Part shown: one piece after another, positions 1-64,000 of the stretch | Position numbering within the stretch: position 1 is the first letter of the stretch | How the letters are laid out: every line of letters begins with the position of its first letter | Assembly: GCF_003627755.1 (NCBI RefSeq) | Contig: NZ_CP032695.1 | Span: 248,001-312,000 of the forward strand | DNA: 64,000 bases | Direction of reading: 5' to 3' | DNA from: Rhizobium jaguaris | GTDB lineage: Bacteria > Pseudomonadota > Alphaproteobacteria > Rhizobiales > Rhizobiaceae | Position numbers and translations under genes: made by a program | Notes under the pieces: model-generated | Database searches by the model: none | The model's input: only the letters and a program-made list of their open reading frames with translations | Told to the model about the DNA's origin: nothing

Positions 1-270
1 GTTCCAGAAACCAATGCGCACGCCAAGGCATTGCGTGCCCATGCAGGCTCCCGACCAGGCGGTCTTCCACGCATCGAAATCGACGGTGGCGGGCAGGGCG
101 AAGATATGGCCCTGGCGGATTTCTTCCATCGACTTCAATGAGGTCACGAGCATGGTGTAGAGAGGCAACAGGAAGAACAACGCAGATAGGATCAGGAACG
201 CGTAGAACCCGACCTGGCCGACGCTGAGCCTGGACGGCTTGGGGCCACGAGAATGGGGGCGGGTTGTCAT
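1..270 (-). CDS. Carbohydrate ABC transporter permease, MalG/UgpE type (partial, cut by window edge)
   Basis: First 90 codons of an inner-membrane permease; the rest lies outside the window. After a basic N-terminus (residues 1-15) comes a long hydrophobic stretch at about residues 18-42 followed by TSLKS, the usual first membrane span and periplasmic entry of MalG-like CUT1 permeases. The ATG lies in the TGATG overlap with the stop codon of the upstream permease gene, so the two are probably translationally coupled. It should pair with that permease and the binding protein further upstream to import a sugar. No ATPase gene is visible in this part; it may lie beyond the edge. Family assignment rests on the N-terminus and context. 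Confidence 0.85.
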   Translation of the reverse strand, partial: MTTRPHSRGPKPSRLSVGQVGFYAFLILSALFFLLPLYTMLVTSLKSMEEIRQGHIFALPATVDFDAWKTAWSGACMGTQCLGVRIGFWN

Positions 271-1157
271 CAATGCGCTCCCCTTCTTCTGGCGCGCATG
301 GCAAGCGCATAGCGAAACGGGGCAACAGCCATGACGACGGAAAGCACCAATACGGTGGCACCGGCGCTCGCAAGCCCGAGGTTCTGGCGTTCGAACAGAT
401 TGTCCATGATGAATTTTGCCGGCACTTCGGTCGAGTAGCCGGGGCCGCCGCCGGTCTGTGCGACGATCAGATCGTAGGTCTTGATCACGCCCATCGACAG
501 GAGCATTCCGGATGCCGCAAGCGCGGGCCCGAGTTGCGGCAGGATGATCGAAAGGTAGATGCGCCAGACCGGTATGCCGTCGATCTGGGCAGCCTTCCAT
601 TGCTCCTCGCTGATGCCACGCATGCCGGAAAGCGCGATGACCATGACGAGACCGGCGCCTTGCCAGACACCGGCGAAGACCACGGTATAGATCGCCATGT
701 CGCGATTGACGATCCAGTCGAAGACGAAGCCCTGCCAGCCGAACGCCCGGACGGTTGCCTGGATGCCGAGCGTGGGGTTCAGCATCCATTGCCAGATTAG
801 TCCCGTGACCACGAAGGACATGGCATAGGGGTAGAGGAATATGGTCCTGAACACGCTTTCGAAGCGGACTTTGCGGTCAAGAGCCGCTGCCAGTACAAAG
901 CCGAGAGCGAGGCATCCCGCGACATAGAGAAGGCCGAAGATCAGCACATTCTCCAGCGACGCCAGCCAGCGCGAATTTCTAAACAGCCTGACATATTGGG
1001 CGAAGCCGACATAGTTGGACGACGGGAAGATCGTCGAATCCGTGAAGGACAGCCGGACCGACCAGACCATGGTGCCGATATAGACGAAGATTGCGGCGAT
1101 CCATGTCGGCAGAAGTGCAATGGTCGCAGCCAGGGAACGTTTGCGCTTGGCTTGCAT
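270..1157 (-). CDS. Carbohydrate ABC transporter permease, MalF/UgpA type
   Basis: A 295-residue polytopic inner-membrane protein with about six hydrophobic segments. The EAA-type loop that contacts the ATPase is at residues 184-209 (EQWKAAQIDGIPVWRIYL), in the expected place for the BPD_transp_1 domain. Length is typical for CUT1 MalF-like permeases without an extra N-terminal domain. It sits 72 bp downstream of the binding-protein gene and overlaps the next permease by one base (TGATG), so it is in one operon on the minus strand. The substrate is inferred from the binding protein to be a hexose or related sugar. Confidence 0.93.
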   Translation of the reverse strand: MQAKRKRSLAATIALLPTWIAAIFVYIGTMVWSVRLSFTDSTIFPSSNYVGFAQYVRLFRNSRWLASLENVLIFGLLYVAGCLALGFVLAAALDRKVRFESVFRTIFLYPYAMSFVVTGLIWQWMLNPTLGIQATVRAFGWQGFVFDWIVNRDMAIYTVVFAGVWQGAGLVMVIALSGMRGISEEQWKAAQIDGIPVWRIYLSIILPQLGPALAASGMLLSMGVIKTYDLIVAQTGGGPGYSTEVPAKFIMDNLFERQNLGLASAGATVLVLSVVMAVAPFRYALAMRARRRGAH

Positions 1158-1229
1158 GTGCCAACTCTCTCAAAAGAAACAAGGGAGCCGATCGACGATC
1201 ACACTATCGACCGGCTCGAGACAAAGGCG

Positions 1230-2465
1230 CTATTCGAAGATCGCGAAGAACTTCTTGGCACCAGAGGCACTGTCTTCCGATGGGCTGCTCCAGAACTCAT
1301 CGACGAAGTCGTTGAGTGCGCCAGCCTGTTGCGGCGAAAGGATCAGAGCCTGATCCGGCACGATCTTGCCCGCGGCCATCAGTTCCAGCCCCTTCTGCGC
1401 GCAGATGTCGAGCTTCGACTTGTCGACGTCGGTGCGCATCGGCACGGAACCCTTCTTGAGCGAGAACTCGATCTGGACGACCGGGTCCATGGCGACCTCC
1501 GCGAGCAGCGTCTGGCCCTTCTGCGAAGCCGCATCGGCGATCTTCGGGAATGAGAAGGAATCGGCGACATAAACCATGCCTGGCGATTGCGGGGCGAGCA
1601 TGCAGCCATAGTCCTTGCCAAGCACCTTGCCGGCGGCAACGAATTCGCCCTTGGCCCAATCGCCCATGAATTGCACGCCGGCCTTTCCGGTGATGACCAT
1701 GGCGGTTGCGTCGTTCCAGTTGCGGCCCGCAGCCCCTTCATCGACATAGCCACGCAGCTTGCCGAGAATATCGAGCGTCTTCTTCACGCCTTCCGTCGAT
1801 GCCTCGCCCTTGTCCTTGTCGACATAGATCTTCAGGAAACCGTCAATGCCGACCTGTGTCAGCAGGATCATGTTGAAGACCTTGGATTCCTGCCAGGATT
1901 GACCGCCCCAGGCGACCGGAAGCACACCGGCGGCCTTGAGCTTGTCGAGAGCGGTGAAGAATTCGTCCCAGCTCTTGGGCTCTTCGCTCACGCCGGCCTT
2001 TGCGAAGGTCTCCTTGGAATAGAACACCCAGCTTTCGCCATGGGCGCCGGTGGGGGCAAGATAGACCTGACCCTTGTATGAAATGAGGTCGGCGATCGAT
2101 TTCGGCAGGGCATCGGCCCATTTGCCGGCTTTCGCGATGCCATCGATCGGGGTCAGCAGGCCCTGATTGACGAAATCGGCATTGGCCAGGCCGAGCACGG
2201 TCTGCTTGGCGGCCGGAGGATCGCCTGCGACCAGGCGATTCTGAAAGGCTGCGTCGGCCGCGCCGAAACCGGCGATGGAAGAATCCTTCCAGACCCCGCC
2301 GCGTTTTTCAAATTCCTGCTTGATGACGTCCAGAGCAGCCGCCTCTCCGCCGGAAGTCCAGGAGGTCATCACCTCGGCTTTCGGCTTGTCTTCGGCATGG
2401 GCCGAGAAAACGGCTGCTGAGAGCACGGCGGCTCCCACCAGTAAGAGCTTCATTGTGTTTTTCAT
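1230..2465 (-). CDS. Sugar ABC transporter periplasmic substrate-binding protein (CUT1; GtsA/glucose-type)
   Basis: A 411-residue protein with a clear signal peptide: MKNTMK, hydrophobic core, cleavage near AHA-E at residues 22-25. The mature N-terminus carries the phrase MTSWTSGGEAAALD, which I associate with glucose/mannose-binding proteins of the GtsA type in the SBP_bac_1 family. It should capture the sugar in the periplasm and deliver it to the two permeases encoded downstream. It lies 59 bp downstream of the isomerase gene. Regulation is probably by the divergent LacI-type repressor. The exact sugar cannot be read from the sequence. Confidence 0.9.
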   Translation of the reverse strand: MKNTMKLLLVGAAVLSAAVFSAHAEDKPKAEVMTSWTSGGEAAALDVIKQEFEKRGGVWKDSSIAGFGAADAAFQNRLVAGDPPAAKQTVLGLANADFVNQGLLTPIDGIAKAGKWADALPKSIADLISYKGQVYLAPTGAHGESWVFYSKETFAKAGVSEEPKSWDEFFTALDKLKAAGVLPVAWGGQSWQESKVFNMILLTQVGIDGFLKIYVDKDKGEASTEGVKKTLDILGKLRGYVDEGAAGRNWNDATAMVITGKAGVQFMGDWAKGEFVAAGKVLGKDYGCMLAPQSPGMVYVADSFSFPKIADAASQKGQTLLAEVAMDPVVQIEFSLKKGSVPMRTDVDKSKLDICAQKGLELMAAGKIVPDQALILSPQQAGALNDFVDEFWSSPSEDSASGAKKFFAIFE

Positions 2466-2524
2466 CGTTCCACCTCTTCAAGAAAACCCTCTTGGCGGGG
2501 CTATTGGTTTTCGGGTCATGAAAG

Positions 2525-3478
2525 TCAGCGATAGGTCGGTAAAAGTGCCTGCCGCACCAGCTTGAGCCCATTTGCGATGTCGGCGACCGGATCTGGCGCG
2601 GCATCTAGCTCGAGAATGGCCCAGCCCTTGTAGCCGCGGTCGCGCAACAGCCTGATCCAGCCCGGCCAATCGACACGGCCGAGTCCGAAGCCGCAGAAAT
2701 AAGGGTGGTGGCGCTCATGAATATGTTCGTCGATCGGGGTGTCGGCCGGCATAGGTCCGAGCGCGTCCTTCCAGTGAGCGATGATCATGCGCTCGTGATG
2801 ACGCTCGACGACCTGCAGTGGATCGGAGCCGGCGACGATGATATGGGCTGTGTCCGGGCACATATGCAGGTAAGCCGGGTCGGTTAGCAGCATCAGCAGA
2901 TCGACATCGCGGGAGGCGGCGAAGATCGAGTGTGCCTCGGTGTGGAGGGCCAGCCGCACGCCTTTCGCATGAAGAGCGGCCCCGAGGCGATTGAGAAAAT
3001 CGGCAATCTTGCGCGCCTGCTCGAAATCGAAGAACCGCACCGGCTGGGCGCCAAGCGTCTGACGCAGCGGGGCGCCGATGACCATGATGTCACTGCCGCA
3101 GGCCTTGAGGAATTCGGCGTATTTCTCCGCCTTGTCGATGATTGCGGCCTGTGCGGATGCCTCGGTGAAATCGCCAGCCGCCTCGAGCTCGGCAAAGAAG
3201 CCGCTCGCCAGCGTCAGTCCGCGCCGGGAAAGCTCGGCGGCGAAGGCTTCGACCGAACCATAGGTCTTCGTCGCATCCTGCCAGTTGAACGGCGAAAAGG
3301 TCAGCTCTACGCCGGTGACGCCGGATGCCTCAACAGCATCAAGGATCTTGTCCCAAAAGGCGCGGGGTTGGCTGCGGGCGAAGGCGATAATGCCGTCGTA
3401 GTTCTCCACGCCCCAGAACCCGGGATGGAAGAAGGTGACGAGATCGACGCCGAAGCGAAGCCGTTCGGTTGATGTCAT
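2525..3478 (-). CDS. Sugar phosphate isomerase/epimerase (AP endonuclease family 2 TIM barrel)
   Basis: A 317-residue xylose-isomerase-like TIM-barrel protein. Recognisable strand-end motifs include GVELTFSPFNW, LALHTEAHS, MCPDTAHI, IAHWKDA and ILELDA, which hold the His/Asp/Glu side chains that usually bind the divalent metal. I chose the ATG at 3478 (MTSTERLRFGVDLVTF) because it starts the conserved barrel. The open frame continues upstream, but through the operator region. It is the first gene of the sugar operon and is divergent from lacI. It probably isomerises or epimerises the imported sugar or a derivative; the exact reaction is unknown. Confidence 0.8.
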   Translation of the reverse strand: MTSTERLRFGVDLVTFFHPGFWGVENYDGIIAFARSQPRAFWDKILDAVEASGVTGVELTFSPFNWQDATKTYGSVEAFAAELSRRGLTLASGFFAELEAAGDFTEASAQAAIIDKAEKYAEFLKACGSDIMVIGAPLRQTLGAQPVRFFDFEQARKIADFLNRLGAALHAKGVRLALHTEAHSIFAASRDVDLLMLLTDPAYLHMCPDTAHIIVAGSDPLQVVERHHERMIIAHWKDALGPMPADTPIDEHIHERHHPYFCGFGLGRVDWPGWIRLLRDRGYKGWAILELDAAPDPVADIANGLKLVRQALLPTYR

Positions 3479-3566
3479 GACGCTATCCGTTCTCTGGGCA
3501 TAGAGGATCGCTTGCTGAGGCGATGTCCGCAGCAAATAATCTCTAATAATTTCAATGCGCTGCAAT

Positions 3567-3582
3567 TGGCAATCGTTTGCCA
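3567..3582. promoter_or_regulatory. LacI-family operator, copy 1
   Basis: TGGCAATCGTTTGCCA is a 16-bp palindrome with one mismatch and the central CG typical of LacI/GalR operators. It lies between the sugar operon and the divergent lacI-type gene, 89 bp upstream of the isomerase start. Confidence 0.75.
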
Positions 3583-3625
3583 TGCTAAGATAGTAGCCAA
3601 GTCGTTTTTTTATGCAAGCGATTTT

Positions 3626-3641
3626 TGGCAAACGTTTGCTA
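3626..3641. promoter_or_regulatory. LacI-family operator, copy 2
   Basis: TGGCAAACGTTTGCTA contains the perfect 12-bp palindrome GCAAACGTTTGC at 3628-3639. Its centre is 59 bp from the centre of copy 1, which would let one repressor control both divergent promoters or form a short loop. Confidence 0.75.
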
Positions 3642-3698
3642 AAGGGCTGCGACTGCCGTAGCATCCCATGTAACAGGTATCGGGAAGGAACATAAAAA

Positions 3699-4790
3699 TT
3701 GAGAAAAAACAAAGGCATGCCGATGGAGGAGCAGTCAGGGCCGTTGATGGCCGATGTTGCGAGATTGGCAGGGGTGGCGATCTCAACGGTCAGCCGGGCA
3801 CTTGCCAATCCCGGTCGTGTTAACGAGAAGACACGTGCCAGGATCGATGCGGCTGCCAAGAAATTGGGCTACACGCCGAATGCCATGGCGCGCGGCCTGC
3901 GGGTCGGAAAATCTAATACGATCATGATCATTCTGCCCGGCTCGCTTTATTACGGCGTCTCCCAGGTCATTCCGCAAGTCCTGCAAAGCATCAACAAAGC
4001 CTTGCTGCAGAACGGCTATAACCTGATGATCGCCAATCTCGGCCGCGACGCGGAATCTGAGCGACATATTCTCGATCTCGCCTTCGGTGGCACCGTTCGA
4101 GGCGCCATCATTCTCTCGTCGAAGCTGCCGGAAGTCGACGGTCGGTCTCTTGCCAATGCTGGCTTGCCGACTATTTCCATGCTGCTCGACATGAGTGATG
4201 CCGGTGTGCCGAGCGTCGTCACCAACGATCGCGAGGCGGTGCGGGATGCGACGGCCGACCTTATCCATCTTGGCCATCGCCGCTTTCTCTATCTTGCTGG
4301 CCCAGAGAACAACTATCATGATCTCGAGCGTTTTAGCGGTGTCGTTGAGGCACTCCAGGAAGCAGGATTGTCAGAATCTGCGGTGGTTCGCTCGGGCGGC
4401 AATCTGGATTATCAGCACGGTTTTGACATCGGCCTGCAGGCGGCGAGCGATTTTGCCGCGCTTGCGGATAAACCTACAGCAGCCATTGCTACCAGCGATG
4501 ATATGGCAATTTCTTTCATGAGTCGGGTGCAGCGGATGGGACTGTCGATTCCGGGCGGCCTCTCGATCGTCTCCTTCGACGGTTCGCCCGTTTGTGCATT
4601 TTGCTCGCCGCCGCTTTCAACGATCGAGCAGCCGATGGAGGAGATGGGGCAGATGGCGGTCGCCATTCTGATGGCAGCCATTGATCGGCCGGAGCAAAAG
4701 CCGGAAATGCGAAATGTTATCCGCAGCCGGCTCATTCAGCGAGAGAGCGTCGCTGCCCCTGTGTGGCTTTTAGCTAACAATTTCAATTGA
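3699..4790 (+). CDS. LacI/GalR-family transcriptional regulator
   Basis: A 363-residue repressor-type protein. The N-terminal helix-turn-helix (DVARLAGVAISTVSRALANP, about residues 14-33) and the hinge (YTPNAMARGLRVGKSNTI) are followed by a periplasmic-binding-protein-like effector domain. The TTG start at 3699 is preferred because GGAAGGAA ends eight bases before it; the ATGs at 3717 and 3723 lack a good ribosome site. It is divergent from the sugar operon and flanked by two matching operators, so it very likely represses that operon and possibly itself in response to the imported sugar. Confidence 0.93.
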   Translation: MRKNKGMPMEEQSGPLMADVARLAGVAISTVSRALANPGRVNEKTRARIDAAAKKLGYTPNAMARGLRVGKSNTIMIILPGSLYYGVSQVIPQVLQSINKALLQNGYNLMIANLGRDAESERHILDLAFGGTVRGAIILSSKLPEVDGRSLANAGLPTISMLLDMSDAGVPSVVTNDREAVRDATADLIHLGHRRFLYLAGPENNYHDLERFSGVVEALQEAGLSESAVVRSGGNLDYQHGFDIGLQAASDFAALADKPTAAIATSDDMAISFMSRVQRMGLSIPGGLSIVSFDGSPVCAFCSPPLSTIEQPMEEMGQMAVAILMAAIDRPEQKPEMRNVIRSRLIQRESVAAPVWLLANNFN

Positions 4791-4858
4791 AGCGGTAAGC
4801 TAAAAATCCGACACGCAATTTTGACCTAACGATTTCATAGCGAGCAGGGGAGGGGGCC

Positions 4859-5929
4859 TCAAAGCCCTGAGGCTTTGGTGAGATTGACGCGAAAGCGGTC
4901 ACGGCGGCGCTGGTATTTGCGGGTCATTTCCGCGCTGGCATGGCCGAGCTGTTTCTGCACGTAGCGCTCGTCGACCTCGGCGGAGGAGGCGAGGCCGGCG
5001 CGCAGCGAGTGACCCGAAAATTTCTCCGCTCGCTCCGGTTCGCTGAGGTCGCCCCTGACGCCGGCCGCGAGCGCCGTCTTCTTGACAAGACGAGCGACCT
5101 CGCGATCGTTCAGCCGATCCGGCCCAACATCCTTGCCTTCACCCGTCACCCTGCGGAAGAGAGGACCCTTGGCAATCCGCGCGAACTTGATCCAGGTCTC
5201 GACGGCGACAACCGGGCAGGTCGCATCGGACGAGCCGCGGCCGATCTCGACCTCGCGCCATCCGGTCTTGCCGCGCAGGGTGACGAGCAGGCCCTTGTCA
5301 AGGATCTCGAGCCAGCCGCGCCCGTCCTCGGTCTGGTCGCGGCCGAGGTCGAGCCCAACGATCTCGGAGCGGCGCAGGCCGCCGGCAAAGCCGATCAGCA
5401 GCATCGCCCGATCGCGCAGGCCGCGCAGGCTGCCGCGATCCAGGGTTTCGAGCATGGCGATCAGTTGCTCCGGCAGCACCGCTTCCTTCTGGCGGGGTGG
5501 GGTGGCGTGGGTGTTGCGGATACCGGCAAGAACGGTGGCAATATGGCGATCCTTTCGATCGATCGGCATGCCGCGTTGCGTGTAGTTCCAGGTGAGGGCG
5601 GACAGCCGCCGTTCGATGGTCGACACAGAGTTGGCCTTCATACCACGTTCGGCGGTGCCGGACGCACAAGCGGTGATGTAGAGGCCGACGATTTGTGGAT
5701 CGGCTGGAAGGGGCGTCAGGTTCGAGCGCCGACACCAGGCGGAAAAATGCTTCCAGTCGCTGGCATAGGCGCGGCGTGTGTTGGCGGAGCTGGCCGCCTC
5801 GACATAGCCGCGCGCGCGATCGGTGAGATCTTGCAGATGACCCGGTAGGCCGGACGCCGGCTGCGGGGCAGGGGAGGGCGGAGCCTTCGGCAGCTCCGTC
5901 TCAAGAACGATTTCGCCGCTATTCTTCAT
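4859..5929 (-). CDS. Tyrosine recombinase (XerC/D-like site-specific integrase)
   Basis: A 356-residue phage-integrase-family recombinase. The N-terminal SAM-like core-binding domain covers about residues 35-140, and the catalytic domain follows. All catalytic residues are visible: R186 (GGLRRSE), K221 (RGKTG), H307 and R310 (HSLR), H330 (LGHAS) and nucleophile Y339. The ATG overlaps the vapC stop by four bases (ATGA), so it is the third gene of a vapB-vapC-int operon. A palindrome with dif/lox architecture lies about 0.8 kb upstream at 6724-6752 and is the obvious candidate target. Likely role: resolving plasmid multimers or site-specific integration. Confidence 0.92.
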   Translation of the reverse strand: MKNSGEIVLETELPKAPPSPAPQPASGLPGHLQDLTDRARGYVEAASSANTRRAYASDWKHFSAWCRRSNLTPLPADPQIVGLYITACASGTAERGMKANSVSTIERRLSALTWNYTQRGMPIDRKDRHIATVLAGIRNTHATPPRQKEAVLPEQLIAMLETLDRGSLRGLRDRAMLLIGFAGGLRRSEIVGLDLGRDQTEDGRGWLEILDKGLLVTLRGKTGWREVEIGRGSSDATCPVVAVETWIKFARIAKGPLFRRVTGEGKDVGPDRLNDREVARLVKKTALAAGVRGDLSEPERAEKFSGHSLRAGLASSAEVDERYVQKQLGHASAEMTRKYQRRRDRFRVNLTKASGL

Positions 5930-6312
5930 GCCGCCTCGACATCTGTCTGTTTGAAGTCGTTCCCCTTGAAGAGCAGCGGCTCGCCGGTCAGCGCGGCGAG
6001 GGCATAGGAGAAGCAGTCGCCGTAATTCAGGCCGGCAGGATGGCGACCCTTGCCGTAGCGGCGCCAGGCCCGGCGGGCCTGGTCGGCATGCTCGGAGGTC
6101 ACCGCAACGGCCTCCAGATTGGTCTTGTGCAACCAGAGATCGAGTTCTGCTCCGCCTGCCTCGCCGAAGCGCCCCTCGATGACCATCGCGGCTTCGACGA
6201 GCGTTGCCGCCGAAATCAGCCGGATGGGATCGTCGGCAATGCGTTCGCTGTAGTAGAGGGCATCCGGTTCATTGAAAAAGATCGCGACGATCGCTGACGT
6301 ATCGATCACCAT
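5926..6312 (-). CDS. vapC: PIN-domain ribonuclease toxin, VapC family
   Basis: A 128-residue PIN-domain protein, the normal VapC length. Acidic metal-binding residues are seen at D4 (MVIDTSA), E40 (TLVEA) and D99 (LNYGDC), the usual order for PIN nucleases, which cleave tRNA or rRNA. It starts in a TGATG overlap with vapB and ends in an ATGA overlap with the recombinase gene. It should be neutralised by the upstream VapB and stabilise the replicon by post-segregational killing. Confidence 0.92.
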   Translation of the reverse strand: MVIDTSAIVAIFFNEPDALYYSERIADDPIRLISAATLVEAAMVIEGRFGEAGGAELDLWLHKTNLEAVAVTSEHADQARRAWRRYGKGRHPAGLNYGDCFSYALAALTGEPLLFKGNDFKQTDVEAA

Positions 6313-6566
6313 CAGTTCGGAATACCGTTTTCGTCGTAACCGATGATTTCATCCGGACTGCGATCATCGAGAACCGGCAGAGCGCTCAAGCGTCGCCGCA
6401 TCGCCTCCATGTCGTCGAGGAGGGCAGCCTTCTTCGCTTGCGATCCCATACGCTTGAGGCGCTCTTCCAGCGCGCGCCGCGTCGCGATGGTGATGGTTTC
6501 GCCGGTGCGCGCAGCGAGTGCGCGCGCGAGCTTCTCCGTCTCGGGGTCTTTGATGCTCAGCGCCAT
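6312..6566 (-). CDS. vapB: VapB-type antitoxin (Rv0623/PSK-like)
   Basis: An 84-residue protein starting MALSIKDPETEKLARALA, the N-terminal pattern of the VapB/PSK transcription-factor family paired with PIN toxins. The first half would bind DNA as a dimer and the C-terminal tail would block VapC. It is the first gene of the vapB-vapC-int operon and is preceded by an AT-rich promoter region flanked by inverted repeats, suggesting conditional autoregulation of the whole operon, including the recombinase. Confidence 0.9.
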   Translation of the reverse strand: MALSIKDPETEKLARALAARTGETITIATRRALEERLKRMGSQAKKAALLDDMEAMRRRLSALPVLDDRSPDEIIGYDENGIPN

Positions 6567-6567
6567 T

Positions 6568-6632
6568 GCAGGTGTCCAGGTTCCTTGATATATATAATCT
6601 ACCTAATGACCTGCGACGCAGGCGACACCTGC
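6568..6632. promoter_or_regulatory. vapB promoter region with inverted repeats (putative VapB/VapBC operator)
   Basis: GCAGGTGTC at 6568-6576 is repeated exactly inverted as GACACCTGC at 6624-6632. Between them lie the AT-rich core TATATATAATC (about 6590-6600) and a short palindrome CTGCG-A-CGCAG at 6611-6621. This arrangement directly upstream of the antitoxin start suggests an autoregulatory operator around the promoter. Confidence 0.5.
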
Positions 6633-6723
6633 GGACGCGAATTCTGGCGACGCTCAGCCCGGCAAGCATGCGCTAACGGGGTTGAGGACCGCGAAAACGG
6701 CCATTCTCTATATAAAACACAAT

Positions 6724-6752
6724 ACGTCCGATAAGGCAAGATTATCGGACGT
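6724..6752. other. dif/lox-like core recombination site (putative target of the adjacent tyrosine recombinase)
   Basis: Two perfect 11-bp inverted arms, ACGTCCGATAA (6724-6734) and TTATCGGACGT (6742-6752), are separated by the asymmetric 7-bp spacer GGCAAGA. Arms of 11 bp ending ATAA and beginning TTAT around a 6-8 bp spacer are the layout of Xer dif sites and other tyrosine-recombinase cores. It lies between the divergent vapBC-int and DUF1403-scpB operons. Function is inferred; a regulator-binding palindrome is the alternative. Confidence 0.55.
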
Positions 6753-6827
6753 TTTCATCCACCGACGGGCGCGGCGGTTTCAACGGTAATATATAGCCTA
6801 AAGCGCCGCCGCGTGTTAGCCTTGGAT

Positions 6828-7763
6828 ATGGCTCCGCGCGCACGAATCATACCCGATCCACCCGCAAGCTACCCGCCGGTCCCCGGCTGGGCGCGCCTTC
6901 CATCCGCGGGCGAAGTCCATGACGACGCGGCCTATTTCGCTGGTGCGGCGCTCGCGGCCCTGCATCCGGCGGCTTGTGATGCGCACCCGCTTGGAATTCT
7001 TTGGCGCCAACGTCTGGCGCTGACTTGCGCGGCCGTGCTGACACGGCAGCAAGGGCGCCCGGAAGCGGAGGCCGCGCTGCGCGATTACTGGTATCTGACG
7101 CCGGCCGGCGGCGATCCCGGTCCCACGGGCCGGCTGCTCGGCGCCTTCCGTGCCCTTGGCGATCCGCGCGCCCTGCGCCCGGAGCAATGGGCGGCGCGCC
7201 TGCCGGCCTTGTTTGAGCTTGCCGCCGGCACCGCCTTGACGGCAGCTCTGGAGATGGCCGCCCATCAAGTCCGCGGGCAGGGTGATGCGGTGCGAGCGGC
7301 GGCCGTGACCGCGCTGGACGTCACGCGACGCCGGCCGGATGCCCGGCCGCTGGCCATGTGGCTGGCGGACGCGGTGCTCGCCAAACGTCTTGGCTGGCCG
7401 GCGCCCGCATCGCTGTTGTCGAGCGCCCTGCGGCCCGCCGACTGGCGGGCGCTGCGGGAGGGCAGGGCAGAGGCGTGGATCGAAGGCTGCCATTTGGCGT
7501 ATGCGCGCAGTGCCGCTGCAAGCCTCGATCTTTATGCGGATCTTTCTCGTAGGATGCTGCGTCTGCTCACCGTGGCGCCACAGTTACGCGGCAAGGAGGC
7601 CGACACAATGGTGGCGATCCTAATCAGGGAGGATGCGCAGCCGGCGAAAACCGGCCAGACGACCAGCGACCGATCAAGCCGGCGGCTGTTCGACCGCCTG
7701 GTGGCGCTCGGCGGCGCACGCGAACTGACAGGACGGCCGACCTTCCGGCTCTACGGGCTCTAA
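6828..7763 (+). CDS. DUF1403 family protein
   Basis: A protein of about 311 residues, rich in Ala, Arg and Leu. It matches what I know of DUF1403, including the stretch DARPLAMWLADAVLAKRLGWP in the middle. It has no signal peptide or membrane span. I use the ATG at 6828; a GTG at 6813 is in frame and neither has a clear ribosome site. Its stop is one base before the scpB ATG, so the two are surely cotranscribed. Function is unknown; repeated association with ScpB-like proteins and recombinases suggests a role in plasmid segregation or topology. Confidence 0.8.
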   Translation: MAPRARIIPDPPASYPPVPGWARLPSAGEVHDDAAYFAGAALAALHPAACDAHPLGILWRQRLALTCAAVLTRQQGRPEAEAALRDYWYLTPAGGDPGPTGRLLGAFRALGDPRALRPEQWAARLPALFELAAGTALTAALEMAAHQVRGQGDAVRAAAVTALDVTRRRPDARPLAMWLADAVLAKRLGWPAPASLLSSALRPADWRALREGRAEAWIEGCHLAYARSAAASLDLYADLSRRMLRLLTVAPQLRGKEADTMVAILIREDAQPAKTGQTTSDRSSRRLFDRLVALGGARELTGRPTFRLYGL

Positions 7764-7764
7764 C

Positions 7765-8439
7765 ATGGCACGACGCGCACAACCCACCGCCCCACTCGAC
7801 ATCGAGCTCGAAGAGCTGCCGGCGGAGCTGCGCTGGCGCGAATGGATGGGGAGGGTCGAGGCGATGATTTTCGCCAACGCCGAGCCGGTGTCGCGCGAGA
7901 CACTGGTCCGTCTGGTCGGGCGGAACTGCAGCATCGATTTGCTGATCGACGACATTCGCCACGAGCCGCGCGACCGGCCCTACGAACTCGTTGCGGTCGC
8001 CGGCGGCTGGCAGCATCGCACCCGCACGCGATTCGTCGAAGCCATCCGCGGCGTGACGGATCTTGAACCGCTAGTCCGGCCGCTGTCACAGGCCGATCTG
8101 CTGGTGCTGGCGATCGTAGCTTATCATCAGCCGATTACCCGCGGCGAAATCTCGAAGATCACCGGCAAGGAGGTCAGCCGCGATACGATCGCCCATCTGC
8201 GGTCGCTCGACTTCGTGTCTTCCGGTCCGCGCAGCCCGCAGCCGGGCGCGCCCTATACGCTGGTCACCACGAGGATCTTCCTGTCGCATTTTGGGCTCGA
8301 GAGTTTGCGTGACCTGCCGGATTTCGAGGCGCTTCAGGATGCCGGGTTGCTCAGCAAGGGCAGGTTGCTCGATGACGAGATCCCTATAGCCTCAGATGAG
8401 CAGGATGAAGCGATTGATCGGGATGCCGGCGACGATTAG
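7765..8439 (+). CDS. scpB: SMC–Scp complex subunit ScpB-like protein
   Basis: A 224-residue ScpB-family protein made of two winged-helix domains: first about residues 25-105 (MIFANAEPVSRETLVRLVG), second about 110-190 (VLAIVAYHQPITRGEISKITG and the GAPYTLVTT wing). In the kleisin/ScpB/SMC complex ScpB stabilises the kleisin during chromosome segregation. Here it is a plasmid-type copy beside a recombinase and dif-like site and directly after DUF1403, without SMC or ScpA. It may recruit host SMC-ScpA or work with DUF1403. The acidic tail is normal for the family. A decayed second copy lies at 12268-12485. Confidence 0.9.
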   Translation: MARRAQPTAPLDIELEELPAELRWREWMGRVEAMIFANAEPVSRETLVRLVGRNCSIDLLIDDIRHEPRDRPYELVAVAGGWQHRTRTRFVEAIRGVTDLEPLVRPLSQADLLVLAIVAYHQPITRGEISKITGKEVSRDTIAHLRSLDFVSSGPRSPQPGAPYTLVTTRIFLSHFGLESLRDLPDFEALQDAGLLSKGRLLDDEIPIASDEQDEAIDRDAGDD

Positions 8440-8518
8440 GCAACCGCATCGCAACACCGGCGACAAGCACCTTGGCTTTGGACGTGGGACATCATTATCG
8501 ACGGCGCCGCACCCATCC

Positions 8519-9730
8519 TTATTCAGAAGCGGGCGTGGCCACGCTCCGCGCACTGCGCCGGCCGAACAAACCAAGGAGGATGGATCCGGCCACACCCGCG
8601 AGGACGGATCCGGCAAGGATACCAATTTTGACTTTGTCCTGAAGAGCGGGGTCCTCGAAAGCCAGCAGACCGATGAACAGGCTCATGGTGAAGCCGATAC
8701 CGCACAGAAGAGCGGTTCCAACCATTTGTCCCCAACTTGCCTGGGCGGGCAGGTCCGTAAGATCGAGTTTCACCAACACCGCAACAGTGCCGAGCACGCC
8801 GATGAGCTTTCCAAGGACAAGCCCAACAGCAACACCGAGGGTGAGAGGTTCCGCGAGGATGGAGAGGGACGTGCCGGCAAAGGATACGCCGGCATTCGCG
8901 AAGCCGAAGATCGGGACGATGGCAAAGGCGACGGGTTTATGAAGGCGGTGCTCCAGCCTATGCAACGGCGATTCATGATGTGAGGCCTCAGGCGTGCCGG
9001 GTGTTCTCTTGAGGGGGATCGTCAATGCAAGCATGACTCCCGCCAACGTAGCATGGATGCCAGATGCGAAGACGAGGATCCACAAAGCGATGCCGAGGGC
9101 CAGGTATGGCCACAGCGCCTTGACACCCATGCGGTTGAAGATGATCAGATTGCCGATCACGATCGCCGCCCCGGCAAGAGCCAGAACATTGAGCTTGGCC
9201 GTGTAGAACAGCGCGATGACAATGACGGCACCGAGGTCGTCGATGATCGCCAGCGCAGCGAGGAATATCTTGAGCGATGTCGGCACGCGTCGACCGAAGA
9301 GCGAGATCACGCCCAGGGCGAATGCGATGTCCGTGGCAGTTGGGATTGCCCAGCCCTGCAATGCTGCCTCATGCCCGCGGTTGAAGACGACGTAGATCAG
9401 CGCCGGTACGAGCATACCGCCCGCAGCGGCGGCGCCCGGCAGAATCCGCCGGCTCCATGTCGAAAGCTGCCCGTCCAGCATCTCGCGCTTGATCTCCAAG
9501 CCGACGAGCAGGAAAAAAACGCTCATCAGCGCGTCATTGATCCAGTGCTGAAGGCTCAACGGCCCGACGTAGACATCGAGAATATGGAAATAGGCATCGT
9601 CGGCCGGAGAGTTGGCGACGATGATGGCGAGCACTGCAATTGCCATCAGGACAATACCGCCCGATGCCTCGTTATCCAGGAAGTGGCGAAGGGTGGACTG
9701 AATGCGGCCTGTCATTTGCGTCGAAGACAT
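8519..9730 (-). CDS. nhaA: Na+/H+ antiporter NhaA
   Basis: A 403-residue inner-membrane antiporter that exchanges cytoplasmic Na+ or Li+ for periplasmic protons. Family signatures are visible in order: SGGIVLMAIAVLAIIVANSP (span 1), FFLLVGLEIKREML, GWAIPTATDIAFALGV and the paired aspartates in AIIDDLGAVIVIALFY that bind the ions. About eleven or twelve hydrophobic segments are seen. The start at 9730 (MSSTQMTGRIQ) gives normal NhaA length; the frame continues upstream without family similarity. It converges with scpB and has no evident operon partner. Confidence 0.95.
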   Translation of the reverse strand: MSSTQMTGRIQSTLRHFLDNEASGGIVLMAIAVLAIIVANSPADDAYFHILDVYVGPLSLQHWINDALMSVFFLLVGLEIKREMLDGQLSTWSRRILPGAAAAGGMLVPALIYVVFNRGHEAALQGWAIPTATDIAFALGVISLFGRRVPTSLKIFLAALAIIDDLGAVIVIALFYTAKLNVLALAGAAIVIGNLIIFNRMGVKALWPYLALGIALWILVFASGIHATLAGVMLALTIPLKRTPGTPEASHHESPLHRLEHRLHKPVAFAIVPIFGFANAGVSFAGTSLSILAEPLTLGVAVGLVLGKLIGVLGTVAVLVKLDLTDLPAQASWGQMVGTALLCGIGFTMSLFIGLLAFEDPALQDKVKIGILAGSVLAGVAGSILLGLFGRRSARSVATPASE

Positions 9731-10329
9731 GGGTTCGCGCTCCCGGTTGGAAGGTTGATCGAAGTCTCCGTCGATTTCGGGGAACCCGCAGCGCACGCAG
9801 CACACGCCGTAGAAAGCAAATAAGGCAACCGCCCCTGAATTTCCAGTGTCTATCCGGCTGATCTCCGCCAAACGTCAGACTTCAAATCTCGACCTCGCTT
9901 CGCGGAGCTGGAGAATTTGACGGACAAGGAACGTTCGGGTGGGAGGTGGCTTGAATAGAGGCTAACGTCAACCTCAGCCGTCCAGATGGCATAGCTGCAA
10001 TTGCTCGAAGACATTCTATGCTGCAACAGATTAAATCCATCACTCCCGGCCAAATCAGAGCGAGCGTCCCATCCCCCGTTCAAGATGACGGATGCAAAGC
10101 TCCTGCAGCGCCGATGCTTTGAGATCTAAGTCCGTAGGCCGCCGAGGCTCTAATCGCCGCCGGATGAAACTTCAGTGTCAGGTCAATGTTTGAAAGAGCA
10201 GCGGCCAAGCTATCTGTACGGGGCTGTGAGCCCTCAAAAAACAATTAGCTGCCATCGTGTGTTATCCTCATTCCCGCGCGGCAAGACACGGATTGAGAGG
10301 ATACGTGCCCACATTTCAAGGAAAATCTC
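9731..10329. other. 599-bp stretch without a recognisable gene
   Basis: No convincing coding frame was found between the divergently transcribed nhaA and cyclase genes. Short frames here are unrelated to anything I recognise. A small hairpin, GGGCT-GTG-AGCCC (10221-10233), is followed by an A run rather than a T run, so it is not a plus-strand terminator. The region presumably holds both promoters. Confidence 0.5.
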
Positions 10330-12255
10330 GTGCGCTGGTCTAAACCCTTAAGATTGCATCTTGGCGTCCTGGTCGTAGCATCGCTGCTTTGCACGTCGAT
10401 GCCCATCATTTGGATCGCATTCAGCCACGGAAGCGATGCTGCGGTCCATGCGGGCGTGCAGCAGATGCACCAGATGAGCTTGCGGTTGATCGAGGGATAC
10501 CGGAATACGCTGGAGGGAGGCAGTGAGGCGGCAGCGCTGGCATCGACTCTGCCGCAGCTCGTTTCCCCGCCGCCTCAAGATTTACAGGCAAAGCAAGAGT
10601 TCTTTCTGGAAGTTCTACGAAACGTCCCCAACGCGACCAGCATCTACGCGGGGTACCCGGACGGGTCGTACCTTCAGGTAATCAACACCGGGCAAAACTA
10701 TGTTCGCGAGACCCTCTCCGCGCCGAACCCCACAGCTTTCGCGATCAGAACGATCGCACGGAGGCAAAGGGTGGACGTCATATCGACGCTCCGGCTTCTC
10801 GACAATGAAGCAAGACCGATAGAGGAACGGCAGATCGAGGATGTATCGTATGATCCGCGGGAACGCCCGTGGTATCAAGCCGTAGTTCAAGACGGTGTGC
10901 CGGTTTCCATCGGACCCTATGTCGATCGAACGCTCGGTGCTCCGACCCTCACAATAGCTGCACCGATGAGGGACGATGGTCAGGTGGTCGTTGGCATCAA
11001 CGTTGTCCTGCAGACCGTCAGTCGCCTGCTGGACGCGCGGGAGATTTCGCCGCGTGCGCGAGCTTACATTATCGATGGTGGCGACAATATCGTGGCCCAT
11101 TCTGACCCAGCCATAATGACCAGGGTCCTCGGAACATGGTCGAGAAGCGCTGGCGCCCTTGCCGCGACAGCAAACCGTTTCGAGACGAGCCTCGAAACTG
11201 TGGCCAGGCTGCGGCGGGATCCCGCCTATGCAAGCGGCGGCCTGGCACGGGTTGATCTCGATGGCGAAAGCTATCTCGTGCAGATCACCCCCGTCAGCGT
11301 GTCGGGTCTGTTCACTGGGAGCGAGGCCGCAATCGTCGTGCCGCTGAACGATCTTGTGGCACAGGCCAATCGGCTGCTGGTGCGCAATCTCTTCATTGCC
11401 GCCGCCTTCGTAATCGCGGGTGTCGCTGCATCGGTAATGCTTTCACGTGTGATCGGCCGCTCTCTTCGTCAACTTGCGGACGATGCCCGGAAGATCGGCG
11501 ATCTGGACGTCGGCGAGAAAGGTGTGTCCCACTCCTGGATAACCGAGATAAACACGCTGGCGAAGGCGCTCGCGGCAAGCCGTCATGCTATCAGCCAATT
11601 TGCCCTCTATGTTCCGCGTGAAGTGGTTCGCCGGATCGTCAATCCTGCAGCAGGAACGGTCGTCAAGGCGAAGCGACAGGATGTGACCGCACTGTTCACG
11701 GATGTCCGCGATTTCACGACCATATCCGAGCAACATTCGCCCGAGGACGTGGTCGATATACTGTCCGGCTACTTCGAACTGTTGAATACCATCGCCGAGC
11801 ATCATGGTGGGACAGTCGTCCAGTATCTCGGCGACTCCATTTTCGTATTGTGGAACGCCCCTGTTCAAGATTCTCGACATGTCGAAAACGGCTGTCGATG
11901 CGCGCTTGCGATGAAAGCGGCGATTGACGACTTGAACAAAACCAATCGTATGCATGGCCGTCCAGAACTGTTCACGCGGTTTGGGTTGCACACCGGCCCA
12001 GCGGTCGTGGGGAGTTTCGGGGCGATTTCGCGTCAGCAGTACACCGCGATGGGCGATACGATCAATGTCGCGTCACGGCTGGAAGGATTGAACAAGGAAT
12101 TCAACACGTCGATCCTGGTGAGCGCGGCTATACACGATGTTGTTGCCGATCGCTTCGAACTTCGATCGCTCGGCATGGCCCAGGTAAAGGGGCGCTCCGA
12201 GAAGGTCAATATATGGGAACTTATTGGGGAAAGCCGCGGCTATGCGGTGCGCTGA
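10330..12255 (+). CDS. Membrane-bound class III adenylate/guanylate cyclase with Cache sensor and HAMP
   Basis: A 641-residue protein: N-terminal membrane span (about 9-35), a periplasmic double-Cache-like sensor (about 40-340; DGVPVSIGPYVDRTLGAPTLTIAAPM), second span (about 346-370), a HAMP-like segment and a C-terminal class III cyclase domain (about 450-630). Metal-binding aspartates D458 and D502 (FTDVRDF, LGDSIF) and the N-x3-R motif in INVASRLE are present. The usual base-selecting lysine four residues before D502 is glutamine (Q498-YLGD), so nucleotide choice is uncertain. The GTG start is preceded by AAGGA. It presumably makes cAMP or cGMP in response to a periplasmic ligand. Confidence 0.9.
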   Translation: MRWSKPLRLHLGVLVVASLLCTSMPIIWIAFSHGSDAAVHAGVQQMHQMSLRLIEGYRNTLEGGSEAAALASTLPQLVSPPPQDLQAKQEFFLEVLRNVPNATSIYAGYPDGSYLQVINTGQNYVRETLSAPNPTAFAIRTIARRQRVDVISTLRLLDNEARPIEERQIEDVSYDPRERPWYQAVVQDGVPVSIGPYVDRTLGAPTLTIAAPMRDDGQVVVGINVVLQTVSRLLDAREISPRARAYIIDGGDNIVAHSDPAIMTRVLGTWSRSAGALAATANRFETSLETVARLRRDPAYASGGLARVDLDGESYLVQITPVSVSGLFTGSEAAIVVPLNDLVAQANRLLVRNLFIAAAFVIAGVAASVMLSRVIGRSLRQLADDARKIGDLDVGEKGVSHSWITEINTLAKALAASRHAISQFALYVPREVVRRIVNPAAGTVVKAKRQDVTALFTDVRDFTTISEQHSPEDVVDILSGYFELLNTIAEHHGGTVVQYLGDSIFVLWNAPVQDSRHVENGCRCALAMKAAIDDLNKTNRMHGRPELFTRFGLHTGPAVVGSFGAISRQQYTAMGDTINVASRLEGLNKEFNTSILVSAAIHDVVADRFELRSLGMAQVKGRSEKVNIWELIGESRGYAVR

Positions 12256-12267
12256 TGACCTGAATTC

Positions 12268-12485
12268 CTGTCGTCGCTCGATCCTGCGGCGTTGCCAGCG
12301 CTGCAAGTTCAACCCGACGGCGGTGCGCCCTACACCTATGTGACAACGAAGCATTTCCTGTCGGCATTCGGGTCGGAAACGCTGCAAATTTGCCCGACAT
12401 CGAACGATTGGAGGATGCCGGGCCGCTCAGCCGGCAGGCGTTCGAGCCGGGGGGAGAGGTGGAAAACACGCTGGGGGAGGACTGA
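12268..12485 (+). pseudogene. scpB-like remnant (C-terminal part, frameshifted)
   Basis: Frame 1 from 12268 encodes GGAPYTYVTTKHFLSAFGSETL, closely matching the C-terminal winged helix of the intact ScpB at 7765-8439 (GAPYTLVTTRIFLSHFGLESL). At about 12387 the frame breaks. Reading on in the next frame gives LPDIERLEDAGPLSR and a stop at 12485, again matching the intact copy (LPDFEALQDAGLLSK). A one-base deletion explains this. Most of the gene upstream is missing and replaced by the cyclase gene. It is a relic of a second DUF1403/ScpB-type locus. Confidence 0.8.
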
Positions 12486-12570
12486 TTGTCAGATCGGCCG
12501 CGGCGCGGGGGACGCATGACCAGGGCCCGATCTCTCGATTGGACGCTGCGTCAACGTCTGTTTCGTGAAA

Positions 12571-13434
12571 TCAACCCTTTGTCTGACTTTGAGCACGGAC
12601 CTGTTGACGACCGAGAGCAAGCCAAAGAAGCCCTGCTACAATCTCAACCAAGTTACCAGGATTTGGGGGCCGGTCTTCAGGTTCAAATGCCAAGCCGATG
12701 ACCACGTGCTGTGTTCCCGGGCCCGTAACAGGCCAAAAATCAAAGCGTGAGGCATCAAACGGGTAGACACCTGCCGCAACCAACTTGCCAGTTGCCAGCG
12801 ATGAACGCGCCGCCTCCATCTCTATTTCGGTTGGCTGGATGGCACCGCTTCTGTCGACGAACTCCACGGCCGCGTCAGCCATCAGCATGATGATGACGGG
12901 CGCACCGAAGAGGGCCGCCAAGGCATCGGCAGCGACAGAAGCGATTGCCTTGGTATCCTCCGCGGCAGGAATGTCGTGGCTAAGAGTTTGCAGAATCCTC
13001 ATCTGCCGCTTGAGGAATGTTGCGTCATCTGCTGTTCGTCGAGCCATCGATGCAACGGCGCTCGCAATGCATCCAACGACGAAAAGCAATCCGATCGCCC
13101 ATATGTTGGCTGGATCATTGACGATGAGAGTATAGCGCGGCTCCGTCAGAAAGTAGTTGTAGGCGAGAGCGCCGAGCACGGCCGAAAAGAGCGAGGGCCC
13201 CAATCCGAAAACAACAGCGGCGGTGACGACAGGCAGGACATAGATCAGCGACAGGTTTGGGATTGTCACTTCCCGGTCAAGCCCAATCGTCACTGCTGTT
13301 GCGAGCGCCGTCATGACAAAAGTCGCCAGATAGCGAGCCAAACTTGGAGCACTCGTCAGTCGCAGCATTTCCATGGGATCGGAGCTTTTGAGAAGCGTCC
13401 CATCGCTTCCTGATGTCGGGTCGTGCGCACTCAC
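12571..13434 (-). CDS. KdpD-like DUF4118 membrane protein with GAF-like domain, no kinase domain
   Basis: About 287 residues. Several hydrophobic segments at about residues 25-125 match the DUF4118 membrane domain of KdpD-type sensor kinases (LIYVLPVVTAAVVFGLGPSLFSAVLGALAYNYFL). A cytoplasmic GAF-like part follows and the protein ends where KdpD proteins would enter the histidine kinase. No H-box or ATPase motifs follow. I prefer the GTG at 13434 (MSAHDPTSG), preceded by AAGGGG; the frame extends 12 codons further. It may be a sensor lacking a kinase or a truncated kdpD-like gene. No kdpABC genes are nearby. Confidence 0.7.
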   Translation of the reverse strand: MSAHDPTSGSDGTLLKSSDPMEMLRLTSAPSLARYLATFVMTALATAVTIGLDREVTIPNLSLIYVLPVVTAAVVFGLGPSLFSAVLGALAYNYFLTEPRYTLIVNDPANIWAIGLLFVVGCIASAVASMARRTADDATFLKRQMRILQTLSHDIPAAEDTKAIASVAADALAALFGAPVIIMLMADAAVEFVDRSGAIQPTEIEMEAARSSLATGKLVAAGVYPFDASRFDFWPVTGPGTQHVVIGLAFEPEDRPPNPGNLVEIVAGLLWLALGRQQVRAQSQTKG

Positions 13435-13856
13435 AACGATATCCCCTTGTGCTAGGTCACCTGCTTTCACAGGCCAGCATTACACAGCACCAAACTGCGA
13501 CCGGGCGACGCTTTTCTGGATCAAAGCTTTGAACACCGGCGCCTACAGCAATTGGTTATCGCACATGCGCGTTGCATGCGGGAGTTGACGATATTATGGA
13601 GCGCGCAGCATAAAAATTCCATTCGTGCGGCAACGTAGTTTATCAAAATTTCATATATTCGAACGCCTTGCGCATCGACTGCTGCGACACCGCATCGGTA
13701 GGTCCTTTCCGGGTGTGTTGTTCAGTGCTCGTCTTGACTGGTTCGCCGATTGAACTCGCCCGCGCAACCGGCCACGCCGATGCAACTCTGTCCTTTCAGG
13801 CGCCGATCACTAGGGTCGCAGCCGCAATCTTGTCGTCGCCGCTCCGATCAACCCGA
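13435..13856. other. 422-bp stretch without a recognisable gene
   Basis: Both strands were read and no credible coding frame, repeat or RNA gene was recognised. The part at 13600-13680 is AT-rich (TATCAAAATTTCATATATTC) and could hold promoters. Confidence 0.4.
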
Positions 13857-14129
13857 TTAGCTACGGACGGCTTTCTCCGCCTGGGACGGGTCATACGCAT
13901 AAACGAGATCAGGCGCGACGATCCATTCGCCGGATCTGAGCACTTCTACATCGAGACGGCCCTGGGCATCGCGAAGCGCCAATCCCACAAATCGATAGGA
14001 TTTGCCGTCGCTGTCGCGAACCCTTTCCCGCACTACCTTGCGCCCGATTCTGCATGCGACCGCACCCTCGAAGACCACGGGATCTAACATGAAGTATTCG
14101 AATGGAAATCTGGCGCTGACCGTCTTCAT
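13857..14129 (-). CDS. Small hypothetical protein (90 aa)
   Basis: An uninterrupted 90-codon frame beginning MKTVSARFPFEYFMLDP, with an alternating beta-strand-like composition and basic central part (RIGRKVVRERVRDSDGK). No signal peptide, membrane span or known motif is visible. The frame on the opposite strand has less protein-like composition. I do not recognise the family and cannot assign a function. Confidence 0.5.
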   Translation of the reverse strand: MKTVSARFPFEYFMLDPVVFEGAVACRIGRKVVRERVRDSDGKSYRFVGLALRDAQGRLDVEVLRSGEWIVAPDLVYAYDPSQAEKAVRS

Positions 14130-14283
14130 TAATGCGACCTCAAGGGCCCTCTTGTTAGTTTAATCGTCGTCGCGCGAGAGTGAAGACGGCGCTAACGAGG
14201 ATTGACACTACCGCAGCGACCCTGAACGGAAGGAGCCGCAGGTGACAGTTCCGAAGACGAGGAAGTCGTTCGCCCCCGGACCT

Positions 14284-14556
14284 CTATCGCACGTCGTCGG
14301 TCGTCTGGTCGCGATCGATTTGCAGGACGATTTTCTCGGGACGCTCGCCCTCTTTTCGAATGAGGATGATAACGGTACATTTTTGCTTGCCAGGGCGGAA
14401 TGATAAAAGCCGACCGGATGTTTTCTCCAGGATTTTCTCAACCACCTGCGTGCAGTCTGCCAAGCGATCTGCTGCGAGCACTGGTCGCAGTGCCAATGCG
14501 TACGGCGAGACCGCCAGGACCGAAAACATCGCGAATGTGTTCCAGAATAAGGTCAT
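14284..14556 (-). CDS. Small hypothetical exported protein (90 aa)
   Basis: The first 29 residues (MTLFWNTFAMFSVLAVSPYALALRPVLA) look like a signal peptide with a cleavage site at VLA-AD. The mature part is about 60 residues with two cysteines (DCTQ and QKCTV) and the strand-like VIILIRKEG. It could be a small periplasmic protein with a disulphide. No family recognised. Confidence 0.45.
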   Translation of the reverse strand: MTLFWNTFAMFSVLAVSPYALALRPVLAADRLADCTQVVEKILEKTSGRLLSFRPGKQKCTVIILIRKEGERPEKIVLQIDRDQTTDDVR

Positions 14557-14641
14557 ATCAACATCAGGCCTTTGGCAGAAAAGATTGCAAGGCGTCCGGG
14601 AAGCTCATTTTCCAAGTCGAAGTAATCCTGCGCGGAGCTTC

Positions 14642-15049
14642 TCACGAGATTGGCGGCGTCTTAACGTTGGTCCGTGTGAGCGTTACGGTCCACTGGTCCG
14701 GACCGCCCCGGTCATAAACGTAAGCCGACCGGCCATCGCTTTCGGCAACCTTCAGCAGCATCACCACCCAGTCCGAAGCCGCCTCGCCAGGAAGTGTTTG
14801 CCTATCCAGCCACCGAATGAGGTAGGCCAGGTCACCAAAGCTCTTTTTGGGTTCGCAATGCAGTCGATAGAGTGCCCTGAGATAAACCGTCACGTCGCCC
14901 CTCTTCGCGTTATGTCGTAGCGGATCAAACAAGGTCCATATATGTTTCCCTCGGCGCCAGCCGCCGCCTCGTGGCTGGTGCGGAATCCGAAGGCGGCAAA
15001 GCTTACCAATGAATATTTTTTTGAGTTGGCTTGGCAGGGTCAAGGTCAT
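14642..15049 (-). CDS. Hypothetical protein; start uncertain
   Basis: A 135-codon frame whose 5' end overlaps the neighbouring small gene by 47 bases in another frame, so the true start is probably internal. The C-terminal half (WVVMLLKVAESDGRSAYVYDRGGPDQWTVTLTRT) looks protein-like. The basic N-terminal half may be spurious. No family recognised. Confidence 0.35.
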   Translation of the reverse strand: MTLTLPSQLKKIFIGKLCRLRIPHQPRGGGWRRGKHIWTLFDPLRHNAKRGDVTVYLRALYRLHCEPKKSFGDLAYLIRWLDRQTLPGEAASDWVVMLLKVAESDGRSAYVYDRGGPDQWTVTLTRTNVKTPPIS

Positions 15050-15290
15050 CTATTTGCGCTGCAATGCCGCTCAGCAAAACGTCACCGCCTTTGTTGATAA
15101 TTGTACCATGCACCGTTCCACGGATGATTGCGCTCGCACCCTTCTCCACCACGAGATCGTGGCCTATGTCTCCGTGCAATTCGAACTTTCTTCCGGACGG
15201 CACTGTCAGCGTTCCCGCGATCGATCCGAAGAAGCGTACATCGCGATCCAACACGATTGACCCATCGATATTGACATTGAGATCGTCCAA
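15003..15290 (-). CDS. Small bactofilin-like/polymer-forming beta-helical protein (95 aa)
   Basis: The 95-residue sequence is built of short repeating strand units: DGSIVLDRDVRFFGSIAG, LTVPSGRKFELHGDIG, HDLVVEKGASAIIRGTVHG and TIINKGGDVLLSGI. This periodic G/V/I pattern resembles the beta-helix of bactofilin-type cytoskeletal proteins, but it is shorter than classic bactofilins. It might form a small scaffold or be a partial gene. Assignment is from repeat pattern only. Confidence 0.5.
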   Translation of the reverse strand: MDDLNVNIDGSIVLDRDVRFFGSIAGTLTVPSGRKFELHGDIGHDLVVEKGASAIIRGTVHGTIINKGGDVLLSGIAAQIDDLDPAKPTQKNIHW

Positions 15291-15423
15291 CTGATGATCC
15301 TTTCTGTCGCCAAGATTTGGACTATGGTTCGCGAGCGCAGCGAGTGAGGAAACAGCCTATCCCGCCCGAACATCCGGCGCTGCAGGCCCGCGAACCTTCT
15401 CCCAATGTCGACACAGTAAAAAT

Positions 15424-15440
15424 ATATCATTGAATGATAT
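15424..15440. promoter_or_regulatory. MarR-type operator, site 1 (upstream of marR)
   Basis: ATATCAT-TGA-ATGATAT is a perfect 7-3-7 palindrome directly upstream of the marR ribosome site (AAAGGG), in a position to repress marR. The same palindrome recurs at 16954, 18800 and, imperfectly, 24076; every copy is followed by AAA. Confidence 0.75.
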
Positions 15441-15459
15441 AAATAAAGGGAATTGCGGA

Positions 15460-15930
15460 ATGCCCACTGGAAAGCGGCTCAGACGTCTCACATCGAATCC
15501 ATCCTTGACCGGCGGTTCGCTCGAGCCCGCCGTTTACGAAGGCCTTGCTGGCATGAGGCTTGCCATGCGGCGCTTTCTCTCATTCAGCGAGGCAGCAGTT
15601 TCGGAGGCGGGCGTCACCTCCCAGCAATACCAGACGTTATTGGTGATCAAAACCGCCCCCGGAAGCCAGATCATGGTGCGCGAGCTCGCCGAGCAGATGC
15701 TCGTTCAACACCATGGTGCAGTTCAGCTCATTGACAGGCTAGTTGCGGCGGGCCTGGTGCTGCGCGTACCTTCGGACCAGGACAAACGCAGCGTGCTTGT
15801 CGCTCTTACATCTGACGGAGAAGAGTTGATTGAACGCCTTGCCAGGATCCATCTGGAAGGGATATTGGCAAATGAGCGGCTGCTTGTTGAATCTCTTAAA
15901 AAGCTCAGACGCTTGGAAAGATTGAGCTGA
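15460..15930 (+). CDS. MarR-family transcriptional regulator
   Basis: A winged-helix regulator of 156 residues from the ATG at 15460, which has AAAGGG nine bases upstream. A TTG further upstream lies inside the operator and is unlikely. Helices resemble MarR proteins: AGVTSQQYQTLLVIKTAPG, MVRELAEQMLVQHHGAVQLIDRLVAAGLVLR (recognition helix) and the wing SDQDKRSVLVALTSDGEEL. It is preceded by a perfect palindrome found at three more promoters in the next 9 kb, suggesting autoregulation and control of a small local regulon, probably relieved by a small aromatic or antibiotic-like ligand. Confidence 0.9.
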   Translation: MPTGKRLRRLTSNPSLTGGSLEPAVYEGLAGMRLAMRRFLSFSEAAVSEAGVTSQQYQTLLVIKTAPGSQIMVRELAEQMLVQHHGAVQLIDRLVAAGLVLRVPSDQDKRSVLVALTSDGEELIERLARIHLEGILANERLLVESLKKLRRLERLS

Positions 15931-16002
15931 CGCGAATTCAGATTTGCAGCCATGACTTCCCTTTCCGCTCCTCCTCAACGGCCTCGTTGGAATTTTGTCG
16001 TT

Positions 16003-16317
16003 TCAGTGAAGTCTGGCTTCCGGAAGCTCATCGTTCTCGGAAAGCAGGCGACAGACTTCTTCGGCCATCAATCGAGCCGCATTGGCAACTGCCGGAGAAA
16101 TTGGTTCGCCTCGGCGAGCGTCACGGCCGATGTTGATGAGCCCCCTGAGTTCCGCGACATTCTCGATGAAGCCATCCAGTTTGTTTCGTATCTCAGCCGG
16201 CAACCTGCCAGCGTTGTCTAATTTAATCTCGCCGTATTCATCGAGCACGCCCTGTAATCGCAGCAGATGCTCGAGGTATGACGACAGGACGGCTATCGCT
16301 TGACGCTCATTCATCAC
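16003..16317 (-). CDS. Hypothetical protein (104 aa, mostly helical)
   Basis: A 104-residue frame beginning MMNERQAIAVLSSYLEHLLRLQGVLDEYGEIK. It is rich in Leu, Glu and Arg with heptad-like spacing and no membrane span, suggesting a small helical cytosolic protein. It lies 39 bp downstream of the response-regulator gene on the same strand, so the two may be cotranscribed. No family recognised. Confidence 0.55.
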   Translation of the reverse strand: MMNERQAIAVLSSYLEHLLRLQGVLDEYGEIKLDNAGRLPAEIRNKLDGFIENVAELRGLINIGRDARRGEPISPAVANAARLMAEEVCRLLSENDELPEARLH

Positions 16318-16356
16318 GCCTCCAGTTCTTCGCTCGAGCCGCCGAGGCTTGCTAGC

Positions 16357-16761
16357 CTAGTTTGGTGCGAACAATCGTAGGGCAGATGGAGGCGAGCCGA
16401 ACTTTCCATTCCTCCGGCTCTGCAGAAACTCCAGAAGCATCTGAATTACGATCGGAGTAACGGGTTTTGAAACAACGCCGACAATGCCGGAAATGCCACT
16501 GTGCACGGCTTCCGGGTTGCCGGTGACCATAACGACGGCGATGCCGAACTCATCGGAAAGATATCGGCCGATACGGGGACCGGTTTCGCCATCGCTCAGA
16601 TTTACATCCACCAAGGCAAAATCGGAGTGCGGCGCCAACCGTCTTGCACTGTCGAAATCATGGGCAATCCCCGATGTCGGATACCCCAATTCGTGGATGG
16701 TCTCCTGAAGGTCAATGGCGATCAGGGGGTTATCCTCGACAATGAGGACGCGGTGCTTCAT
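16357..16761 (-). CDS. Single-domain response regulator (CheY-like receiver)
   Basis: 134 residues from MKHRVLIVEDNPL. The receiver signature is complete: acidic pair E9-D10, phosphoacceptor D52 (FALVDVNLSD), T80 (MVTGNP) and K99 (VVSKP). There is no output domain, as in rhizobial FixJ-N/CheY-like single-domain regulators. The ATG at 16761 is preferred over 16779 because it opens the conserved fold. No cognate kinase is adjacent; it should be phosphorylated by a histidine kinase elsewhere. Confidence 0.9.
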   Translation of the reverse strand: MKHRVLIVEDNPLIAIDLQETIHELGYPTSGIAHDFDSARRLAPHSDFALVDVNLSDGETGPRIGRYLSDEFGIAVVMVTGNPEAVHSGISGIVGVVSKPVTPIVIQMLLEFLQSRRNGKFGSPPSALRLFAPN

Positions 16762-16953
16762 TGAATGTCTCCGCCACAAAATAGCCTAAGTTTGGAACTT
16801 GGCATTATCTCGCCATAATGCAACACAATTTCTTCTTTTCGCGCGATGGGAAATTATATTTCCCCGATTTTCGGAAATTTTACCAGAAATATCGCAACGG
16901 CAAGCGCTTATTCAGTCAATGTTCAGAATCATGTAATTTTTTGATTTTTCGCA

Positions 16954-16970
16954 ATATCATGCCATGATAT
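16954..16970. promoter_or_regulatory. MarR-type operator, site 2 (upstream of flavin monooxygenase)
   Basis: ATATCAT-GCC-ATGATAT is a perfect 7-3-7 palindrome, identical in both arms to the one before marR, located 156 bp before the monooxygenase ATG. The remainder of the 364-bp gap between the response regulator and this gene (16762-17125) holds no gene I recognise. Confidence 0.72.
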
Positions 16971-17125
16971 AAAAATACAGCAAAAATCAGCTCGGACTGA
17001 GCAAGCTGCCGCTTATCGTACTGGGCTGAGTTCGCGCCAATTGGACTAGATAAACTGAAGCGTCCGGAAGCGTGAGGACTGGGCAGCCAGAACCAACAGG
17101 CCTGACATGTACGAAAAGGTGGTGC

Positions 17126-18310
17126 ATGAAAATTGCGATCAGCGGCGCCGGCATTGCCGGATCGACATTGGCCTATTGGCTCCACCGGTACGGTCACGAG
17201 CCGGTGCTGATAGAGCGTGCCCCGGAGCCCCGGTCAGGCGGATATATCATCGACTTCTGGGGGCATGGATTTGATGTCGCGACAATGATGGGAATTGTTC
17301 CTGGTCTGCGGGAATGCGGCTATGACGTCCGCGAGGTGCGGTTCGTCGGTCGTGACGGCAGCCGGCGGGGCGGTTTTACCACCGACGTGATACGGCGGAT
17401 GTTGGAAAAGCGTTTCGTCAGTTTAAGGAGAAGCGACCTTGCGGCCGTAATTTATGCGGCGATCGACGGCAAGGTTGAAACGATCTTCGGCGATAGCATC
17501 GCCACGATCGACGAAGACGTTTCCGGTGTTCATGTCGGCTTTGATCGCAGCCCGGGACGCAACTTCGACGTAGTGGTTGGCGCTGATGGGCTGCATTCGT
17601 GTGTCCGTAACCTTCAGTTCGGACCGGAGGAGCAATTCGAGCTTTATTTGGGCTACAAGGCCGCAGCCTTCGAGATTTGCGGATATCGGCCACGTGAGGA
17701 ACTGACTTATGTCAGCTACGCGGAGCCAGGGAGACAGGTTTCGCGATTTTCGATGCGGGACGATACGACACTCTTTCTGTTCGTATATCGCGATCCAGAA
17801 TCGGGCAGCGTACCGATCACCGACGCGGGGAGAAAAGCAGTTCTGCGCGATGCTTTCCACAGCGCCGGCTGGGAGTGTCGAAAAATATTGGAGGCGATGG
17901 ACACGGCGAAAGAAATCTACTTCGATCGTGTCAGTCAAATTCGAATGCCGAACTGGATTAAGGGCCGCACCGCCTTGCTCGGGGACGCCGCCGCTTGCGT
18001 GTCGCTGCTGGCCGGCGAAGGATCGGGACTGGCGATGGCCGAAGCCTATGTGCTTGCCGGCGAGCTTGCGCGTGCAAGCGATAATCCTGTGGCAGGTCTT
18101 GCTCGTTATCAGTTGGCTATGATGCCTCTTTTGGAGAACAAGCAGAAGACGGCAGCCCGGTTTGCCTCATATTTCGTGCCGAAGACCCATTTTAGAATTA
18201 CACTTCGCAATCGGCTGACTTCACTGATCGATCTGCCGTTGATGGCCAATTTGCTGCTGGGACGCCAAATGCGTGATGATTTCAGGCTTCCGCATTATGC
18301 CTTCGGGTAA
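17126..18310 (+). CDS. FAD-dependent monooxygenase (TetX/PHBH-like)
   Basis: 394 residues. The N-terminal dinucleotide fold has GAGIAG (residues 7-12) and an acidic partner E32 (LIERAPEPRSGG). The DG motif is in VVGADGLHSCVR and the second FAD motif is ALLGDAAACVSLLAGEGSGLAMAEA. These define the class A flavoprotein monooxygenases that hydroxylate aromatics or inactivate antibiotics such as tetracyclines. ATG 17126 follows AAGGTGG; earlier starts lack family similarity. A MarR-type operator upstream suggests substrate-inducible expression. The true substrate cannot be read from the sequence. Confidence 0.9.
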   Translation: MKIAISGAGIAGSTLAYWLHRYGHEPVLIERAPEPRSGGYIIDFWGHGFDVATMMGIVPGLRECGYDVREVRFVGRDGSRRGGFTTDVIRRMLEKRFVSLRRSDLAAVIYAAIDGKVETIFGDSIATIDEDVSGVHVGFDRSPGRNFDVVVGADGLHSCVRNLQFGPEEQFELYLGYKAAAFEICGYRPREELTYVSYAEPGRQVSRFSMRDDTTLFLFVYRDPESGSVPITDAGRKAVLRDAFHSAGWECRKILEAMDTAKEIYFDRVSQIRMPNWIKGRTALLGDAAACVSLLAGEGSGLAMAEAYVLAGELARASDNPVAGLARYQLAMMPLLENKQKTAARFASYFVPKTHFRITLRNRLTSLIDLPLMANLLLGRQMRDDFRLPHYAFG

Positions 18311-18312
18311 GG

Positions 18313-18697
18313 GTTCTTTCGGCGCTGCTCGTCTTTGCTGACGTCATGCGCCATCCCCAGCATATGGCGATTATGAACGTCGTCTGGCCGGTTTCGGCTC
18401 TCTTCGGAACCATACCTCTCGTCGTCGCCTGTTTTCGCTTCGGGCGTCTCGCGACCGCGGGCGGCTATGGCTGAAGCCAAGACGCAAAGCGAGGAGATAC
18501 CGCGCAGCAAGATGACACCATTTGCTGCGATGGCGGCCATCCAACTTTTCATCTTCCCAGCAGCATCCGGCGAAAAGGCCGGCGTCAATAGTTGGGAGTT
18601 CTGGTTCGCGGCACAGATCGCTTTGATTTGTGTGTTCGTTACGAGCTTTCCCATCAACTGGTACCTGATATCTTCAGGACTCAAGGAAAAGTTGTAG
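18313..18697 (+). pseudogene. DUF4396-like membrane protein remnant (frameshifted, internally deleted)
   Basis: Immediately after the monooxygenase, frame 1 reads LSALLVFADVMRHPQHMAIMNVVWPVSALFG and stops at 18474. This resembles the N-terminal part of DUF4396 membrane proteins (HPQHM-x-IMN-x-VWPV). From 18467 another frame gives a 76-residue end with two hydrophobic segments and FPINWYLISSGLKEKL, which resembles that family's C-terminus. The conserved central Cys/His segment I expect is absent. I read it as a decayed gene; the alternative is a real 76-residue membrane protein from 18467. Confidence 0.45.
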
Positions 18698-18799
18698 ACG
18701 CTCCTCATTCGACGGCATCTCGTGCGGGGTGGATGTCCGCTAGCCATTTTGAGGCCAATGAAAGCCCGCACGATCCCAGGCTGATCATGAACGGACAAT

Positions 18800-18816
18800 A
18801 TATCATGACATGATAT
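18800..18816. promoter_or_regulatory. MarR-type operator, site 3 (upstream of ialB-like gene)
   Basis: ATATCAT-GAC-ATGATAT, a perfect 7-3-7 palindrome with the same arms as sites 1 and 2, 173 bp before the ialB-like start and followed by AAAA. Confidence 0.7.
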
Positions 18817-19401
18817 AAAATCTAAGTTATGAAAAAGCTCCGACTCAAATGGGCGAGTTGGGCCCAAATCAATCTTGAAGGAAATTGCCCTCGACGAGCC
18901 ATTCAATAGCGGCAGGCTTGAAAGCATGACGAGATTTCTGCGCGCACGTTCGCGACGGGCTTCCTTGGCAGAAGAAATGATAGGAAACGATGACTTTCAA
19001 CATTTTTGCAGCCTCTCTAATTCTCACTATGTTCGCAGCCACCGCAGCTCACGCCGCGGCACCTGTCCGGCTCGATCAATTCGGCGCATGGGGCGCATTT
19101 TCGTATAGGTCCGACGGCGGTATGAGTTGCTACATCCTGTCGACGCCGATCGCTCAGATGCCCTCCAGTGTGGATCATGGCGACAATTTCTTCATTGTGG
19201 GGCATCCATCGGGGCAGGACTACGTCCCGGAGGCGATGGCGGGCTACGATCTCAAGCAAGGTGCGCCAATGATGGCAGTGATTGGAGGTAAAACCTTTGC
19301 GATGTTCACCAAGGATCGGCATGGCTGGGTTCAGAATGAAGCTGACCAACCGTCCATGATCCAGGCGCTGAAGTCAGGCGACAAATTGGAACTGCATGCC
19401 A

Positions 19402-19409
19402 CCTCCAAA
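19402..19409. repeat. IS66 target-site duplication, left copy (CCTCCAAA)
   Basis: CCTCCAAA directly before the left inverted repeat; the identical octamer is at 22105-22112 after the right one. Eight bases is the standard IS66 duplication length. Confidence 0.9.
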
Positions 19410-19498
19410 GTAAGCGCCGTCTCCGCCCCATTGGATTGGCTGTATTTTGAGGCTTGCTGCGTGTGCGAGAAGGTTTCCAGGACTATCTGGAGATTGGC

Positions 19499-19942
19499 AT
19501 GGCAGATGATGGATTTGTTGGCCGCTACGAAATTGTCGAGCCGCGCCGCGGAAACCGGCGCTGGCCGGATGATGTGAAGGCGCGGATCGTGGCGGAAAGC
19601 CTTGAGCCTGGTGTTCGTGTTGTTGATGTCGCGCGCCGTCATGACGTTGTGCCGCACCAGCTTTCCTTGTGGCGCCGGCAAGTGCGCGAGGGCATTCTGG
19701 CCCTGCCTTTTGAGGCTATGTCGGGCCTGTCGGAGAGCGGCGATGCCGCGCCTGCATTTGTGCCTTTGGCGGTTGCGGCAGAGCCGAGCGAGGCGGTGAA
19801 TGTTTTGGCGCCGCCGCTGCCGGAGGCGGGTTGGCCGGTCTTGACGTTGGAGATCGGCCCGGATGTTGTGATGCGGGTTCCCGGCGATGTGCCGGTTGAA
19901 CGTGTGGCGGCTCTGGTACGAGCCATGCGAGGGACGGCATGA
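19499..19942 (+). CDS. tnpA: IS66 transposase accessory protein TnpA
   Basis: 147 residues from the ATG at 19499, which has GGAG six bases before it. It contains the helix-turn-helix typical of IS66 orf1 (RRWPDDVKARIVAESLEPGVRVVDVARRHDVVPHQLSLWRR) and a hydrophobic C-terminal segment ending VERVAALVRAM. It overlaps tnpB by four bases (ATGA). It presumably binds the element ends with TnpB and TnpC. Confidence 0.9.
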   Translation: MADDGFVGRYEIVEPRRGNRRWPDDVKARIVAESLEPGVRVVDVARRHDVVPHQLSLWRRQVREGILALPFEAMSGLSESGDAAPAFVPLAVAAEPSEAVNVLAPPLPEAGWPVLTLEIGPDVVMRVPGDVPVERVAALVRAMRGTA

Positions 19943-20292
19943 TCGTCGCGGGCCAACGACTGCCGATCCTGATTGCAACGCGTCCGGTGGACTTCCGCTG
20001 TGGGCATCAGGCGCTGGCCTTGATGGTGCAGACCGAGTTGAAGCTCGACCCGCATTCCGGGGTGACGGTGATCTTCCGGTCGAAGCGCGGGGATCGCCTG
20101 AAGATCCTGGTGTGGGATGGCACCGGAATGGTGCTAACCTACAAAATTCTTGAACATGGAAACTTTGCCTGGCCCAAGGTTCAGGATGGGACGATGCGTC
20201 TTTCCAGGGGTCAATATGAGGCTTTGTTCGAAGGTCTTGACTGGCGACGGGTCATGGCACAGCGGGTGACCGCGCCGTCGGCGGCAGGGTAA
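19939..20292 (+). CDS. tnpB: IS66 family protein TnpB
   Basis: 117 residues, the standard size for IS66 Orf2. The family signature RPVDFRCGHQALALMVQ is near the N-terminus, followed by VTVIFRSKRGDRLKILVWDGTG and the C-terminal RLSRGQYEALFEGLDW. This protein is required for IS66 transposition but its biochemical role is not established. Unrelated to the RNA-guided TnpB of IS200/IS605. Confidence 0.94.
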   Translation: MIVAGQRLPILIATRPVDFRCGHQALALMVQTELKLDPHSGVTVIFRSKRGDRLKILVWDGTGMVLTYKILEHGNFAWPKVQDGTMRLSRGQYEALFEGLDWRRVMAQRVTAPSAAG

Positions 20293-20354
20293 ATATCCGG
20301 CCGTCTTTGCATTGTTTTATTTGGCTTTTTTGTGCTGCCTTGCTATAAGGCCGC

Positions 20355-22007
20355 ATGTCGTCGCGCCTTGATCTCAGCCTGTTTCCGGACCTTCCGCCAG
20401 AGGTTATCAAAGCCTTTGCGGCGATGCAGTTCGAGCTGTCGGTCGAGCGTGCTGCGCGTCAGCATGAGCAGGCTGTGGTGGCCGAAAAGGACGCCTTCAT
20501 CGCCGAGCTGAAGGAACTGATCGAGAAGCTTGAGGGGCAGGTTCACGACTATCGGCGCACCAAGTTCGGGCCGAAATCGGAAAAGCTCGATCCGGCGCAG
20601 ATGGAACTGGCGCTGGAAGACCTTGAAACGGCGATTGCCGAAACACAGGCGCGGATCGCCGCCGTCGAGAAAAAGATCGAAGCCAGCGCATCCGATCCGG
20701 AAAAGGCCGCTCCTCGCAAGGAGCGTAAGGCCCGTGCACTGCCCGAACACCTGCCGCGGGTCGAGAAGGTGATTGAGCCCGACAGTATTGTCTGCCCCTG
20801 TGGTTGCGGCAACATGGTCCGGATCGGCGAAGATCGGACGGAACGGCTCGACCGGATTCCGGCACGCTACGAGGTGATCGTCACGATCCGCCCGAAATAC
20901 GCATGCCCCAAGGGTCGAACGGGCGTCGTCCAAGCCAGAGCGCCGGCGCATCTCTTGGAAGGGAGCTGGCCGACGGAAGCCCTTCTGGCTGAGATTGCCG
21001 TCTCCAAGCATTCCGAACATATGCCGCTCAACCGGCAGGCCGAAGTCATGGCGCGACACGGGGTGCCGATAGACCGCACGGTCCTGGCCGATTGGCTTGG
21101 GCGCACGGGCAGCGAAATCGCACCGGTGGTCGACCACATGGCCGAACGGCTGCTGTCGGAAAGCGCGCGGCTCTATGTCGACGAGACCACGGCTCCGGTG
21201 TTGGATCCGGGGCGCGGCAAGACGAAGACCGGTTATCTATGGGCCGTGTTGCGTGACGATCGCGGCTGGAATGGCTCCGCGCCGTCGGGCGTGGTGTTCC
21301 ATTATCGACCTGGGCGTAAAGGCGAATATGCCGCTGAAATCCTCGACGGCTTCAACGGGACAATCCAGGTGGATGCCTACGGTGGTTACTCTCACCTCGC
21401 CACGTCGGACCGGATGGGTGGCGACCCCTTGAAGCTGGCTTTCTGTTGGGCGCACGGACGCAGGAAGCTGATCAAGGCCACGCCAAAGAGTGGATCGCCC
21501 ATCGTCGACGAGGCGCTGGTGCGGATCGCCGCGCTCTACAAGATCGAAGACAGTATCCGGGGCTCAGATCCCAAACATCGCCGGGCAGTTCGACAGGACC
21601 TGTCCCTCCCGCTGGTGGACGAGTTCTTCACCTGGCTGGCAGCGCAAGCCAAGCGCATCTCACGCAAGTCTGACCTCGGAAAAGCCCTGGCTTATATGCT
21701 AACGCGGCAGGACGGCTTCCGGCTGTTCCTGGACGACGGCCACGTCGATATCGACTCCAACCTGGTGGAAAACGCGATCCGCCGACCCGCCATGAACCGC
21801 CGCAATGCGCTCTTTGCGGGGCACGATGAAGGGGGCCGCAATTGGGCCCGGTTTGCCAGCCTGATCGGCACTTGTAAAATGAACGGCGTTGAGCCCTACG
21901 CCTATCTGTGCGACCTCTTCACCCGCCTCGCAAACGGCCACCTCGCCAAAGACATCGACGCCCTGATGCCATGGGCTTATGCGCAACGGATCAGAGCCTC
22001 ACAATGA
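20355..22007 (+). CDS. tnpC: IS66 family DDE transposase TnpC
   Basis: 550 residues. A coiled-coil-like N-terminus (about 25-120) is followed by a zinc-finger segment (IVCPCGCGNMVRIGE) and a catalytic domain with acidic residues in LYVDETTAPVL, IQVDAYGGYSHL and SNLVENAIRRP. Full length, no interruption. It starts 62 bp after tnpB. It carries out excision and integration of the IS. Confidence 0.95.
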   Translation: MSSRLDLSLFPDLPPEVIKAFAAMQFELSVERAARQHEQAVVAEKDAFIAELKELIEKLEGQVHDYRRTKFGPKSEKLDPAQMELALEDLETAIAETQARIAAVEKKIEASASDPEKAAPRKERKARALPEHLPRVEKVIEPDSIVCPCGCGNMVRIGEDRTERLDRIPARYEVIVTIRPKYACPKGRTGVVQARAPAHLLEGSWPTEALLAEIAVSKHSEHMPLNRQAEVMARHGVPIDRTVLADWLGRTGSEIAPVVDHMAERLLSESARLYVDETTAPVLDPGRGKTKTGYLWAVLRDDRGWNGSAPSGVVFHYRPGRKGEYAAEILDGFNGTIQVDAYGGYSHLATSDRMGGDPLKLAFCWAHGRRKLIKATPKSGSPIVDEALVRIAALYKIEDSIRGSDPKHRRAVRQDLSLPLVDEFFTWLAAQAKRISRKSDLGKALAYMLTRQDGFRLFLDDGHVDIDSNLVENAIRRPAMNRRNALFAGHDEGGRNWARFASLIGTCKMNGVEPYAYLCDLFTRLANGHLAKDIDALMPWAYAQRIRASQ

Positions 22008-22104
22008 GCTCGTCAGGTACTCTTCGGTGAGCTCATTTGACGGCCCGTAGATCAACCTCAGACCGCTGCAACTGAAAATTCGATGGGGCGTGGACGCCGC
22101 ATAC

Positions 22105-22112
22105 CCTCCAAA
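22105..22112. repeat. IS66 target-site duplication, right copy (CCTCCAAA)
   Basis: Exact copy of 19402-19409, directly after the right inverted repeat, and in the correct frame to resume the ialB-like coding sequence. Confidence 0.9.
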
Positions 22113-22190
22113 CGAGGAACGGCAACCAGCTATACCTATTCTCTCTCTGCTGTTTCGGCTGCCTTGGAGCGGATAGGAAAGTGTAAATAG

Positions 22191-22691
22191 TTTTGTCCGC
22201 TCTCTCTTTTTTCCCGCCGTGTCTATCGACGGGCAATCTGCCAAGGCTGGCAATTTCGATCTCGTTGGGCCATCGTGATGTTTCGCGAAAACAATCTGCC
22301 ACGACCGAAGGCTCGGCACGCTGTGAACGTCATTTCTGCGAGTTCGGCACAACGGATTCGTGCGCAGCATGTTGGAACAAACCTCATTTTCCATGCGGCT
22401 TATTTCCTGCTGGCGATCTACCCTCAGAACAATCTTTCCGGTCGCTGACTTCCTTTCGTCAGAAGGATGTGACGGTGCATCTTTCTCGCTTGAACAAAAC
22501 GAACGTAACCAGCCTTTTGTTTTCGTTAGCACCCCGTCAACAACAGCCGCCACAGTCGGCAAAATGATCTGCGGTGAGCATTGGTCCTGGCACCCAGCCA
22601 CAAACTGGGCTTAACAGGAAGACTCAATCGACGGGTATGTTACTATGAGATGACCACACTGCTTGAACGAAGGGCATAATCATCCCGCCCC
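22191..22691. other. 501-bp stretch without a recognisable gene
   Basis: This lies between the end of the interrupted ialB-like gene and the stop of the convergent ClC gene. A 200-codon minus-strand frame crosses it but is Ser/Arg/Cys-rich, runs through the restored ialB end and has no recognisable features. Presumably it is 3' flanking sequence. Confidence 0.4.
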
Positions 22692-24041
22692 TCATATTTG
22701 GGAGCCTTTGTCGACATTGCGTCGGGCACGGATCGCTGCTGCAATGAACACCCGCGACAGGCCGTGATAAAGCGGTTCGCGCGAGAGCAGCCTCGAGGTC
22801 ACATAGCCGATCATCGACACCGCCATGATCGGGATGACGGCCTGATGGTCGCCGGTCATTTCCAGAATGATGACGAAGGCGGTCATTGGTGCCTGCACTA
22901 CGCCGGCGAAATAACCTGCCATGCCGAGGATTGCCGAAAGCGCCACGCCCCCGCCGATCAGCGTGCCGACCGTGCTGCCGAAGCCGGCGCCGACGGCAAG
23001 TGACGGGGCGAAAATGCCGCCGGGAATGCCCGAGATCATCGAGAGGAAGCCCGCCAACAGCTTCTCGACAAAGAACAGTTGCGGCAGGGCATGTCCTTCC
23101 ACCGCGCCACGGGCCTGCTGATAGCCGGTGCCAAATGTCTGACCGGCAGACACGACGCCGATGACGGCAACGGCGAGGCCGCAGAGGCCGGCAAGGATCA
23201 ACATGCGCTTCAGCGGCTGCGGCTGCGCCCAACGGCGGATGCGGATGCCCGCATAGAGCGCCAGTCCGCTGAAAGTGGCGCCGAGTGCACCGCCGCCAAC
23301 GCCGCAGATCAGCATGACGATCCAATCTCGAAGCATGGTCGGCGCGGCATCTGCGGTGCCGAAATAGTTGTAGCTGCCGGAAAGGCCGAGTGCGGCAAGA
23401 CCGGATAGGATGACGGCCATCAGAACGAGGCCATTGGCACGAGCCTCGTAGGTGCGGCTCATCTCCTCGATGGCAAAAACGATTCCGGCAAGCGGCGTGT
23501 TGAAGGCGGCGGCTATCCCTGCCGCCGATCCGGCAAGGATCAGCCCTTTTGCCTGCGCCATTCCGCCGAAGCGGGCAACAGCCAACATAAAGGAGGCACC
23601 GACCTGCACCGTCGGCCCTTCGCGGCCGATCGAGGCTCCGCTTAAGAGCCCCAATATGGTCAGGACGATCTTGCCAAAGGCTAACCGCAGCGACAGCAAT
23701 TTCGTGCGGTCCTCATCGTGATGCAGGTGTCGCGCGGCGATGGCCTGCGGAATGCCGCTCCCTTGTGAATTGGGAAACACGGTCGCTGCTAGATAAGCTG
23801 AAAGCACGAAGCCGAGCGGTGTAATCACGAGCGGCAGCAGCCACGTCCACTCGCCCGATTGGGTCACGCCGGCAAAGGTGCGCTGGGCCAGATCGGCAAG
23901 CTTGGCAAATCCGACGCTGATCACACCGATCGCCAGAGCCCCAGTCCAGAATACCAGGCGCGGCCGCCAGAGATTGAAAGACCCCCATAGGACGCGGGAA
24001 CGGCGGAATAATTTCGGTCTACGGAAGCGCGATGACATCAT
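22692..24041 (-). CDS. ClC-family chloride channel/transporter
   Basis: 449 residues with about ten or more membrane helices. The selectivity motifs are present: GSGIPQ (FPNSQGSGIPQA), GREGP with the gating glutamate (SIGREGPTVQVGAS) and the GIFAPSLAVGAGFG segment. There are no C-terminal CBS domains, as in many bacterial ClCs. It moves chloride or other anions across the inner membrane, often in exchange for protons. Its upstream region carries an imperfect copy of the MarR-type palindrome, linking it to the same putative regulon as the monooxygenase. Confidence 0.92.
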   Translation of the reverse strand: MMSSRFRRPKLFRRSRVLWGSFNLWRPRLVFWTGALAIGVISVGFAKLADLAQRTFAGVTQSGEWTWLLPLVITPLGFVLSAYLAATVFPNSQGSGIPQAIAARHLHHDEDRTKLLSLRLAFGKIVLTILGLLSGASIGREGPTVQVGASFMLAVARFGGMAQAKGLILAGSAAGIAAAFNTPLAGIVFAIEEMSRTYEARANGLVLMAVILSGLAALGLSGSYNYFGTADAAPTMLRDWIVMLICGVGGGALGATFSGLALYAGIRIRRWAQPQPLKRMLILAGLCGLAVAVIGVVSAGQTFGTGYQQARGAVEGHALPQLFFVEKLLAGFLSMISGIPGGIFAPSLAVGAGFGSTVGTLIGGGVALSAILGMAGYFAGVVQAPMTAFVIILEMTGDHQAVIPIMAVSMIGYVTSRLLSREPLYHGLSRVFIAAAIRARRNVDKGSQI

Positions 24042-24075
24042 TTGCCTAACGGAGGTGGAGAGCTGCTAAGGCTAT

Positions 24076-24092
24076 ATGTCATGCTGTGATAT
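24076..24092. promoter_or_regulatory. MarR-type operator, site 4 (imperfect; upstream of ClC gene)
   Basis: ATGTCAT-GCT-GTGATAT keeps the 7-3-7 layout with one change per arm relative to ATATCAT/ATGATAT, and is again followed by AAAA. It is 35 bp upstream of the minus-strand ClC start. Confidence 0.5.
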
Positions 24093-24189
24093 AAAATACG
24101 AGGTTTGATTGAGGCGCCGAAGCGGATCGGCGTAAGCACGATGCAGGCCATCCGATCAAGGGGACTGGGATAGTTCACGGACGTAATCC

Positions 24190-24233
24190 TCATGATCGCT
24201 TCTCGCTTCACTTTATTGCGAAAGCGATCATGA
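24190..24233. repeat. Long hairpin at the tniQ stop codon
   Basis: TCATGATCGCTT (24190-24201) and AAGCGATCATGA (24222-24233) form a perfect 12-bp stem around a 20-base loop that covers the tniQ stop. No T run follows on the minus strand, so it is not a classical terminator. It may protect the 3' end of the message or be part of the transposon end. Confidence 0.6.
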
Positions 24234-25259
24234 TGCGCGGAACCTCATGCGTCGCTCAACCGAAATCGAGCCTGAAGTCTGTGCATAGGCTTTGAACAGG
24301 TCTGCGCAATTAAACGCCGGGTGGAGGTCATTTGCTGCAATCCGCCGCCCTCTTTTTCGCGCGAGAGCCGCCGCAAGCAGCTCGACCACTCTGCTGTGAC
24401 TGACCGCAGGCGCAATTATATATCGTCGCTCGTTAAATCCCATATCCTCATCATCCATCAGCCAGTCACTGAGATGGCGTGTGACTTTTTCGAAGCAGCG
24501 CGTCCGCGCGGCGGTGGAGAGCCCGGTCAAGACGTTGGCCGAATAAAGGTCAGCGAGACTGGGCAGGCTCAAGAGACGCCGAATGAGCGTGCGGCCTGGA
24601 GGCGATTCGATCAGTGCTTCCAGCTGGCAGACATCGTCGATACAGCGGTCGAACCATTTTGCTCCCGGGCTGATGGCGATAACTGATGCTCGACGTAGAT
24701 CATAGACGCAGTAAGCACAGCGATATTGCGGCACAAGTTGGCTCTGATCAAAACTCGCAATCCGGCTGCGACAGGAGGGGCATCGGTCACGCAATCTGCA
24801 GCCGTGCAGTGCGCATGCAATCCGGGACGCCAGCCGCCATCGCCGCTGAAAATAGGGCTGCGAATTCTCGGTAAGACATTGCGAGCAGAATTGTAGCCAG
24901 GTCGAGCGATCGCGCCGCCCGCTGTTGCGAAGCGGCAGCAAGAGTTGCTTCGGAAGAGCATGTGACAATGTCATCGCCGAGAGTTGATCGAGCGAAACGC
25001 CGGTATTTGCATAGAGCTGTCTTGCGATGTCGCCTGGAAGCCTGAGATCAAGCGATGCAGACCACATTCCCGGCGCCAGCCCGAGCACACGGGCAAACGC
25101 TCGAGGCGCAACACCATTGGCAAAGGCAAGTCGGTGCAGCCAACTCGACAGCAACTCGTCGGGCTGCGGCTCGACGATAACGGGCCAGCGGTTAGAAACG
25201 ACGTCACGATATCGTTCGCCAATGCTGATTGCCGGCGCGAGGGTATCGTTCACCGTCAT
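24228..25259 (-). CDS. tniQ: TniQ family transposition protein
   Basis: 343 residues. The N-terminal TniQ signature (PQPDELLSSWLHRLAFANGVAPRAFARVLG) is followed by cysteine/histidine zinc-finger pairs: CSQC, CALHGC, CPSC and CAYC at about residues 125-205. TniQ/TnsD-like proteins help choose the target or recruit the transpososome. The ATG overlaps the tniB stop by four bases (ATGA). The last gene of the operon. Confidence 0.88.
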   Translation of the reverse strand: MTVNDTLAPAISIGERYRDVVSNRWPVIVEPQPDELLSSWLHRLAFANGVAPRAFARVLGLAPGMWSASLDLRLPGDIARQLYANTGVSLDQLSAMTLSHALPKQLLLPLRNSGRRDRSTWLQFCSQCLTENSQPYFQRRWRLASRIACALHGCRLRDRCPSCRSRIASFDQSQLVPQYRCAYCVYDLRRASVIAISPGAKWFDRCIDDVCQLEALIESPPGRTLIRRLLSLPSLADLYSANVLTGLSTAARTRCFEKVTRHLSDWLMDDEDMGFNERRYIIAPAVSHSRVVELLAAALARKRGRRIAANDLHPAFNCADLFKAYAQTSGSISVERRMRFRAS

Positions 25260-26134
25260 AGAAGGCTCTCACGCAGAGCAGAGTTGCGCCGCTGCGAGAT
25301 CGGAATGTGGTGTAGCTCGTCGATGCCGGCCTTGGTGATACGTTCGGCGCCGGATTTGATCGCCGCGACGGCTGCCTTGGTGACGATGCCAACGATCTCA
25401 CCGATCAAACCTTCTGAGAGGCTGTAGATCCGGCGCGCCATAGGCTGGTTCGACAAGTCCGAGTTTCGGGCAAGTGGTAAAGCGGCTTCGAGGCTGTCGA
25501 GCAGCATCAGATAGTTCTCGTCATATTGCCACCGAGGGACCGCGACCAGGTCGAAGCGGCTCGCCATCTCGCTGGTAGCGTTGATAAAATCGTAGATGGC
25601 GACTTCCCCGATCAGCACCGGCGAAATGTCGTATTGCCGGCCGATTCGCCGCAGGAAAGCAAAGACAGCCTCGACATCGCGCGCTCGGCCGCGCAGCGCA
25701 TTATGGAATTCGTCGAAAATCAGCACCCTCGGTTTGAGGGTCGCCAGCAGGTGATCCAACTGCTCGGCCTTGCGTCCGACGTCCCACAAGTCGCCACCGG
25801 GAGCGCGGAGCGCTTGAAGAATGCTGGCGTAGAAATGACCGAGGCCGGCGCCCTCGCGTGTTTGGGCGATCCACACCCTTTGCTCGGACGAGTTTCTCAG
25901 ATGTTCGACGGCGAAGCGCTCGGCGATCATCGTCTTGCCATTGGCATAGGGGCCGATCAACATCAGGCCGTGAGTTCGCAATGACTGAGGTCGTGACAGC
26001 AACTCGGCCAGCCGCCGACGGCTGTCCTTCGCAACCTGATGACCGATCCATCGCGGGGCGCGGATATAGGCGATCCGTTCCTCGCGACTGCGATCGAGAT
26101 AGGGCCGGACGTGGTCAAGCAGATGATCCGGCAT
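25256..26134 (-). CDS. tniB: TniB family AAA+ ATPase of transposition
   Basis: 292 residues. Walker A is GPYANGKTMIAERF (about residues 62-75) and Walker B is VLIFDEFHN. The protein resembles TniB/TnsC regulators that bind target DNA and activate the DDE transposase. Six bases separate its start from the tniA stop, and it overlaps tniQ, giving one operon. Confidence 0.9.
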   Translation of the reverse strand: MPDHLLDHVRPYLDRSREERIAYIRAPRWIGHQVAKDSRRRLAELLSRPQSLRTHGLMLIGPYANGKTMIAERFAVEHLRNSSEQRVWIAQTREGAGLGHFYASILQALRAPGGDLWDVGRKAEQLDHLLATLKPRVLIFDEFHNALRGRARDVEAVFAFLRRIGRQYDISPVLIGEVAIYDFINATSEMASRFDLVAVPRWQYDENYLMLLDSLEAALPLARNSDLSNQPMARRIYSLSEGLIGEIVGIVTKAAVAAIKSGAERITKAGIDELHHIPISQRRNSALRESLL

Positions 26135-26140
26135 GTCTTG

Positions 26141-27790
26141 CTACCAGTCCTCAACCGGCAGCCGGTTCTTCTGGCGTACTGGATGCTCCGCGGGAGCCGT
26201 CGCTTGTGTCTCCGTCACTGCGTGAGGATTTGCCGCCGCAGCATGCGCGCTGCGCACCGCGGCCCGCAACCGGCTCCTGGGAGACTTGGCCGCCTCGGTA
26301 ATGGCGGCGATCTCACGACGAAGTGCCACCTTCTCGACGCTTGAGCGCTGGTTAATCGCGCGCCGATGCGCGCGCCCGGCCCAATGTTCCCACAAGGTCA
26401 GCGGTGTCAGCTGACCGTCGCGTCGCTCGACCGGTCGAAACAGTTGTGTTTCCGGGTCGCGGACATAGATATGGCTGATGTCGCGGGGATCGTATCGCAC
26501 CTCCAGCTTTCCGAGGCGGTCGCGCTCGGGAACCAAGATGCCGAGCCACGGCGAATAATAGTGCAAGGCGAACATACTGATCCCTTGCGGTGACAGTTGC
26601 CGTTCAGCCCCCGGCAAAAATGACAGCAGCACGCGTTTCGGATCGTCGCGGAAGTCGGGCAGATCGGTACTGTTGCGTTGCCACTCCGAAAACGGCACCT
26701 TCAGTGTCTTGGGATTTTCTTGGAAATTATGATCGATGACCGCCAGCGCCACACAGCGCTCAAGGTCGGCGAAGCTGAGGCAGGCGCGTCGCTCGGAGGG
26801 ATATTCGTCGCGATCGGCCACCGAGCGGCCCGACGAACCGGGATATGTGGCGAGCACGCCGTTGAGTTTGCCCAGCAGCCTTTCGACAACGCCGCCGTGA
26901 TGGACGCGGCCACGATCACGATACCGGATCCGGATGCCGTAATCGTCACAGCCGCGTTGGAAGGCGTGTCCCTTGAACTCTTTCGCCGAGTCCGTGACGA
27001 GTAGACGCGGACGGCCGAACATCGGCCAGGCGTGATTGAGATTGCGTGCGGCAAGCCATGCGTCTTTTGGGCAGATGGCCTGGGCGAGGCAAAGCGCGAC
27101 AGATAGAACTGACGGCTTTTCCAAAGTGAGACAGAATCCGAGAATGGCCCGTGTCGCCACATCGGTGACGATCGTCAGATAAGGACGACCGACGAACACG
27201 CCGGCTCCGTCGACAACTTCCACGAAACTGATGTCAGCCGGGGTATGGTCGATCTGGCAGACGTCGAGCGGATGCGGCGCATGAATATAGCCCGGTCGCG
27301 GCTTGAGGCGTAGCAGATGCTTCGGATTGGCGGAGCGTTTCTTCGCAATCTCTTCAGGCGAAAACAACGCCGGTATGCGTCGCGCTACCGTGACGTAGGA
27401 AGGTAGCGCAAGACCGGCTTCCTCACACCGGGCGCGGATCTCAGCCGCGACGGGAGCGAGAGGAGGCGCCTCGAGCGTCAGCCATTGCTCGCGCAGCGTC
27501 GTGCCGATGATTTCCTCGACCTTTGTCGGCAATCTCTTGCGCCGGCTGACTGTAAGCCGAGGCAGCAGAGCCGTGACAGTCCGCTCGGTGCGATAGCGGG
27601 CGAGGAGATTGTAGATTTGCCGGGTCGTGAGCCGGAGTTCGGTTGCCGCGCGTATGACGGCGGCGTGCCTCGGATCGATGCCATCGAGTATTTTGTCCAA
27701 CTCGCGCGCAATGTGACGTGCCTTCGACCACTGCTCTGCTGCTATCGAGCGAGCCGACGTTGATGTTCGATCTTGAAATCGTTTTGGCAA
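26141..27790 (-). CDS. tniA: TniA/MuA-like DDE transposase
   Basis: 549 residues, normal for TniA. An N-terminal helix-turn-helix region (LRLTTRQIYNLLARYR) precedes an rve-type catalytic core with acidic residues in CQIDHTPADISFVE, LLVTDSAKEFKG and the glutamate of GGVVERLLGKLNG. A Mu-transposase C-terminal domain follows. It catalyses strand transfer and is coupled to TniB and TniQ. The frame is intact. Confidence 0.92.
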   Translation of the reverse strand: MPKRFQDRTSTSARSIAAEQWSKARHIARELDKILDGIDPRHAAVIRAATELRLTTRQIYNLLARYRTERTVTALLPRLTVSRRKRLPTKVEEIIGTTLREQWLTLEAPPLAPVAAEIRARCEEAGLALPSYVTVARRIPALFSPEEIAKKRSANPKHLLRLKPRPGYIHAPHPLDVCQIDHTPADISFVEVVDGAGVFVGRPYLTIVTDVATRAILGFCLTLEKPSVLSVALCLAQAICPKDAWLAARNLNHAWPMFGRPRLLVTDSAKEFKGHAFQRGCDDYGIRIRYRDRGRVHHGGVVERLLGKLNGVLATYPGSSGRSVADRDEYPSERRACLSFADLERCVALAVIDHNFQENPKTLKVPFSEWQRNSTDLPDFRDDPKRVLLSFLPGAERQLSPQGISMFALHYYSPWLGILVPERDRLGKLEVRYDPRDISHIYVRDPETQLFRPVERRDGQLTPLTLWEHWAGRAHRRAINQRSSVEKVALRREIAAITEAAKSPRSRLRAAVRSAHAAAANPHAVTETQATAPAEHPVRQKNRLPVEDW

Positions 27791-28010
27791 ATGAATGTTT
27801 CAGTGAAATCGTTAGCGAAAAATCGTCCTTAATTTATCGGCTAAACCTAACGGGTGTATGACGTTTTCCCGTTTGAAATGGCAAAGTAAAAGCCACACCC
27901 TGCGTAAGGGGTGTGTCGCCGCCTTCATCTGGAAAGCACGCCGACTCGACGATCTAGTTTTCGTCCAGGGTCAGGACGACAGAACTCATGCGATTTGCTG
28001 GTGGTGATGC

Positions 28011-28235
28011 GTGAGCGCCTCTATCGACCGCAGCCCAGTTCCTGACAAAATGCTTCCGCAAATATGTTCATGTAGCAGTATCAATGCCGAACCACCCCCG
28101 TGTTTACTGATTACCGATGCCACAGCTTTGTGCGGGCTTTTGCTCGACGGAGCATCGTCCGCACAATCTGGTCCCGCCGACGAGCACTATTTTAGCGATC
28201 TGCGCGATCGTGTGCGTGGCCGGCACAACAAGTGA
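28011..28235 (+). CDS. Putative ParD-like antitoxin with atypical N-terminus
   Basis: A 74-codon frame that overlaps the ParE-type toxin by four bases (GTGA), the usual antitoxin position. Its C-terminal half (LLLDGASSAQSGPADEHYFSDLRDRV) resembles the toxin-neutralising tail of ParD proteins. The N-terminal half (cysteine/proline-rich) does not look like a ribbon-helix-helix domain, so the gene may be frameshifted or decayed at its 5' end. The GTG at 28011 is only one possible start. Confidence 0.4.
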   Translation: MSASIDRSPVPDKMLPQICSCSSINAEPPPCLLITDATALCGLLLDGASSAQSGPADEHYFSDLRDRVRGRHNK

Positions 28236-28561
28236 CAAGCAAGATTGTCATTCCTCGCGAATTGGCTCGCAGTGATGTCGAAGCGGCCGTAGACTACTTG
28301 TTGCTCGAGGCTGGAGGCGAGGTTGCCCTTGGGTTTGTTGACGCCCTAGAGGAAACTTACGACCTTATCGCAAGGTATCCGAAATCTGGATCGCTGCGAT
28401 ATGGATACGAGTTGGGGTTGCCTGAACTGCGCGGCATTTCACTAAAACGATATCCCTACATTGTGTTTTGCCGTGAGCAAAAGGACAGTGTTGATGTCTG
28501 GCGTATTCTTCATGGCAAGCGGGACATTCCGCTGTCGATGCAGGAATCTGAAAACCGTTGA
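28232..28561 (+). CDS. parE: ParE/RelE-superfamily toxin
   Basis: 109 residues with the ParE pattern: an N-terminal ELARSDVEAAVDYLLLEAGGEVALGFVDALEETYDLIARYPKSG helix pair, then LRGISLKRYPYIVFCREQKDSVDVWRILHGKRDI strands. ParE toxins poison DNA gyrase. The GTG start lies in a GTGA overlap with the upstream frame. It follows the tni transposon and probably helps maintain the replicon. Confidence 0.82.
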   Translation: MTSKIVIPRELARSDVEAAVDYLLLEAGGEVALGFVDALEETYDLIARYPKSGSLRYGYELGLPELRGISLKRYPYIVFCREQKDSVDVWRILHGKRDIPLSMQESENR

Positions 28562-28940
28562 TGAGTCGGACAGATTTGCTGCTAAGAATCCAGACCGCCG
28601 GTTCGATACCCATCAAGAGCGTCAATAAATCGGAAGCGTCGCCTGGAGCGACATTTCGAGCGCATCCAGCATGTCGCGCAGGGAGGCCGCGCAGTCCACT
28701 CGCAGGCGCTCGATAATAAAGGCTCGTCGCGTTAGTGGTGGTCGCCCATTTAAAGTGACGCGGCCGAAACTGCGCCTCGCCCGCGCTGCTATGGGCCAAT
28801 GCGAAACGAAGGTGGGCGATCTTTGCGCCGTGCGAAGTGAGATGCGATCCACGAACTGATGCTCTAAAGGCGGCCCCATCCTTCACATGATGAATACGAT
28901 CCCGTAGCAGCGATGAATGGGGCCGCCCTTCAGTTTCCAA
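28562..28940. other. 379-bp stretch without a recognised gene
   Basis: An 85-codon minus-strand frame (28622-28879) ends LRDMLDALEMSLQATLPIY, which looks helical, but its first half is basic and unremarkable and I recognise no family. No repeat or RNA gene was found. Confidence 0.35.
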
Positions 28941-30227
28941 TCAACCGTGGGCGGCTTCGAAATAGTCCTCTAGAACGAGATCGATCGCAGCGATCGCCAG
29001 CGCGCGCGCTCTTGGCGCCACCAAACCCGCTCGGACGCGAGGATAGATCCTCGCGAGGTGCTGGCTGATCAAGGTTTCGGGAATGATTGTATCACCAAGC
29101 AATGCCAGCAGTTCGTCGGCGGCAGCTGCCAATCGCCCCTGTGGCCAATAATAGCGGATTCGATCGCTATAGGAATAATGGCGCTGTAGATGTTGCTCGG
29201 CGGCGCTTCCTTCATAGTATTTCTCCCAGTCTTTCGGCTGCTCGACCATGACGGCTTCCGCCGTTTCTTGGAGCGTCTGCTTGCGCGCCTGTGGATGCAG
29301 GAACGCTGCGATCTGATCGAGCCCGTAGAGGGCTTCGCGCAGAGCGAAGGTCAGGCCAGGCCCGACCTTGAGAATCGCAAAGCCGCCGAGGACCAGGCTC
29401 CGCAGGGCTTCACGCGATTGATAATCGGTCGAGTGGGCTTCGAAGACGATCATGGGCATCCGACTGCGGCTTGCGCTCAGCGCCTTCGCATTCTCGGGGA
29501 CATAGTCGATGACGTTGTGGTTGCCGAATTCTACGCCGGGCTGAACGACAACGCCGACAACGCGCTTGAAGGCTTCGCCGGCGCCGGCCGCATCGAAGGC
29601 GTTGGCATGGATCTCGACGGTGCGGACAGCCGCTTCCGGTTTCGTTACTTCAAGAGCGCCGAGCTCCTCCATCGCCCCGCCTGGGATAGGCACTTCGGTG
29701 CCGATGACATAGACCGGCTTGCTGCCATCCATGTCCCTGATGGCGTCCTCGGCGGCGACGGCAAGTCGTGCGGCGCGGGTGGCAGTCAGTTCATCCGGCA
29801 GGGCAATCGGTTCGCCCCTGCAGCCCATGCTGGTATCCAGGTGCAGTTTCGTAAAGCCGGCCATAGCGTAGGCTCGGATCATCTGCTCGGCCTCGTCCAT
29901 GGCCTCTTCTGCTGCGAGCGACTTCCAGGGGTTGGGGCCTAGGTGGTCGCCGCCGAGGATAATGCGATCTATTGGAAAGCCCGTTCGAGTGGCGATGTCC
30001 TCAACGAAGCGACGGAAGTCGGCAGGCTTCATGCCGGTGTAGCCGCCATCCTGATTGACCTGGTTGCAGGTCGCTTCGATCAGCAGGGGAGAATCCGTCC
30101 TTGACGCGCGGAGCATCGCCGCTTCGAGGACGAGCGGATGAGCAGAGCAGATCGAAGGTATGCCTTTGAAGCCACTCTCGCGTTCGCTCCAACGCGCGAT
30201 ATCCTGAAGTGGGTTTTGTTGAGCCAT
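28941..30227 (-). CDS. Tagatose-bisphosphate aldolase accessory subunit GatZ/KbaZ-like
   Basis: 428 residues. The N-terminal IPSICSAHPLVLEAAMLRA, ATCNQVNQDGGYTGM, ILGGDHLGPNPW and KLHLDTSMGCRGE segments are hallmarks of GatZ/KbaZ, the non-catalytic partner of class II tagatose-1,6-bisphosphate aldolase; some relatives may act alone on other ketose phosphates. The start at 30227 (MAQQNPLQDIARW) opens the family homology. It is divergent from the DeoR regulator and sugar operon. No gatY/kbaY partner is present. Confidence 0.88.
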   Translation of the reverse strand: MAQQNPLQDIARWSERESGFKGIPSICSAHPLVLEAAMLRASRTDSPLLIEATCNQVNQDGGYTGMKPADFRRFVEDIATRTGFPIDRIILGGDHLGPNPWKSLAAEEAMDEAEQMIRAYAMAGFTKLHLDTSMGCRGEPIALPDELTATRAARLAVAAEDAIRDMDGSKPVYVIGTEVPIPGGAMEELGALEVTKPEAAVRTVEIHANAFDAAGAGEAFKRVVGVVVQPGVEFGNHNVIDYVPENAKALSASRSRMPMIVFEAHSTDYQSREALRSLVLGGFAILKVGPGLTFALREALYGLDQIAAFLHPQARKQTLQETAEAVMVEQPKDWEKYYEGSAAEQHLQRHYSYSDRIRYYWPQGRLAAAADELLALLGDTIIPETLISQHLARIYPRVRAGLVAPRARALAIAAIDLVLEDYFEAAHG

Positions 30228-30293
30228 TGCGCTGTCCTCCGGATAGGTCGCGTGCAAATAAAATCGATATAAATCACTCCTATGCCGACTATC

Positions 30294-30329
30294 GATCACA
30301 ATCAATCATTTTTTAGATTGACATTGATC
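30294..30329. promoter_or_regulatory. Inverted repeat between gatZ-like gene and deoR (candidate DeoR operator)
   Basis: GATCACAATCAATC (30294-30307) and GATTGACATTGATC (30316-30329) are inverted copies matching at 11 of 14 positions around an 8-base AT spacer. It lies between the two divergent starts, the expected place for a DeoR/GlpR-type operator. Confidence 0.55.
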
Positions 30330-30374
30330 GAAGCCGGAATGAATGTAGCGGCGAACAAAGGAGGAAAGGCGCTC

Positions 30375-31160
30375 ATGAAGGACGATCGGCTGTCGGCCAT
30401 AAGGCAGCATCTTTACAGCCACGGATTCAGCCATATTCAGACGATCGCGGATGCCGTCGGCGCCTCTTTGCCAACGGTGCGGCGCGATCTTCTTGCGCTG
30501 GAGGCGGAAGGCGCGATCGTTCGCACGCATGGCGGTGCCCGAATTGCCGATGCCACGGGAACCGAAGTCGCGTTCGAACTGAGAGAGCAGAAAAACCTTG
30601 CCGCCAAACGCGCAATCGCTGACGCTGCTTTCGAGGAATTGGTGCCGAAGAGCACCGTCTTTCTCGATGCCGGCACGACCGTGCTGCAGCTTGCCCGACG
30701 CCTGCGGCTCGAACCAATGCCGCTGTCTATCTTTACCAATTGCGTCACTGTCGCCCAGGTGTTGATGGACGTGAGCGATCTGCGCATCACCCTGATCGGC
30801 GGTCAGCTCCGCCCCGAAAATGCGTCCATGGTTGGGCCAATCGCGGAAAGCACGCTGGAGCGGCTCTGGTTCGATCAGCTCTTTCTCGGGGCTGGCGCGA
30901 TTGCCGACGATACCTGCCTTTATAGTCTCGATGAACACGAAGCGCGGGTCAACGAGCTGATGCTGGCGCGATCGGCGAAGAAGGCACTGCTTGTCGACTC
31001 CTCCAAGTTCGGACACCGGCTGACCTATCGCGTCGCCCCCCTTAATAGCGATCTGAAAATATTTACCGATCACAAGCTGCCGATCGAATGGCGAGCGCGC
31101 ATCAACAATCTCGGGTCCAGCGTTACGGAAGCGCCCTATCGCGAGAGCGAACGCCGATGA
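30375..31160 (+). CDS. DeoR/GlpR-family transcriptional regulator
   Basis: 261 residues from the ATG at 30375, which follows the strong ribosome site AAAGGAGG; the frame upstream runs through the operator region. N-terminal winged helix: RLSAIRQHLYSHGFSHIQTIADAVGASLPTVRRDLLALEAEGAIVRTHGG. The C-terminal DeoRC sensor has FLDAGTTVLQLARRL, typical of sugar-phosphate-binding members. It overlaps the downstream kinase gene (ATGA). Likely regulator of the sugar operon and the divergent gatZ-like gene. Confidence 0.93.
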   Translation: MKDDRLSAIRQHLYSHGFSHIQTIADAVGASLPTVRRDLLALEAEGAIVRTHGGARIADATGTEVAFELREQKNLAAKRAIADAAFEELVPKSTVFLDAGTTVLQLARRLRLEPMPLSIFTNCVTVAQVLMDVSDLRITLIGGQLRPENASMVGPIAESTLERLWFDQLFLGAGAIADDTCLYSLDEHEARVNELMLARSAKKALLVDSSKFGHRLTYRVAPLNSDLKIFTDHKLPIEWRARINNLGSSVTEAPYRESERR

Positions 31161-32125
31161 GTTACGCCCTTGGTCTGGATAGCGGCGGTACTAAGACGCT
31201 GATTGCGCTTGTGGAGGAAAGCGGCGCAGTGCTCGGTATCAGTTCCGGCGCCAGTCTCGACCCGACTGCAGGCGACGAATGGCCAGCGCGACTGGCCCGG
31301 CAAGTGGGTGAGGCGACACAGGGGCGTGAGGCGCCCGTCGCGGCGGCTTTCGGCCTATCCTTCCATGACGAGATTGAAAACTTCACGCGCCGGCAGAAGC
31401 AAGTCGCCGCAGCGCTCCTTCCAACGTCGCAGGTCATCGTCGAAAACGACGTGCGTATGGCGTTCGATGGCGCCTTCGCCACGGGCGGCGGCGTCCTGGT
31501 TCTTGCCGGCACCGGCTCGATGGCCTGGGCGAGCCGTAACGGACTAGGTGACCGTCATTACCGGATCGGCGGCTATGGCGATGCTTTCGGAGACGAAGGC
31601 AGTGCCTGCTGGATCGGCCGCGAGAGCCTATCGATCGCAAGCCAGGCGTTGGACGGTCGGCGAACGGATGCCAGCGAGTTTGCGCAGGGGATACTGGAGG
31701 GACTTTCGCTCAGCTCCGATTGCCTCATCGATTGGGTCTACTCTCTCGCCAATCAGCGCACAGCCATCGCTGGTGTTGCAAAAATCACGGCCGCACTTGC
31801 CGCATCCGGGTCCTTGATTGCACAAGGCCTGCTGGACGACGCTTGCGAACATCTCGCTGCCCATGTGCTTGCAGCCGAGCGCCTGGTTTCGACACCGGGC
31901 GCCTCGCGACAGCCATGGAGCTATGCCGGTGGCGTCTTTGCCAATCCCATCATCCTGGGTGGCGTCACGCGACGAGTCGGAAGCGATCCGCGCGAGCCGG
32001 TTTTGCCGCCCATCGGCGGCGCCGTTCTGCGTGCCGCGCAGCTTGCCGGCTGGAAGACCGATGCGGCCTTCGTCGGCCGGCTCAAAAGCTCACTGCAACA
32101 GAACCTTCAATCAACAATGCAATGA
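31157..32125 (+). CDS. BadF/BadG-type ATPase, N-acetylglucosamine-kinase-like sugar kinase
   Basis: 322 residues of the ASKHA fold. The phosphate-1 motif is LGLDSGGTKTLIALVEE; the phosphate-2 region is LVLAGTGSMAWA; then GYGDAFGDEGSACWIGRESL, and the adenosine motif YAGGVFANPII. These match eukaryotic-type GlcNAc kinase relatives in the BcrAD_BadFG family. It probably phosphorylates the imported (amino)sugar. It starts inside the deoR stop (ATGA) and precedes the ABC importer genes. Confidence 0.85.
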   Translation: MSYALGLDSGGTKTLIALVEESGAVLGISSGASLDPTAGDEWPARLARQVGEATQGREAPVAAAFGLSFHDEIENFTRRQKQVAAALLPTSQVIVENDVRMAFDGAFATGGGVLVLAGTGSMAWASRNGLGDRHYRIGGYGDAFGDEGSACWIGRESLSIASQALDGRRTDASEFAQGILEGLSLSSDCLIDWVYSLANQRTAIAGVAKITAALAASGSLIAQGLLDDACEHLAAHVLAAERLVSTPGASRQPWSYAGGVFANPIILGGVTRRVGSDPREPVLPPIGGAVLRAAQLAGWKTDAAFVGRLKSSLQQNLQSTMQ

Positions 32126-32138
32126 AAGGGGAATACCA

Positions 32139-33410
32139 ATGAAGACATTTTTAACCGCATTGATGGCGAGTGCTGCGCTTCTGCAGTTCGCCGTTCCGAC
32201 TGGTGCGATGGCCGACGATGCCAAGCCTCTGGCCGGCCAGCACCTTACCGTCCTTCTTCCACCGTGGGGAACTCTCCCGAAGGAGATGACGGACCGTTTC
32301 ACCGCCAAGACCGGCATCGTCCTCGACGCGCAAACGCTCGGCTGGGATGACATCCATACGAAGATTGTGACCTCGACCGTCGCCAATGCGGCACCCGGCG
32401 ACGCGACGGAGGTCGACTGGTCCTGGGTTGGTCAGTTCGGTGCTTCCAAGTGGTACCAGCCCCTTGACGGCGCCGTCGACGCCAGCGCGGTCGCCGATGC
32501 GCCGACTGCGAAGATTTTCACCTATGACGGCAAGTTGCTGGCGGTCCCCTACAGCAACGACTTTCGCGTCCTGATCTACAACAAGGCGCAGCTTTCCAAG
32601 GCCGGCATCAATACCCCGCCGACGACGCCGGACGAATTGCTGAGAGACGCCAAGGCCATCAAGGATGCCAAGATCGCCGACTATCCGATCGGTCTGCCGC
32701 TTTCGGCAACCGAAGGGACGTCGACGGCATGGTACCTCCTCACCAAGGCGTTCGGTGGCGATCTCTTCGACAAGGATTTCAAGCCGCTCTTCGTGGATGC
32801 CAATTCGGCCGGTTACAAGGCACTCGCCTTTGAGATTCAGGCGATGAAAGACGGCCTGATCGATCCGTCGATGACCGGTCTCAAGGACGTTGAAGTTCAG
32901 GAGCTCTTCAAGAGTGGAAAGATCAGCTTCGACGTCGCCGGATGGGCCGGCAACCTGTCGGTCTATGCAGACCCCTCGAAGTCGCAGGTTGCCAATGACG
33001 TCGCGGCTGCGCTGATGCCGTCAACGACCGGCTCCACGCGCACTATCGGCCTGCCTGAAGCAATCGGCATCCCGACAGCCGCCGGAAACGCTAAGGCTGC
33101 GGCCGCCTTCGTCAACTTTATGTTGGAGCCCGAAACTGAAATCGCCGCATACAAAGCGCTCGGCAACATGCCGCCGCGTCTCAGTGTCCTGAAGGAGCTG
33201 GAAGGGCAGGGCGCGCTCAAGGATGGCGATGTTCTGCTTAAGCAGGCCGCAACCGTCGAGCCGGTCTTTGCGCAGGGTACACCGGGCTGGTATCCGGAAT
33301 TCTCCTCCGCTGTCGCCGCCGCCATCAATCAGGCCGCCAAGGGCCAGTTGACGGTCGACCAGGCAATCCAGCAGATCGCTGCTGCCGCCCAGTCGGCGTC
33401 CCAGGACTGA
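32139..33410 (+). CDS. Sugar ABC transporter substrate-binding protein (CUT1)
   Basis: 423 residues from the ATG at 32139, preceded by AAAGGGGA. Signal peptide MKTFLTALMASAALLQFAVPTGAMA, cleaved near AMA-DD. The mature protein matches SBP_bac_1: HLTVLLPPWGTLPKEMTDRFTAKTG, YDGKLLAVPYSNDFRVLIYNK and the C-terminal AAFVNFMLEPETEIAAYKALG. It delivers the substrate to the two permeases immediately downstream. Substrate unknown; the neighbouring kinase and SIS isomerase suggest an amino sugar or ketose. Confidence 0.92.
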   Translation: MKTFLTALMASAALLQFAVPTGAMADDAKPLAGQHLTVLLPPWGTLPKEMTDRFTAKTGIVLDAQTLGWDDIHTKIVTSTVANAAPGDATEVDWSWVGQFGASKWYQPLDGAVDASAVADAPTAKIFTYDGKLLAVPYSNDFRVLIYNKAQLSKAGINTPPTTPDELLRDAKAIKDAKIADYPIGLPLSATEGTSTAWYLLTKAFGGDLFDKDFKPLFVDANSAGYKALAFEIQAMKDGLIDPSMTGLKDVEVQELFKSGKISFDVAGWAGNLSVYADPSKSQVANDVAAALMPSTTGSTRTIGLPEAIGIPTAAGNAKAAAAFVNFMLEPETEIAAYKALGNMPPRLSVLKELEGQGALKDGDVLLKQAATVEPVFAQGTPGWYPEFSSAVAAAINQAAKGQLTVDQAIQQIAAAAQSASQD

Positions 33411-33428
33411 CCTCGCGGAGCTGATGCC

Positions 33429-34334
33429 ATGATTGCCTCGTCGTCACAACAAGGATCTCGCCGCCGTCGCGGCGAGGTCAAACTGGGGCTGGCCTTCGTC
33501 ATTCCCGTGATCGTCATCATGGGCGGCCTGGTGGTCGTGCCTCTGTTGTCGACGATGATAGACAGCGTCTACCGGATCAACCCGATGCGTCCGGGCACCC
33601 CTTTTGTCGGCCTCGGCAACTATGTCGACCTGTTTCAGGATCCGGCGGTACGTCAGTCCTGGATCAATACGTTCTATTACGTGGTGATGGCCGTCATCCT
33701 GGAAACGCTTGGAGGCCTCGCCACTGCACTTTTGCTGAACAGGATCCGCTACGGGCGTCGATGGCTTCTCGCCGCAGTCGTTTTGCCATGGTGCCTGCCG
33801 CCCGTCGTCAACGCTGTCGTCTGGCTATGGATCTACAATCCGAGCTATGGTCTGCTGAACGGCATCTTGCAGTCGGTTGGACTGATCTCCGGTCCGGTGG
33901 TGTTCTTCAATAATCGTTATTTGGCACTCTTCCTCGTGACGATCGTCCATGTCTGGCGGATGATGCCGCTGACGGCAGTGATCCTGCTTGCCGCCCTTCA
34001 GAGCATCCCGGAGGAGCTCTATCAGGCCGCCAAGCTCGACGGCGCCGGGGCATTCAAGTGCTTTCGGCTCATCACCATGCCGCTGATCGCCAGCGGGCTT
34101 GCCATCGCGCTCAGCCAGTCGACAGTTTTCGCCTTCAACCTTTTCGACGAAGCGTGGATCTTGAGTGGCGCCAGCCTCGATACGCGTACCGTGATCATCC
34201 AGACCTACATGTTCGCGTTCCAGAACATGAAGTTCTCGCTGGGCATGGCGCTATCGCTGCTCGCGATGCTCGCCTCGCTTCTGATCTCGCTTCTCTACGT
34301 TCTGAAAGTCTACCGCGAAACGAGGTTCGATTGA
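33429..34334 (+). CDS. Sugar ABC transporter permease, MalF type
   Basis: 301 residues with six predicted membrane helices. The EAA loop (EELYQAAKLDGAGAFKCFRLITMPLI) lies at about residues 195-220. It begins 18 bp after the binding protein and ends in a TGATG overlap with the next permease, so the two are translated together. Confidence 0.93.
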   Translation: MIASSSQQGSRRRRGEVKLGLAFVIPVIVIMGGLVVVPLLSTMIDSVYRINPMRPGTPFVGLGNYVDLFQDPAVRQSWINTFYYVVMAVILETLGGLATALLLNRIRYGRRWLLAAVVLPWCLPPVVNAVVWLWIYNPSYGLLNGILQSVGLISGPVVFFNNRYLALFLVTIVHVWRMMPLTAVILLAALQSIPEELYQAAKLDGAGAFKCFRLITMPLIASGLAIALSQSTVFAFNLFDEAWILSGASLDTRTVIIQTYMFAFQNMKFSLGMALSLLAMLASLLISLLYVLKVYRETRFD

Positions 34335-35212
34335 TGTCCTCCCGCAGCATGAAGCGCATCGGCGGAAAGCTCGGTCTCACCCTCGCCGTTATCGTCCTCC
34401 TCTTCTGGTCCCTGGGCCCGATCTACTGGTCCATCGTCACCAGCTTGACACCGCCGACAGATCTCGTCTCGGCGACGCCACACATCTGGCCTGCCCATCT
34501 GACGTTTGAGCATTATGCAAAGCTATTGGGCAGCACCAGTGTCTCGCAGGGCAATGAGGTGCAATCCGTCTGGCCGCAATTCTCGCAAGCCTTGATCAAC
34601 AGTGTGGTCACGTCGGTGGCAGCAACGATCCTGACTGTCGTCATTGCCGCGTTCAGCGCCTATGCTTTTGTGCGGCTGCGATTTCCCGGCCGGGATACGA
34701 TCTTCATCGTGGTGGTTGCAACGCTGGCGATCCCCGCCTACACGGTGATGATCCCGCTCTATCGGATCATGATCGCGATCAAGCTTGTCGACACCTATCT
34801 CGGCGTCACACTGATCTACGTTTCCGCCTTTCTGCCGTTGGCGTTGTGGCTGATGCGTAGCGTATACCAGGCCATGCCGTTGTCGCTGGAGGAGGCGGCC
34901 TGGCTCGACGGCGCCGGCAAGGTCTACACGCTCGTTCGTATAGTCATGCCGCTCGCCGCTCCCGGCCTTATCGCCGCGGCCATCATCACCTTCCTCAATG
35001 CATGGGGCCAGTTCCTGGTGCCTCTGGTCTTTTCGCCGACGCTGGCAACCAAGCCATTGACGGTGCTGATCCCGGAGTTCGTGAGCCGCAATTATGTGGA
35101 TTACGGCCTCATCAACGCGGCAGGCATCATCGCGATCGTACCGCCGGTGCTCGTGGTCCTGTTTCTCAACCGCTTTCTGGTCAGCGGCCTCATGGCCGGT
35201 GCGACCAAGTAA
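34334..35212 (+). CDS. Sugar ABC transporter permease, MalG type
   Basis: 292 residues. The N-terminal span (LGLTLAVIVLLFWSLGPIYWSIVTSL) is followed by five more and an EAA loop EEAAWLDGAGKVYTLVRIVMPLAAPG. The ATG at 34334 overlaps the preceding stop (TGATG); the frame is open further upstream inside the other permease but without similarity. It pairs with the MalF-type protein. Confidence 0.93.
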   Translation: MSSRSMKRIGGKLGLTLAVIVLLFWSLGPIYWSIVTSLTPPTDLVSATPHIWPAHLTFEHYAKLLGSTSVSQGNEVQSVWPQFSQALINSVVTSVAATILTVVIAAFSAYAFVRLRFPGRDTIFIVVVATLAIPAYTVMIPLYRIMIAIKLVDTYLGVTLIYVSAFLPLALWLMRSVYQAMPLSLEEAAWLDGAGKVYTLVRIVMPLAAPGLIAAAIITFLNAWGQFLVPLVFSPTLATKPLTVLIPEFVSRNYVDYGLINAAGIIAIVPPVLVVLFLNRFLVSGLMAGATK

Positions 35213-35242
35213 TCCTAAACTCACACAGCAAGGAAAACCGCA

Positions 35243-36196
35243 ATGAATGTAACCGAACGCGTCGTCAAGGAACAATTCCCCTTCTGGCAAGGAGCGCTTG
35301 ACGCCGAAATACCGGCGATCGACGCGGAATGCGTCGTCGTGGTCGGTTGTGGCACGTCCTATTATCTCGCCCAGACGATCGCATCGGCCTTCAATGTCAA
35401 CGGTCGCGACGCGCTGGCCGTGCCGGGCGGCGAATGGGCTCGTCGCCCATCGAGCTATGTCGCGGACCGCAAGGGCGTTGTTGTTGTCGCCCTGTCACGC
35501 AGCGGCGAATCCACGGAAACGGTTCAGGCCGTCGAGGCTAGCCGGGCTGCCGGGCTCAAAACGATCGCGATCACCTGTGAAAAGGATAGTTCCATCGCCC
35601 GCGCCGCGGACGAGACGGTCTATCTGCCGACACACCCGCAGGAGGGTGTCGTGATGACATCGTCAGCTAGCCTGATGCTGATCGCTGGCCTCAGACTGGC
35701 AGGCGTCGCGCTGGACAGCGCCATCACCAAGGCGGCTGAAGGCCCTCTATCAGTCCTGGGCGATGTTGATGCCTCGGTCATCGCGGGCCGCCGGCACTTT
35801 GTCTATCTCGGCGCAGGCGCTCTTTATGGGATTGCCTCCGAGGGTGCTTTGAAGTTGCAGGAAATGAGCATCAGCTACGCCCAGACTTTCCATCCGATGG
35901 AATATCGGCACGGGCCGATCAGCCTGATCGACGAAGGCTCGCTGGTGGTTCTGCTCTATAGCGAAGATACGCTCGACGAAGAAGCAAAGCTCGCTCGTGA
36001 AATTCAGGAGAAGGGGGGCAAGGTAATCGGCTTCGGCGGTCCGGGCGATATCTCCATCCCTCTGCTCGGCAAGCAACTGGCGCGCATCCCCGAAATCCTT
36101 CCGGCTCTCCAGATTTTCGGAGAGCGGATTGCCCAATCCAAGCAGATCGATACCACAGCCCCGCGGCACCTGACCAAGGTAGTCGTGCTGTCGTAG
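35243..36196 (+). CDS. Double-SIS-domain sugar isomerase/deaminase (AgaS/GlmS-isomerase-like)
   Basis: 317 residues with two SIS domains. The first has VVVVGCGTSYYLAQTIA and ALSRSGESTETVQAVE (phosphosugar binding); the second has YLGAGALYGIASEGALKLQEMSISYAQTFHPMEYRHGP, whose EGALKLQE motif is that of GlmS/AgaS-type aldose-ketose isomerases. It probably isomerises or deaminates the phosphorylated sugar made by the upstream kinase. It is 30 bp downstream of the permeases, in the same operon. Confidence 0.85.
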   Translation: MNVTERVVKEQFPFWQGALDAEIPAIDAECVVVVGCGTSYYLAQTIASAFNVNGRDALAVPGGEWARRPSSYVADRKGVVVVALSRSGESTETVQAVEASRAAGLKTIAITCEKDSSIARAADETVYLPTHPQEGVVMTSSASLMLIAGLRLAGVALDSAITKAAEGPLSVLGDVDASVIAGRRHFVYLGAGALYGIASEGALKLQEMSISYAQTFHPMEYRHGPISLIDEGSLVVLLYSEDTLDEEAKLAREIQEKGGKVIGFGGPGDISIPLLGKQLARIPEILPALQIFGERIAQSKQIDTTAPRHLTKVVVLS

Positions 36197-36209
36197 CACT
36201 TTAAATCTG

Positions 36210-36257
36210 CTGCATAATTTTATCCTTAAATCGATGCCGATTTGAGGAATTATGCAG
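36210..36257. repeat. Long intergenic palindrome (rhizobial dispersed-repeat type)
   Basis: CTGCATAATT (36210-36219) pairs with AATTATGCAG (36248-36257). Inside, CCTTAAATCG and CGATTTGAGG pair with one mismatch around ATGC, giving a nearly continuous hairpin of 48 bases. It lies between the SIS and ATPase genes. I recall very similar palindromes scattered between genes in Rhizobium genomes. In the mRNA it could stabilise upstream transcript or attenuate the ATPase gene. Confidence 0.7.
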
Positions 36258-36310
36258 TAGGGACCGCCGGCCAACGGCGGTCCTCCCTTCTCGCAAAACT
36301 GGAAGATGCA

Positions 36311-37387
36311 ATGGCAAACCTGGCGATATCCGGCCTGACGAAGAAATACGGCAACGTGGAAGTCATTCACGGCCTCGACCTGAAGATCGAAGACGGTGAA
36401 TTTGTTTCGCTGATCGGCGAGTCCGGTTGCGGCAAGTCGACCCTCTTGCGGATGATAGCTGGCCTGGAAGACATCACGGACGGTACCATCGCGGTCAACG
36501 GGTCGGTCATCAATGAGGTCGAGCCCAAAGACCGCGACATGGCCATGGTCTTCCAGAACTACGCGCTTTACCCCCATCTGACTGTGGCCGAGAACATGGG
36601 CTTCAGCCTGCGTCTGCGCAATGTCGACAAGGCTGAGATCCGCAAAGCGGTGGGTGAGGTCGCCGAGATGTTGAACCTGACGCCCTATCTTGACCGCCTG
36701 CCAAAGGCGCTCTCGGGTGGACAGCGCCAGCGCGTCGCCATGGGCCGGGCGATCGTGCGTCGCCCGCAGGTCTTTCTGTTCGACGAGCCGCTGTCGAACC
36801 TCGATGCCAAGCTGCGCGTCCAGATGCGCGTGGAGATCCGGGCATTGCAGCGCAGGCTCGCCACGACGTCCATCTACGTGACGCATGATCAGATGGAAGC
36901 CATGACAATGTCCGACCGGATCGTCATTCTCAACAAAGGGCGTATCGAACAGGTCGGCTCACCGCTTGACCTTTACGATCGGCCAGCCAATCTTTTCGTG
37001 GCGACGTTCATCGGCTCACCCGCGATGAACCTATTGGACGCCGCAATCGAGCGGGATGGGGGAGGGCCGGTCGCCCGGATTGGCTCCTCGAAGCTTCCAA
37101 TTTCGGATCCAGTCAAGGTTTCAGAAGGCGACGCCGTTATGATCGGCATTCGCCCCGAGCATTGGCAGCTTGCCGATGCAGCGAGCGCCGTCGGTCTGCC
37201 CTTCGATGTCGAGGCGATCGAGCCGACAGGAGCCGAGACGCATGTCTACGGAAAGGTGAGTGAGCGGGCGGTTACCGTGGCGTTGCGTGACCGGTTGCAG
37301 CCAGGGAGCGCAGGCCGATTGAGCCTGACGGCAAGGCCTGACAAGGTTCACGTTTTCCGCAAGTCGGATGGCGTCCGGCTTGACTAG
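36311..37387 (+). CDS. Sugar ABC transporter ATP-binding protein (UgpC/MalK family)
   Basis: 358 residues. Walker A GESGCGKST (residues 37-45), Q-loop VFQNYALYPHLTV, signature ALSGGQRQRVAMGRA, Walker B VFLFDEPLSNLD and switch histidine VTHDQMEAMTM are all intact. The C-terminal MOI/TOBE region (about 240-358) is normal for CUT1 ATPases. ATG 36311 follows GGAAG; earlier codons come from the palindrome region. It energises the importer encoded upstream and may serve other CUT1 permeases. Confidence 0.94.
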   Translation: MANLAISGLTKKYGNVEVIHGLDLKIEDGEFVSLIGESGCGKSTLLRMIAGLEDITDGTIAVNGSVINEVEPKDRDMAMVFQNYALYPHLTVAENMGFSLRLRNVDKAEIRKAVGEVAEMLNLTPYLDRLPKALSGGQRQRVAMGRAIVRRPQVFLFDEPLSNLDAKLRVQMRVEIRALQRRLATTSIYVTHDQMEAMTMSDRIVILNKGRIEQVGSPLDLYDRPANLFVATFIGSPAMNLLDAAIERDGGGPVARIGSSKLPISDPVKVSEGDAVMIGIRPEHWQLADAASAVGLPFDVEAIEPTGAETHVYGKVSERAVTVALRDRLQPGSAGRLSLTARPDKVHVFRKSDGVRLD

Positions 37388-37532
37388 CGCCGGACGGCCG
37401 TGCGGCCGAGCGAAACTGCATCGCTCGCGGGCGAGGCCTCGAGAAGCGCGCTGCGAACGTAGCGAACAGCAACAAGCCGCTGGCAGCGAATTCTTTTGAC
37501 GGTTTCAAAGCCTGAGAATCCGGCGTCGAATA

Positions 37533-38066
37533 TCAATCTCGATCAATCTCGATACGAAGCTCCCGGATCAGCGCTTCGCGCTCGGCGAGCGCGTCGATGG
37601 CACTGTCGGCAAGAGCACGTGCGACGAGATTGAGCAGGCCCTCGCAGAAGATGATATAGGCACCCATGCTGTTGCTGAAGAAGCTGCTTGCGTGCGGTAC
37701 CAAAAACGCATGGCGGGCAGGCGGGACCAGGGGAGACGATCGGGTGTCCGTCACGGCGATGACGTCGAGCCCCCGGCGAGCGCCGAGGGCCGCGACCTCT
37801 GCGACGTTGCGTGTATAGGGCGCGCAACTCGCAACGACAAGGACATCGCCGGGCTCGAGCTGGGCAAGTCCCTCCGCTTCACCAAGGCGGGGCGCATCGA
37901 GCAAGGCAACGTCGCTTCTCAACATCGCCAATCCATAGGTAAGGAAGCTCGCGAAGGCGAAGCCGCCATAACCCAGACGCTTTGCAAGCCGGGTCAAAGT
38001 GGATGGATTTATCCCGAGCCCTTCGGCCAATTCGGAAATCGTCCGGACCGCTGTCTGTTCAGGCAT
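37533..38066 (-). CDS. RpiR/MurR-family regulator with internal deletion
   Basis: 177 residues, against about 280 for the family. The helix-turn-helix (TISELAEGLGINPSTLTRLAKRLGYGGF) runs straight into the middle of the SIS domain (FLTYGLAMLRSDVALLDAPRLGEAEGL). The usual linker and first SIS strand of some 80-90 residues are missing. Only codons without a normal start precede the ATG at 38066, and the first helix of the HTH domain is outside it. The rest (VLVVASCAPYTRN, HAFLVPHASSFFSNSMGAYI) is well conserved. Probably a non-functional or altered regulator at the end of the sugar cassette. Confidence 0.75.
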   Translation of the reverse strand: MPEQTAVRTISELAEGLGINPSTLTRLAKRLGYGGFAFASFLTYGLAMLRSDVALLDAPRLGEAEGLAQLEPGDVLVVASCAPYTRNVAEVAALGARRGLDVIAVTDTRSSPLVPPARHAFLVPHASSFFSNSMGAYIIFCEGLLNLVARALADSAIDALAEREALIRELRIEIDRD

Positions 38067-38266
38067 ATCGACGAGCCGGGAGAGAACTCCGAGCGCCTTG
38101 CCTCCCAGAGAAAGATTTGGGAACGCCGATCATGGTGATCGGTGCTTAACATTGCACTATCGAGGCCGGCGGCAGGATCATCTCTGTCGCCGGTCCGTTC
38201 GGGACATATGGTCATTCGGGCACCAGACGTTTGTCGTTCAAAGGCCTCAAAGGTCGGTTGTGGCTC

Positions 38267-39319
38267 TCAGGCCCAAGTGTCTCCGACAGTAAACCCCTCA
38301 ACGAAGGGATCGTCGTTATCCAGCACGATCGTGTTGATCCCGCAGATCCAGCTTGTTCCGCTGACAGTCGGCACAACCGCGTTCCTGTCGCCGACCCTGG
38401 CTTCTTCGACGAGCCTGCCTGTGTAGATGTTCCCGAGAATCCCCTGATGCCGGAAATCCTGATTGAGCGGCAGTTCGCCCTTCGCATGCAAGACTGCCAT
38501 CTTCGCACATGTGCCGGTGCCGCATGGGCAACGATCCAGTGCGCCGGTCCAAGTGGCGGGATTGTCCCAGGAGAAGTCGCCGGAAGCCATTGTTACGGTG
38601 TTCTTCCAGTCGGCGCGGGGATCGTCGGTCGGTCCGGACAGCTGCGAAATCGTGATGCCGACGCCGGGGTAGTCTGGATGCGAGACCGGCAACTGTTCGA
38701 TGGCGGCCTCCCTGATCATCGATGAAATTCTCGCGATTTCCCTACCGTGCTCGGGTTTCAGTTCGAGGCCCCGGAACTGCCGGACGTCCGCGATCGCATA
38801 GAACATCCCGCCCCAGCCGACGTCGACGGTCACCTTTCCGAGGTGCGGCACATCGATCACGGCGTCCAGATGTGCGGCAAACGCCGGAACGTTCTTGAAG
38901 GTGACGTTCTTCACTTTCCCATTTTGGCATTCCGCCCTGATGCGGATCAGGCCCGCAGGCGCCTCGAGAACCAGCTCCGTCACGGGTTCTTTCATGGGCA
39001 GCATTCCCATTTCCAGCAGCACGGTGACCACAGAGATCGTGTTTCCGCCGGACATGACGGGATACTCGATCTGTTCCATGATGATGTAGCCTGCGTCTGC
39101 CTCCGGATGAGTGGGGGGCACGATGATGTTGCAACAATGTGCAGAATACCCACGGGGCTCGCGGAGCAGCAGCTTGCGCAGCTGATCGTCGTTGCTCTCA
39201 AGCCACTTCATCTTTTCGTAAACGGAGTTGCCGGGAATGTTCGGAATACCTCCGGTGACGACGCGCATTGGCGTGCCGGCATGCGTATCAACGGCGTGGA
39301 TTGTTCGTTTGAATGCCAT
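38267..39319 (-). CDS. Proline racemase family: 4-hydroxyproline epimerase / trans-3-hydroxyproline dehydratase type
   Basis: 350 residues of the diaminopimelate-epimerase-like proline racemase family. The first catalytic motif is VMSGGNT with Ser90 instead of Cys; the second is DRCPCGTGT with Cys266. From published work on the superfamily, Ser/Cys members can have 4-hydroxyproline epimerase and/or 3-hydroxyproline dehydratase activity, unlike Cys/Cys racemases. It is the last gene of a minus-strand group with the Ldh-type reductase and an OYE-type oxidoreductase. Probable role: convert a hydroxyproline released by betaine demethylation. Confidence 0.88.
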   Translation of the reverse strand: MAFKRTIHAVDTHAGTPMRVVTGGIPNIPGNSVYEKMKWLESNDDQLRKLLLREPRGYSAHCCNIIVPPTHPEADAGYIIMEQIEYPVMSGGNTISVVTVLLEMGMLPMKEPVTELVLEAPAGLIRIRAECQNGKVKNVTFKNVPAFAAHLDAVIDVPHLGKVTVDVGWGGMFYAIADVRQFRGLELKPEHGREIARISSMIREAAIEQLPVSHPDYPGVGITISQLSGPTDDPRADWKNTVTMASGDFSWDNPATWTGALDRCPCGTGTCAKMAVLHAKGELPLNQDFRHQGILGNIYTGRLVEEARVGDRNAVVPTVSGTSWICGINTIVLDNDDPFVEGFTVGDTWA

Positions 39320-39396
39320 AGTTTGTTCCTCTGCTCTGCCGTGTCAGTTGTTGGCGACTGTCCGGACAGCCCCGCGGGGCCTTAATTTGCAGTTTG

Positions 39397-40413
39397 CTAC
39401 CCGAGTTCTTTTCCGTGCGTAGCAATCCGACTGATCGCCTCGAAAACGGTGCTCGGAATCTTCAATCCATCCGAAGGGGAAGGCGGGAACGGAATGCCGG
39501 TGACGCCGGGGATGAACACGCCGTAATCGTGCAGGCGAACCGTCTGGGCATGCGCACGACGCATGCAATCGTCTCCGGCAAGCCCAGGCATGATCGCAAT
39601 CACGCTAAGACCAACTGCCGGGGATGCGTCGCCCGATCTGAAGTCTGGAGCATCCAGCGACCATGGTCCTCCTGACAGGCCGGCGGACAACATTTCCACG
39701 AACAACGCCACGTTCCCGCCCTTGCGTCCGCCGAACGGCAGCAGGGCTCCGGCCAGCGCCTTGGCCGCGTCCTGCGTGGGCAGGCCGTTTTCGTCTACCG
39801 CCCAGCCTTCAGGGATCGGCTGGCCCTCGGCGGCGGCACGAACGATGTTGACATAGGCAGTCGCGCTGGAAGCCTGGTCGATAATCAAGGGCGGCGTCTG
39901 GTCACCAAGCGGAAAACCGAACGCCATGGGGTTCGTGCTGTAGACCGCCGCACCTCCTGGCTTCGCTGCCACCATGGCATTCGCGTTCGCCGCCGCCAGC
40001 CCGATGATCCCTTCGCCCGCGAGCCTACGTACATAGTAGCCCAGTTCTCCTGCGGTATAGCTATTGGTTTGGGTAAATACCGCAACGCCGAATCTGCGCG
40101 TGGCTTCGACCAGCTCCGTAAAGGCAAGGTCAAAACCGAGCTGAGCTATCCCACCATCGGCGTCGGCGACCAAATATGCCGGGAAAGCATGCTCGAAAGT
40201 CGGTGTCGGATCACACTTGATACGACCTTCTGCAAAGGCGTTCAGATAGTCCACGAAATGGGGGAAGCCAAGGGTCGGCGGGCCGAAGATCGCCGCCGAC
40301 AATGTGGCGTCGACAAGGGAACGGGCGCTCGCCTGGCTGGCGCCGGTGACCAGGCACGCTCGAACGGCCAGTTCTCGGGCTTCGAATTGGCTAAGTACGA
40401 CGTCTTCTGACAT
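39397..40413 (-). CDS. Ldh/malate dehydrogenase family NAD(P)H oxidoreductase (Δ1-pyrroline-2-carboxylate reductase-like)
   Basis: 338 residues of the Ldh_2 fold, which lacks the Rossmann GxGxxG. Signatures: GPPTLGFPHFVDYLNAF, GGIAQLGFDLAFTELVEATRRFGVAVF, KPGGAAVYSTNPMAFGFP and PFGGRKGGNVALFVEML. The start at 40413 (MSEDVVLSQFEA) is one base from the OYE stop. Members linked to hydroxyproline dehydratases reduce Δ1-pyrroline-2-carboxylate to proline, which fits the adjacent proline-racemase-family gene. Other 2-oxo-acid substrates are possible. Confidence 0.85.
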   Translation of the reverse strand: MSEDVVLSQFEARELAVRACLVTGASQASARSLVDATLSAAIFGPPTLGFPHFVDYLNAFAEGRIKCDPTPTFEHAFPAYLVADADGGIAQLGFDLAFTELVEATRRFGVAVFTQTNSYTAGELGYYVRRLAGEGIIGLAAANANAMVAAKPGGAAVYSTNPMAFGFPLGDQTPPLIIDQASSATAYVNIVRAAAEGQPIPEGWAVDENGLPTQDAAKALAGALLPFGGRKGGNVALFVEMLSAGLSGGPWSLDAPDFRSGDASPAVGLSVIAIMPGLAGDDCMRRAHAQTVRLHDYGVFIPGVTGIPFPPSPSDGLKIPSTVFEAISRIATHGKELG

Positions 40414-40414
40414 G

Positions 40415-42400
40415 TCAAATTTCCAATCCCGCTTTTCTGCCTTCGTAGAATGCGTAAGGCGCCTGTCGCGGGGCCGCACAATCGCCGATCTGGCGGAGCG
40501 CGACGCCGAGGGCCGACAGTCCCGGCATCAGCCAGTCCGCGGGAAGGTTGGTCGTCGCCATAACGAGGGTGTCCGCCTCGAGGAAGCGGCGCTCGCCGGT
40601 GTTGTGGTCGACGAGCGTCGCCCCATTCCCATGCCACTCGGCGACACTCGTTTCCGGAATCCACTGGACGCCAAGCCTGCTCAACGTCTGTCTCATAGGG
40701 ACGTCGGCTGCCGTCCGCTGCAGTTCCTTGCCGATGAAAGGGTCCGGGGTGACGATGGTGACGAGATGGCCGTCTTCCGCCAACTTCCATGCGGTACCGC
40801 ACCCTCTCCAGCCGCCGCCCTCGTCCAGAAGGATGACGCGTCTGCCGGGCCTGACCTGCTTTGCCATGACGGCCTCGACGGTGAAGACGCCGCCTTTTTC
40901 AATGCCGGGCATAGTCTCGACGGTGGGTAAGGCCTTCTGAAAGCCTGTTTCCGAAGAGTAGGACCCGGTGGCCACGATCACCACGTCCAGCTGCGATGCA
41001 TCGATCTCCTCAGCTTCGACATAGGTATTCAGACGAACTTCGACGCCGAGCTTTTCGAGCTGACGCTCGTACCACGCCAGGAGATCAAGAATTTGTGCCC
41101 GGCGAGGCTGCAGCCCGGCCAGGAGGAAGTTGCCACCCAGGCGGTTCGAGGCTTCCGATAGCACGACACGATGACCTCGCTCCGCGGCCACCCTGGCGGC
41201 CTCAAGGCCAGCCGGCCCGCCGCCGATCACAAGAACGCGTTTCGGATCGCTGGTGCGCGTGAACCGGTCGCCATTCCACTCGAATTCTCGCCCCGCGGAT
41301 GGGTTGATCAGGCAGCTTATCCAATAGTCCCTGGAACGACGTCCCCAGCACATCTGATTGCAGGATATGCAGCCACGGATGTCCTCAGGACGGTCCTCGC
41401 CAGCCTTCCTGGCCAGATGGGGATCCGCGATCTGGCCCCGAACGATGGATACTAGATCGGACGCGCCTTCTCCGAGCACAGTTTCCGCGTTCTCCGGCGT
41501 CCGGATATGGCTTTCGGCGATCACGAGCGCGTTCTTGACGACCTTCTTCAAGGTGGAAGCGAGGTCCGCACCCAGCTTCTCGGGATAGATGAATGTCGGC
41601 ATCAGTTTGTAGAAATCGAGATAGCCGCCCGATCCGCACGTCACGTAATCGATAAGGCCCAGCTCGTCGTGAAGCTGGATTATCTCTGCGAGCTCCTCTC
41701 GTTGGAGGGCGACCTTTACGTCCGGCTCGTCGCTGACGGCGATGCCGACGATGAAATCCGGCCCGCAGACCTGACGAATCCTGGAAAGTATCTCCCGAGA
41801 CATCCGCGTGCGGTTTTCCAGCGAGCCTCCCCACTGGTCTTCGCGGCGGTTGCTCCAGGGAGTCCAGAACTGATCGACCATCCCGAGGTAGGCCGCCCAG
41901 ACTTCCACGCCATCGAAGCCCGCCTCGCGACATCGCCGTGCGGCCTGGACGAATCCATCGATCGTTTCCCATATCTCCTCCTCGGTCATGGGGTGCGATC
42001 CGTCACTGTCGTGGTAGCTCGGCAGGCCGGAGGGGGACCAATGGGGATGGAAGGAATTGTCGGAATCGCCATGCGCCCCGACATGGTAGAGCTGCTGGAT
42101 AGCTACGGCGCCATTGTCTTTGATGGCTCGAACCAGCTTTCTGAAGTGGGGCACAACTGAGTCGTCGGAATGCCGGAAATTGCGCTGCGTCAGGACCGCC
42201 GAGGCATGCACGGGCATCGGCTCGACTACGATCATTGCGGCGCCGCCGATCGCCCGTTCGGCATAGTAGGCAACATGGCGGTCGGTCGGGAGGCCCTCAA
42301 CGGCCATGTTGGCGGTATGCGCGCCGAAGACGATCCGGTTTCGAAGAGTCTGGGAACGGATCTTCAGCGGAGTGAATAATCGAGAAAACTTCTTTGACAT
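40415..42400 (-). CDS. OYE-family FMN/FAD/4Fe-4S oxidoreductase (N-demethylase/dienoyl-CoA-reductase-like)
   Basis: 661 residues. An N-terminal FMN TIM barrel (about 1-350; FKKLVRAIKDNGAVAIQQLYHVGAHGD) is followed by a 4Fe-4S cluster with the full C-x2-C-x3-C-x11-C spacing in CISCNQMCWGRRSRDYWISC. A C-terminal FAD/NAD fold follows (VLVIGGGPAGLEAARVAAERGH). This is the trimethylamine-dehydrogenase/2,4-dienoyl-CoA-reductase architecture, also used to demethylate N-methylprolines and dimethylglycine. In this betaine island a demethylase role is likely. Confidence 0.85.
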   Translation of the reverse strand: MSKKFSRLFTPLKIRSQTLRNRIVFGAHTANMAVEGLPTDRHVAYYAERAIGGAAMIVVEPMPVHASAVLTQRNFRHSDDSVVPHFRKLVRAIKDNGAVAIQQLYHVGAHGDSDNSFHPHWSPSGLPSYHDSDGSHPMTEEEIWETIDGFVQAARRCREAGFDGVEVWAAYLGMVDQFWTPWSNRREDQWGGSLENRTRMSREILSRIRQVCGPDFIVGIAVSDEPDVKVALQREELAEIIQLHDELGLIDYVTCGSGGYLDFYKLMPTFIYPEKLGADLASTLKKVVKNALVIAESHIRTPENAETVLGEGASDLVSIVRGQIADPHLARKAGEDRPEDIRGCISCNQMCWGRRSRDYWISCLINPSAGREFEWNGDRFTRTSDPKRVLVIGGGPAGLEAARVAAERGHRVVLSEASNRLGGNFLLAGLQPRRAQILDLLAWYERQLEKLGVEVRLNTYVEAEEIDASQLDVVIVATGSYSSETGFQKALPTVETMPGIEKGGVFTVEAVMAKQVRPGRRVILLDEGGGWRGCGTAWKLAEDGHLVTIVTPDPFIGKELQRTAADVPMRQTLSRLGVQWIPETSVAEWHGNGATLVDHNTGERRFLEADTLVMATTNLPADWLMPGLSALGVALRQIGDCAAPRQAPYAFYEGRKAGLEI

Positions 42401-42646
42401 GATACCTGCTGCCGGAGTGATCGATCGTTAGGAGACGCTTGTATGCGCTGCGATGCTTTTTCGGACTCGGCGAATTCCTGCCCAGACCGCGAACCGAACC
42501 GCTTACACCGACGATAGCAACGTGCCAGACGTCGGTGTCGCCATCAAAGCAGAGGGACGGCCTTGCATGCACTCATTGTGGAGCTCCTTTCGCAAGGAAT
42601 GCTCAGGATCGAGGGGCATGCGACGGAGCTCCTCTTTCGCGGAGTA

Positions 42647-43729
42647 TCAAAGTGCGGTGGCTAGGGAGGCGGCGTGTCGGTTCGATGTGTCTTTGGAATT
42701 GACCATTGCTTCGGCGAGCTGGCGGAAGGTGACAATCCCCACCGCTTCCCCCGACGATGAAACCACCGTGACCTCTCCGTCCGGCGCGGAGGCAAGGGCG
42801 CGCACGGCATCTTCGACCGTTGTGCCGGCCGCGATTGTCTGTCCACCCGGCCCGACGCCAGCGCGCAGCGGTGTCATTACAGCCTCCACTTGAACGACAC
42901 GTCCCCGGTTGACCTCCTTGACGAAGTTGGCGACATAGTCGTCGGCTGGCCTGAGGACGATGTCCTGGCTGGTGCCCTGCTGAATGATTTCGCCGTCACG
43001 CAGGATGGCGATCTGGTCGCCAAGGCGAAGCGCCTCGTCCAGATCATGGGTGATGAAGACGATGGTTTTCTTGATTTCCTTCTGGATGCCGAGAAGTACC
43101 GATTGCATGTCGGTGCGGATCAGCGGATCGAGCGCCGAATAGGCCTCGTCCATCAGCAGCACCGGCGCGTCATTGGCAAGCGCGCGGGCGAGGCCGACAC
43201 GCTGCTGCATACCTCCCGAGAGCTGATTGGGATATTTCTGCTCGAAGCCCTTCAGGCCGACGCGCTCCAGCCATTTCATGGCGATGTCGACGCTCTTTGC
43301 TCGCGCCATACTCTGCACTTCGAGCCCGTAAACGGTGTTGTCGAGCACGTTGCGGTGAGGAAGGAGGGCGAACTTCTGGAACACCATCGCTGTCTGATGC
43401 CGGCGAAACTCCCGCAGTTCGGCCTGGTTCATTTTGACGACATCGACGCCGTTGACGAGGACCTCACCGACCGTCGGATCGATCAGACGGTTGATATGCC
43501 GGATCAACGTAGACTTGCCGGAGCCCGAAAGCCCCATGATCACCTGGATGCAGCCGGACGGGACCTCGATATTGATATCCCGCAAACCCAGCACGTGACC
43601 GTGCTTTTCGTTGAGCTCGGCCTTGCTCAGGCCTTTCTTGACAGCATCCACATAGGCTTTGGCGTTCGGGCCGAAGATCTTATAGAGGTTGCGGACTTTG
43701 ATTCCGCCGAATTGATGATTATCAGCCAT
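42647..43729 (-). CDS. Glycine betaine/proline-betaine-type ABC transporter ATP-binding protein (ProV-like)
   Basis: 360 residues from the ATG at 43729 (MADNHQFGGIKVRNLYKIFG), which overlaps the permease stop by eight bases. The N-terminal VRNLYKIFGPNAKAYVDAVKKGLSK extension is typical of ProV/OpuAA. Walker A GLSGSGKST, signature QLSGGMQQRVGLARA and Walker B VLLMDEAYSALDP are intact. A C-terminal regulatory CBS-like part remains (MTPLRAGVGPGGQTIAAGTTVEDAVRALASA). It powers quaternary-amine import. Confidence 0.92.
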   Translation of the reverse strand: MADNHQFGGIKVRNLYKIFGPNAKAYVDAVKKGLSKAELNEKHGHVLGLRDINIEVPSGCIQVIMGLSGSGKSTLIRHINRLIDPTVGEVLVNGVDVVKMNQAELREFRRHQTAMVFQKFALLPHRNVLDNTVYGLEVQSMARAKSVDIAMKWLERVGLKGFEQKYPNQLSGGMQQRVGLARALANDAPVLLMDEAYSALDPLIRTDMQSVLLGIQKEIKKTIVFITHDLDEALRLGDQIAILRDGEIIQQGTSQDIVLRPADDYVANFVKEVNRGRVVQVEAVMTPLRAGVGPGGQTIAAGTTVEDAVRALASAPDGEVTVVSSSGEAVGIVTFRQLAEAMVNSKDTSNRHAASLATAL

Positions 43730-44609
43730 GGACGGTCTCCCGGTGTTTCTGGAGCCTCTTGCCATAGGCCTGGCTGACACGGTCGAAGATGATGGCGATG
43801 CCGACGATGGCAAGACCGTTGAAAATACCCAGCGTGAAATACTGATTGGCAATTGCCTTCAGAACCGGCTGGCCAAGCCCCTGCACGCCGATCATGGAGG
43901 CAATGACGACCATCGCCAACGCCATCATGATCGTTTGGTTGATGCCGGCCATGATGGTCGGAAGGGCGAGCGGCAATTGCACCTTGAAAAGTTTCTGCCA
44001 GTTCGACGATCCGAAAGCATCGGCTGCCTCGAGAACGTCCTTGTCGACGAGACGAATGCCAAGATCGGTCAGCCGGATCATCGGAGGGATGGCGTAGATG
44101 ACGACGGCGATCAGCCCCGGCACCTTGCCGATCCCGAGCAGCATGACGACCGGAATGAGATAGACGAAGCTCGGCATGGTCTGCATGACATCGAGAACGG
44201 GATTGACGAACCGCTGCATGCGGTCGGAGCGAGACATGACGATGCCGATCGGGATGCCGATGGCGATCGACAGAACGGTGCAGACAAAGATCATCGAGAT
44301 CGTGCGCATGGTGTCGTCCCACATGTCGAAATAGCCGATCAGCAGCAGCGTCAGGAGACAGCCGAGGACGACTTTCAGGCTGCGGCTTGCCGCCCACGCG
44401 ATGGCAAGGATGATCAAGGTGATGATTGGCCACGGCGTCTGCGTCATAAAGCGCTCCGAGGCAACCAGGAAATGCTGCAGAGGGGAGAAAAAGCTCTCGA
44501 TCGGGTCGCCGTAAGCGCGCGTAAAGGCGCGAAAGCCGTCGTCGATCGCCTTCTTCAGATTGCGCAGCGCGTCGTCGTCCATGTGCGGGAATTTATAAAA
44601 CCAATCCAT
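43722..44609 (-). CDS. Quaternary-amine ABC transporter permease (ProW-like)
   Basis: 295 residues. It has a long N-terminal cytosolic part, then about six membrane spans. The EAA-type loop reads DVLEAADAFGSSNWQKLFKVQLPLALPTIMAGINQTIMMAL, characteristic of ProW/OpuAB. It lies 97 bp downstream of the binding protein and overlaps the ATPase gene, forming a three-gene importer. Confidence 0.93.
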   Translation of the reverse strand: MDWFYKFPHMDDDALRNLKKAIDDGFRAFTRAYGDPIESFFSPLQHFLVASERFMTQTPWPIITLIILAIAWAASRSLKVVLGCLLTLLLIGYFDMWDDTMRTISMIFVCTVLSIAIGIPIGIVMSRSDRMQRFVNPVLDVMQTMPSFVYLIPVVMLLGIGKVPGLIAVVIYAIPPMIRLTDLGIRLVDKDVLEAADAFGSSNWQKLFKVQLPLALPTIMAGINQTIMMALAMVVIASMIGVQGLGQPVLKAIANQYFTLGIFNGLAIVGIAIIFDRVSQAYGKRLQKHRETVHG

Positions 44610-44706
44610 GTGGTTCCCCTTTATCTTTCGAGGCCGTAGCTCGTCTTTTTGATCTTATCGGCAGTTGGGAAGCGGTGCGCCTTCGGCGCACCGCATGATT
44701 TGGCGA

Positions 44707-45708
44707 CTATAATGAAGCTTCGATCTTCTTTGCCGCTTCCGGCGAAACCCACTTCGTCCAGACGTCCTTGTTATCCTTCAGGAAGTGCTTGGCACCATCT
44801 TCGCCGGAGGCCTGATTGTCGGTCATCCAGGCCATCAGCTTGTTGACGGTGTCGTTGCTCCAGGAGCGTTTCGAAAGGTAGCCCATGACGTCGGAGCCCG
44901 CTTTTTCCGAAAAGGATTTGGCTACGAGCGTCACGACGTGATCGACCGGCCATGCATTCGGCTTCGGATCAGGGCAGTCCGCGACGGTATTGCAGCGCTT
45001 CCATTCGGCCGCATCTTCTGGAACACCAGGTTGGAGCTTCACCATTGCGTATTTGCCGAGCAAGGCGGTCGGAGCCCAATAGTATCCGACCCAGCCTTCC
45101 TTGCGCTCGTATGCCTTGGCGATCGAGCCGTCCAGACCGGCGGCGGAGCCGGTGTCGACCAGCGTAAAGCCCGCCTTCTCGGCACCAAATGCTTTATAGA
45201 GCTGGGAGGTGACGACCGTGCCACCCCAACCCTGCGGACCGTTGAAAACGGCACCCTTCTTGGAATCTTCCGGATCGGGGAAGAGCTCCGGATGCTTCAA
45301 AACATCCGGAATGGTCTTGATGTCTGGATGTGCTTCAGCAAGATACTTGGGGATCCACCAGCCCTGAACACCGCCGTCGGGAAGCGGAGAGCCGACTTTG
45401 ACAATGCGACCTTCATCCGTTCCTTTCTTGACGACATCGGGGAGCAGGTCGATCCAGGCTTCGGGTGCGATATCCGGCTGGCCCTTTTCTGCCATGGACG
45501 TGATCGTCGGAACCGTGTCACCGACGGTGATCTCCGCACTGCAGCCATAACCCGCGTTGAGAATGATCTTGTCGAGGTTCGATAGAACCTCGGCACTCTG
45601 CCAGTTCATGCTGGCGATGGTAACGCTGCCGCATTCGGCGGCGCTTGCAATCGACGCTCCGCCGAAAAGGCCGAACATCAGGCAGGTAGACGCAAGTAGT
45701 TTTTTCAT
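44707..45708 (-). CDS. Quaternary-amine ABC transporter substrate-binding protein (ProX/OpuAC-like)
   Basis: 333 residues with signal peptide MKKLLASTCLMFGLFGGASIASA. The mature part is of the OpuAC fold (VTIASMNWQSAEVLSNLDKIILNAGYGCSAEIT; GWVGYYWAPTALLGKYAMVKL). Aromatic residues such as W210-type GYYWAPT usually form the cage for the trimethyl- or dimethylammonium group. It is the specificity component of the importer; proline betaine or hydroxyproline betaine is inferred from the neighbouring demethylases, but choline, glycine betaine or DMSP are possible. Confidence 0.9.
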   Translation of the reverse strand: MKKLLASTCLMFGLFGGASIASAAECGSVTIASMNWQSAEVLSNLDKIILNAGYGCSAEITVGDTVPTITSMAEKGQPDIAPEAWIDLLPDVVKKGTDEGRIVKVGSPLPDGGVQGWWIPKYLAEAHPDIKTIPDVLKHPELFPDPEDSKKGAVFNGPQGWGGTVVTSQLYKAFGAEKAGFTLVDTGSAAGLDGSIAKAYERKEGWVGYYWAPTALLGKYAMVKLQPGVPEDAAEWKRCNTVADCPDPKPNAWPVDHVVTLVAKSFSEKAGSDVMGYLSKRSWSNDTVNKLMAWMTDNQASGEDGAKHFLKDNKDVWTKWVSPEAAKKIEASL

Positions 45709-45775
45709 TGTTGTTCCCTCTTGTGCGGCATGCTGCTTGGGGGAGGGGCGCCGCGTTAGCCCACCCCAGCGGTCG

Positions 45776-46570
45776 TCAGGAGGCTCCTCCCATACTCACC
45801 GATTTTTTGAATGCTGCCGAAAGGCCTTCGGCGACGGCTGTGTCAAAGCCCGCAGTCCGCATGGACTCGATGGCCGCGGCCGTAGTGCCGCGATAGTCCA
45901 GAAATGCCTCCACAATGTCGTCGGGACTTTCTTCGCGTCGCTCCAGCATACGGCCGGCACCTATCAGCACCGTGTTGACTGCTCGCTGCGCAACATCTTT
46001 CTGCAAGCCTCGAGCGATTGCATCGCTCATCATCGCTGCGGCCAACAGAGCCGGAAATGCCGGCCCCGAACCTGTAAGGCCGGTCAGATAGTCAATGTCA
46101 GTCTCGCTTGCGACTTCGTCTTGCGTCCCACAGGCATCGAATATGGCCCGCACAATCTTGCGATCCGCTTCGCTGGCATGTTTCGACGCAATCCAGGGCG
46201 TATAGGATCTTGCGACTTCCGCGGCAGCATTCGGCAAGGCCCGCACCACGCGCTTGGTCTCATGGCGTACCGCCAATTGCTCCAGGCGAATTCCCGCCAT
46301 GACGGAGATGATGAGCTTGTCGTGCGCATTGACGGTGAGGGCAGGCCAGTCGGCCGGCCGGACAGAGAGAACGATCACATCCGATCGATCGACGAGCGCC
46401 TGATTGTTTGCGGTCCAGAAAGAACCGGAAAAGCGGGCCGGCTGCTCCCGCCGATGTGAGAGGGAGAGGTGTTCAGGTGCGATCAGGCCGGCATCAAGAA
46501 GCGAACCGGCAATCGCCCCACCGAGCCAGCCGGCGCCGCCGATGATGCCAATATGCAATGAACCGTCCAT
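45776..46570 (-). CDS. Pyrroline-5-carboxylate reductase family (ProC-like) NAD(P)H oxidoreductase
   Basis: 264 residues from the ATG at 46570, preceded by AAAGGAAAGGCGGAG and 14 bases after the TetR stop. A Rossmann GIIGGAGWLGGAIAGSLL motif opens the protein; the C-terminal helical domain has YLTGLTGSGPAFPALLAAAMMSDAIARGL, the ProC dimerisation signature. Canonical ProC reduces Δ1-pyrroline-5-carboxylate to proline; here it may handle a related cyclic imine of the betaine pathway. It is cotranscribed with the TetR gene. Confidence 0.87.
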   Translation of the reverse strand: MDGSLHIGIIGGAGWLGGAIAGSLLDAGLIAPEHLSLSHRREQPARFSGSFWTANNQALVDRSDVIVLSVRPADWPALTVNAHDKLIISVMAGIRLEQLAVRHETKRVVRALPNAAAEVARSYTPWIASKHASEADRKIVRAIFDACGTQDEVASETDIDYLTGLTGSGPAFPALLAAAMMSDAIARGLQKDVAQRAVNTVLIGAGRMLERREESPDDIVEAFLDYRGTTAAAIESMRTAGFDTAVAEGLSAAFKKSVSMGGAS

Positions 46571-46584
46571 CTCCGCCTTTCCTT

Positions 46585-47214
46585 TCAATCGGGCTTGTAG
46601 CCATGACGCGCAAAAAAGCGGTCGAGCTCTCTTTGCTGAGGCACCTCGCCGGTGTAGATGGCGATATATTCGGGGATGCGCTTCATGCGCATCGTGATGT
46701 CTTCCTTCGATTGCATCGAAATGTAACCGATCTGGACGAGATAGGTCGTACGGGCGCGGACATCAGCCGGGTTCTCGTCGTAACCGAACCGGAGAAACAT
46801 CCGCTTCAGGGCATCGAGCCGCACTTGATCGGCTTTCTGGACTTCGGAGAGAATATCCTCTGACTGAAGTGCCCAACTCCGCACCGCGAACTCGAATTTC
46901 GAGTCGAATAGGTTTCTGTCGAGCCAGCAATCAAAAACGTTGAGCATCGCCTCGGCAAGCGATTCTGCGTAAGCTTCGGATTGCCTGATGATGCCTCCGG
47001 TGTTCCCTTCCCGCCAGCGGGCGAGCAGTCCTGCCAACAACTCCTCGCGGTCCTTGAAGAACCAGTAGAAGCTGGTGCGGGAAAGGTTCAGCCTTTTTGC
47101 AAGCGGCAGGATCTTCACTGAATCCACGCCCGATTCCAGCAGAGAATCGTAAGCGGCTTCTAACCAACCCTCCTGGGAGCCGCGCCAGCCGCTGTCGTTC
47201 AAAATTTGTTCCAT
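46585..47214 (-). CDS. TetR-family transcriptional regulator
   Basis: 209 residues. N-terminal HTH: WLEAAYDSLLESGVDSVKILPLAKRLNLSRTSFYWFFKDREELLAGLLARW. The C-terminal ligand domain is not recognised. Divergent from the OYE/cupin/ETF operon with two ATGTACAT palindromes between, and upstream of proC-like. It probably represses one or both of these transcription units until a betaine-derived inducer binds. Confidence 0.92.
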   Translation of the reverse strand: MEQILNDSGWRGSQEGWLEAAYDSLLESGVDSVKILPLAKRLNLSRTSFYWFFKDREELLAGLLARWREGNTGGIIRQSEAYAESLAEAMLNVFDCWLDRNLFDSKFEFAVRSWALQSEDILSEVQKADQVRLDALKRMFLRFGYDENPADVRARTTYLVQIGYISMQSKEDITMRMKRIPEYIAIYTGEVPQQRELDRFFARHGYKPD

Positions 47215-47252
47215 GAGTCATTTCCTAACAAAAATCCAAACTCGATTCAATA

Positions 47253-47266
47253 AAAATGTACATCTA
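47253..47266. promoter_or_regulatory. ATGTACAT palindrome, copy 1 (candidate TetR operator)
   Basis: ATGTACAT at 47256-47263 within AAAATGTACAT, in the divergent TetR/OYE promoter region; a longer copy is 52 bp away. Confidence 0.5.
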
Positions 47267-47305
47267 TGTCCATAATGTAGACTTCATTGTTTTCATCGTT
47301 GACAC

Positions 47306-47317
47306 AAATGTACATTT
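47306..47317. promoter_or_regulatory. AAATGTACATTT palindrome, copy 2 (candidate TetR operator)
   Basis: A perfect 12-bp palindrome, 43 bases before the OYE start, positioned to block the plus-strand promoter. Shares ATGTACAT with copy 1. Confidence 0.55.
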
Positions 47318-47359
47318 TAGCTTAGCGTCGAGAGCAAGCCATAAACCGGAGCCCGGCAC

Positions 47360-49396
47360 ATGTCGAACGATCCTCTGCTTCAGCCCTATCAGCTTAAGCA
47401 TCTTACTCTGCGCAACCGCATCATCGTGACCTCGCATGAGCCAGCCTATCCGGAGGATGGTATGCCGAAGGAGCGGTATCGTGCCTATACGGTGGAGAGG
47501 GCGAAGGGCGGTGTCGCTCTGACGATGACTGCGGGTTCGGCGGCCGTCTCTCGCGATAGCCCGCCCGTGTTCAACAATCTGCTTGCCTATAAGGACGAAA
47601 TCGTTCCCTGGATCAGAGACATGACCGACGCCGTTCACGAGCACGGGGCGGCAATCATGATCCAGCTTACCCATCTTGGGCGCCGCACGCGTTGGGACAA
47701 AGGCGACTGGCTCCCGGTCGTCGCCCCGTCCCATCACCGCGAAGCTTCGCACCGGGCGTTCCCTAAAAAGATCGAGGACTGGGACATCGAACGCATCATC
47801 AAGGATTTCGCCGACGCTGCCGAGCGCATGAAGGCCGGCGGCATGGATGGTGTGGAACTGGAGGCCTATGGTCATCTGATCGATCAGTTCGCGTCGCCGC
47901 TGACCAATGAACTCGACGGTCCCTACGGCGGTCCGCTAGAAAATCGCCTCCGCTTCTGCCTGGATGTGTTTAGGGCAATCCGAAAAAGAGTAGGCGACGA
48001 GTTCATCCTAGGCGTTCGCTATACCGCGGACGAGCGTCTTCCCGGCGGAACCGACAAGGCCGACGGCCTGGCGATTTCCAAATTGCTCAAGGAGAGCGGC
48101 CTCATTGACTATCTCAACGTCATTCGAGGCCATATCGACACCGATCCGGGTCTCACCGACGTCATTCCGATCCAGGGCATGGCAAACTCGCCACATCTCG
48201 ACTTCGCAGGCGAAATCCGCGCGGCGACGAACTTCCCGACGTTCCATGCGGGCAAGATCCCGGACGTCGCGACCGCCCGCCATGCCATCGCGGCCGGAAA
48301 GGTCGACATGATCGGAATGACCCGCGCGCATATGACGGATCCGCATATCGTACGGAAGATCATGGAGAAACGCGAGGAAGACATTCGGCCATGTGTCGGC
48401 GCAAATTACTGTCTTGACCGCATCTATCAAGGCGGCATGGCGTTCTGCATTCATAACGCGGCAACCGGACGCGAGCAGACGATGCCGCACATCGTGGAGA
48501 AAGCCGAAGTCCGCAAGAAGGTCGTCATCGTCGGCGCCGGTCCGGCTGGCCTTGAGGCGGCCCGTGTGTCGGCCGAACGCGGTCATGACGTGGTCGTCTT
48601 TGAAGCCGCGAACGACGCCGGCGGCCAGATCCGCCTGACGGCGCAGAGCGAACGTCGACGAGAGATGATCAGCATCATCGACTGGCGCATGTGCCAATGC
48701 GAAAAGCACGGCGTGACCTTTCACTTCAACACTTGGGCTGACGCAGAGACGGTCATCGCAAAGGAACCCGATGTCGTTATCATCGCGACCGGCGGCCTAC
48801 CGCACACCGACATACTGACGAAGGGCAACGAGCTGGTCGTTTCCTCCTGGGACATCATCTCCGGCGATGTGAAACCCGGCACAAATGTCCTTGTCTTTGA
48901 CGATGCGGGCGATCATGCGGGACTGCAGGCAGCCGAGTTCATTGCGAAGGCTGGCGCAAAAGTCGAAATCATGACGCCTGACCGGTCATTCGCGCCTGAG
49001 GTCATGGCAATGAATCTCGTGCCCTATATGCGCTCGCTGCAGAAGCTCGATGCGACCTTCACGGTGACGTTCCGGCTGGAATCGGCCGAAAAGCAAGGCA
49101 ATCAGATCATCGCCAATGTCGGCAGCGACTACGGCGGGGTTTCCAAGCAGCGTGTTGTGGACCAGATCGTCGTGAACCACGGTACCATTCCGCTCGATGA
49201 ACTCTATTTCGAACTGAAGCCGTTATCGAGAAATCTCGGCGAGACCTCTTACGATCAGCTTTTGGCGGGCAAGCCTCAATCGGTCACGCGCAACGCCGAA
49301 GGCAAATTCCAGCTATTCCGGATTGGCGATGCCGTCGCAGCCCGCAATACCCATGCGGCGATCTATGACGGCCTTCGGATCGCGAAGGATATCTGA
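47360..49396 (+). CDS. OYE-family N-demethylase-like FMN/FAD oxidoreductase (DgcA type)
   Basis: 678 residues; FMN barrel, Fe-S segment and FAD fold as in the gene at 40415. It starts LLQPYQLKHLTLRNRIIVTSHEPAYPEDGMPKERY. The cluster motif reads CVGANYCLDRIYQGGMAFC, with alanine at the usual second cysteine, a pattern I associate with dimethylglycine-demethylase-like DgcA proteins. FAD motif: VVIVGAGPAGLEAARVSAERGH. First gene of the plus-strand operon with cupin, etfBA, DapA and FAD-oxidase genes; electrons from demethylation could pass to the ETF. ATG follows GGAG. Confidence 0.87.
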   Translation: MSNDPLLQPYQLKHLTLRNRIIVTSHEPAYPEDGMPKERYRAYTVERAKGGVALTMTAGSAAVSRDSPPVFNNLLAYKDEIVPWIRDMTDAVHEHGAAIMIQLTHLGRRTRWDKGDWLPVVAPSHHREASHRAFPKKIEDWDIERIIKDFADAAERMKAGGMDGVELEAYGHLIDQFASPLTNELDGPYGGPLENRLRFCLDVFRAIRKRVGDEFILGVRYTADERLPGGTDKADGLAISKLLKESGLIDYLNVIRGHIDTDPGLTDVIPIQGMANSPHLDFAGEIRAATNFPTFHAGKIPDVATARHAIAAGKVDMIGMTRAHMTDPHIVRKIMEKREEDIRPCVGANYCLDRIYQGGMAFCIHNAATGREQTMPHIVEKAEVRKKVVIVGAGPAGLEAARVSAERGHDVVVFEAANDAGGQIRLTAQSERRREMISIIDWRMCQCEKHGVTFHFNTWADAETVIAKEPDVVIIATGGLPHTDILTKGNELVVSSWDIISGDVKPGTNVLVFDDAGDHAGLQAAEFIAKAGAKVEIMTPDRSFAPEVMAMNLVPYMRSLQKLDATFTVTFRLESAEKQGNQIIANVGSDYGGVSKQRVVDQIVVNHGTIPLDELYFELKPLSRNLGETSYDQLLAGKPQSVTRNAEGKFQLFRIGDAVAARNTHAAIYDGLRIAKDI

Positions 49397-49443
49397 GATC
49401 TGGGGACCGATTGCACCCAGCCGATATGATGAGGAACCAGCAA

Positions 49444-50082
49444 ATGGCAGAACGCAGCGATCAGCTACAGCGATTTGTCGACGCGGCATTCGCAGCCTTC
49501 GACCGTCATTCGCGCGAAATACAGGCTCGCCGGTCGGTTCTGCAGATATTTTCGCGGCTTGAGACGCCTGGGGAACGGAGGCGAGGCGAGGGAAGCCAGC
49601 TCCCCGTCTGCTCGCACCTGTCGACGGCACTTGCGATCGAAACCGGCTCCGATCATTTGCAGCGAATGATCGCCCGATTTCAGGCCATCGAACCGCTATT
49701 GATATGGCGACGCCGCGAAGATTCATCCGGCACGTCAAGCGAGAACTTCGAGGAAGGCCACGCAAACGCAATGATCGTCGGCCCCGGCGGGCTGGAGGAG
49801 CGGTCAGATGCCTGGATCGGCGTCACCCTTATGGCACCAGGGGTACGCTACCCCGATCATGGCCATGCTCCGGAAGAAGTCTATTTGGTGTTGTCGCAAG
49901 GCGAATTCCAACACGGAACCTCCGAATGGTTCAGTCCCGGCATTGGCGGATCCTTCTATAATCCGCCCGGTATCAAACACGCCATGCGATCCGCAGAAAC
50001 ACCACTCTTTGCGTTCTGGGCGCTTCTGCCAGATCAGACGCATGAACCTATTTCTGCCGCTCGCGGTTCAACAGACAGGTGA
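49444..50082 (+). CDS. Cupin-type DMSP-lyase-family protein (DddL/DddQ-like)
   Basis: 212 residues. A helical N-terminal part (1-100) is followed by a cupin barrel with H139-x-H141-x3-E145-x-Y147 ([14 protein letters not shown]) and H179 (PPGIKHAM), the metal ligands and tyrosine seen in cupin DMSP lyases, which split dimethylsulfoniopropionate into DMS and acrylate. ATG 49444 follows GAGGA. Its place inside a betaine-demethylation operon raises the possibility of another sulfonium or ammonium substrate. The family call is good; the substrate is inferred. Confidence 0.8.
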
Positions 50083-50087
50083 AGGCC

Positions 50088-50837
50088 ATGAAGATTCTCG
50101 TCCCCGTGAAGCGGGTTGTTGATTACAACGTCAAGATACGCGTGAAGCCGGATGGCACCGGCGTCGAGCTTGCGAATGTGAAGATGTCGATGAACCCGTT
50201 CGACGAGATTTCGGTTGAGGAAGCGCTGCGGCTGAAGGAAGCCGGCAAGGCGGAGGAAGTGGTGGTCGTCTCGATCGGCCCGGCCAAGGCGGAAGAAACG
50301 CTGCGCACCGCGCTCGCCATGGGCGCCGACCGGGCGATCCTGGTCGAGACCGACGATGCCGTCGAACCGCTGGCCGTGGCGAAGATCCTCAAGGGCGTTG
50401 CGGATGCCGAACAGCCGGGCCTGATCATCGTCGGCAAGCAGGCGATCGACGACGATTCGAACCAGACCGGCCAGATGCTGGCAGCCCTGCTCGGCTCGGC
50501 GCAGGCAACCTTTGCCTCGAAGATCGAGATCGGCGAGGGAAGCGCACAGGTGACCCGCGAAGTCGACGGCGGCCTGCAGACGATCGAGATCAAGCTTCCG
50601 GCCGTGGTCACCACCGATCTTCGTCTCAACGAGCCGCGCTATGCCTCGCTGCCGAACATCATGAAGGCGAAGAAGAAGCCGCTCGACAAGAAGGCGCCTG
50701 CCGACTTCGGCGTCTCGACGACACCGCGCTTGAAAGTATTGAAGACGGAAGAGCCGGGCGGCCGCAAGGCGGGCGTCAAGGTCAAGTCGGTCGCCGAGCT
50801 TGTCGAAAAGCTTAAAGTCGAAGCCGGCGTGCTCTGA
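50088..50837 (+). CDS. etfB: Electron transfer flavoprotein beta subunit
   Basis: 249 residues beginning [19 protein letters not shown]. The family signatures [42 protein letters not shown] and [26 protein letters not shown] are present. Together with EtfA it accepts electrons from flavoprotein dehydrogenases and passes them to ETF-quinone oxidoreductase. It lies in the demethylase operon, five bases after the cupin stop, so it probably serves the OYE-type demethylase and/or FAD oxidase. The housekeeping copy is presumably elsewhere. Confidence 0.95.
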
Positions 50838-50861
50838 GAATCCAGAAAGGGAGATATTACC

Positions 50862-51791
50862 ATGACCATTCTTCTTCTGGCTGACCACGACAATTCAAGC
50901 CTTTCCGACCAGACCGCCAAGGCGCTGACGGCAGCTTCCAAGATCGGCAGCGATATCCATGTGCTCGTCGCCGGCAAGGACGCCAAGGCCGCCGCCGATG
51001 CCGCCGCGAAACTTTCCGGCGTTTCCAAGGTGCTGCTGGCCGAAAGCGACGAGCTTGCCAACAATCTCGCCGAGCCGCTCGCCGATCTCATCGTGTCGCT
51101 GGCGGCAGGCTACGACACCATCATCACGGCGGCCACCTCGGTCGGCAAAAACGTCATGCCGCGCGTGGCAGCCCTGCTCGATGTCGCCCAGGTCTCGGAA
51201 ATCATCGAGGTGATCTCTGCCGATACCTTCAAGCGTCCGATCTATGCCGGCAACGCCATCCAGACGGTGCAGGCGACCGACGCCAAGAAGGTCATCACCG
51301 TGCGCACGGCCTCTTTCGCCTCGGCTCCGGAAGGCGGTTCGGCCGCTGTCGAGGCGATCCCGGCGGTGGCCAATCCCGGTCTTTCGACCTTCGTCAGGGA
51401 CGCGCTGTCGACGTCCGATCGTCCGGAACTGACCTCGGCGAAGATCATCATCTCCGGCGGTCGCGCACTCGGTTCGGCGGAAAAGTTCCGCGAGGTTATC
51501 CTGCCGGTGGCCGACAAGCTCGGTGCCGCCGTCGGCGCCTCGCGCGCCGCCGTCGATGCCGGCTACGCGCCGAACGACTGGCAGGTGGGCCAGACCGGCA
51601 AGGTCGTCGCACCGCAGCTCTATATCGCCTGCGGCATTTCCGGCGCCATCCAGCATCTGGCCGGCATGAAGGATTCGAAAGTCATCGTCGCCATCAACAA
51701 GGATGAAGAGGCCCCGATCTTCCAGATCGCCGACTACGGCCTGGTCGCCGATCTCTTCGAGGCCCTGCCGGAACTCGAAAAGGCGCTGTGA
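50862..51791 (+). CDS. etfA: Electron transfer flavoprotein alpha subunit
   Basis: 309 residues. The C-terminal FAD domain is intact: [62 protein letters not shown] and [24 protein letters not shown]. It starts 24 bp after etfB with GAAAGGGAGA as ribosome site. Forms the ETF heterodimer. Confidence 0.96.
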
Positions 51792-51940
51792 TATCGGAAT
51801 GACCGACGCCAGCGAGCCGTCTGAACGCGAGGAAAGCCGCCGCGCGCAACGAGAGCCCGGCTCACGCGCACGGCGAATGCACCCAATTCCAAGACAACCC
51901 GGCCTGATCTCTGTGACGTCGAAAACCGCGGATCTCTAAA

Positions 51941-52834
51941 ATGAGCACCTTCCAATTCTCCGGACTGAACCTTGCAATTGCAACGCCATTCGATGAGTCG
52001 GGCCGGATCGATTTTTCGCGCCTTGAGCGCAACATAGAAAGTTATCTGGCCGCCGGTGTCTCTGGCTTCGTCCTGAGCTCAGGCACGGGCATGCACGTCT
52101 ATCTCACGAAGGAGGAATCCAACGAACTTATTCGCGTCGGTGCAAAGGCCATTGATGGAAGAGCCAAGATCATTGCCCAGACCTCCGCCCTCTTGACGGA
52201 AGACGTTATCGATCGGACCAAGCACGCAGCCGATTGCGGAGCCGACGGTGTGATGGTGCTTCCGCCGTTCTTCGAAGGCCCGACCGACGATCAGGGTATC
52301 GTGAATTTCTACGCCGACGTCGCCACGGCTGGCCTCCCTATCATCGGCTACAATGTACCGCAGGTCGTCGGTGTGGCGATTACTCCGTCTCTTTTGAGGG
52401 AGCTTTGTGAGATCCCAGAATTCATCGCAGTGAAGGATAGCAGTGGTGATCTCGGAAAACAGGCGTCGCTTATTCGTACAGGGTTGCCTGTCATGAACGG
52501 CGCAGACCAGCTCGTTCCGTATTCTCTCTACGCTGGCAGCAGCGGTCTGATCTGGGGCGGTGCAAACTTTGCGCCGCGTACATGCCAGGCACTCGTATCC
52601 GCGGCGTCCGAACGGTGTTGGGATGAAGCGCGAAAAATTTGGTCAATCCTCGAACCCATCATGTCTCTCCTATGGGAAGGCGATTACGTCCAGTCGGTTT
52701 ATGCAGCCGCCGAGCTCACCGGATATGGCGCTGGTGGACCGCGTAAACCGCTACGGTCGTTGGCTGCCGATCGGGTTGAAATCCTTCGCGGATTGCTCGG
52801 GGAATTGATTAGCATGGAAGCGAAAGCGTCGTGA
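51941..52834 (+). CDS. DapA/dihydrodipicolinate-synthase-family lyase or deaminase
   Basis: 297 residues, class I aldolase TIM barrel. The Schiff-base lysine is in FIAVKDSSGD and the conserved tyrosine in PIIGYNVPQ. The usual synthase arginine context is not obvious, so lysine biosynthesis is unlikely. Relatives deaminate Δ1-pyrroline-4-hydroxy-2-carboxylate in hydroxyproline catabolism, which fits the adjacent FAD oxidase and the proline-racemase-family gene of this island. It ends in a GTGA overlap with the oxidase. Confidence 0.86.
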   Translation: MSTFQFSGLNLAIATPFDESGRIDFSRLERNIESYLAAGVSGFVLSSGTGMHVYLTKEESNELIRVGAKAIDGRAKIIAQTSALLTEDVIDRTKHAADCGADGVMVLPPFFEGPTDDQGIVNFYADVATAGLPIIGYNVPQVVGVAITPSLLRELCEIPEFIAVKDSSGDLGKQASLIRTGLPVMNGADQLVPYSLYAGSSGLIWGGANFAPRTCQALVSAASERCWDEARKIWSILEPIMSLLWEGDYVQSVYAAAELTGYGAGGPRKPLRSLAADRVEILRGLLGELISMEAKAS

Positions 52835-54174
52835 CCGAAAGCTCCAAGGTGTTTAAGGCCTCCAGGCTTCCGAAGCAGATTGGAATATCCGCTTGGGTCG
52901 CCATGCTGCCCAAGCGTGTTGAAAGGCCTGCGCTCGCCAATGCAGAGAAGGCCGACGTCGTAATCATCGGCGCCGGTTTTGCGGGCCTGTCCGCTGCAAG
53001 GCGAATATCGGAACTCGATCCGAAGCTGCGGGTCATCATCCTTGAGGCCGGGGTGATCGGTGAGGGCGCTGCCGGAAGGAATTCGGGTTTCATCATCGAT
53101 CTCCCGCACGAGGTCTCATCCGAGGACTATGGTGGCGATTCCAGTCGCAAGGCCAAAGAGGACATCATTCGGAGCCGGCGCGCGATAGCATTGGCGACAG
53201 AAGTCGCTATGGAGCGGGGTTGGGGGCGTGAAATCTTTGATCCGTGTGGCCGGTACAGTGTTGCGATAAGTGAAGAGGGCGATCGTCACCTCGTCTCCTA
53301 CGCCGAACAACTTAAGAAAATAGATGAGCCCTATCGTCTTCTTAACGGCTCTCAAATCGCTGATATCACGGGTACGAAAGCCTATGCGTCGGCACTTTTT
53401 ACTCCCGGAACAGTTATGGTTCAGCCGGCCGCCTACATCCGCGGTTTGGCCGACAGCCTCCACGAGCCTGTTGAAATTTTCGAGCGAAGTCCGGTTCTCT
53501 CATTCGAGACTGCCGGCCAAGGTTGGCTGGTTCGGACACCCAAAGGATCGGTCGGCACCGCCAAGATTATTCTGGCCAACAATGGTCACGCGGAGAGTTT
53601 CGGCTTCTTCAGAGGTAAGTTGCTTCACGTGTTCACCTTCGCATCAATCACGGAGGAGTTTAACCCGGGGCGCCTCCCGGGCGACAGGAAATGGGCCGCG
53701 ACGCCGGCTCTCCCGATGGGAACCACCGTGCGGCGAGTGCCGGGTGCGGCCGGCGACCGAATATTGATCCGTTCACGTTACACATATCACCCGGGGCAGG
53801 TGGCGGGCGAAGGAACACTTGTGCGCGCTGGCGCGCAACACGACAAGAAGTTCCTCGCGCGGTTTCCCGGGCTCAAGGATATCAAGATGGAATATCGTTG
53901 GGGAGGCCCGATGGCGGTTACGCTTAACTCTGTGCCGGCTTTCGGTGAAGTCGAACGAAATGTGTTCTCTGCATGCGGGTGTAATGGGGTTGGCGCGTCG
54001 AACGCCACCGCGGCGGGGATCGCTGCTGCTGAGACCGTGTTGGGCCACACTTCAGAGCTCACAGAGATTTTCAGTCGCTATGACGTTCCGAAATCATTGC
54101 CGCCTCAACCGTTCATCACGATCGGAGCCAAGGCTGTCCTTACGTTCCGGGAGTGGAAAGCCGGGGCTGAATAG
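52831..54174 (+). CDS. FAD-dependent amine/D-amino-acid oxidase (DAO family)
   Basis: 447 residues. FAD motif VVIIGAGFAGLSAARRISELD (about residues 47-67), GEGAAGRNSGFIIDLPHE typical of DAO-type gamma-glutamylputrescine-oxidase-like proteins, and the C-terminal VFSACGCNGVGASNATAAGIAAAE. The GTG start overlaps the lyase stop. It probably oxidises a cyclic D-amino acid (such as cis-4-hydroxy-D-proline) or an N-methyl amino acid, supplying the DapA-like enzyme. Last gene of the operon. Confidence 0.87.
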   Translation: MTESSKVFKASRLPKQIGISAWVAMLPKRVERPALANAEKADVVIIGAGFAGLSAARRISELDPKLRVIILEAGVIGEGAAGRNSGFIIDLPHEVSSEDYGGDSSRKAKEDIIRSRRAIALATEVAMERGWGREIFDPCGRYSVAISEEGDRHLVSYAEQLKKIDEPYRLLNGSQIADITGTKAYASALFTPGTVMVQPAAYIRGLADSLHEPVEIFERSPVLSFETAGQGWLVRTPKGSVGTAKIILANNGHAESFGFFRGKLLHVFTFASITEEFNPGRLPGDRKWAATPALPMGTTVRRVPGAAGDRILIRSRYTYHPGQVAGEGTLVRAGAQHDKKFLARFPGLKDIKMEYRWGGPMAVTLNSVPAFGEVERNVFSACGCNGVGASNATAAGIAAAETVLGHTSELTEIFSRYDVPKSLPPQPFITIGAKAVLTFREWKAGAE

Positions 54175-54311
54175 CCACGCTTTAAATCGACGCGTAGTCG
54201 GAGGCCGTACGCTTTCGCAGTCGGCCTCTGTCTCGCATAGGCCGGCACTATCATGCTCATACGCACTTGGCATGGGTGAAGATCACGCAGCCTCCTGATG
54301 AGATGCGGCTT

Positions 54312-55592
54312 TCAGAGAATTTCCCAGGGAAAGGTGTCCAGGCGCTCCACACCGCGGGCCGTGACCATTGCTTGTGTTTCGAGCTTAATACTCTCGGACC
54401 CATCCTCCGCGATCAGGCTTTCGATATTTAGCACCATGCTCTCTTCGATAGTGCCACTGAAGTCCTCATCGAAATCGGGATGCAGCGGGATTCCGGGCCA
54501 CTCGTCGGCCATGCCAGTCCCGTGTGCCGCCAGGGTGTAACGGTAGGGAACGTATTTATCGGGAATTCGCCAGCTCTTCTCGTTGAACTCACGGAAGGTC
54601 ATGCCGGGGCGTATGATTGAAAGGTTGTGCTCGATCTGATCCCTTGCTGCGGCGTAGAGCTCCTTCTGCTTGGCGTTCATAGCCACGTGTCCGCAGGTCC
54701 ACGACCGCGAAAGGTCGGCACAATATCCGTACGGCCCTATCATATCGGTATCGAAGGAGATCATCTCGCCGCGCTGGATGACGTAGTCGGAGCACTCCTG
54801 ATACCAAGGATTGGTGCGCCGGCCTGCGGTTAGAAGCTTTGTTTCTAGCCATTCGCCGCCGCTGCGCGCGTTTTCGAAGTGGAGTTCCGCCCAGATTTCC
54901 CTCTCGGTTCGCCCTGGTTCGGAAACCTCGTACATCCGTGCCATTCCGGCTTCGCAGACACGTATTGTCCAACGCATGAGCTCAATTTCTTCAGGGCTTT
55001 TAATCGTGCGTGCGCGTTCTGCTAATTCCTGACCGTCAAGCAATGTAAAGCCGCGGCTTTTTAGTTCTGCGGCCGGCGCAGGTTCAAGCCGGTCAACGGC
55101 AATTCTGCCGCTGCGACAGTGGGGCTTAACAATGTCGGCAATCTCATCCGCCCATGCCTTCATCCTCTCCTCGACCAGGTTCCCAGCCGTGAAGAACAGG
55201 AAGGACTTCGATGTCCTGATCTCGTCGATGCTAGGTAGGCCGTTATTGACATGCTCCGATCCTTCGAATTCGAACATGATCGCCGGCCCATCGGCGAGGA
55301 TCAGTGCGCATCGCGACGGATTGTGCATCGTCCAGATGCTCATGTTCGAGCAATCGAACGCGTAGCGGATGTTGACCGGATCGTAGAGAAGGAGCGCCGA
55401 ACAGTCCCATTCCTTCATCGTCGCTCGCAGACGCCCAAGTCGGTAGCGACGTGCGTTGTCGAGCGTCGCTGCGGGGATCGGACTGAATAAGGGACGATCC
55501 GCGCCTTCCGGGTTGAGATATGCTTGTTTGCGATCATCCTTAAAGACGGTCGAGCCAGCACACGTCGACGAATTCTCTTCGCTACGCAGCAT
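54312..55592 (-). CDS. DddP-like M24-family metalloenzyme (putative DMSP lyase)
   Basis: 426 residues of the creatinase/aminopeptidase-P fold. Similarity to Roseobacter DddP is strong around GRRTNPWYQEC and FDTDMIGPYGYCADLSRSW. Residues D281, D283, D293, H357, E391 and E405 align with the six iron ligands I recall for DddP, and D363 in GMADEWP with its catalytic aspartate. DddP splits DMSP into DMS and acrylate. It is the third gene of the minus-strand Rieske demethylase operon, 43 bp after the reductase gene. Alternative: a betaine- or dipeptide-hydrolysing paralogue. Confidence 0.82.
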   Translation of the reverse strand: MLRSEENSSTCAGSTVFKDDRKQAYLNPEGADRPLFSPIPAATLDNARRYRLGRLRATMKEWDCSALLLYDPVNIRYAFDCSNMSIWTMHNPSRCALILADGPAIMFEFEGSEHVNNGLPSIDEIRTSKSFLFFTAGNLVEERMKAWADEIADIVKPHCRSGRIAVDRLEPAPAAELKSRGFTLLDGQELAERARTIKSPEEIELMRWTIRVCEAGMARMYEVSEPGRTEREIWAELHFENARSGGEWLETKLLTAGRRTNPWYQECSDYVIQRGEMISFDTDMIGPYGYCADLSRSWTCGHVAMNAKQKELYAAARDQIEHNLSIIRPGMTFREFNEKSWRIPDKYVPYRYTLAAHGTGMADEWPGIPLHPDFDEDFSGTIEESMVLNIESLIAEDGSESIKLETQAMVTARGVERLDTFPWEIL

Positions 55593-55635
55593 TCTATTGA
55601 TCCTAGGGGTCTTTGGTTGGTTTGGTACTCGCTGA

Positions 55636-56718
55636 TCAGCGGTCGATGACCAGATCGCTCAGAGGTTTCGAGCAGCAGGGCAGGAACATCCCGGCGTCGA
55701 TCTCCCGCTGCCTGATGCCGCCATTGTGGTTCATCTCGACCGAGCCCGACGCGAGCTTGGATTTGCAGGTTCCGCACACGCCATTCGAGCACGAGGACGG
55801 AAGCCTGACGCCGGCCTTCTTCGCCATGGAAAGCACCGTCTGATCGGATGAAATTTCGAGCGTCCGTTTTTGTTTCGAGAACTCCACCTGGTAGATCTTG
55901 CCGGCGGGCTGTTCCTCGAGGTCGAGATTGGGCGCGTCGATCACCGCCGCATCAAAGCTCTCTTCAATGTGGTTCGAAACCGGGACGCCGAGCGCGGCCG
56001 TAATTGAACGAGCGGCCGCCATGAAGGGCGCTGGGCCGCAGCACATGACGACACGCTCCGCGATGTCCGGAACGGCAAGCTTGAGGAATTCTGCCGAAAT
56101 CCGGCCGGTCAATCCCGGCCAGGCCGGCTCGCCAAGCACCGTCTCCGGCAGAAATTGCAGGCGCAGTCCCTTCATACGCGCTGCGAGACAAGACAATTCG
56201 CCGCGAAAGATGAGATCGAGAGGTGTACGGGCGGCATGGAGGAACACGACGTCCGCCGGCTCGCAACTGTCGGCAAGGTGTCGGGTTATCGACATCACCG
56301 GCGTGATGCCCGACCCGCCGGAAAGCAACAGCAGCTTGGCTCTATCAGCTTGCGGGCGGATGAAGTGCCCGAGTGGACCCTGACCCTTGACCGTCATGCC
56401 CGGAGCCATGTTGTCGTGCAGCCAGTTCGACACCCTGCCGCCTGGCACGCGCTTGACTGTGACGGTGAACGCGCTGTTGCGATGGGGCGACGACGAGATG
56501 CTGTAGCAGCGAGCCTCGCCGTCTATGCCCGTCGGGAATTCGAACAGGAAATATTGCCCGGCGTCGAAGCTGAACCGCTTGCCGTCGGGGGAAGCGAACG
56601 TGAAGCTCTTCACGTCATGCGTCTCCTGATGCACGTCGATGCATACGAGCGTTTCGTCGTGCTCCGGATCCCAGACGGCGGCCTGACCGCGCTGCATTTG
56701 TGCGAACTCAATACCCAT
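55636..56718 (-). CDS. Flavin/2Fe-2S reductase component of Rieske demethylase (GbcB-like)
   Basis: 360 residues from the ATG at 56718 (MGIEFAQMQRG), overlapping the Rieske gene by 11 bases. Domain order: FAD-binding barrel (CYSISSSPHRN), NAD domain (LLLLSGGSGITPVMSITRHL) and C-terminal plant-type ferredoxin with C-x4-C-x2-C plus a distal C (SCSNGVCGTCKSKL, LPCCSKP). It passes electrons from NAD(P)H to the Rieske oxygenase, as in glycine-betaine (GbcAB) or stachydrine demethylases. Confidence 0.9.
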   Translation of the reverse strand: MGIEFAQMQRGQAAVWDPEHDETLVCIDVHQETHDVKSFTFASPDGKRFSFDAGQYFLFEFPTGIDGEARCYSISSSPHRNSAFTVTVKRVPGGRVSNWLHDNMAPGMTVKGQGPLGHFIRPQADRAKLLLLSGGSGITPVMSITRHLADSCEPADVVFLHAARTPLDLIFRGELSCLAARMKGLRLQFLPETVLGEPAWPGLTGRISAEFLKLAVPDIAERVVMCCGPAPFMAAARSITAALGVPVSNHIEESFDAAVIDAPNLDLEEQPAGKIYQVEFSKQKRTLEISSDQTVLSMAKKAGVRLPSSCSNGVCGTCKSKLASGSVEMNHNGGIRQREIDAGMFLPCCSKPLSDLVIDR

Positions 56719-57961
56719 GGACGCGCATCCGATCGATGTACCAGGCCGCGAACCTGTCCAGATTTGATTCCGAGAACCGGGAGTAGGGACCGGGCCGGTA
56801 GGCGGGATCGAGCGCGCCGGCATGCGAGCGGGCGACGAGATCCGCATCCTGGTCCGTCGTCGCGATCCAGACGTCGGTCAGCTTCTCCAGATCGTAGTCT
56901 TTGCCTTCGGCGGCGTCCTTGTGAACGAGCCACTTGGTTCTGACGAGCGTCTTGCCGGCGGAGAGCGGAATGACGATTGCGACCACTGCGTGATCGCCCA
57001 TGAAATGATTCCAGCTATTGTGACCCCACAGATGCATGTCACCGAGATCCTTGCGGGTCATCTCGCCAAGAAGCTTGGACGACGCCGCTGTCGCGTCATG
57101 CGTCTGGGATTCTCCTGCGCCGGCGATGATGAGACGTTGGGTGCGGAAGTTTGTGGCGCAGTCGACAAGCTGTTCGACCGCGGCGGAGGGAAAGCCTTCG
57201 GCCTCCCAGGCTTTCGTCTTTTCGTCGTAGAGCCGGAAATGCTCTTCGGCCTGATCACGATCCTCGAGGCTCAGCGTCTCCGGGTCGAAGCCGAAGTCGA
57301 GGTCGACGAAAGATACACAGAGTTCGGGATGGTTCGCGGAGCAATGGTAGCACTCGCGATTGTTCTCTACGGTAAGCTTCCAGTTGCCGTTCTCGATGAC
57401 ATCCGTCTGATGGGCAATCTTCGCATAGCGGATATCGTAAGGGGCAAGGCGTTCGATCATGGTTTGCTCGAGCTTTGCAATATCCTGCGGCGGATTATCA
57501 GAGAGGCAGACATAGATGAGGCCGCCGATAGATTTGAAGTTTACTGGCTTCAGGCTGTGGCACTGCTTGTCGAAGTCTTTGCCCATGTGGGGGGCGTAGC
57601 TCAATTCGCCGGTCAGTTCGTAGGTCCACGTGTGATAAGGACAGACCAGCTTCGAGACGATCGTCTTCCCCGAATCGAGCAGGCGCGAGCCTCGATGGCG
57701 ACAGACGTTGTGAAGAACGCGGATCCCGCCGTCGTCGTCGCGCAGAAGGATCAGGCTTGTTTTGCCGATATCGACGACCGTCGCATCGCCCGGCTCCGGA
57801 ACGTCGCAGTCAAGTCCCACGCAGATCCAGTGCTTGTGGAAGAAAACGTCGATGTCAGCCTCGAAGACATCCTCTCGAGTATAGAGGCCGGCTGGCAGAG
57901 AGTGACCATCTGCGCGAGCTTCAAGGAGAGCTGAGATGGAGGAAGGGAGCCTGTTTAGCAT
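56708..57961 (-). CDS. Rieske-type oxygenase, betaine/stachydrine demethylase alpha subunit (GbcA-like)
   Basis: 417 residues. The Rieske centre is C87-x-H89 and C107-x2-H110 (NVCRHRGSRLL, LVCPYHTW). The mononuclear-iron region is in KLTVENNRECYHCSANHPEL. These fit the GbcA/Stc2 group, which oxidatively removes a methyl group from glycine betaine or proline betaine as formaldehyde. First gene of a minus-strand operon (oxygenase, reductase, DddP-like) and divergent from a LysR regulator. Confidence 0.9.
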   Translation of the reverse strand: MLNRLPSSISALLEARADGHSLPAGLYTREDVFEADIDVFFHKHWICVGLDCDVPEPGDATVVDIGKTSLILLRDDDGGIRVLHNVCRHRGSRLLDSGKTIVSKLVCPYHTWTYELTGELSYAPHMGKDFDKQCHSLKPVNFKSIGGLIYVCLSDNPPQDIAKLEQTMIERLAPYDIRYAKIAHQTDVIENGNWKLTVENNRECYHCSANHPELCVSFVDLDFGFDPETLSLEDRDQAEEHFRLYDEKTKAWEAEGFPSAAVEQLVDCATNFRTQRLIIAGAGESQTHDATAASSKLLGEMTRKDLGDMHLWGHNSWNHFMGDHAVVAIVIPLSAGKTLVRTKWLVHKDAAEGKDYDLEKLTDVWIATTDQDADLVARSHAGALDPAYRPGPYSRFSESNLDRFAAWYIDRMRVHGY

Positions 57962-58043
57962 GATATCCTCTTATGGTTGGATAGATGGCACTTTGCGCTT
58001 GCATCCGTTGGGCTTCAACGGCATTAATTTTCACAGATACATA

Positions 58044-58057
58044 ACATTTTGTAATGT
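58044..58057. promoter_or_regulatory. Palindrome in the LysR/Rieske intergenic region (candidate LysR box)
   Basis: ACATT-TTGT-AATGT, a perfect 5-4-5 inverted repeat just before the LysR ribosome site, in a 108-bp divergent promoter region. T-x-A-rich dyads in this position are usual for LysR-type regulators. Confidence 0.45.
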
Positions 58058-58069
58058 GAGAGAGGTCTG

Positions 58070-58957
58070 ATGAACTTTCGCCGTCGAATTCCATCCCTGA
58101 CGGCGTTGATGACGCTTGAGGCAGTCTTGAGACATCGCAGCTTTACTGCCGCTGCCGCCGAACTGGGCGTCACCCAGGCTGCCGTCAGTCGCCAGATCGC
58201 GCTATTGGAAGAGGAACTCGGGCTAGTGATGTTCGTACGCAAGCATCGCGCCATCGAACCGACTGCAGCATGTCTCACGTTGGGGACCACGCTCGCCCAC
58301 AGCTTCGCCAATATCGCGGACACGGTCGATGCGATCAGATCTTCTTTGCAGGATTTTGTAACGATCGGCGCAACAGTTGCGTTCTCCTCCTTCTGGCTTC
58401 TCCCGCGGTTGGGAGAGTTTCGGCGGGAAAACGCGGGCATGCAGATTAGGGTCATCTCGCAAGATACGAAGATCGACCTGGACACAGGAGGGATCGATAT
58501 CGCCATTCGATACGGACGGCCGCCGTTCGCCGATGCAAAGGTGGTTGCCTCCCAGGAAGACTTCATCGTTCCCGTATGTTCTCCGGATTATCTTAGGCGC
58601 CGCCAGACTGCGGAACTGTCGGACCGCGATGAGTTCATCGAGACTGACGCTCACGACCGATCATGGCTGTCCTGGTCGCAGTGGGCCGAGGAGGCGGGCC
58701 GCCAATTGCGGATCAAGCCGCACCTTCGGTTCAATCATTATACGGAAACAATCGCAGCCGCCCGTGCCGGGCAGGGCATCGCGCTCGGTTGGTGGCTGCT
58801 TGTCCGGACCTTCCTGGAGGATGGCACGCTCGTTGCGCTCGATGAAGCGAAAATGCCAGCCGCCGATGCGTATAATGTCCTGCTACCAGCGAGAACGCGC
58901 CGTTCCTTCGCCGCGGAACATGCCGCAAACTGGCTTGCCAATGCCCTGACGCGGTGA
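58070..58957 (+). CDS. LysR-family regulator (GcvA-like)
   Basis: 295 residues. N-terminal HTH: LMTLEAVLRHRSFTAAAAELGVTQAAVSRQIALLEEELGLVMFVR. The effector domain has the GcvA-type DLDTGGIDIAIRYGRPPFADAKVV. Divergent from the Rieske demethylase operon, so probably its activator, responding to a betaine or breakdown product. ATG follows GAGAGAGG. Confidence 0.93.
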   Translation: MNFRRRIPSLTALMTLEAVLRHRSFTAAAAELGVTQAAVSRQIALLEEELGLVMFVRKHRAIEPTAACLTLGTTLAHSFANIADTVDAIRSSLQDFVTIGATVAFSSFWLLPRLGEFRRENAGMQIRVISQDTKIDLDTGGIDIAIRYGRPPFADAKVVASQEDFIVPVCSPDYLRRRQTAELSDRDEFIETDAHDRSWLSWSQWAEEAGRQLRIKPHLRFNHYTETIAAARAGQGIALGWWLLVRTFLEDGTLVALDEAKMPAADAYNVLLPARTRRSFAAEHAANWLANALTR

Positions 58958-59010
58958 GATCGGTGCGGTCGCACTTTAGGGTCGCGTTTGGGCGATGGGT
59001 TTGATTCCTT

Positions 59011-59832
59011 TCAAGAGCAAACCAACGGTTCAAACGTCAGGATGGCCCTGAAATCATTCACATTCGTGCCGGTCGGCCCAGTCTCGAACAGGTCGCCGTT
59101 CGCAGCGAAGCCGGAATAGCTGTCGTTGCCGTTGAGGATCTTGCGCGGATCGAGCCCTTCCGCCCGAAGACGCCGCACGGTGCGGCCATCGGCAAAGGCG
59201 CCGGCATTGTTTTCCGAACCGTCGATGCCATCGGTGTCGGCCGCCAGCTTGCCGTCCTTGGAATGCGGAGTAACGGTCGTCTCGCCACCCGACAGGAGGA
59301 CGGACGGCCTGGCAGAAGGCCGGTCGTTGCCGAGCACCTCGCGGGCGATCGCCGCATGCACCAGTGCCAAGTCGCGAGCCTCTCCCTCGACGGAATCGGA
59401 GAGGATCGCCGGCGTGATGCCCTGGGCACGTGCCACCTCGGCCGCTTCCAGCGAGACGCCGGCCGAGGCGATGATGTGGTGCTCGTTGCGGGCAAAGGCC
59501 GGATCTTCGGGCGTCGGCGCACCGGCCGCCGGCGAATTCAGATGATCCAGAGCCGCCTGCGGCAGCTTCAGCCCATATTGCCGGACGATCTCCATCGTAT
59601 CCTGCCGCGTCGAGCCGTCCGGAACCGTCGGGCCGGAGGCGACATGGGCGGGATTGTCGCCGGGAATGTCGGAAACGATCGGGCTGACGACGCGGGCTCT
59701 GGTCGCAGCCGCGAGCCGCCCGCCTTTGATGGTGGAGAGATGCTTGCGGGGAGAGGGGAAGTCTCCCGTGGCTCCCCTTTTTCCACGAAGCAGTGTTTCG
59801 TGAAAACGATAGGCAGAGAAGGCTGCATTCAC
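59011..59832 (-). pseudogene. Glycerate 2-kinase (MOFRL/TtuD family), N-terminally truncated
   Basis: The frame matches the C-terminal two thirds of the glycerate kinase/hydroxypyruvate-reductase-like family: RKHLSTIKGGRLAAA, VSPIVSDIPGDNPAHVASGPTVPD, SVLLSGGETTVT, DTDGIDGSENNAGA and a normal end. About 150 residues of N-terminal domain are missing. The first ~30 residues (MNAAFSAYRFHETLLRGKRG) are unrelated, so the break is near 59745. Probably non-functional, although the MOFRL domain is whole. Confidence 0.8.
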
Positions 59833-60161
59833 TGCAGCCCAGGGCTCACGAAAATCGGACGTCCTTCAAAGCGGAATTCTGTCGCAAAAGTCGCTCGGAA
59901 AAAATCGGAAATTTGCGACCGGGAGTATCAGCGCCGCGCAAAACGAGGGCCGGCTTATGGAATTGGCCGCCATCAGCGACATGAATGCTGCCGTCGCTGG
60001 CTTCGAGGTCGATCACCCCGTAGCGCTTCAACGGCGATAATGTGATCGCTTTCGCTCACTTGCTCGCACGTGAATGGAAAGGTCGCGAAATCCTTCTGTC
60101 GAAGGTCCAATGCGGAGGCTGTCCGTGCTGAAAACGTCACGAAGACTTCATGATGGATGGC
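59833..60161. other. Intergenic stretch (about 330 bp) without a recognised gene
   Basis: Small frames exist on both strands, for example 59846-60031 on the minus strand, but none shows recognisable features. It may be debris linked to the truncation of the glycerate kinase gene. Confidence 0.35.
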
Positions 60162-60194
60162 TTGACAACGACTTATTTCGCTCGTTATGAGCGA
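60162..60194 (+). promoter_or_regulatory. Sigma-70-like promoter with overlapping operator palindrome for the DeoR gene
   Basis: TTGACA (60162-60167), 17-base spacer, TTATGA (60185-60190). TCGCTC-GTTAT-GAGCGA (60178-60194) is a perfect 6-5-6 palindrome covering the -10 region, suggesting autorepression. The GTG start of the regulator is 31 bases further on. Confidence 0.6.
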
Positions 60195-60224
60195 CATACG
60201 TCACATATAGGAACTGGAAAAACC

Positions 60225-60998
60225 GTGCTCAACACCGCCGAAGACCGTCAGGAGAAGATTGTCGACCTGCTGCGCGAGGAGCTGTTCCTTGATCTTCGTA
60301 CCCTGACGAAGCGCTTCCAGATTTCCGTGGCGACGGCCCGCCGCGACCTTGTCGAGCTTGAGGAAGCCGGTCTTCTTCGCCGGACGCATGGTGGAGCGGT
60401 CAGCATATCTCAGGTGTCATACGACCCGACCAATGCAGCGCGTGCGGTTTCTCAAAAGGCGGAAAAAAAGGCCATCGCCGAGGTGGCGGCGGCGATGATT
60501 GCTGATGGAGATGTCGTCCTGCTGGATGCCGGCACGACGGCGCTGGAAGTCGCCAAACTGCTGGTGGGACGCAAGGGCCTTACGTTCATAACGAACGGCG
60601 CCGATATTATCGCCGAATTGATCCGGCACGACGCGTCCAGTGTCTATGCGGTCGGTGGTGAGTTCGCCGAGATTAATCGGTCCTTCCGGGGGCCTCTCGC
60701 TGAGCATTTTATCCGTCAGTTCAACGTCGACAAGCTCATTCTCAATGCTGCTTCGATCGATCTCGGACGTGGGCTTATCTTCACAGGATCGCCGGTGAAC
60801 GCGAGCGTGCAGAAGGCGATGATCGAGGTCTCCAATCGGACGATCGTCGTGGCCGATCATTCGAAGTTCACGAAATCAAGTTTTTCAGTCACCGCCAAGA
60901 TCGAGGATGTGGGCGCAATCGTCACCGACGCGGGCGCGCGAGCCATCATCGATACGGTGCCAGAAAAGCTGCGGAGGAAATTCGTCATCGCAAGCTGA
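60225..60998 (+). CDS. DeoR/GlpR-family transcriptional regulator
   Basis: 257 residues from the GTG at 60225 (MLNTAEDRQEKIVDLLREELFLD). Winged HTH: LRTLTKRFQISVATARRDLVELEEAGLLRRTHGGAV. DeoRC sensor: VLLDAGTTALEVAKLLV, LIFTGSPVNASVQKAMIEVSNRTIVVADHSKFTKSSF. The ATG at 60150 is upstream of the promoter and therefore unlikely. It precedes a sugar ABC importer, 54 bp away, and probably controls it. Confidence 0.92.
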   Translation: MLNTAEDRQEKIVDLLREELFLDLRTLTKRFQISVATARRDLVELEEAGLLRRTHGGAVSISQVSYDPTNAARAVSQKAEKKAIAEVAAAMIADGDVVLLDAGTTALEVAKLLVGRKGLTFITNGADIIAELIRHDASSVYAVGGEFAEINRSFRGPLAEHFIRQFNVDKLILNAASIDLGRGLIFTGSPVNASVQKAMIEVSNRTIVVADHSKFTKSSFSVTAKIEDVGAIVTDAGARAIIDTVPEKLRRKFVIAS

Positions 60999-61052
60999 GC
61001 TGCGATGCCGTGCTATCCATCAACAGCTTCCAGAGGAAGCAGGGAGAGACCC

Positions 61053-62327
61053 ATGTTTGCCACCAGCAGAAGAAATGTGGTGTTTGGTGCGGCCGCGATG
61101 ATGCTTGCATCGCTGTCGAGCATCAACTGCGCCTGGAGCGCCGATGATGTGAACCTGAACCTGAGCCTGATGATCTGGGATCCGGCCCAGAAAGCGGGTG
61201 TTCAGAAGGCGGTAGACGCGTTTCAGGCCACTAACCCCAATGTCAAGGTCTCCCTCATGCAGGTCCCTCAGGACCAGTACTATACCAAGCTCGACGCATC
61301 GCTTGGCGCCGGCGAAGGGCCGGATGTGATGTGGCAAAGCTCGAGGGCTTCTTACTATGTCGATGGTGGTGCGCTGGAGCCGTTGACCGGATACATCAAG
61401 GCGGACAACCTGTCCCTTGATGGCTACAACAGGCAGATCGTCGATCTCTACAAGTTCGGCGGCGAGCAGTACGGCCTACCAAAGGATATGGACGCCTGGA
61501 CGTTTGTCTACAACGCCGACGTGTTCAAGAAACTCGGCGTGGAGACTCCCAAGGCGGACTGGACGTGGGAAGACATGGTCCGGATCGCCAAGGAGATCAA
61601 GGCGAAGCAGATCTCCTCAATCATTCCGTTGTCCTATAACTTCTCATTCAACAATGGGGTCGCGAGCCTTGTACATGCCTTGGGCGGTAGGGTGATCGAC
61701 AACAACAAGGGTGTGATGTCGTCGGCGGCCGGCACCAGGGCTCTTGAGATGGTCAAGGGCCTCCAGGACGAGGGACTGATCCTCAAGGTTGCCGACTCCT
61801 CTGACTTCAATCCGGTATCGGCGCTGATTTCCGGCAAGCTGGCGATGGCCGAGATTCCCTCCTGGAACCTCAGCCTTCTCTCGAAGGCCGATCTTCCGAG
61901 CGGGACCTTCCAGGTCGTCCGGATGCCTTCCGTCAACGGATCGTGGACATCGGATACCAATGGTCTTGTCTACGTGATGAACGCCAACTCGAAGCACAAG
62001 GACGAGGCGTGGAAGCTTATCAAGTTCCTCACCTCAGAAGCGGGCGCTGTGCTTCATGCCGAAGGTGGAGCGGGTCTTCCGGCAAACACGTCCAAAGCCA
62101 CGCTCGCCGCTTTCGTGAAGGCGAATGAGAAACTGGCCGGGCTGCAGGAAGCACTCTCGGTGACCACCGAAAAGAGCTACCTCAGGACCACCACACAGTA
62201 TCCGAAGGTCATCGGCGCCAACACCAAGATCAGCAGCGCCGTGATGGGACCGTTCTATGCCGGATCCGTGTCGGCATCCGATACCGCGAAAAAGATCGAT
62301 GAGACCCTCAACGAGGCCCTGCATTGA
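61053..62327 (+). CDS. Sugar ABC transporter substrate-binding protein (CUT1)
   Basis: 424 residues. The signal peptide has a twin arginine (TSRRNVVFGAAAMMLASL) and cleaves near AWS-AD; Tat export is possible but the motif is not perfect. SBP_bac_1 features: FQATNPNVKVSLMQVPQDQYYTKLDASLGAGEGPDVMW, DMDAWTFVYNADVFKKLGV and AWKLIKFLTSEAGA. ATG 61053 follows AGGGAGAG. The substrate is unknown. Confidence 0.92.
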   Translation: MFATSRRNVVFGAAAMMLASLSSINCAWSADDVNLNLSLMIWDPAQKAGVQKAVDAFQATNPNVKVSLMQVPQDQYYTKLDASLGAGEGPDVMWQSSRASYYVDGGALEPLTGYIKADNLSLDGYNRQIVDLYKFGGEQYGLPKDMDAWTFVYNADVFKKLGVETPKADWTWEDMVRIAKEIKAKQISSIIPLSYNFSFNNGVASLVHALGGRVIDNNKGVMSSAAGTRALEMVKGLQDEGLILKVADSSDFNPVSALISGKLAMAEIPSWNLSLLSKADLPSGTFQVVRMPSVNGSWTSDTNGLVYVMNANSKHKDEAWKLIKFLTSEAGAVLHAEGGAGLPANTSKATLAAFVKANEKLAGLQEALSVTTEKSYLRTTTQYPKVIGANTKISSAVMGPFYAGSVSASDTAKKIDETLNEALH

Positions 62328-63292
62328 CCGCCACCTCCACATTGCGCCTCAATAGCGCTGAGCCGAAGCCGAGCCGCAAAACTCTGCGGCTTGGCAGCCT
62401 GCGTTGGCGGCAAGCCTCAACCGGCTATCTCTTTCTCCTCCCATTGTTCGCAGGACTTCTCGTTTTTCGCTTCTATGCGTTTGGCTACAATGTTTGGCTA
62501 TCCTTCACCAAGGCTGGCGCGTTCGGTCCGCCTCGCTTCGTCGGGTTGGACAACTACCGGAGACTGCTTGACGATAGCCAGCTCGTCGTCGCGCTCTACA
62601 ACACCATTAAGTTCGCCGCGATCGCCGTGCCTGGCGTCGTCATCGTCTCACTGCTGTGCGCCTTGCTCATGCAGTACCGGTTTCGGGGCGAGACCGCGTT
62701 TCGGGCGATCGTTTTCCTTCCTGCCGTGTGTTTGCCAACGGCGATCATCCTCGTGTTCGGATGGATGTTTCAGACGCAATACGGGCTCGTCAACGCGGCA
62801 ATGGATGCGATGGGCGCCTCCCCCGTCAGCTGGTTCGGCAACGAGGCTGGTGTTACCGTCGTCGTTTCGATGATCGTCGTCTATCTGTCGTTCAGCGTCC
62901 CCGCAATCATTCTTTACGCCGGCATGCAGGACATTCCATCTGACGTCTATGAAGCCGCCATGCTCGACGGCGCCGGCCCGGCGCGCCGGTTCTTTTCAAT
63001 CACGCTGCCGCTTCTGACCCCATCGCTATTCTTCGTGATCCTCACGACGACGATCGGCATTCTGAAGCTGTTCGACACGGTCTACCTGCTGTTGCCCCCC
63101 GTCGAACACTCCGTCTCGACCAATTACGGGATGACGCTGGTATATTACTACTACTACCTGGCGTTTTACGACACGGGCCAGCGCGGCTACGCAGCGGCTG
63201 TTTCTCTGTTCCTGCTGGTGCTGATCCTGGCTGTCTCGATCGTCCTGCTCCGGCTTCAGCGTCGTTTCGTGCACTACGGGGAGGACGGCTGA
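62324..63292 (+). CDS. Sugar ABC transporter permease, MalF type
   Basis: 322 residues with six predicted spans; EAA loop SDVYEAAMLDGAGPARRFFSITLPLLTP. The TTG start at 62324 overlaps the binding-protein stop (TTGA), suggesting coupling; the first ~27 residues are polar and precede the first span. Ends in a TGATG overlap with the next permease. Confidence 0.9.
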   Translation: MTATSTLRLNSAEPKPSRKTLRLGSLRWRQASTGYLFLLPLFAGLLVFRFYAFGYNVWLSFTKAGAFGPPRFVGLDNYRRLLDDSQLVVALYNTIKFAAIAVPGVVIVSLLCALLMQYRFRGETAFRAIVFLPAVCLPTAIILVFGWMFQTQYGLVNAAMDAMGASPVSWFGNEAGVTVVVSMIVVYLSFSVPAIILYAGMQDIPSDVYEAAMLDGAGPARRFFSITLPLLTPSLFFVILTTTIGILKLFDTVYLLLPPVEHSVSTNYGMTLVYYYYYLAFYDTGQRGYAAAVSLFLLVLILAVSIVLLRLQRRFVHYGEDG

Positions 63293-64000
63293 TGTTGGTA
63301 AAATACCGTGTCCGCTGGTGGACCTATCTCATTGTCAGTGTGGTCGGGCTGCTGATCTTGGCACCGTTCGCCTGGATGGTCTCAACCGCGCTGATGACCA
63401 CCGGTCAGACCCTTCAGATTCCCCCGAACGTGATCCCGTCGCCTGCGGCGCTTGATGGCGTGCGCGAGGTCTTCAACCGGCTCCCGTTCGCGACCTTGTT
63501 GTCCAACACCGTCATCGTCTCGATCGGCCGAGTGATTGGCACCCTCGTTATTTGCTCGATGGCTGCCTATGCGCTCGCCATCATCAAGGTCCCAGGGGCG
63601 AAGATCATCCTCATTGTCATCCTTGCACTGATCATGGTGCCGGGGGACATCTTTATCATCCCCAGCTATTCCATCATCACGTCGCTGCGCCTGACCGATA
63701 CGCTGGTCGCGCTCGCCCTGCCTTCACTCTTCGACGTTTTCGGAGTCTTTCTGCTCTATCAATTCTTTCGGGGCGTTCCGCGGGAACTGATCGAGGCGGC
63801 GAGAATGGATGGAGCATCCCACCTTCGGATCCTGGCGACCATCGTTGTGCCGGTCGCGCGTAGCGGTATCATTTCGCTCGCGATCCTGACGACGCTTGCG
63901 GAATGGAAGGAGCTGCTATGGCCGATCGTCGTCAACCGATCCATCGAGAAGATGACACTGGGACCGGGCCTTGCGCTTCTGCGTGGGGAATACACGACCG
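63292..64000 (+). CDS. Sugar ABC transporter permease, MalG type (partial, cut by window edge)
   Basis: 236 codons visible. First span WWTYLIVSVVGLLILAPFAWMVSTAL; EAA loop ELIEAARMDGASHLRILATIVVP; then ILTTLAEWKELLWPIVV, the usual MalG pattern. The ATG overlaps the preceding stop (TGATG). The C-terminus and probably the ATPase gene lie outside the window. Confidence 0.92.
   Translation, partial: MLVKYRVRWWTYLIVSVVGLLILAPFAWMVSTALMTTGQTLQIPPNVIPSPAALDGVREVFNRLPFATLLSNTVIVSIGRVIGTLVICSMAAYALAIIKVPGAKIILIVILALIMVPGDIFIIPSYSIITSLRLTDTLVALALPSLFDVFGVFLLYQFFRGVPRELIEAARMDGASHLRILATIVVPVARSGIISLAILTTLAEWKELLWPIVVNRSIEKMTLGPGLALLRGEYTT

Follow-up and report, generated by a model that had tools for sequence, protein, structure and literature searches.

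A tniABQ transposon of Rhizobium jaguaris carries a probable Cre/TnpS-like resolution module with DUF1403 and ScpB

Introduction

The Cre/loxP system of phage P1 consists of one recombinase and one symmetric site, with an 8-bp centre and 13-bp arms, and serves plasmid dimer resolution. The site of the XerCD/dif system has the layout ATAA-centre-TTAT. Transposons of the TnpS/TnpT/rst type carry a different transposase from tniABQ elements. In Tn4651 and TnXax1, a tyrosine recombinase and a divergent helper lie around core and accessory repeats (excerpts of PMC7157771). The Tn5053/Tn402 model comprises TniABQ, 25-bp ends, a 5-bp duplication and res/TniR (excerpts of PMC7765201). Among plasmids, Sinorhizobium meliloti pSmeLPU88b has a Cre-like xerD and a toxin-antitoxin pair downstream of repABC, an arrangement common to rhizobial plasmids (excerpts of PMC10194956). 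Famint18 comprises tyrosine recombinases of plasmids, almost all of them from bacteria that interact with plants, and the excerpts of PMC3414803 leave a resolution function for them unsupported.

We analyzed a stretch of 64,000 nucleotides from R. jaguaris (NZ_CP032695.1, positions 248,001 to 312,000), referred to here as the window. A 3.6-kb block within it is, in our judgment quite likely, a Cre/TnpS-like site-specific resolution module with DUF1403 and ScpB as helpers, for plasmid dimers or transposon cointegrates; here, it probably separates fused DNA circles. With Tn5053/Tn402 (tniABQ-res-tniR), the surrounding element shares TniA, TniB, TniQ, 25-bp inverted ends and a 5-bp duplication, but its resolution block consists of a tyrosine recombinase, a site, DUF1403 and ScpB and is without a serine-recombinase match. 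The block shares with TnpS/TnpT/rst a divergent gene with core and accessory inverted repeats in between, whereas that system has no ScpB and its helper is unrelated to DUF1403. The best solved relative of the recombinase, Int, is Cre, although the site here has a 7-bp centre and 11-bp arms and the block has helpers. The core site shows the ATAA-centre-TTAT layout of dif, but the block has one recombinase. Compared by description, Famint18 and Int are both plasmid tyrosine recombinases, and the excerpts of PMC10194956 describe no recombination site, DUF1403, ScpB or transposon for pSmeLPU88b. In the literature searched, which left out most subscription journals, we found no paper on DUF1403 and no description of a combined int-site-DUF1403-scpB system; the excerpts of PMC12153318 contain nothing on this module.

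Results and Discussion

We examined the genes of the block. An earlier note on this DNA had listed int, vapBC, an 11-7-11 palindrome, DUF1403 and scpB, and all lie at the coordinates it gave. On the minus strand, int (4859..5929) codes for a Cre/TnpS-like tyrosine recombinase (PF00589, 54.5 bits) and is adjoined by a vapC-type PIN toxin gene (5926..6312; PF01850, 70.9 bits) with its paired vapB-type antitoxin gene (6312..6566; PF07704, 101.3 bits), both optional passengers. On the plus strand, the DUF1403 gene (6828..7763; PF07183, 208.1 bits) precedes a gene for a ScpB-like protein (7765..8439; PF04079, 123.4 bits against a cut-off of 27.4). ScpA is not among the five genes of the block. The presence of the DUF1403 gene and its end at 7763 agreed with the earlier note, but the start proposed there, GTG 6813, did not; ATG 6828 is the most likely start because aligned relatives begin at it. 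A -10-like TAgccT with conserved T, A and last T (6817..6822, plus strand) lies 5 bp before this ATG and may be a leaderless promoter of DUF1403. Comparing by eye with locus L010, we recognized a putative -10 region for int followed by a relic ATG-GCC start (6702..6716, minus strand). In L010, int itself begins at the position matching this relic, while in the window that position precedes vapBC, which would be a passenger captured by the int transcription unit.

The R-K-H-R-H-Y set reported for the window's Int is indeed complete, as it is in 17 of 18 aligned family Ints; in the remaining one, L026, the K is replaced by R and the Y falls in a gap. The closest solved relative is Cre (E 3.4e-8), and hhalign gave 99% with the pWW0 integrase, which we take to be TnpS. 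Int missed the equivalog cut-offs for both XerC (56.3 of 335 bits) and XerD (51.8 of 330 bits). The divergent neighbor of the pWW0 integrase, presumably tnpT, codes for KfrA_N plus a coiled coil. We tried it as a DUF1403 homologue and rejected it, since hhalign gave 0.1% and BLASTP nothing significant.

The core recombination site (candidate; 6724..6752) is a perfect 29-bp palindrome, ACGTCCGATAA-GGCAAGA-TTATCGGACGT. It occurs once in the window at up to 3 mismatches (0 in 100 shuffles) and has no second copy elsewhere in the genome. For a chromosomal dif, a search with an E. coli-like pattern yielded a single weak match (C3, one mismatch), which was uninformative. Among 102 family loci, 77 score 18 to 23 for the site, against a maximum of 16 with one shuffle for each of the 102 regions, and the site lies mostly about 75 bp before DUF1403. 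Its two arms change in step, which had not been noticed before: across the 77 sites, position 4 is A/A in 40 and T/T in 27, and position 5 is C/C in 39 and A/A in 18. A strict site pattern was found in 3 of 101 genomes of the order, R. jaguaris being one of them, and all 3 belong to the 6 whose DUF1403 exceeds the cut-off; the reversed pattern had 0 matches in the 101 genomes. After exclusion of 8 contig-edge loci, the remaining 94 comprised 68 with Int and site, 6 with Int alone, 8 with site alone and 12 with neither (Fisher p 2.7e-6, a value that ignores kinship). This conservation with int and the paired variation of the arms support the proposal that the palindrome serves as a recombinase site.

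A second, newly noticed inverted repeat lies between the site and DUF1403, with arms at 6772..6780 and 6800..6808. At its axis 71% of cells pair, compared to a maximum of 41% among 12 other axes, and the pairs co-change. We considered whether DUF1403-ScpB is chiefly a regulator that binds this repeat at its own promoter and silences int, the toxin-antitoxin pair and itself, with no part in a recombination complex. The repeat would overlap the presumed -35 region, by eye it is kept beside DUF1403 in several loci lacking Int and site, and a PF11972 helix-turn-helix is found in 36 of 62 cases at E <=1. However, the position of the repeat relative to the core is constant in the 77 loci, and in G056 it remains beside the core while DUF1403 is about 45 kb distant. 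We regard a purely regulatory role as possible but short of probable.

To compare relatives around the site, we used an ungapped, site-anchored comparison. Identity between the window and Rhizobium NXC24 extends across the site and is lost straight after it. Among 14 abrupt switches within 650 bp of the site on either side, 8 fell at offsets -4 to 31. Thus, some sequence junctions between relatives coincide with the site, an observation not made previously. Homologous exchange could imitate such junctions if it ended in conserved sequence. Both the site and its right-hand flank are conserved, and L037 and L038 are both draft contigs from a single strain, as would fit exchange or assembly joins in place of Int activity. 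Conversely, the NXC24 record is complete and its break with the window abrupt, and we consider this origin of the junctions rather unlikely. The junctions in some pairs, together with Int being a tyrosine recombinase, would also fit a mobile-island integrase with the palindrome as its attachment site. Nevertheless, there is one symmetric site by int with no second copy in the genome, and the mobile element in the window has tni-type ends as its boundaries, which makes an island integrase highly improbable. Counting against Int activity at the site, a break there is missing from many close pairs: six pairs that are 100% alike left of the site are 92, 74, 69, 68, 56 and 41% alike on its right. 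Several switch pairs also have loci or a constrained right side in common.

DUF1403 is predicted to adopt a Fic-like fold followed by a C-terminal winged helix, a likeness not remarked on before. The Fic motif HxFxxGN(G)R is absent from two overlapping alignments (82 rows) and from 120 homologues. The Fic likeness is a fold match only, the best Foldseek hit having an E value of 1.7e-3 (none at E <=0.001). By sequence, hhalign against one Fic protein found nothing, and a comparison with solved structures gave no match up to E 10. The family profile of ScpB matches solved ScpB 3w6j (E 4.8e-22), while the protein stays under the NCBIfam TIGR00281 equivalog cut-off (79.6 of 89.2 bits).

The earlier note took the block for a self-standing module and overlooked that it forms one end of a transposon. 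This Tn5053/Tn402-like tniABQ element spans 4762-27897 (23,136 bp). Its left terminal inverted repeat, TGTGGCTTTTAGCTAACAATTTCAA (4762..4786, plus strand), is identical at 20 of 25 positions with the 25-bp right repeat, TGTGGCTTTTACTTTGCCATTTCAA (27873..27897, minus strand), and the perfect 5-bp target duplication CCCTG flanks both ends (4757..4761 and 27898..27902). At the far end, tniQ (24228..25259; PF06527), tniB (25256..26134; PF05621) and the tniA transposase gene (26141..27790; PF09299, with rve under its cut-off) lie on the minus strand. The element interrupts a lacI gene near its 3' terminus, and the joined flanks restore the lacI end. The empty-site alignment is weak, as the match runs 17 bp past the junction in one relative and not in the other (n = 2). 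No plasmid record matched the right flank over more than 80% of its length, and its first kilobase is absent from all of the 12 matches listed. A model derived from five serine recombinases had no match between 4762 and 27897. Without a serine resolvase TniR/res, the element is therefore named a variant tniABQ transposon, not a standard Tn5053/Tn402 member. Judged by position, the int-site-DUF1403-scpB block occupies the place of tniR/res.

The order end-int-site-DUF1403-scpB-tniQBA-end also occurs in L013, L023, L029 and L100. A perfect duplication is present in one of the five elements with both ends; L100 has 4/5, and L023, L029 and L013 have none. The element ends of L013 agree at 12/25. 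In 11 of 74 family loci, an element resembling the left end lies 99 to 123 bp past the match to int, and in five loci (L017, L030, L032, L091 and L099) tni insertions lie between int and DUF1403. Transposon-borne Ints, we newly noticed, are scattered across the Int tree, requiring 8 changes, and 8 are also required in a careful tree without the TnpS row.

Conservation of the neighborhood on plasmids, which had been proposed as a check, was confirmed by blastn and tblastn on rhizobial and other alphaproteobacterial plasmids. With the block as query, blastn matched 1059 plasmid records, many of them partially; 5 had at least 80% covered in one place. tblastn placed DUF1403 relatives in 547 records, in 459 of them with a match spanning 80% or more of the protein. 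ScpB follows DUF1403 in 101 of the 102 loci; the annotated plasmid loci numbered 21. Within the stretch examined, RepA/B/C matches lie near the module in 62 of the 102, as expected if recombinase, condensin accessory and toxin-antitoxin jointly served the replicon as a segregation cassette. Yet here the block is transposon-borne and remote from repC (C2:2583634, with the module at C2:254859-256439), contrary to the claim that it is the plasmid's own cassette. Nor is VapBC a fixed, co-inherited part. With models that cover few toxin-antitoxin families, 75 Int loci gave matches between int and DUF1403 in 16, just past int in 24, in both places in 7 and in neither in 42, and we rejected a toxin-antitoxin pair as a necessary component. 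A joint segregation cassette thus appears doubtful.

According to our model of a resolution module, Int would be the sole recombinase acting on the 29-bp core site, and the C-terminal winged helix of DUF1403 would bind the accessory repeat about 20 bp past the core. DUF1403 and ScpB would confine the reaction to two sites in one molecule and/or control their own operon. On repABC plasmids the module would turn dimers into monomers; in the window it would resolve cointegrates of replicative transposition, replacing tniR/res. A bolder version, which we consider improbable, has mobile elements bring a condensin loader of their own to recombination. DUF1403 would be a former Fic enzyme that now serves as a DNA-binding scaffold and keeps ScpB at the resolution site, and ScpB would recruit host SMC-ScpA. 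Loop extrusion by condensin would then pair the two sites in a dimer or cointegrate, and Int would cut only within one molecule. In this version the kit would have moved repeatedly between plasmid backbone and tniABQ transposon, the direction of capture being one in which transposons hunt and keep plasmid resolution sites.

The model proposes a function for the DUF1403 family, which we found unmentioned in the literature searched, and a reason for the ScpB gene beside it on plasmids. It provides a candidate recombination site and may explain how dimers are avoided by the large repABC plasmids of rhizobia and roseobacters. The locus also shows that tniABQ transposons include a type whose resolution end is built around a tyrosine recombinase, and it suggests that plasmids and transposons exchange resolution systems. 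Should ScpB recruit condensin, SMC complexes would be linked to site-specific recombination.

In twelve loci, DUF1403-ScpB has no Int and no site in its vicinity, so those genes may serve another purpose. We searched 10 of these 12, and a family Int was present elsewhere in all 10 genomes.

The int block is one end of a tniABQ transposon

Re-analysis of the window bore out every element that the earlier note had claimed together: int (4859-5929, minus strand), which encodes a Cre/TnpS-like tyrosine recombinase (Int); the VapC (5926-6312) and VapB (6312-6566) genes on the same strand; a perfect 11-7-11 palindrome, the core site (6724-6752); and, on the plus strand, the DUF1403 gene (ending at 7763) and the ScpB gene (7765-8439). 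A search with up to 3 mismatches found the palindrome once in the window and once in the 8.0-Mb genome. The module lies at C2:254859-256439 on the window's contig, and the sole repC match on C2 is at C2:2583634. Contigs C3 and C4 of this genome (G000) carry two repC matches each, as though replicons had fused.

A terminal-repeat scan identified TGTGGCTTTTAGCTAACAATTTCAA at 4762 and a partner ending at 27897 (20/25 identical), with CCCTG directly outside both ends and the TniQ, TniB, and TniA genes immediately inside the right one. The int block is one end of this 23,136-bp transposon. By Pfam, the cargo (8519-24041) includes an NhaA-type antiporter, a dCache adenylate/guanylate cyclase, a DUF4118 protein, an FAD-binding enzyme, an IS66 transposase, and a CLC chloride channel. 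A second, short ScpB-like fragment (12310-12405; 34 bits) within the transposon is perhaps a relic of another module.

Among the 12 matches listed, 1,748 to 1,757 of the 1,757 bases of the left flank (3000-4756) aligned with relatives; no record matched more than 80% of the length of the right flank. When the flanks were joined with a single CCCTG retained, lacI ended in RESVAAPA*; the corresponding place in R. gallicum, read by eye, is ...RESMTPPT*. Because the alignment barely passed the junction (17 bp in R. gallicum, none in Rhizobium CCGE531), it is mainly the duplication and the lacI end that argue for an empty site.

Tn5053/Tn402 transposons have the order tniABQ-res-tniR, 25-bp ends, and 5-bp direct repeats, and their res/TniR system resolves cointegrates (PMC7765201). 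The window's transposon shares tniABQ, the 25-bp ends, and the 5-bp duplication. A model made from five serine recombinases had no match within the element, so the int block would, by position, fill the res/TniR role. A short ATG-GCC relic beside the core site resembles the int start of locus L010, which suggests that vapBC may have entered between int and its promoter. Toxin-antitoxin pairs adjoining res sites are already known in Tn3 transposons (PMC7157771).

The module recurs on plasmid backbones

Using blastn, we matched some part of the block in 1,059 plasmid records, 5 of them at ≥80% in one place. DUF1403 relatives were detected by tblastn in 547 of 72,556 records (459 over ≥80%). The loci set combined 21 plasmid loci (L028 unannotated) with 80 GTDB-genome loci, the best 80 of at least 564 relatives; as loci were picked by DUF1403, their counts are not a survey of Int. 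With models built here, ScpB directly followed DUF1403 in 101 of 102 loci (the exception, L093, stops at a contig end), and RepA, RepB, or RepC matched in 62 of 102. The commonest order was repABC, int (minus), site, DUF1403 (plus), scpB (plus). The proposed conserved neighborhood held for int-site-DUF1403-scpB on plasmid backbones; vapBC is not a constant member, by models that represent only a few toxin-antitoxin families. A plasmid cassette fits the proximity to rep genes in the 62 loci, but the window's copy is one transposon end. In Paracoccus pAMI8, a Fic family gene follows scpB directly (L012:7655-8758), beside DUF1403, whose predicted fold is Fic-like. One contig filed under a cyanobacterial MAG (L088) bears this alphaproteobacterial module and is probably a contaminant.

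The core site accompanies Int

The 600 bp before DUF1403 were scored for palindrome and core. Scores were 18 to 23 in 77 of 102 loci and 5 to 16 in 25, the score being biased towards sites like the inner core of the first loci, on which it was built; shuffled controls (one per region) scored ≤16. The site of L025, between int and its toxin-antitoxin genes, was found later. The consensus is AYGNNCGATAA-TGCAANN-TTATCGNNCRT; the site mostly sits about 75 bp upstream of where DUF1403 starts, and its arms covary (position 4, A/A 40 and T/T 27; position 5, C/C 39 and A/A 18). In the 94 loci with ≥1,500 bp before DUF1403 (8 edge loci excluded), Int and site occurred together in 68, Int only in 6, site only in 8, and neither in 12 (Fisher p 2.7e-6, kinship ignored). 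L026, with Int and no full site, retains half a site and has also lost the catalytic tyrosine. Of 101 genomes of the order, 6 had a DUF1403 match above the cut-off; the strict site pattern occurred in 3 of these 6 and in no other genome, and the reversed pattern gave 0 matches. DUF1403 was present in 8 of the 101 at E 0.001.

Over 2,926 locus pairs, the 100 bp to the left of the site averaged 35% identity and the 100 bp to its right 47%. The window and Rhizobium NXC24 were 100% identical on the left and through the site and 41% on the right; L017/L084 gave 100% and 56%, L034/L035 45% and 100%, and L037/L038 31% and 100%, with the center inverted. The last two sites (L037:8909-8937 and L038:2802-2830) are on draft contigs of one Bradyrhizobium strain, with a common right flank and opposite center orientation. 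Close pairs without such a break included L073/L074 (100/92% left/right) and L062/L078 (100/74%). Identity switched abruptly in 14 pairs (650 bp each side), 8 of them at offsets -4 to 31. Loci L019, L034, L035, and L048 recur among the pairs, and constraint acts on the right flank. Homologous exchange could also have produced the junctions.

An accessory inverted repeat and the nearest known system

Between the core site and DUF1403, another inverted repeat (GCGGCGGTTT...AAAGCGCCGC, with variants) occupies a constant position. In 77 loci, 71% of cells paired at its axis, compared with ≤41% at 12 other axes, and pairs 48/84 (CG 33, GC 23), 49/83 (GC 49, TA 19), and 53/79 (GC 23, CG 12) covaried. 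Genome G056 has a core and a repeat of this kind near repABC, some 2.5 kb from int, and its DUF1403-scpB is about 45 kb off; the left arm has the usual spacing and the right arm reads as shifted by one base. By eye, no such repeat was seen beside the distant DUF1403-scpB. A core site and accessory repeat near repABC, with DUF1403-scpB about 45 kb along the same contig, are at L119:7619 and L120:7251. That the repeat in G056 stays with the core, away from DUF1403, suggests that it belongs to the site. Several loci without Int or core retain it beside DUF1403 (by eye), which suggests an operator. The repeat may be both.

The closest working model is TnpS/TnpT/rst, in which a tyrosine recombinase and a divergently oriented helper flank a core and an accessory inverted repeat (PMC7157771). 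Since DUF1403 is unrelated to the helper of that system and is accompanied by ScpB, we class the block, from its sequence, as a putative new variant among tyrosine-recombinase resolution systems. The literature searched yielded no mention of DUF1403 and no description of the int-site-DUF1403-ScpB combination. A Cre-like gene with a toxin-antitoxin pair downstream of repABC has been described (PMC10194956), as has a plasmid recombinase family for which a resolution function was reportedly unsupported (PMC3414803).

Apparent exchange between transposons and plasmid backbones

Smaller elements (6.5 to 7.1 kb; L023, L029, L013, and L100) have the order end-int-site-DUF1403-scpB-tniQ-tniB-tniA-end. 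Among the five elements with both ends, the target duplication is perfect in the window only; L100 matches at 4/5, and the flanking 5-mers of L023, L029, and L013 are unmatched. The ends of L013 are poorly similar (12/25). A transposon-type end lay 99 to 123 bp beyond the int match for 11 of 74 Ints; 13 had passed the loose pattern, from which L027 and L088 (7 edits, other distances) were removed and L060, also with 7 edits, was retained for its likeness to L100. Five of the 11 loci showed both ends, and the remainder showed the int-side end only, within the stretch examined.

A carefully built phylogeny of 72 Ints required 8 changes of the transposon label (bootstrap 8-8), compared with a mean of 10.4 for shuffled labels (8/500 as low as 8). 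These changes suggest that the module passed several times between tniABQ transposons and plasmid backbones, in a direction that we infer. Five loci carry tni genes between int and DUF1403; this placement fits the "res site hunter" habit, although the ends of the five insertions were not found.
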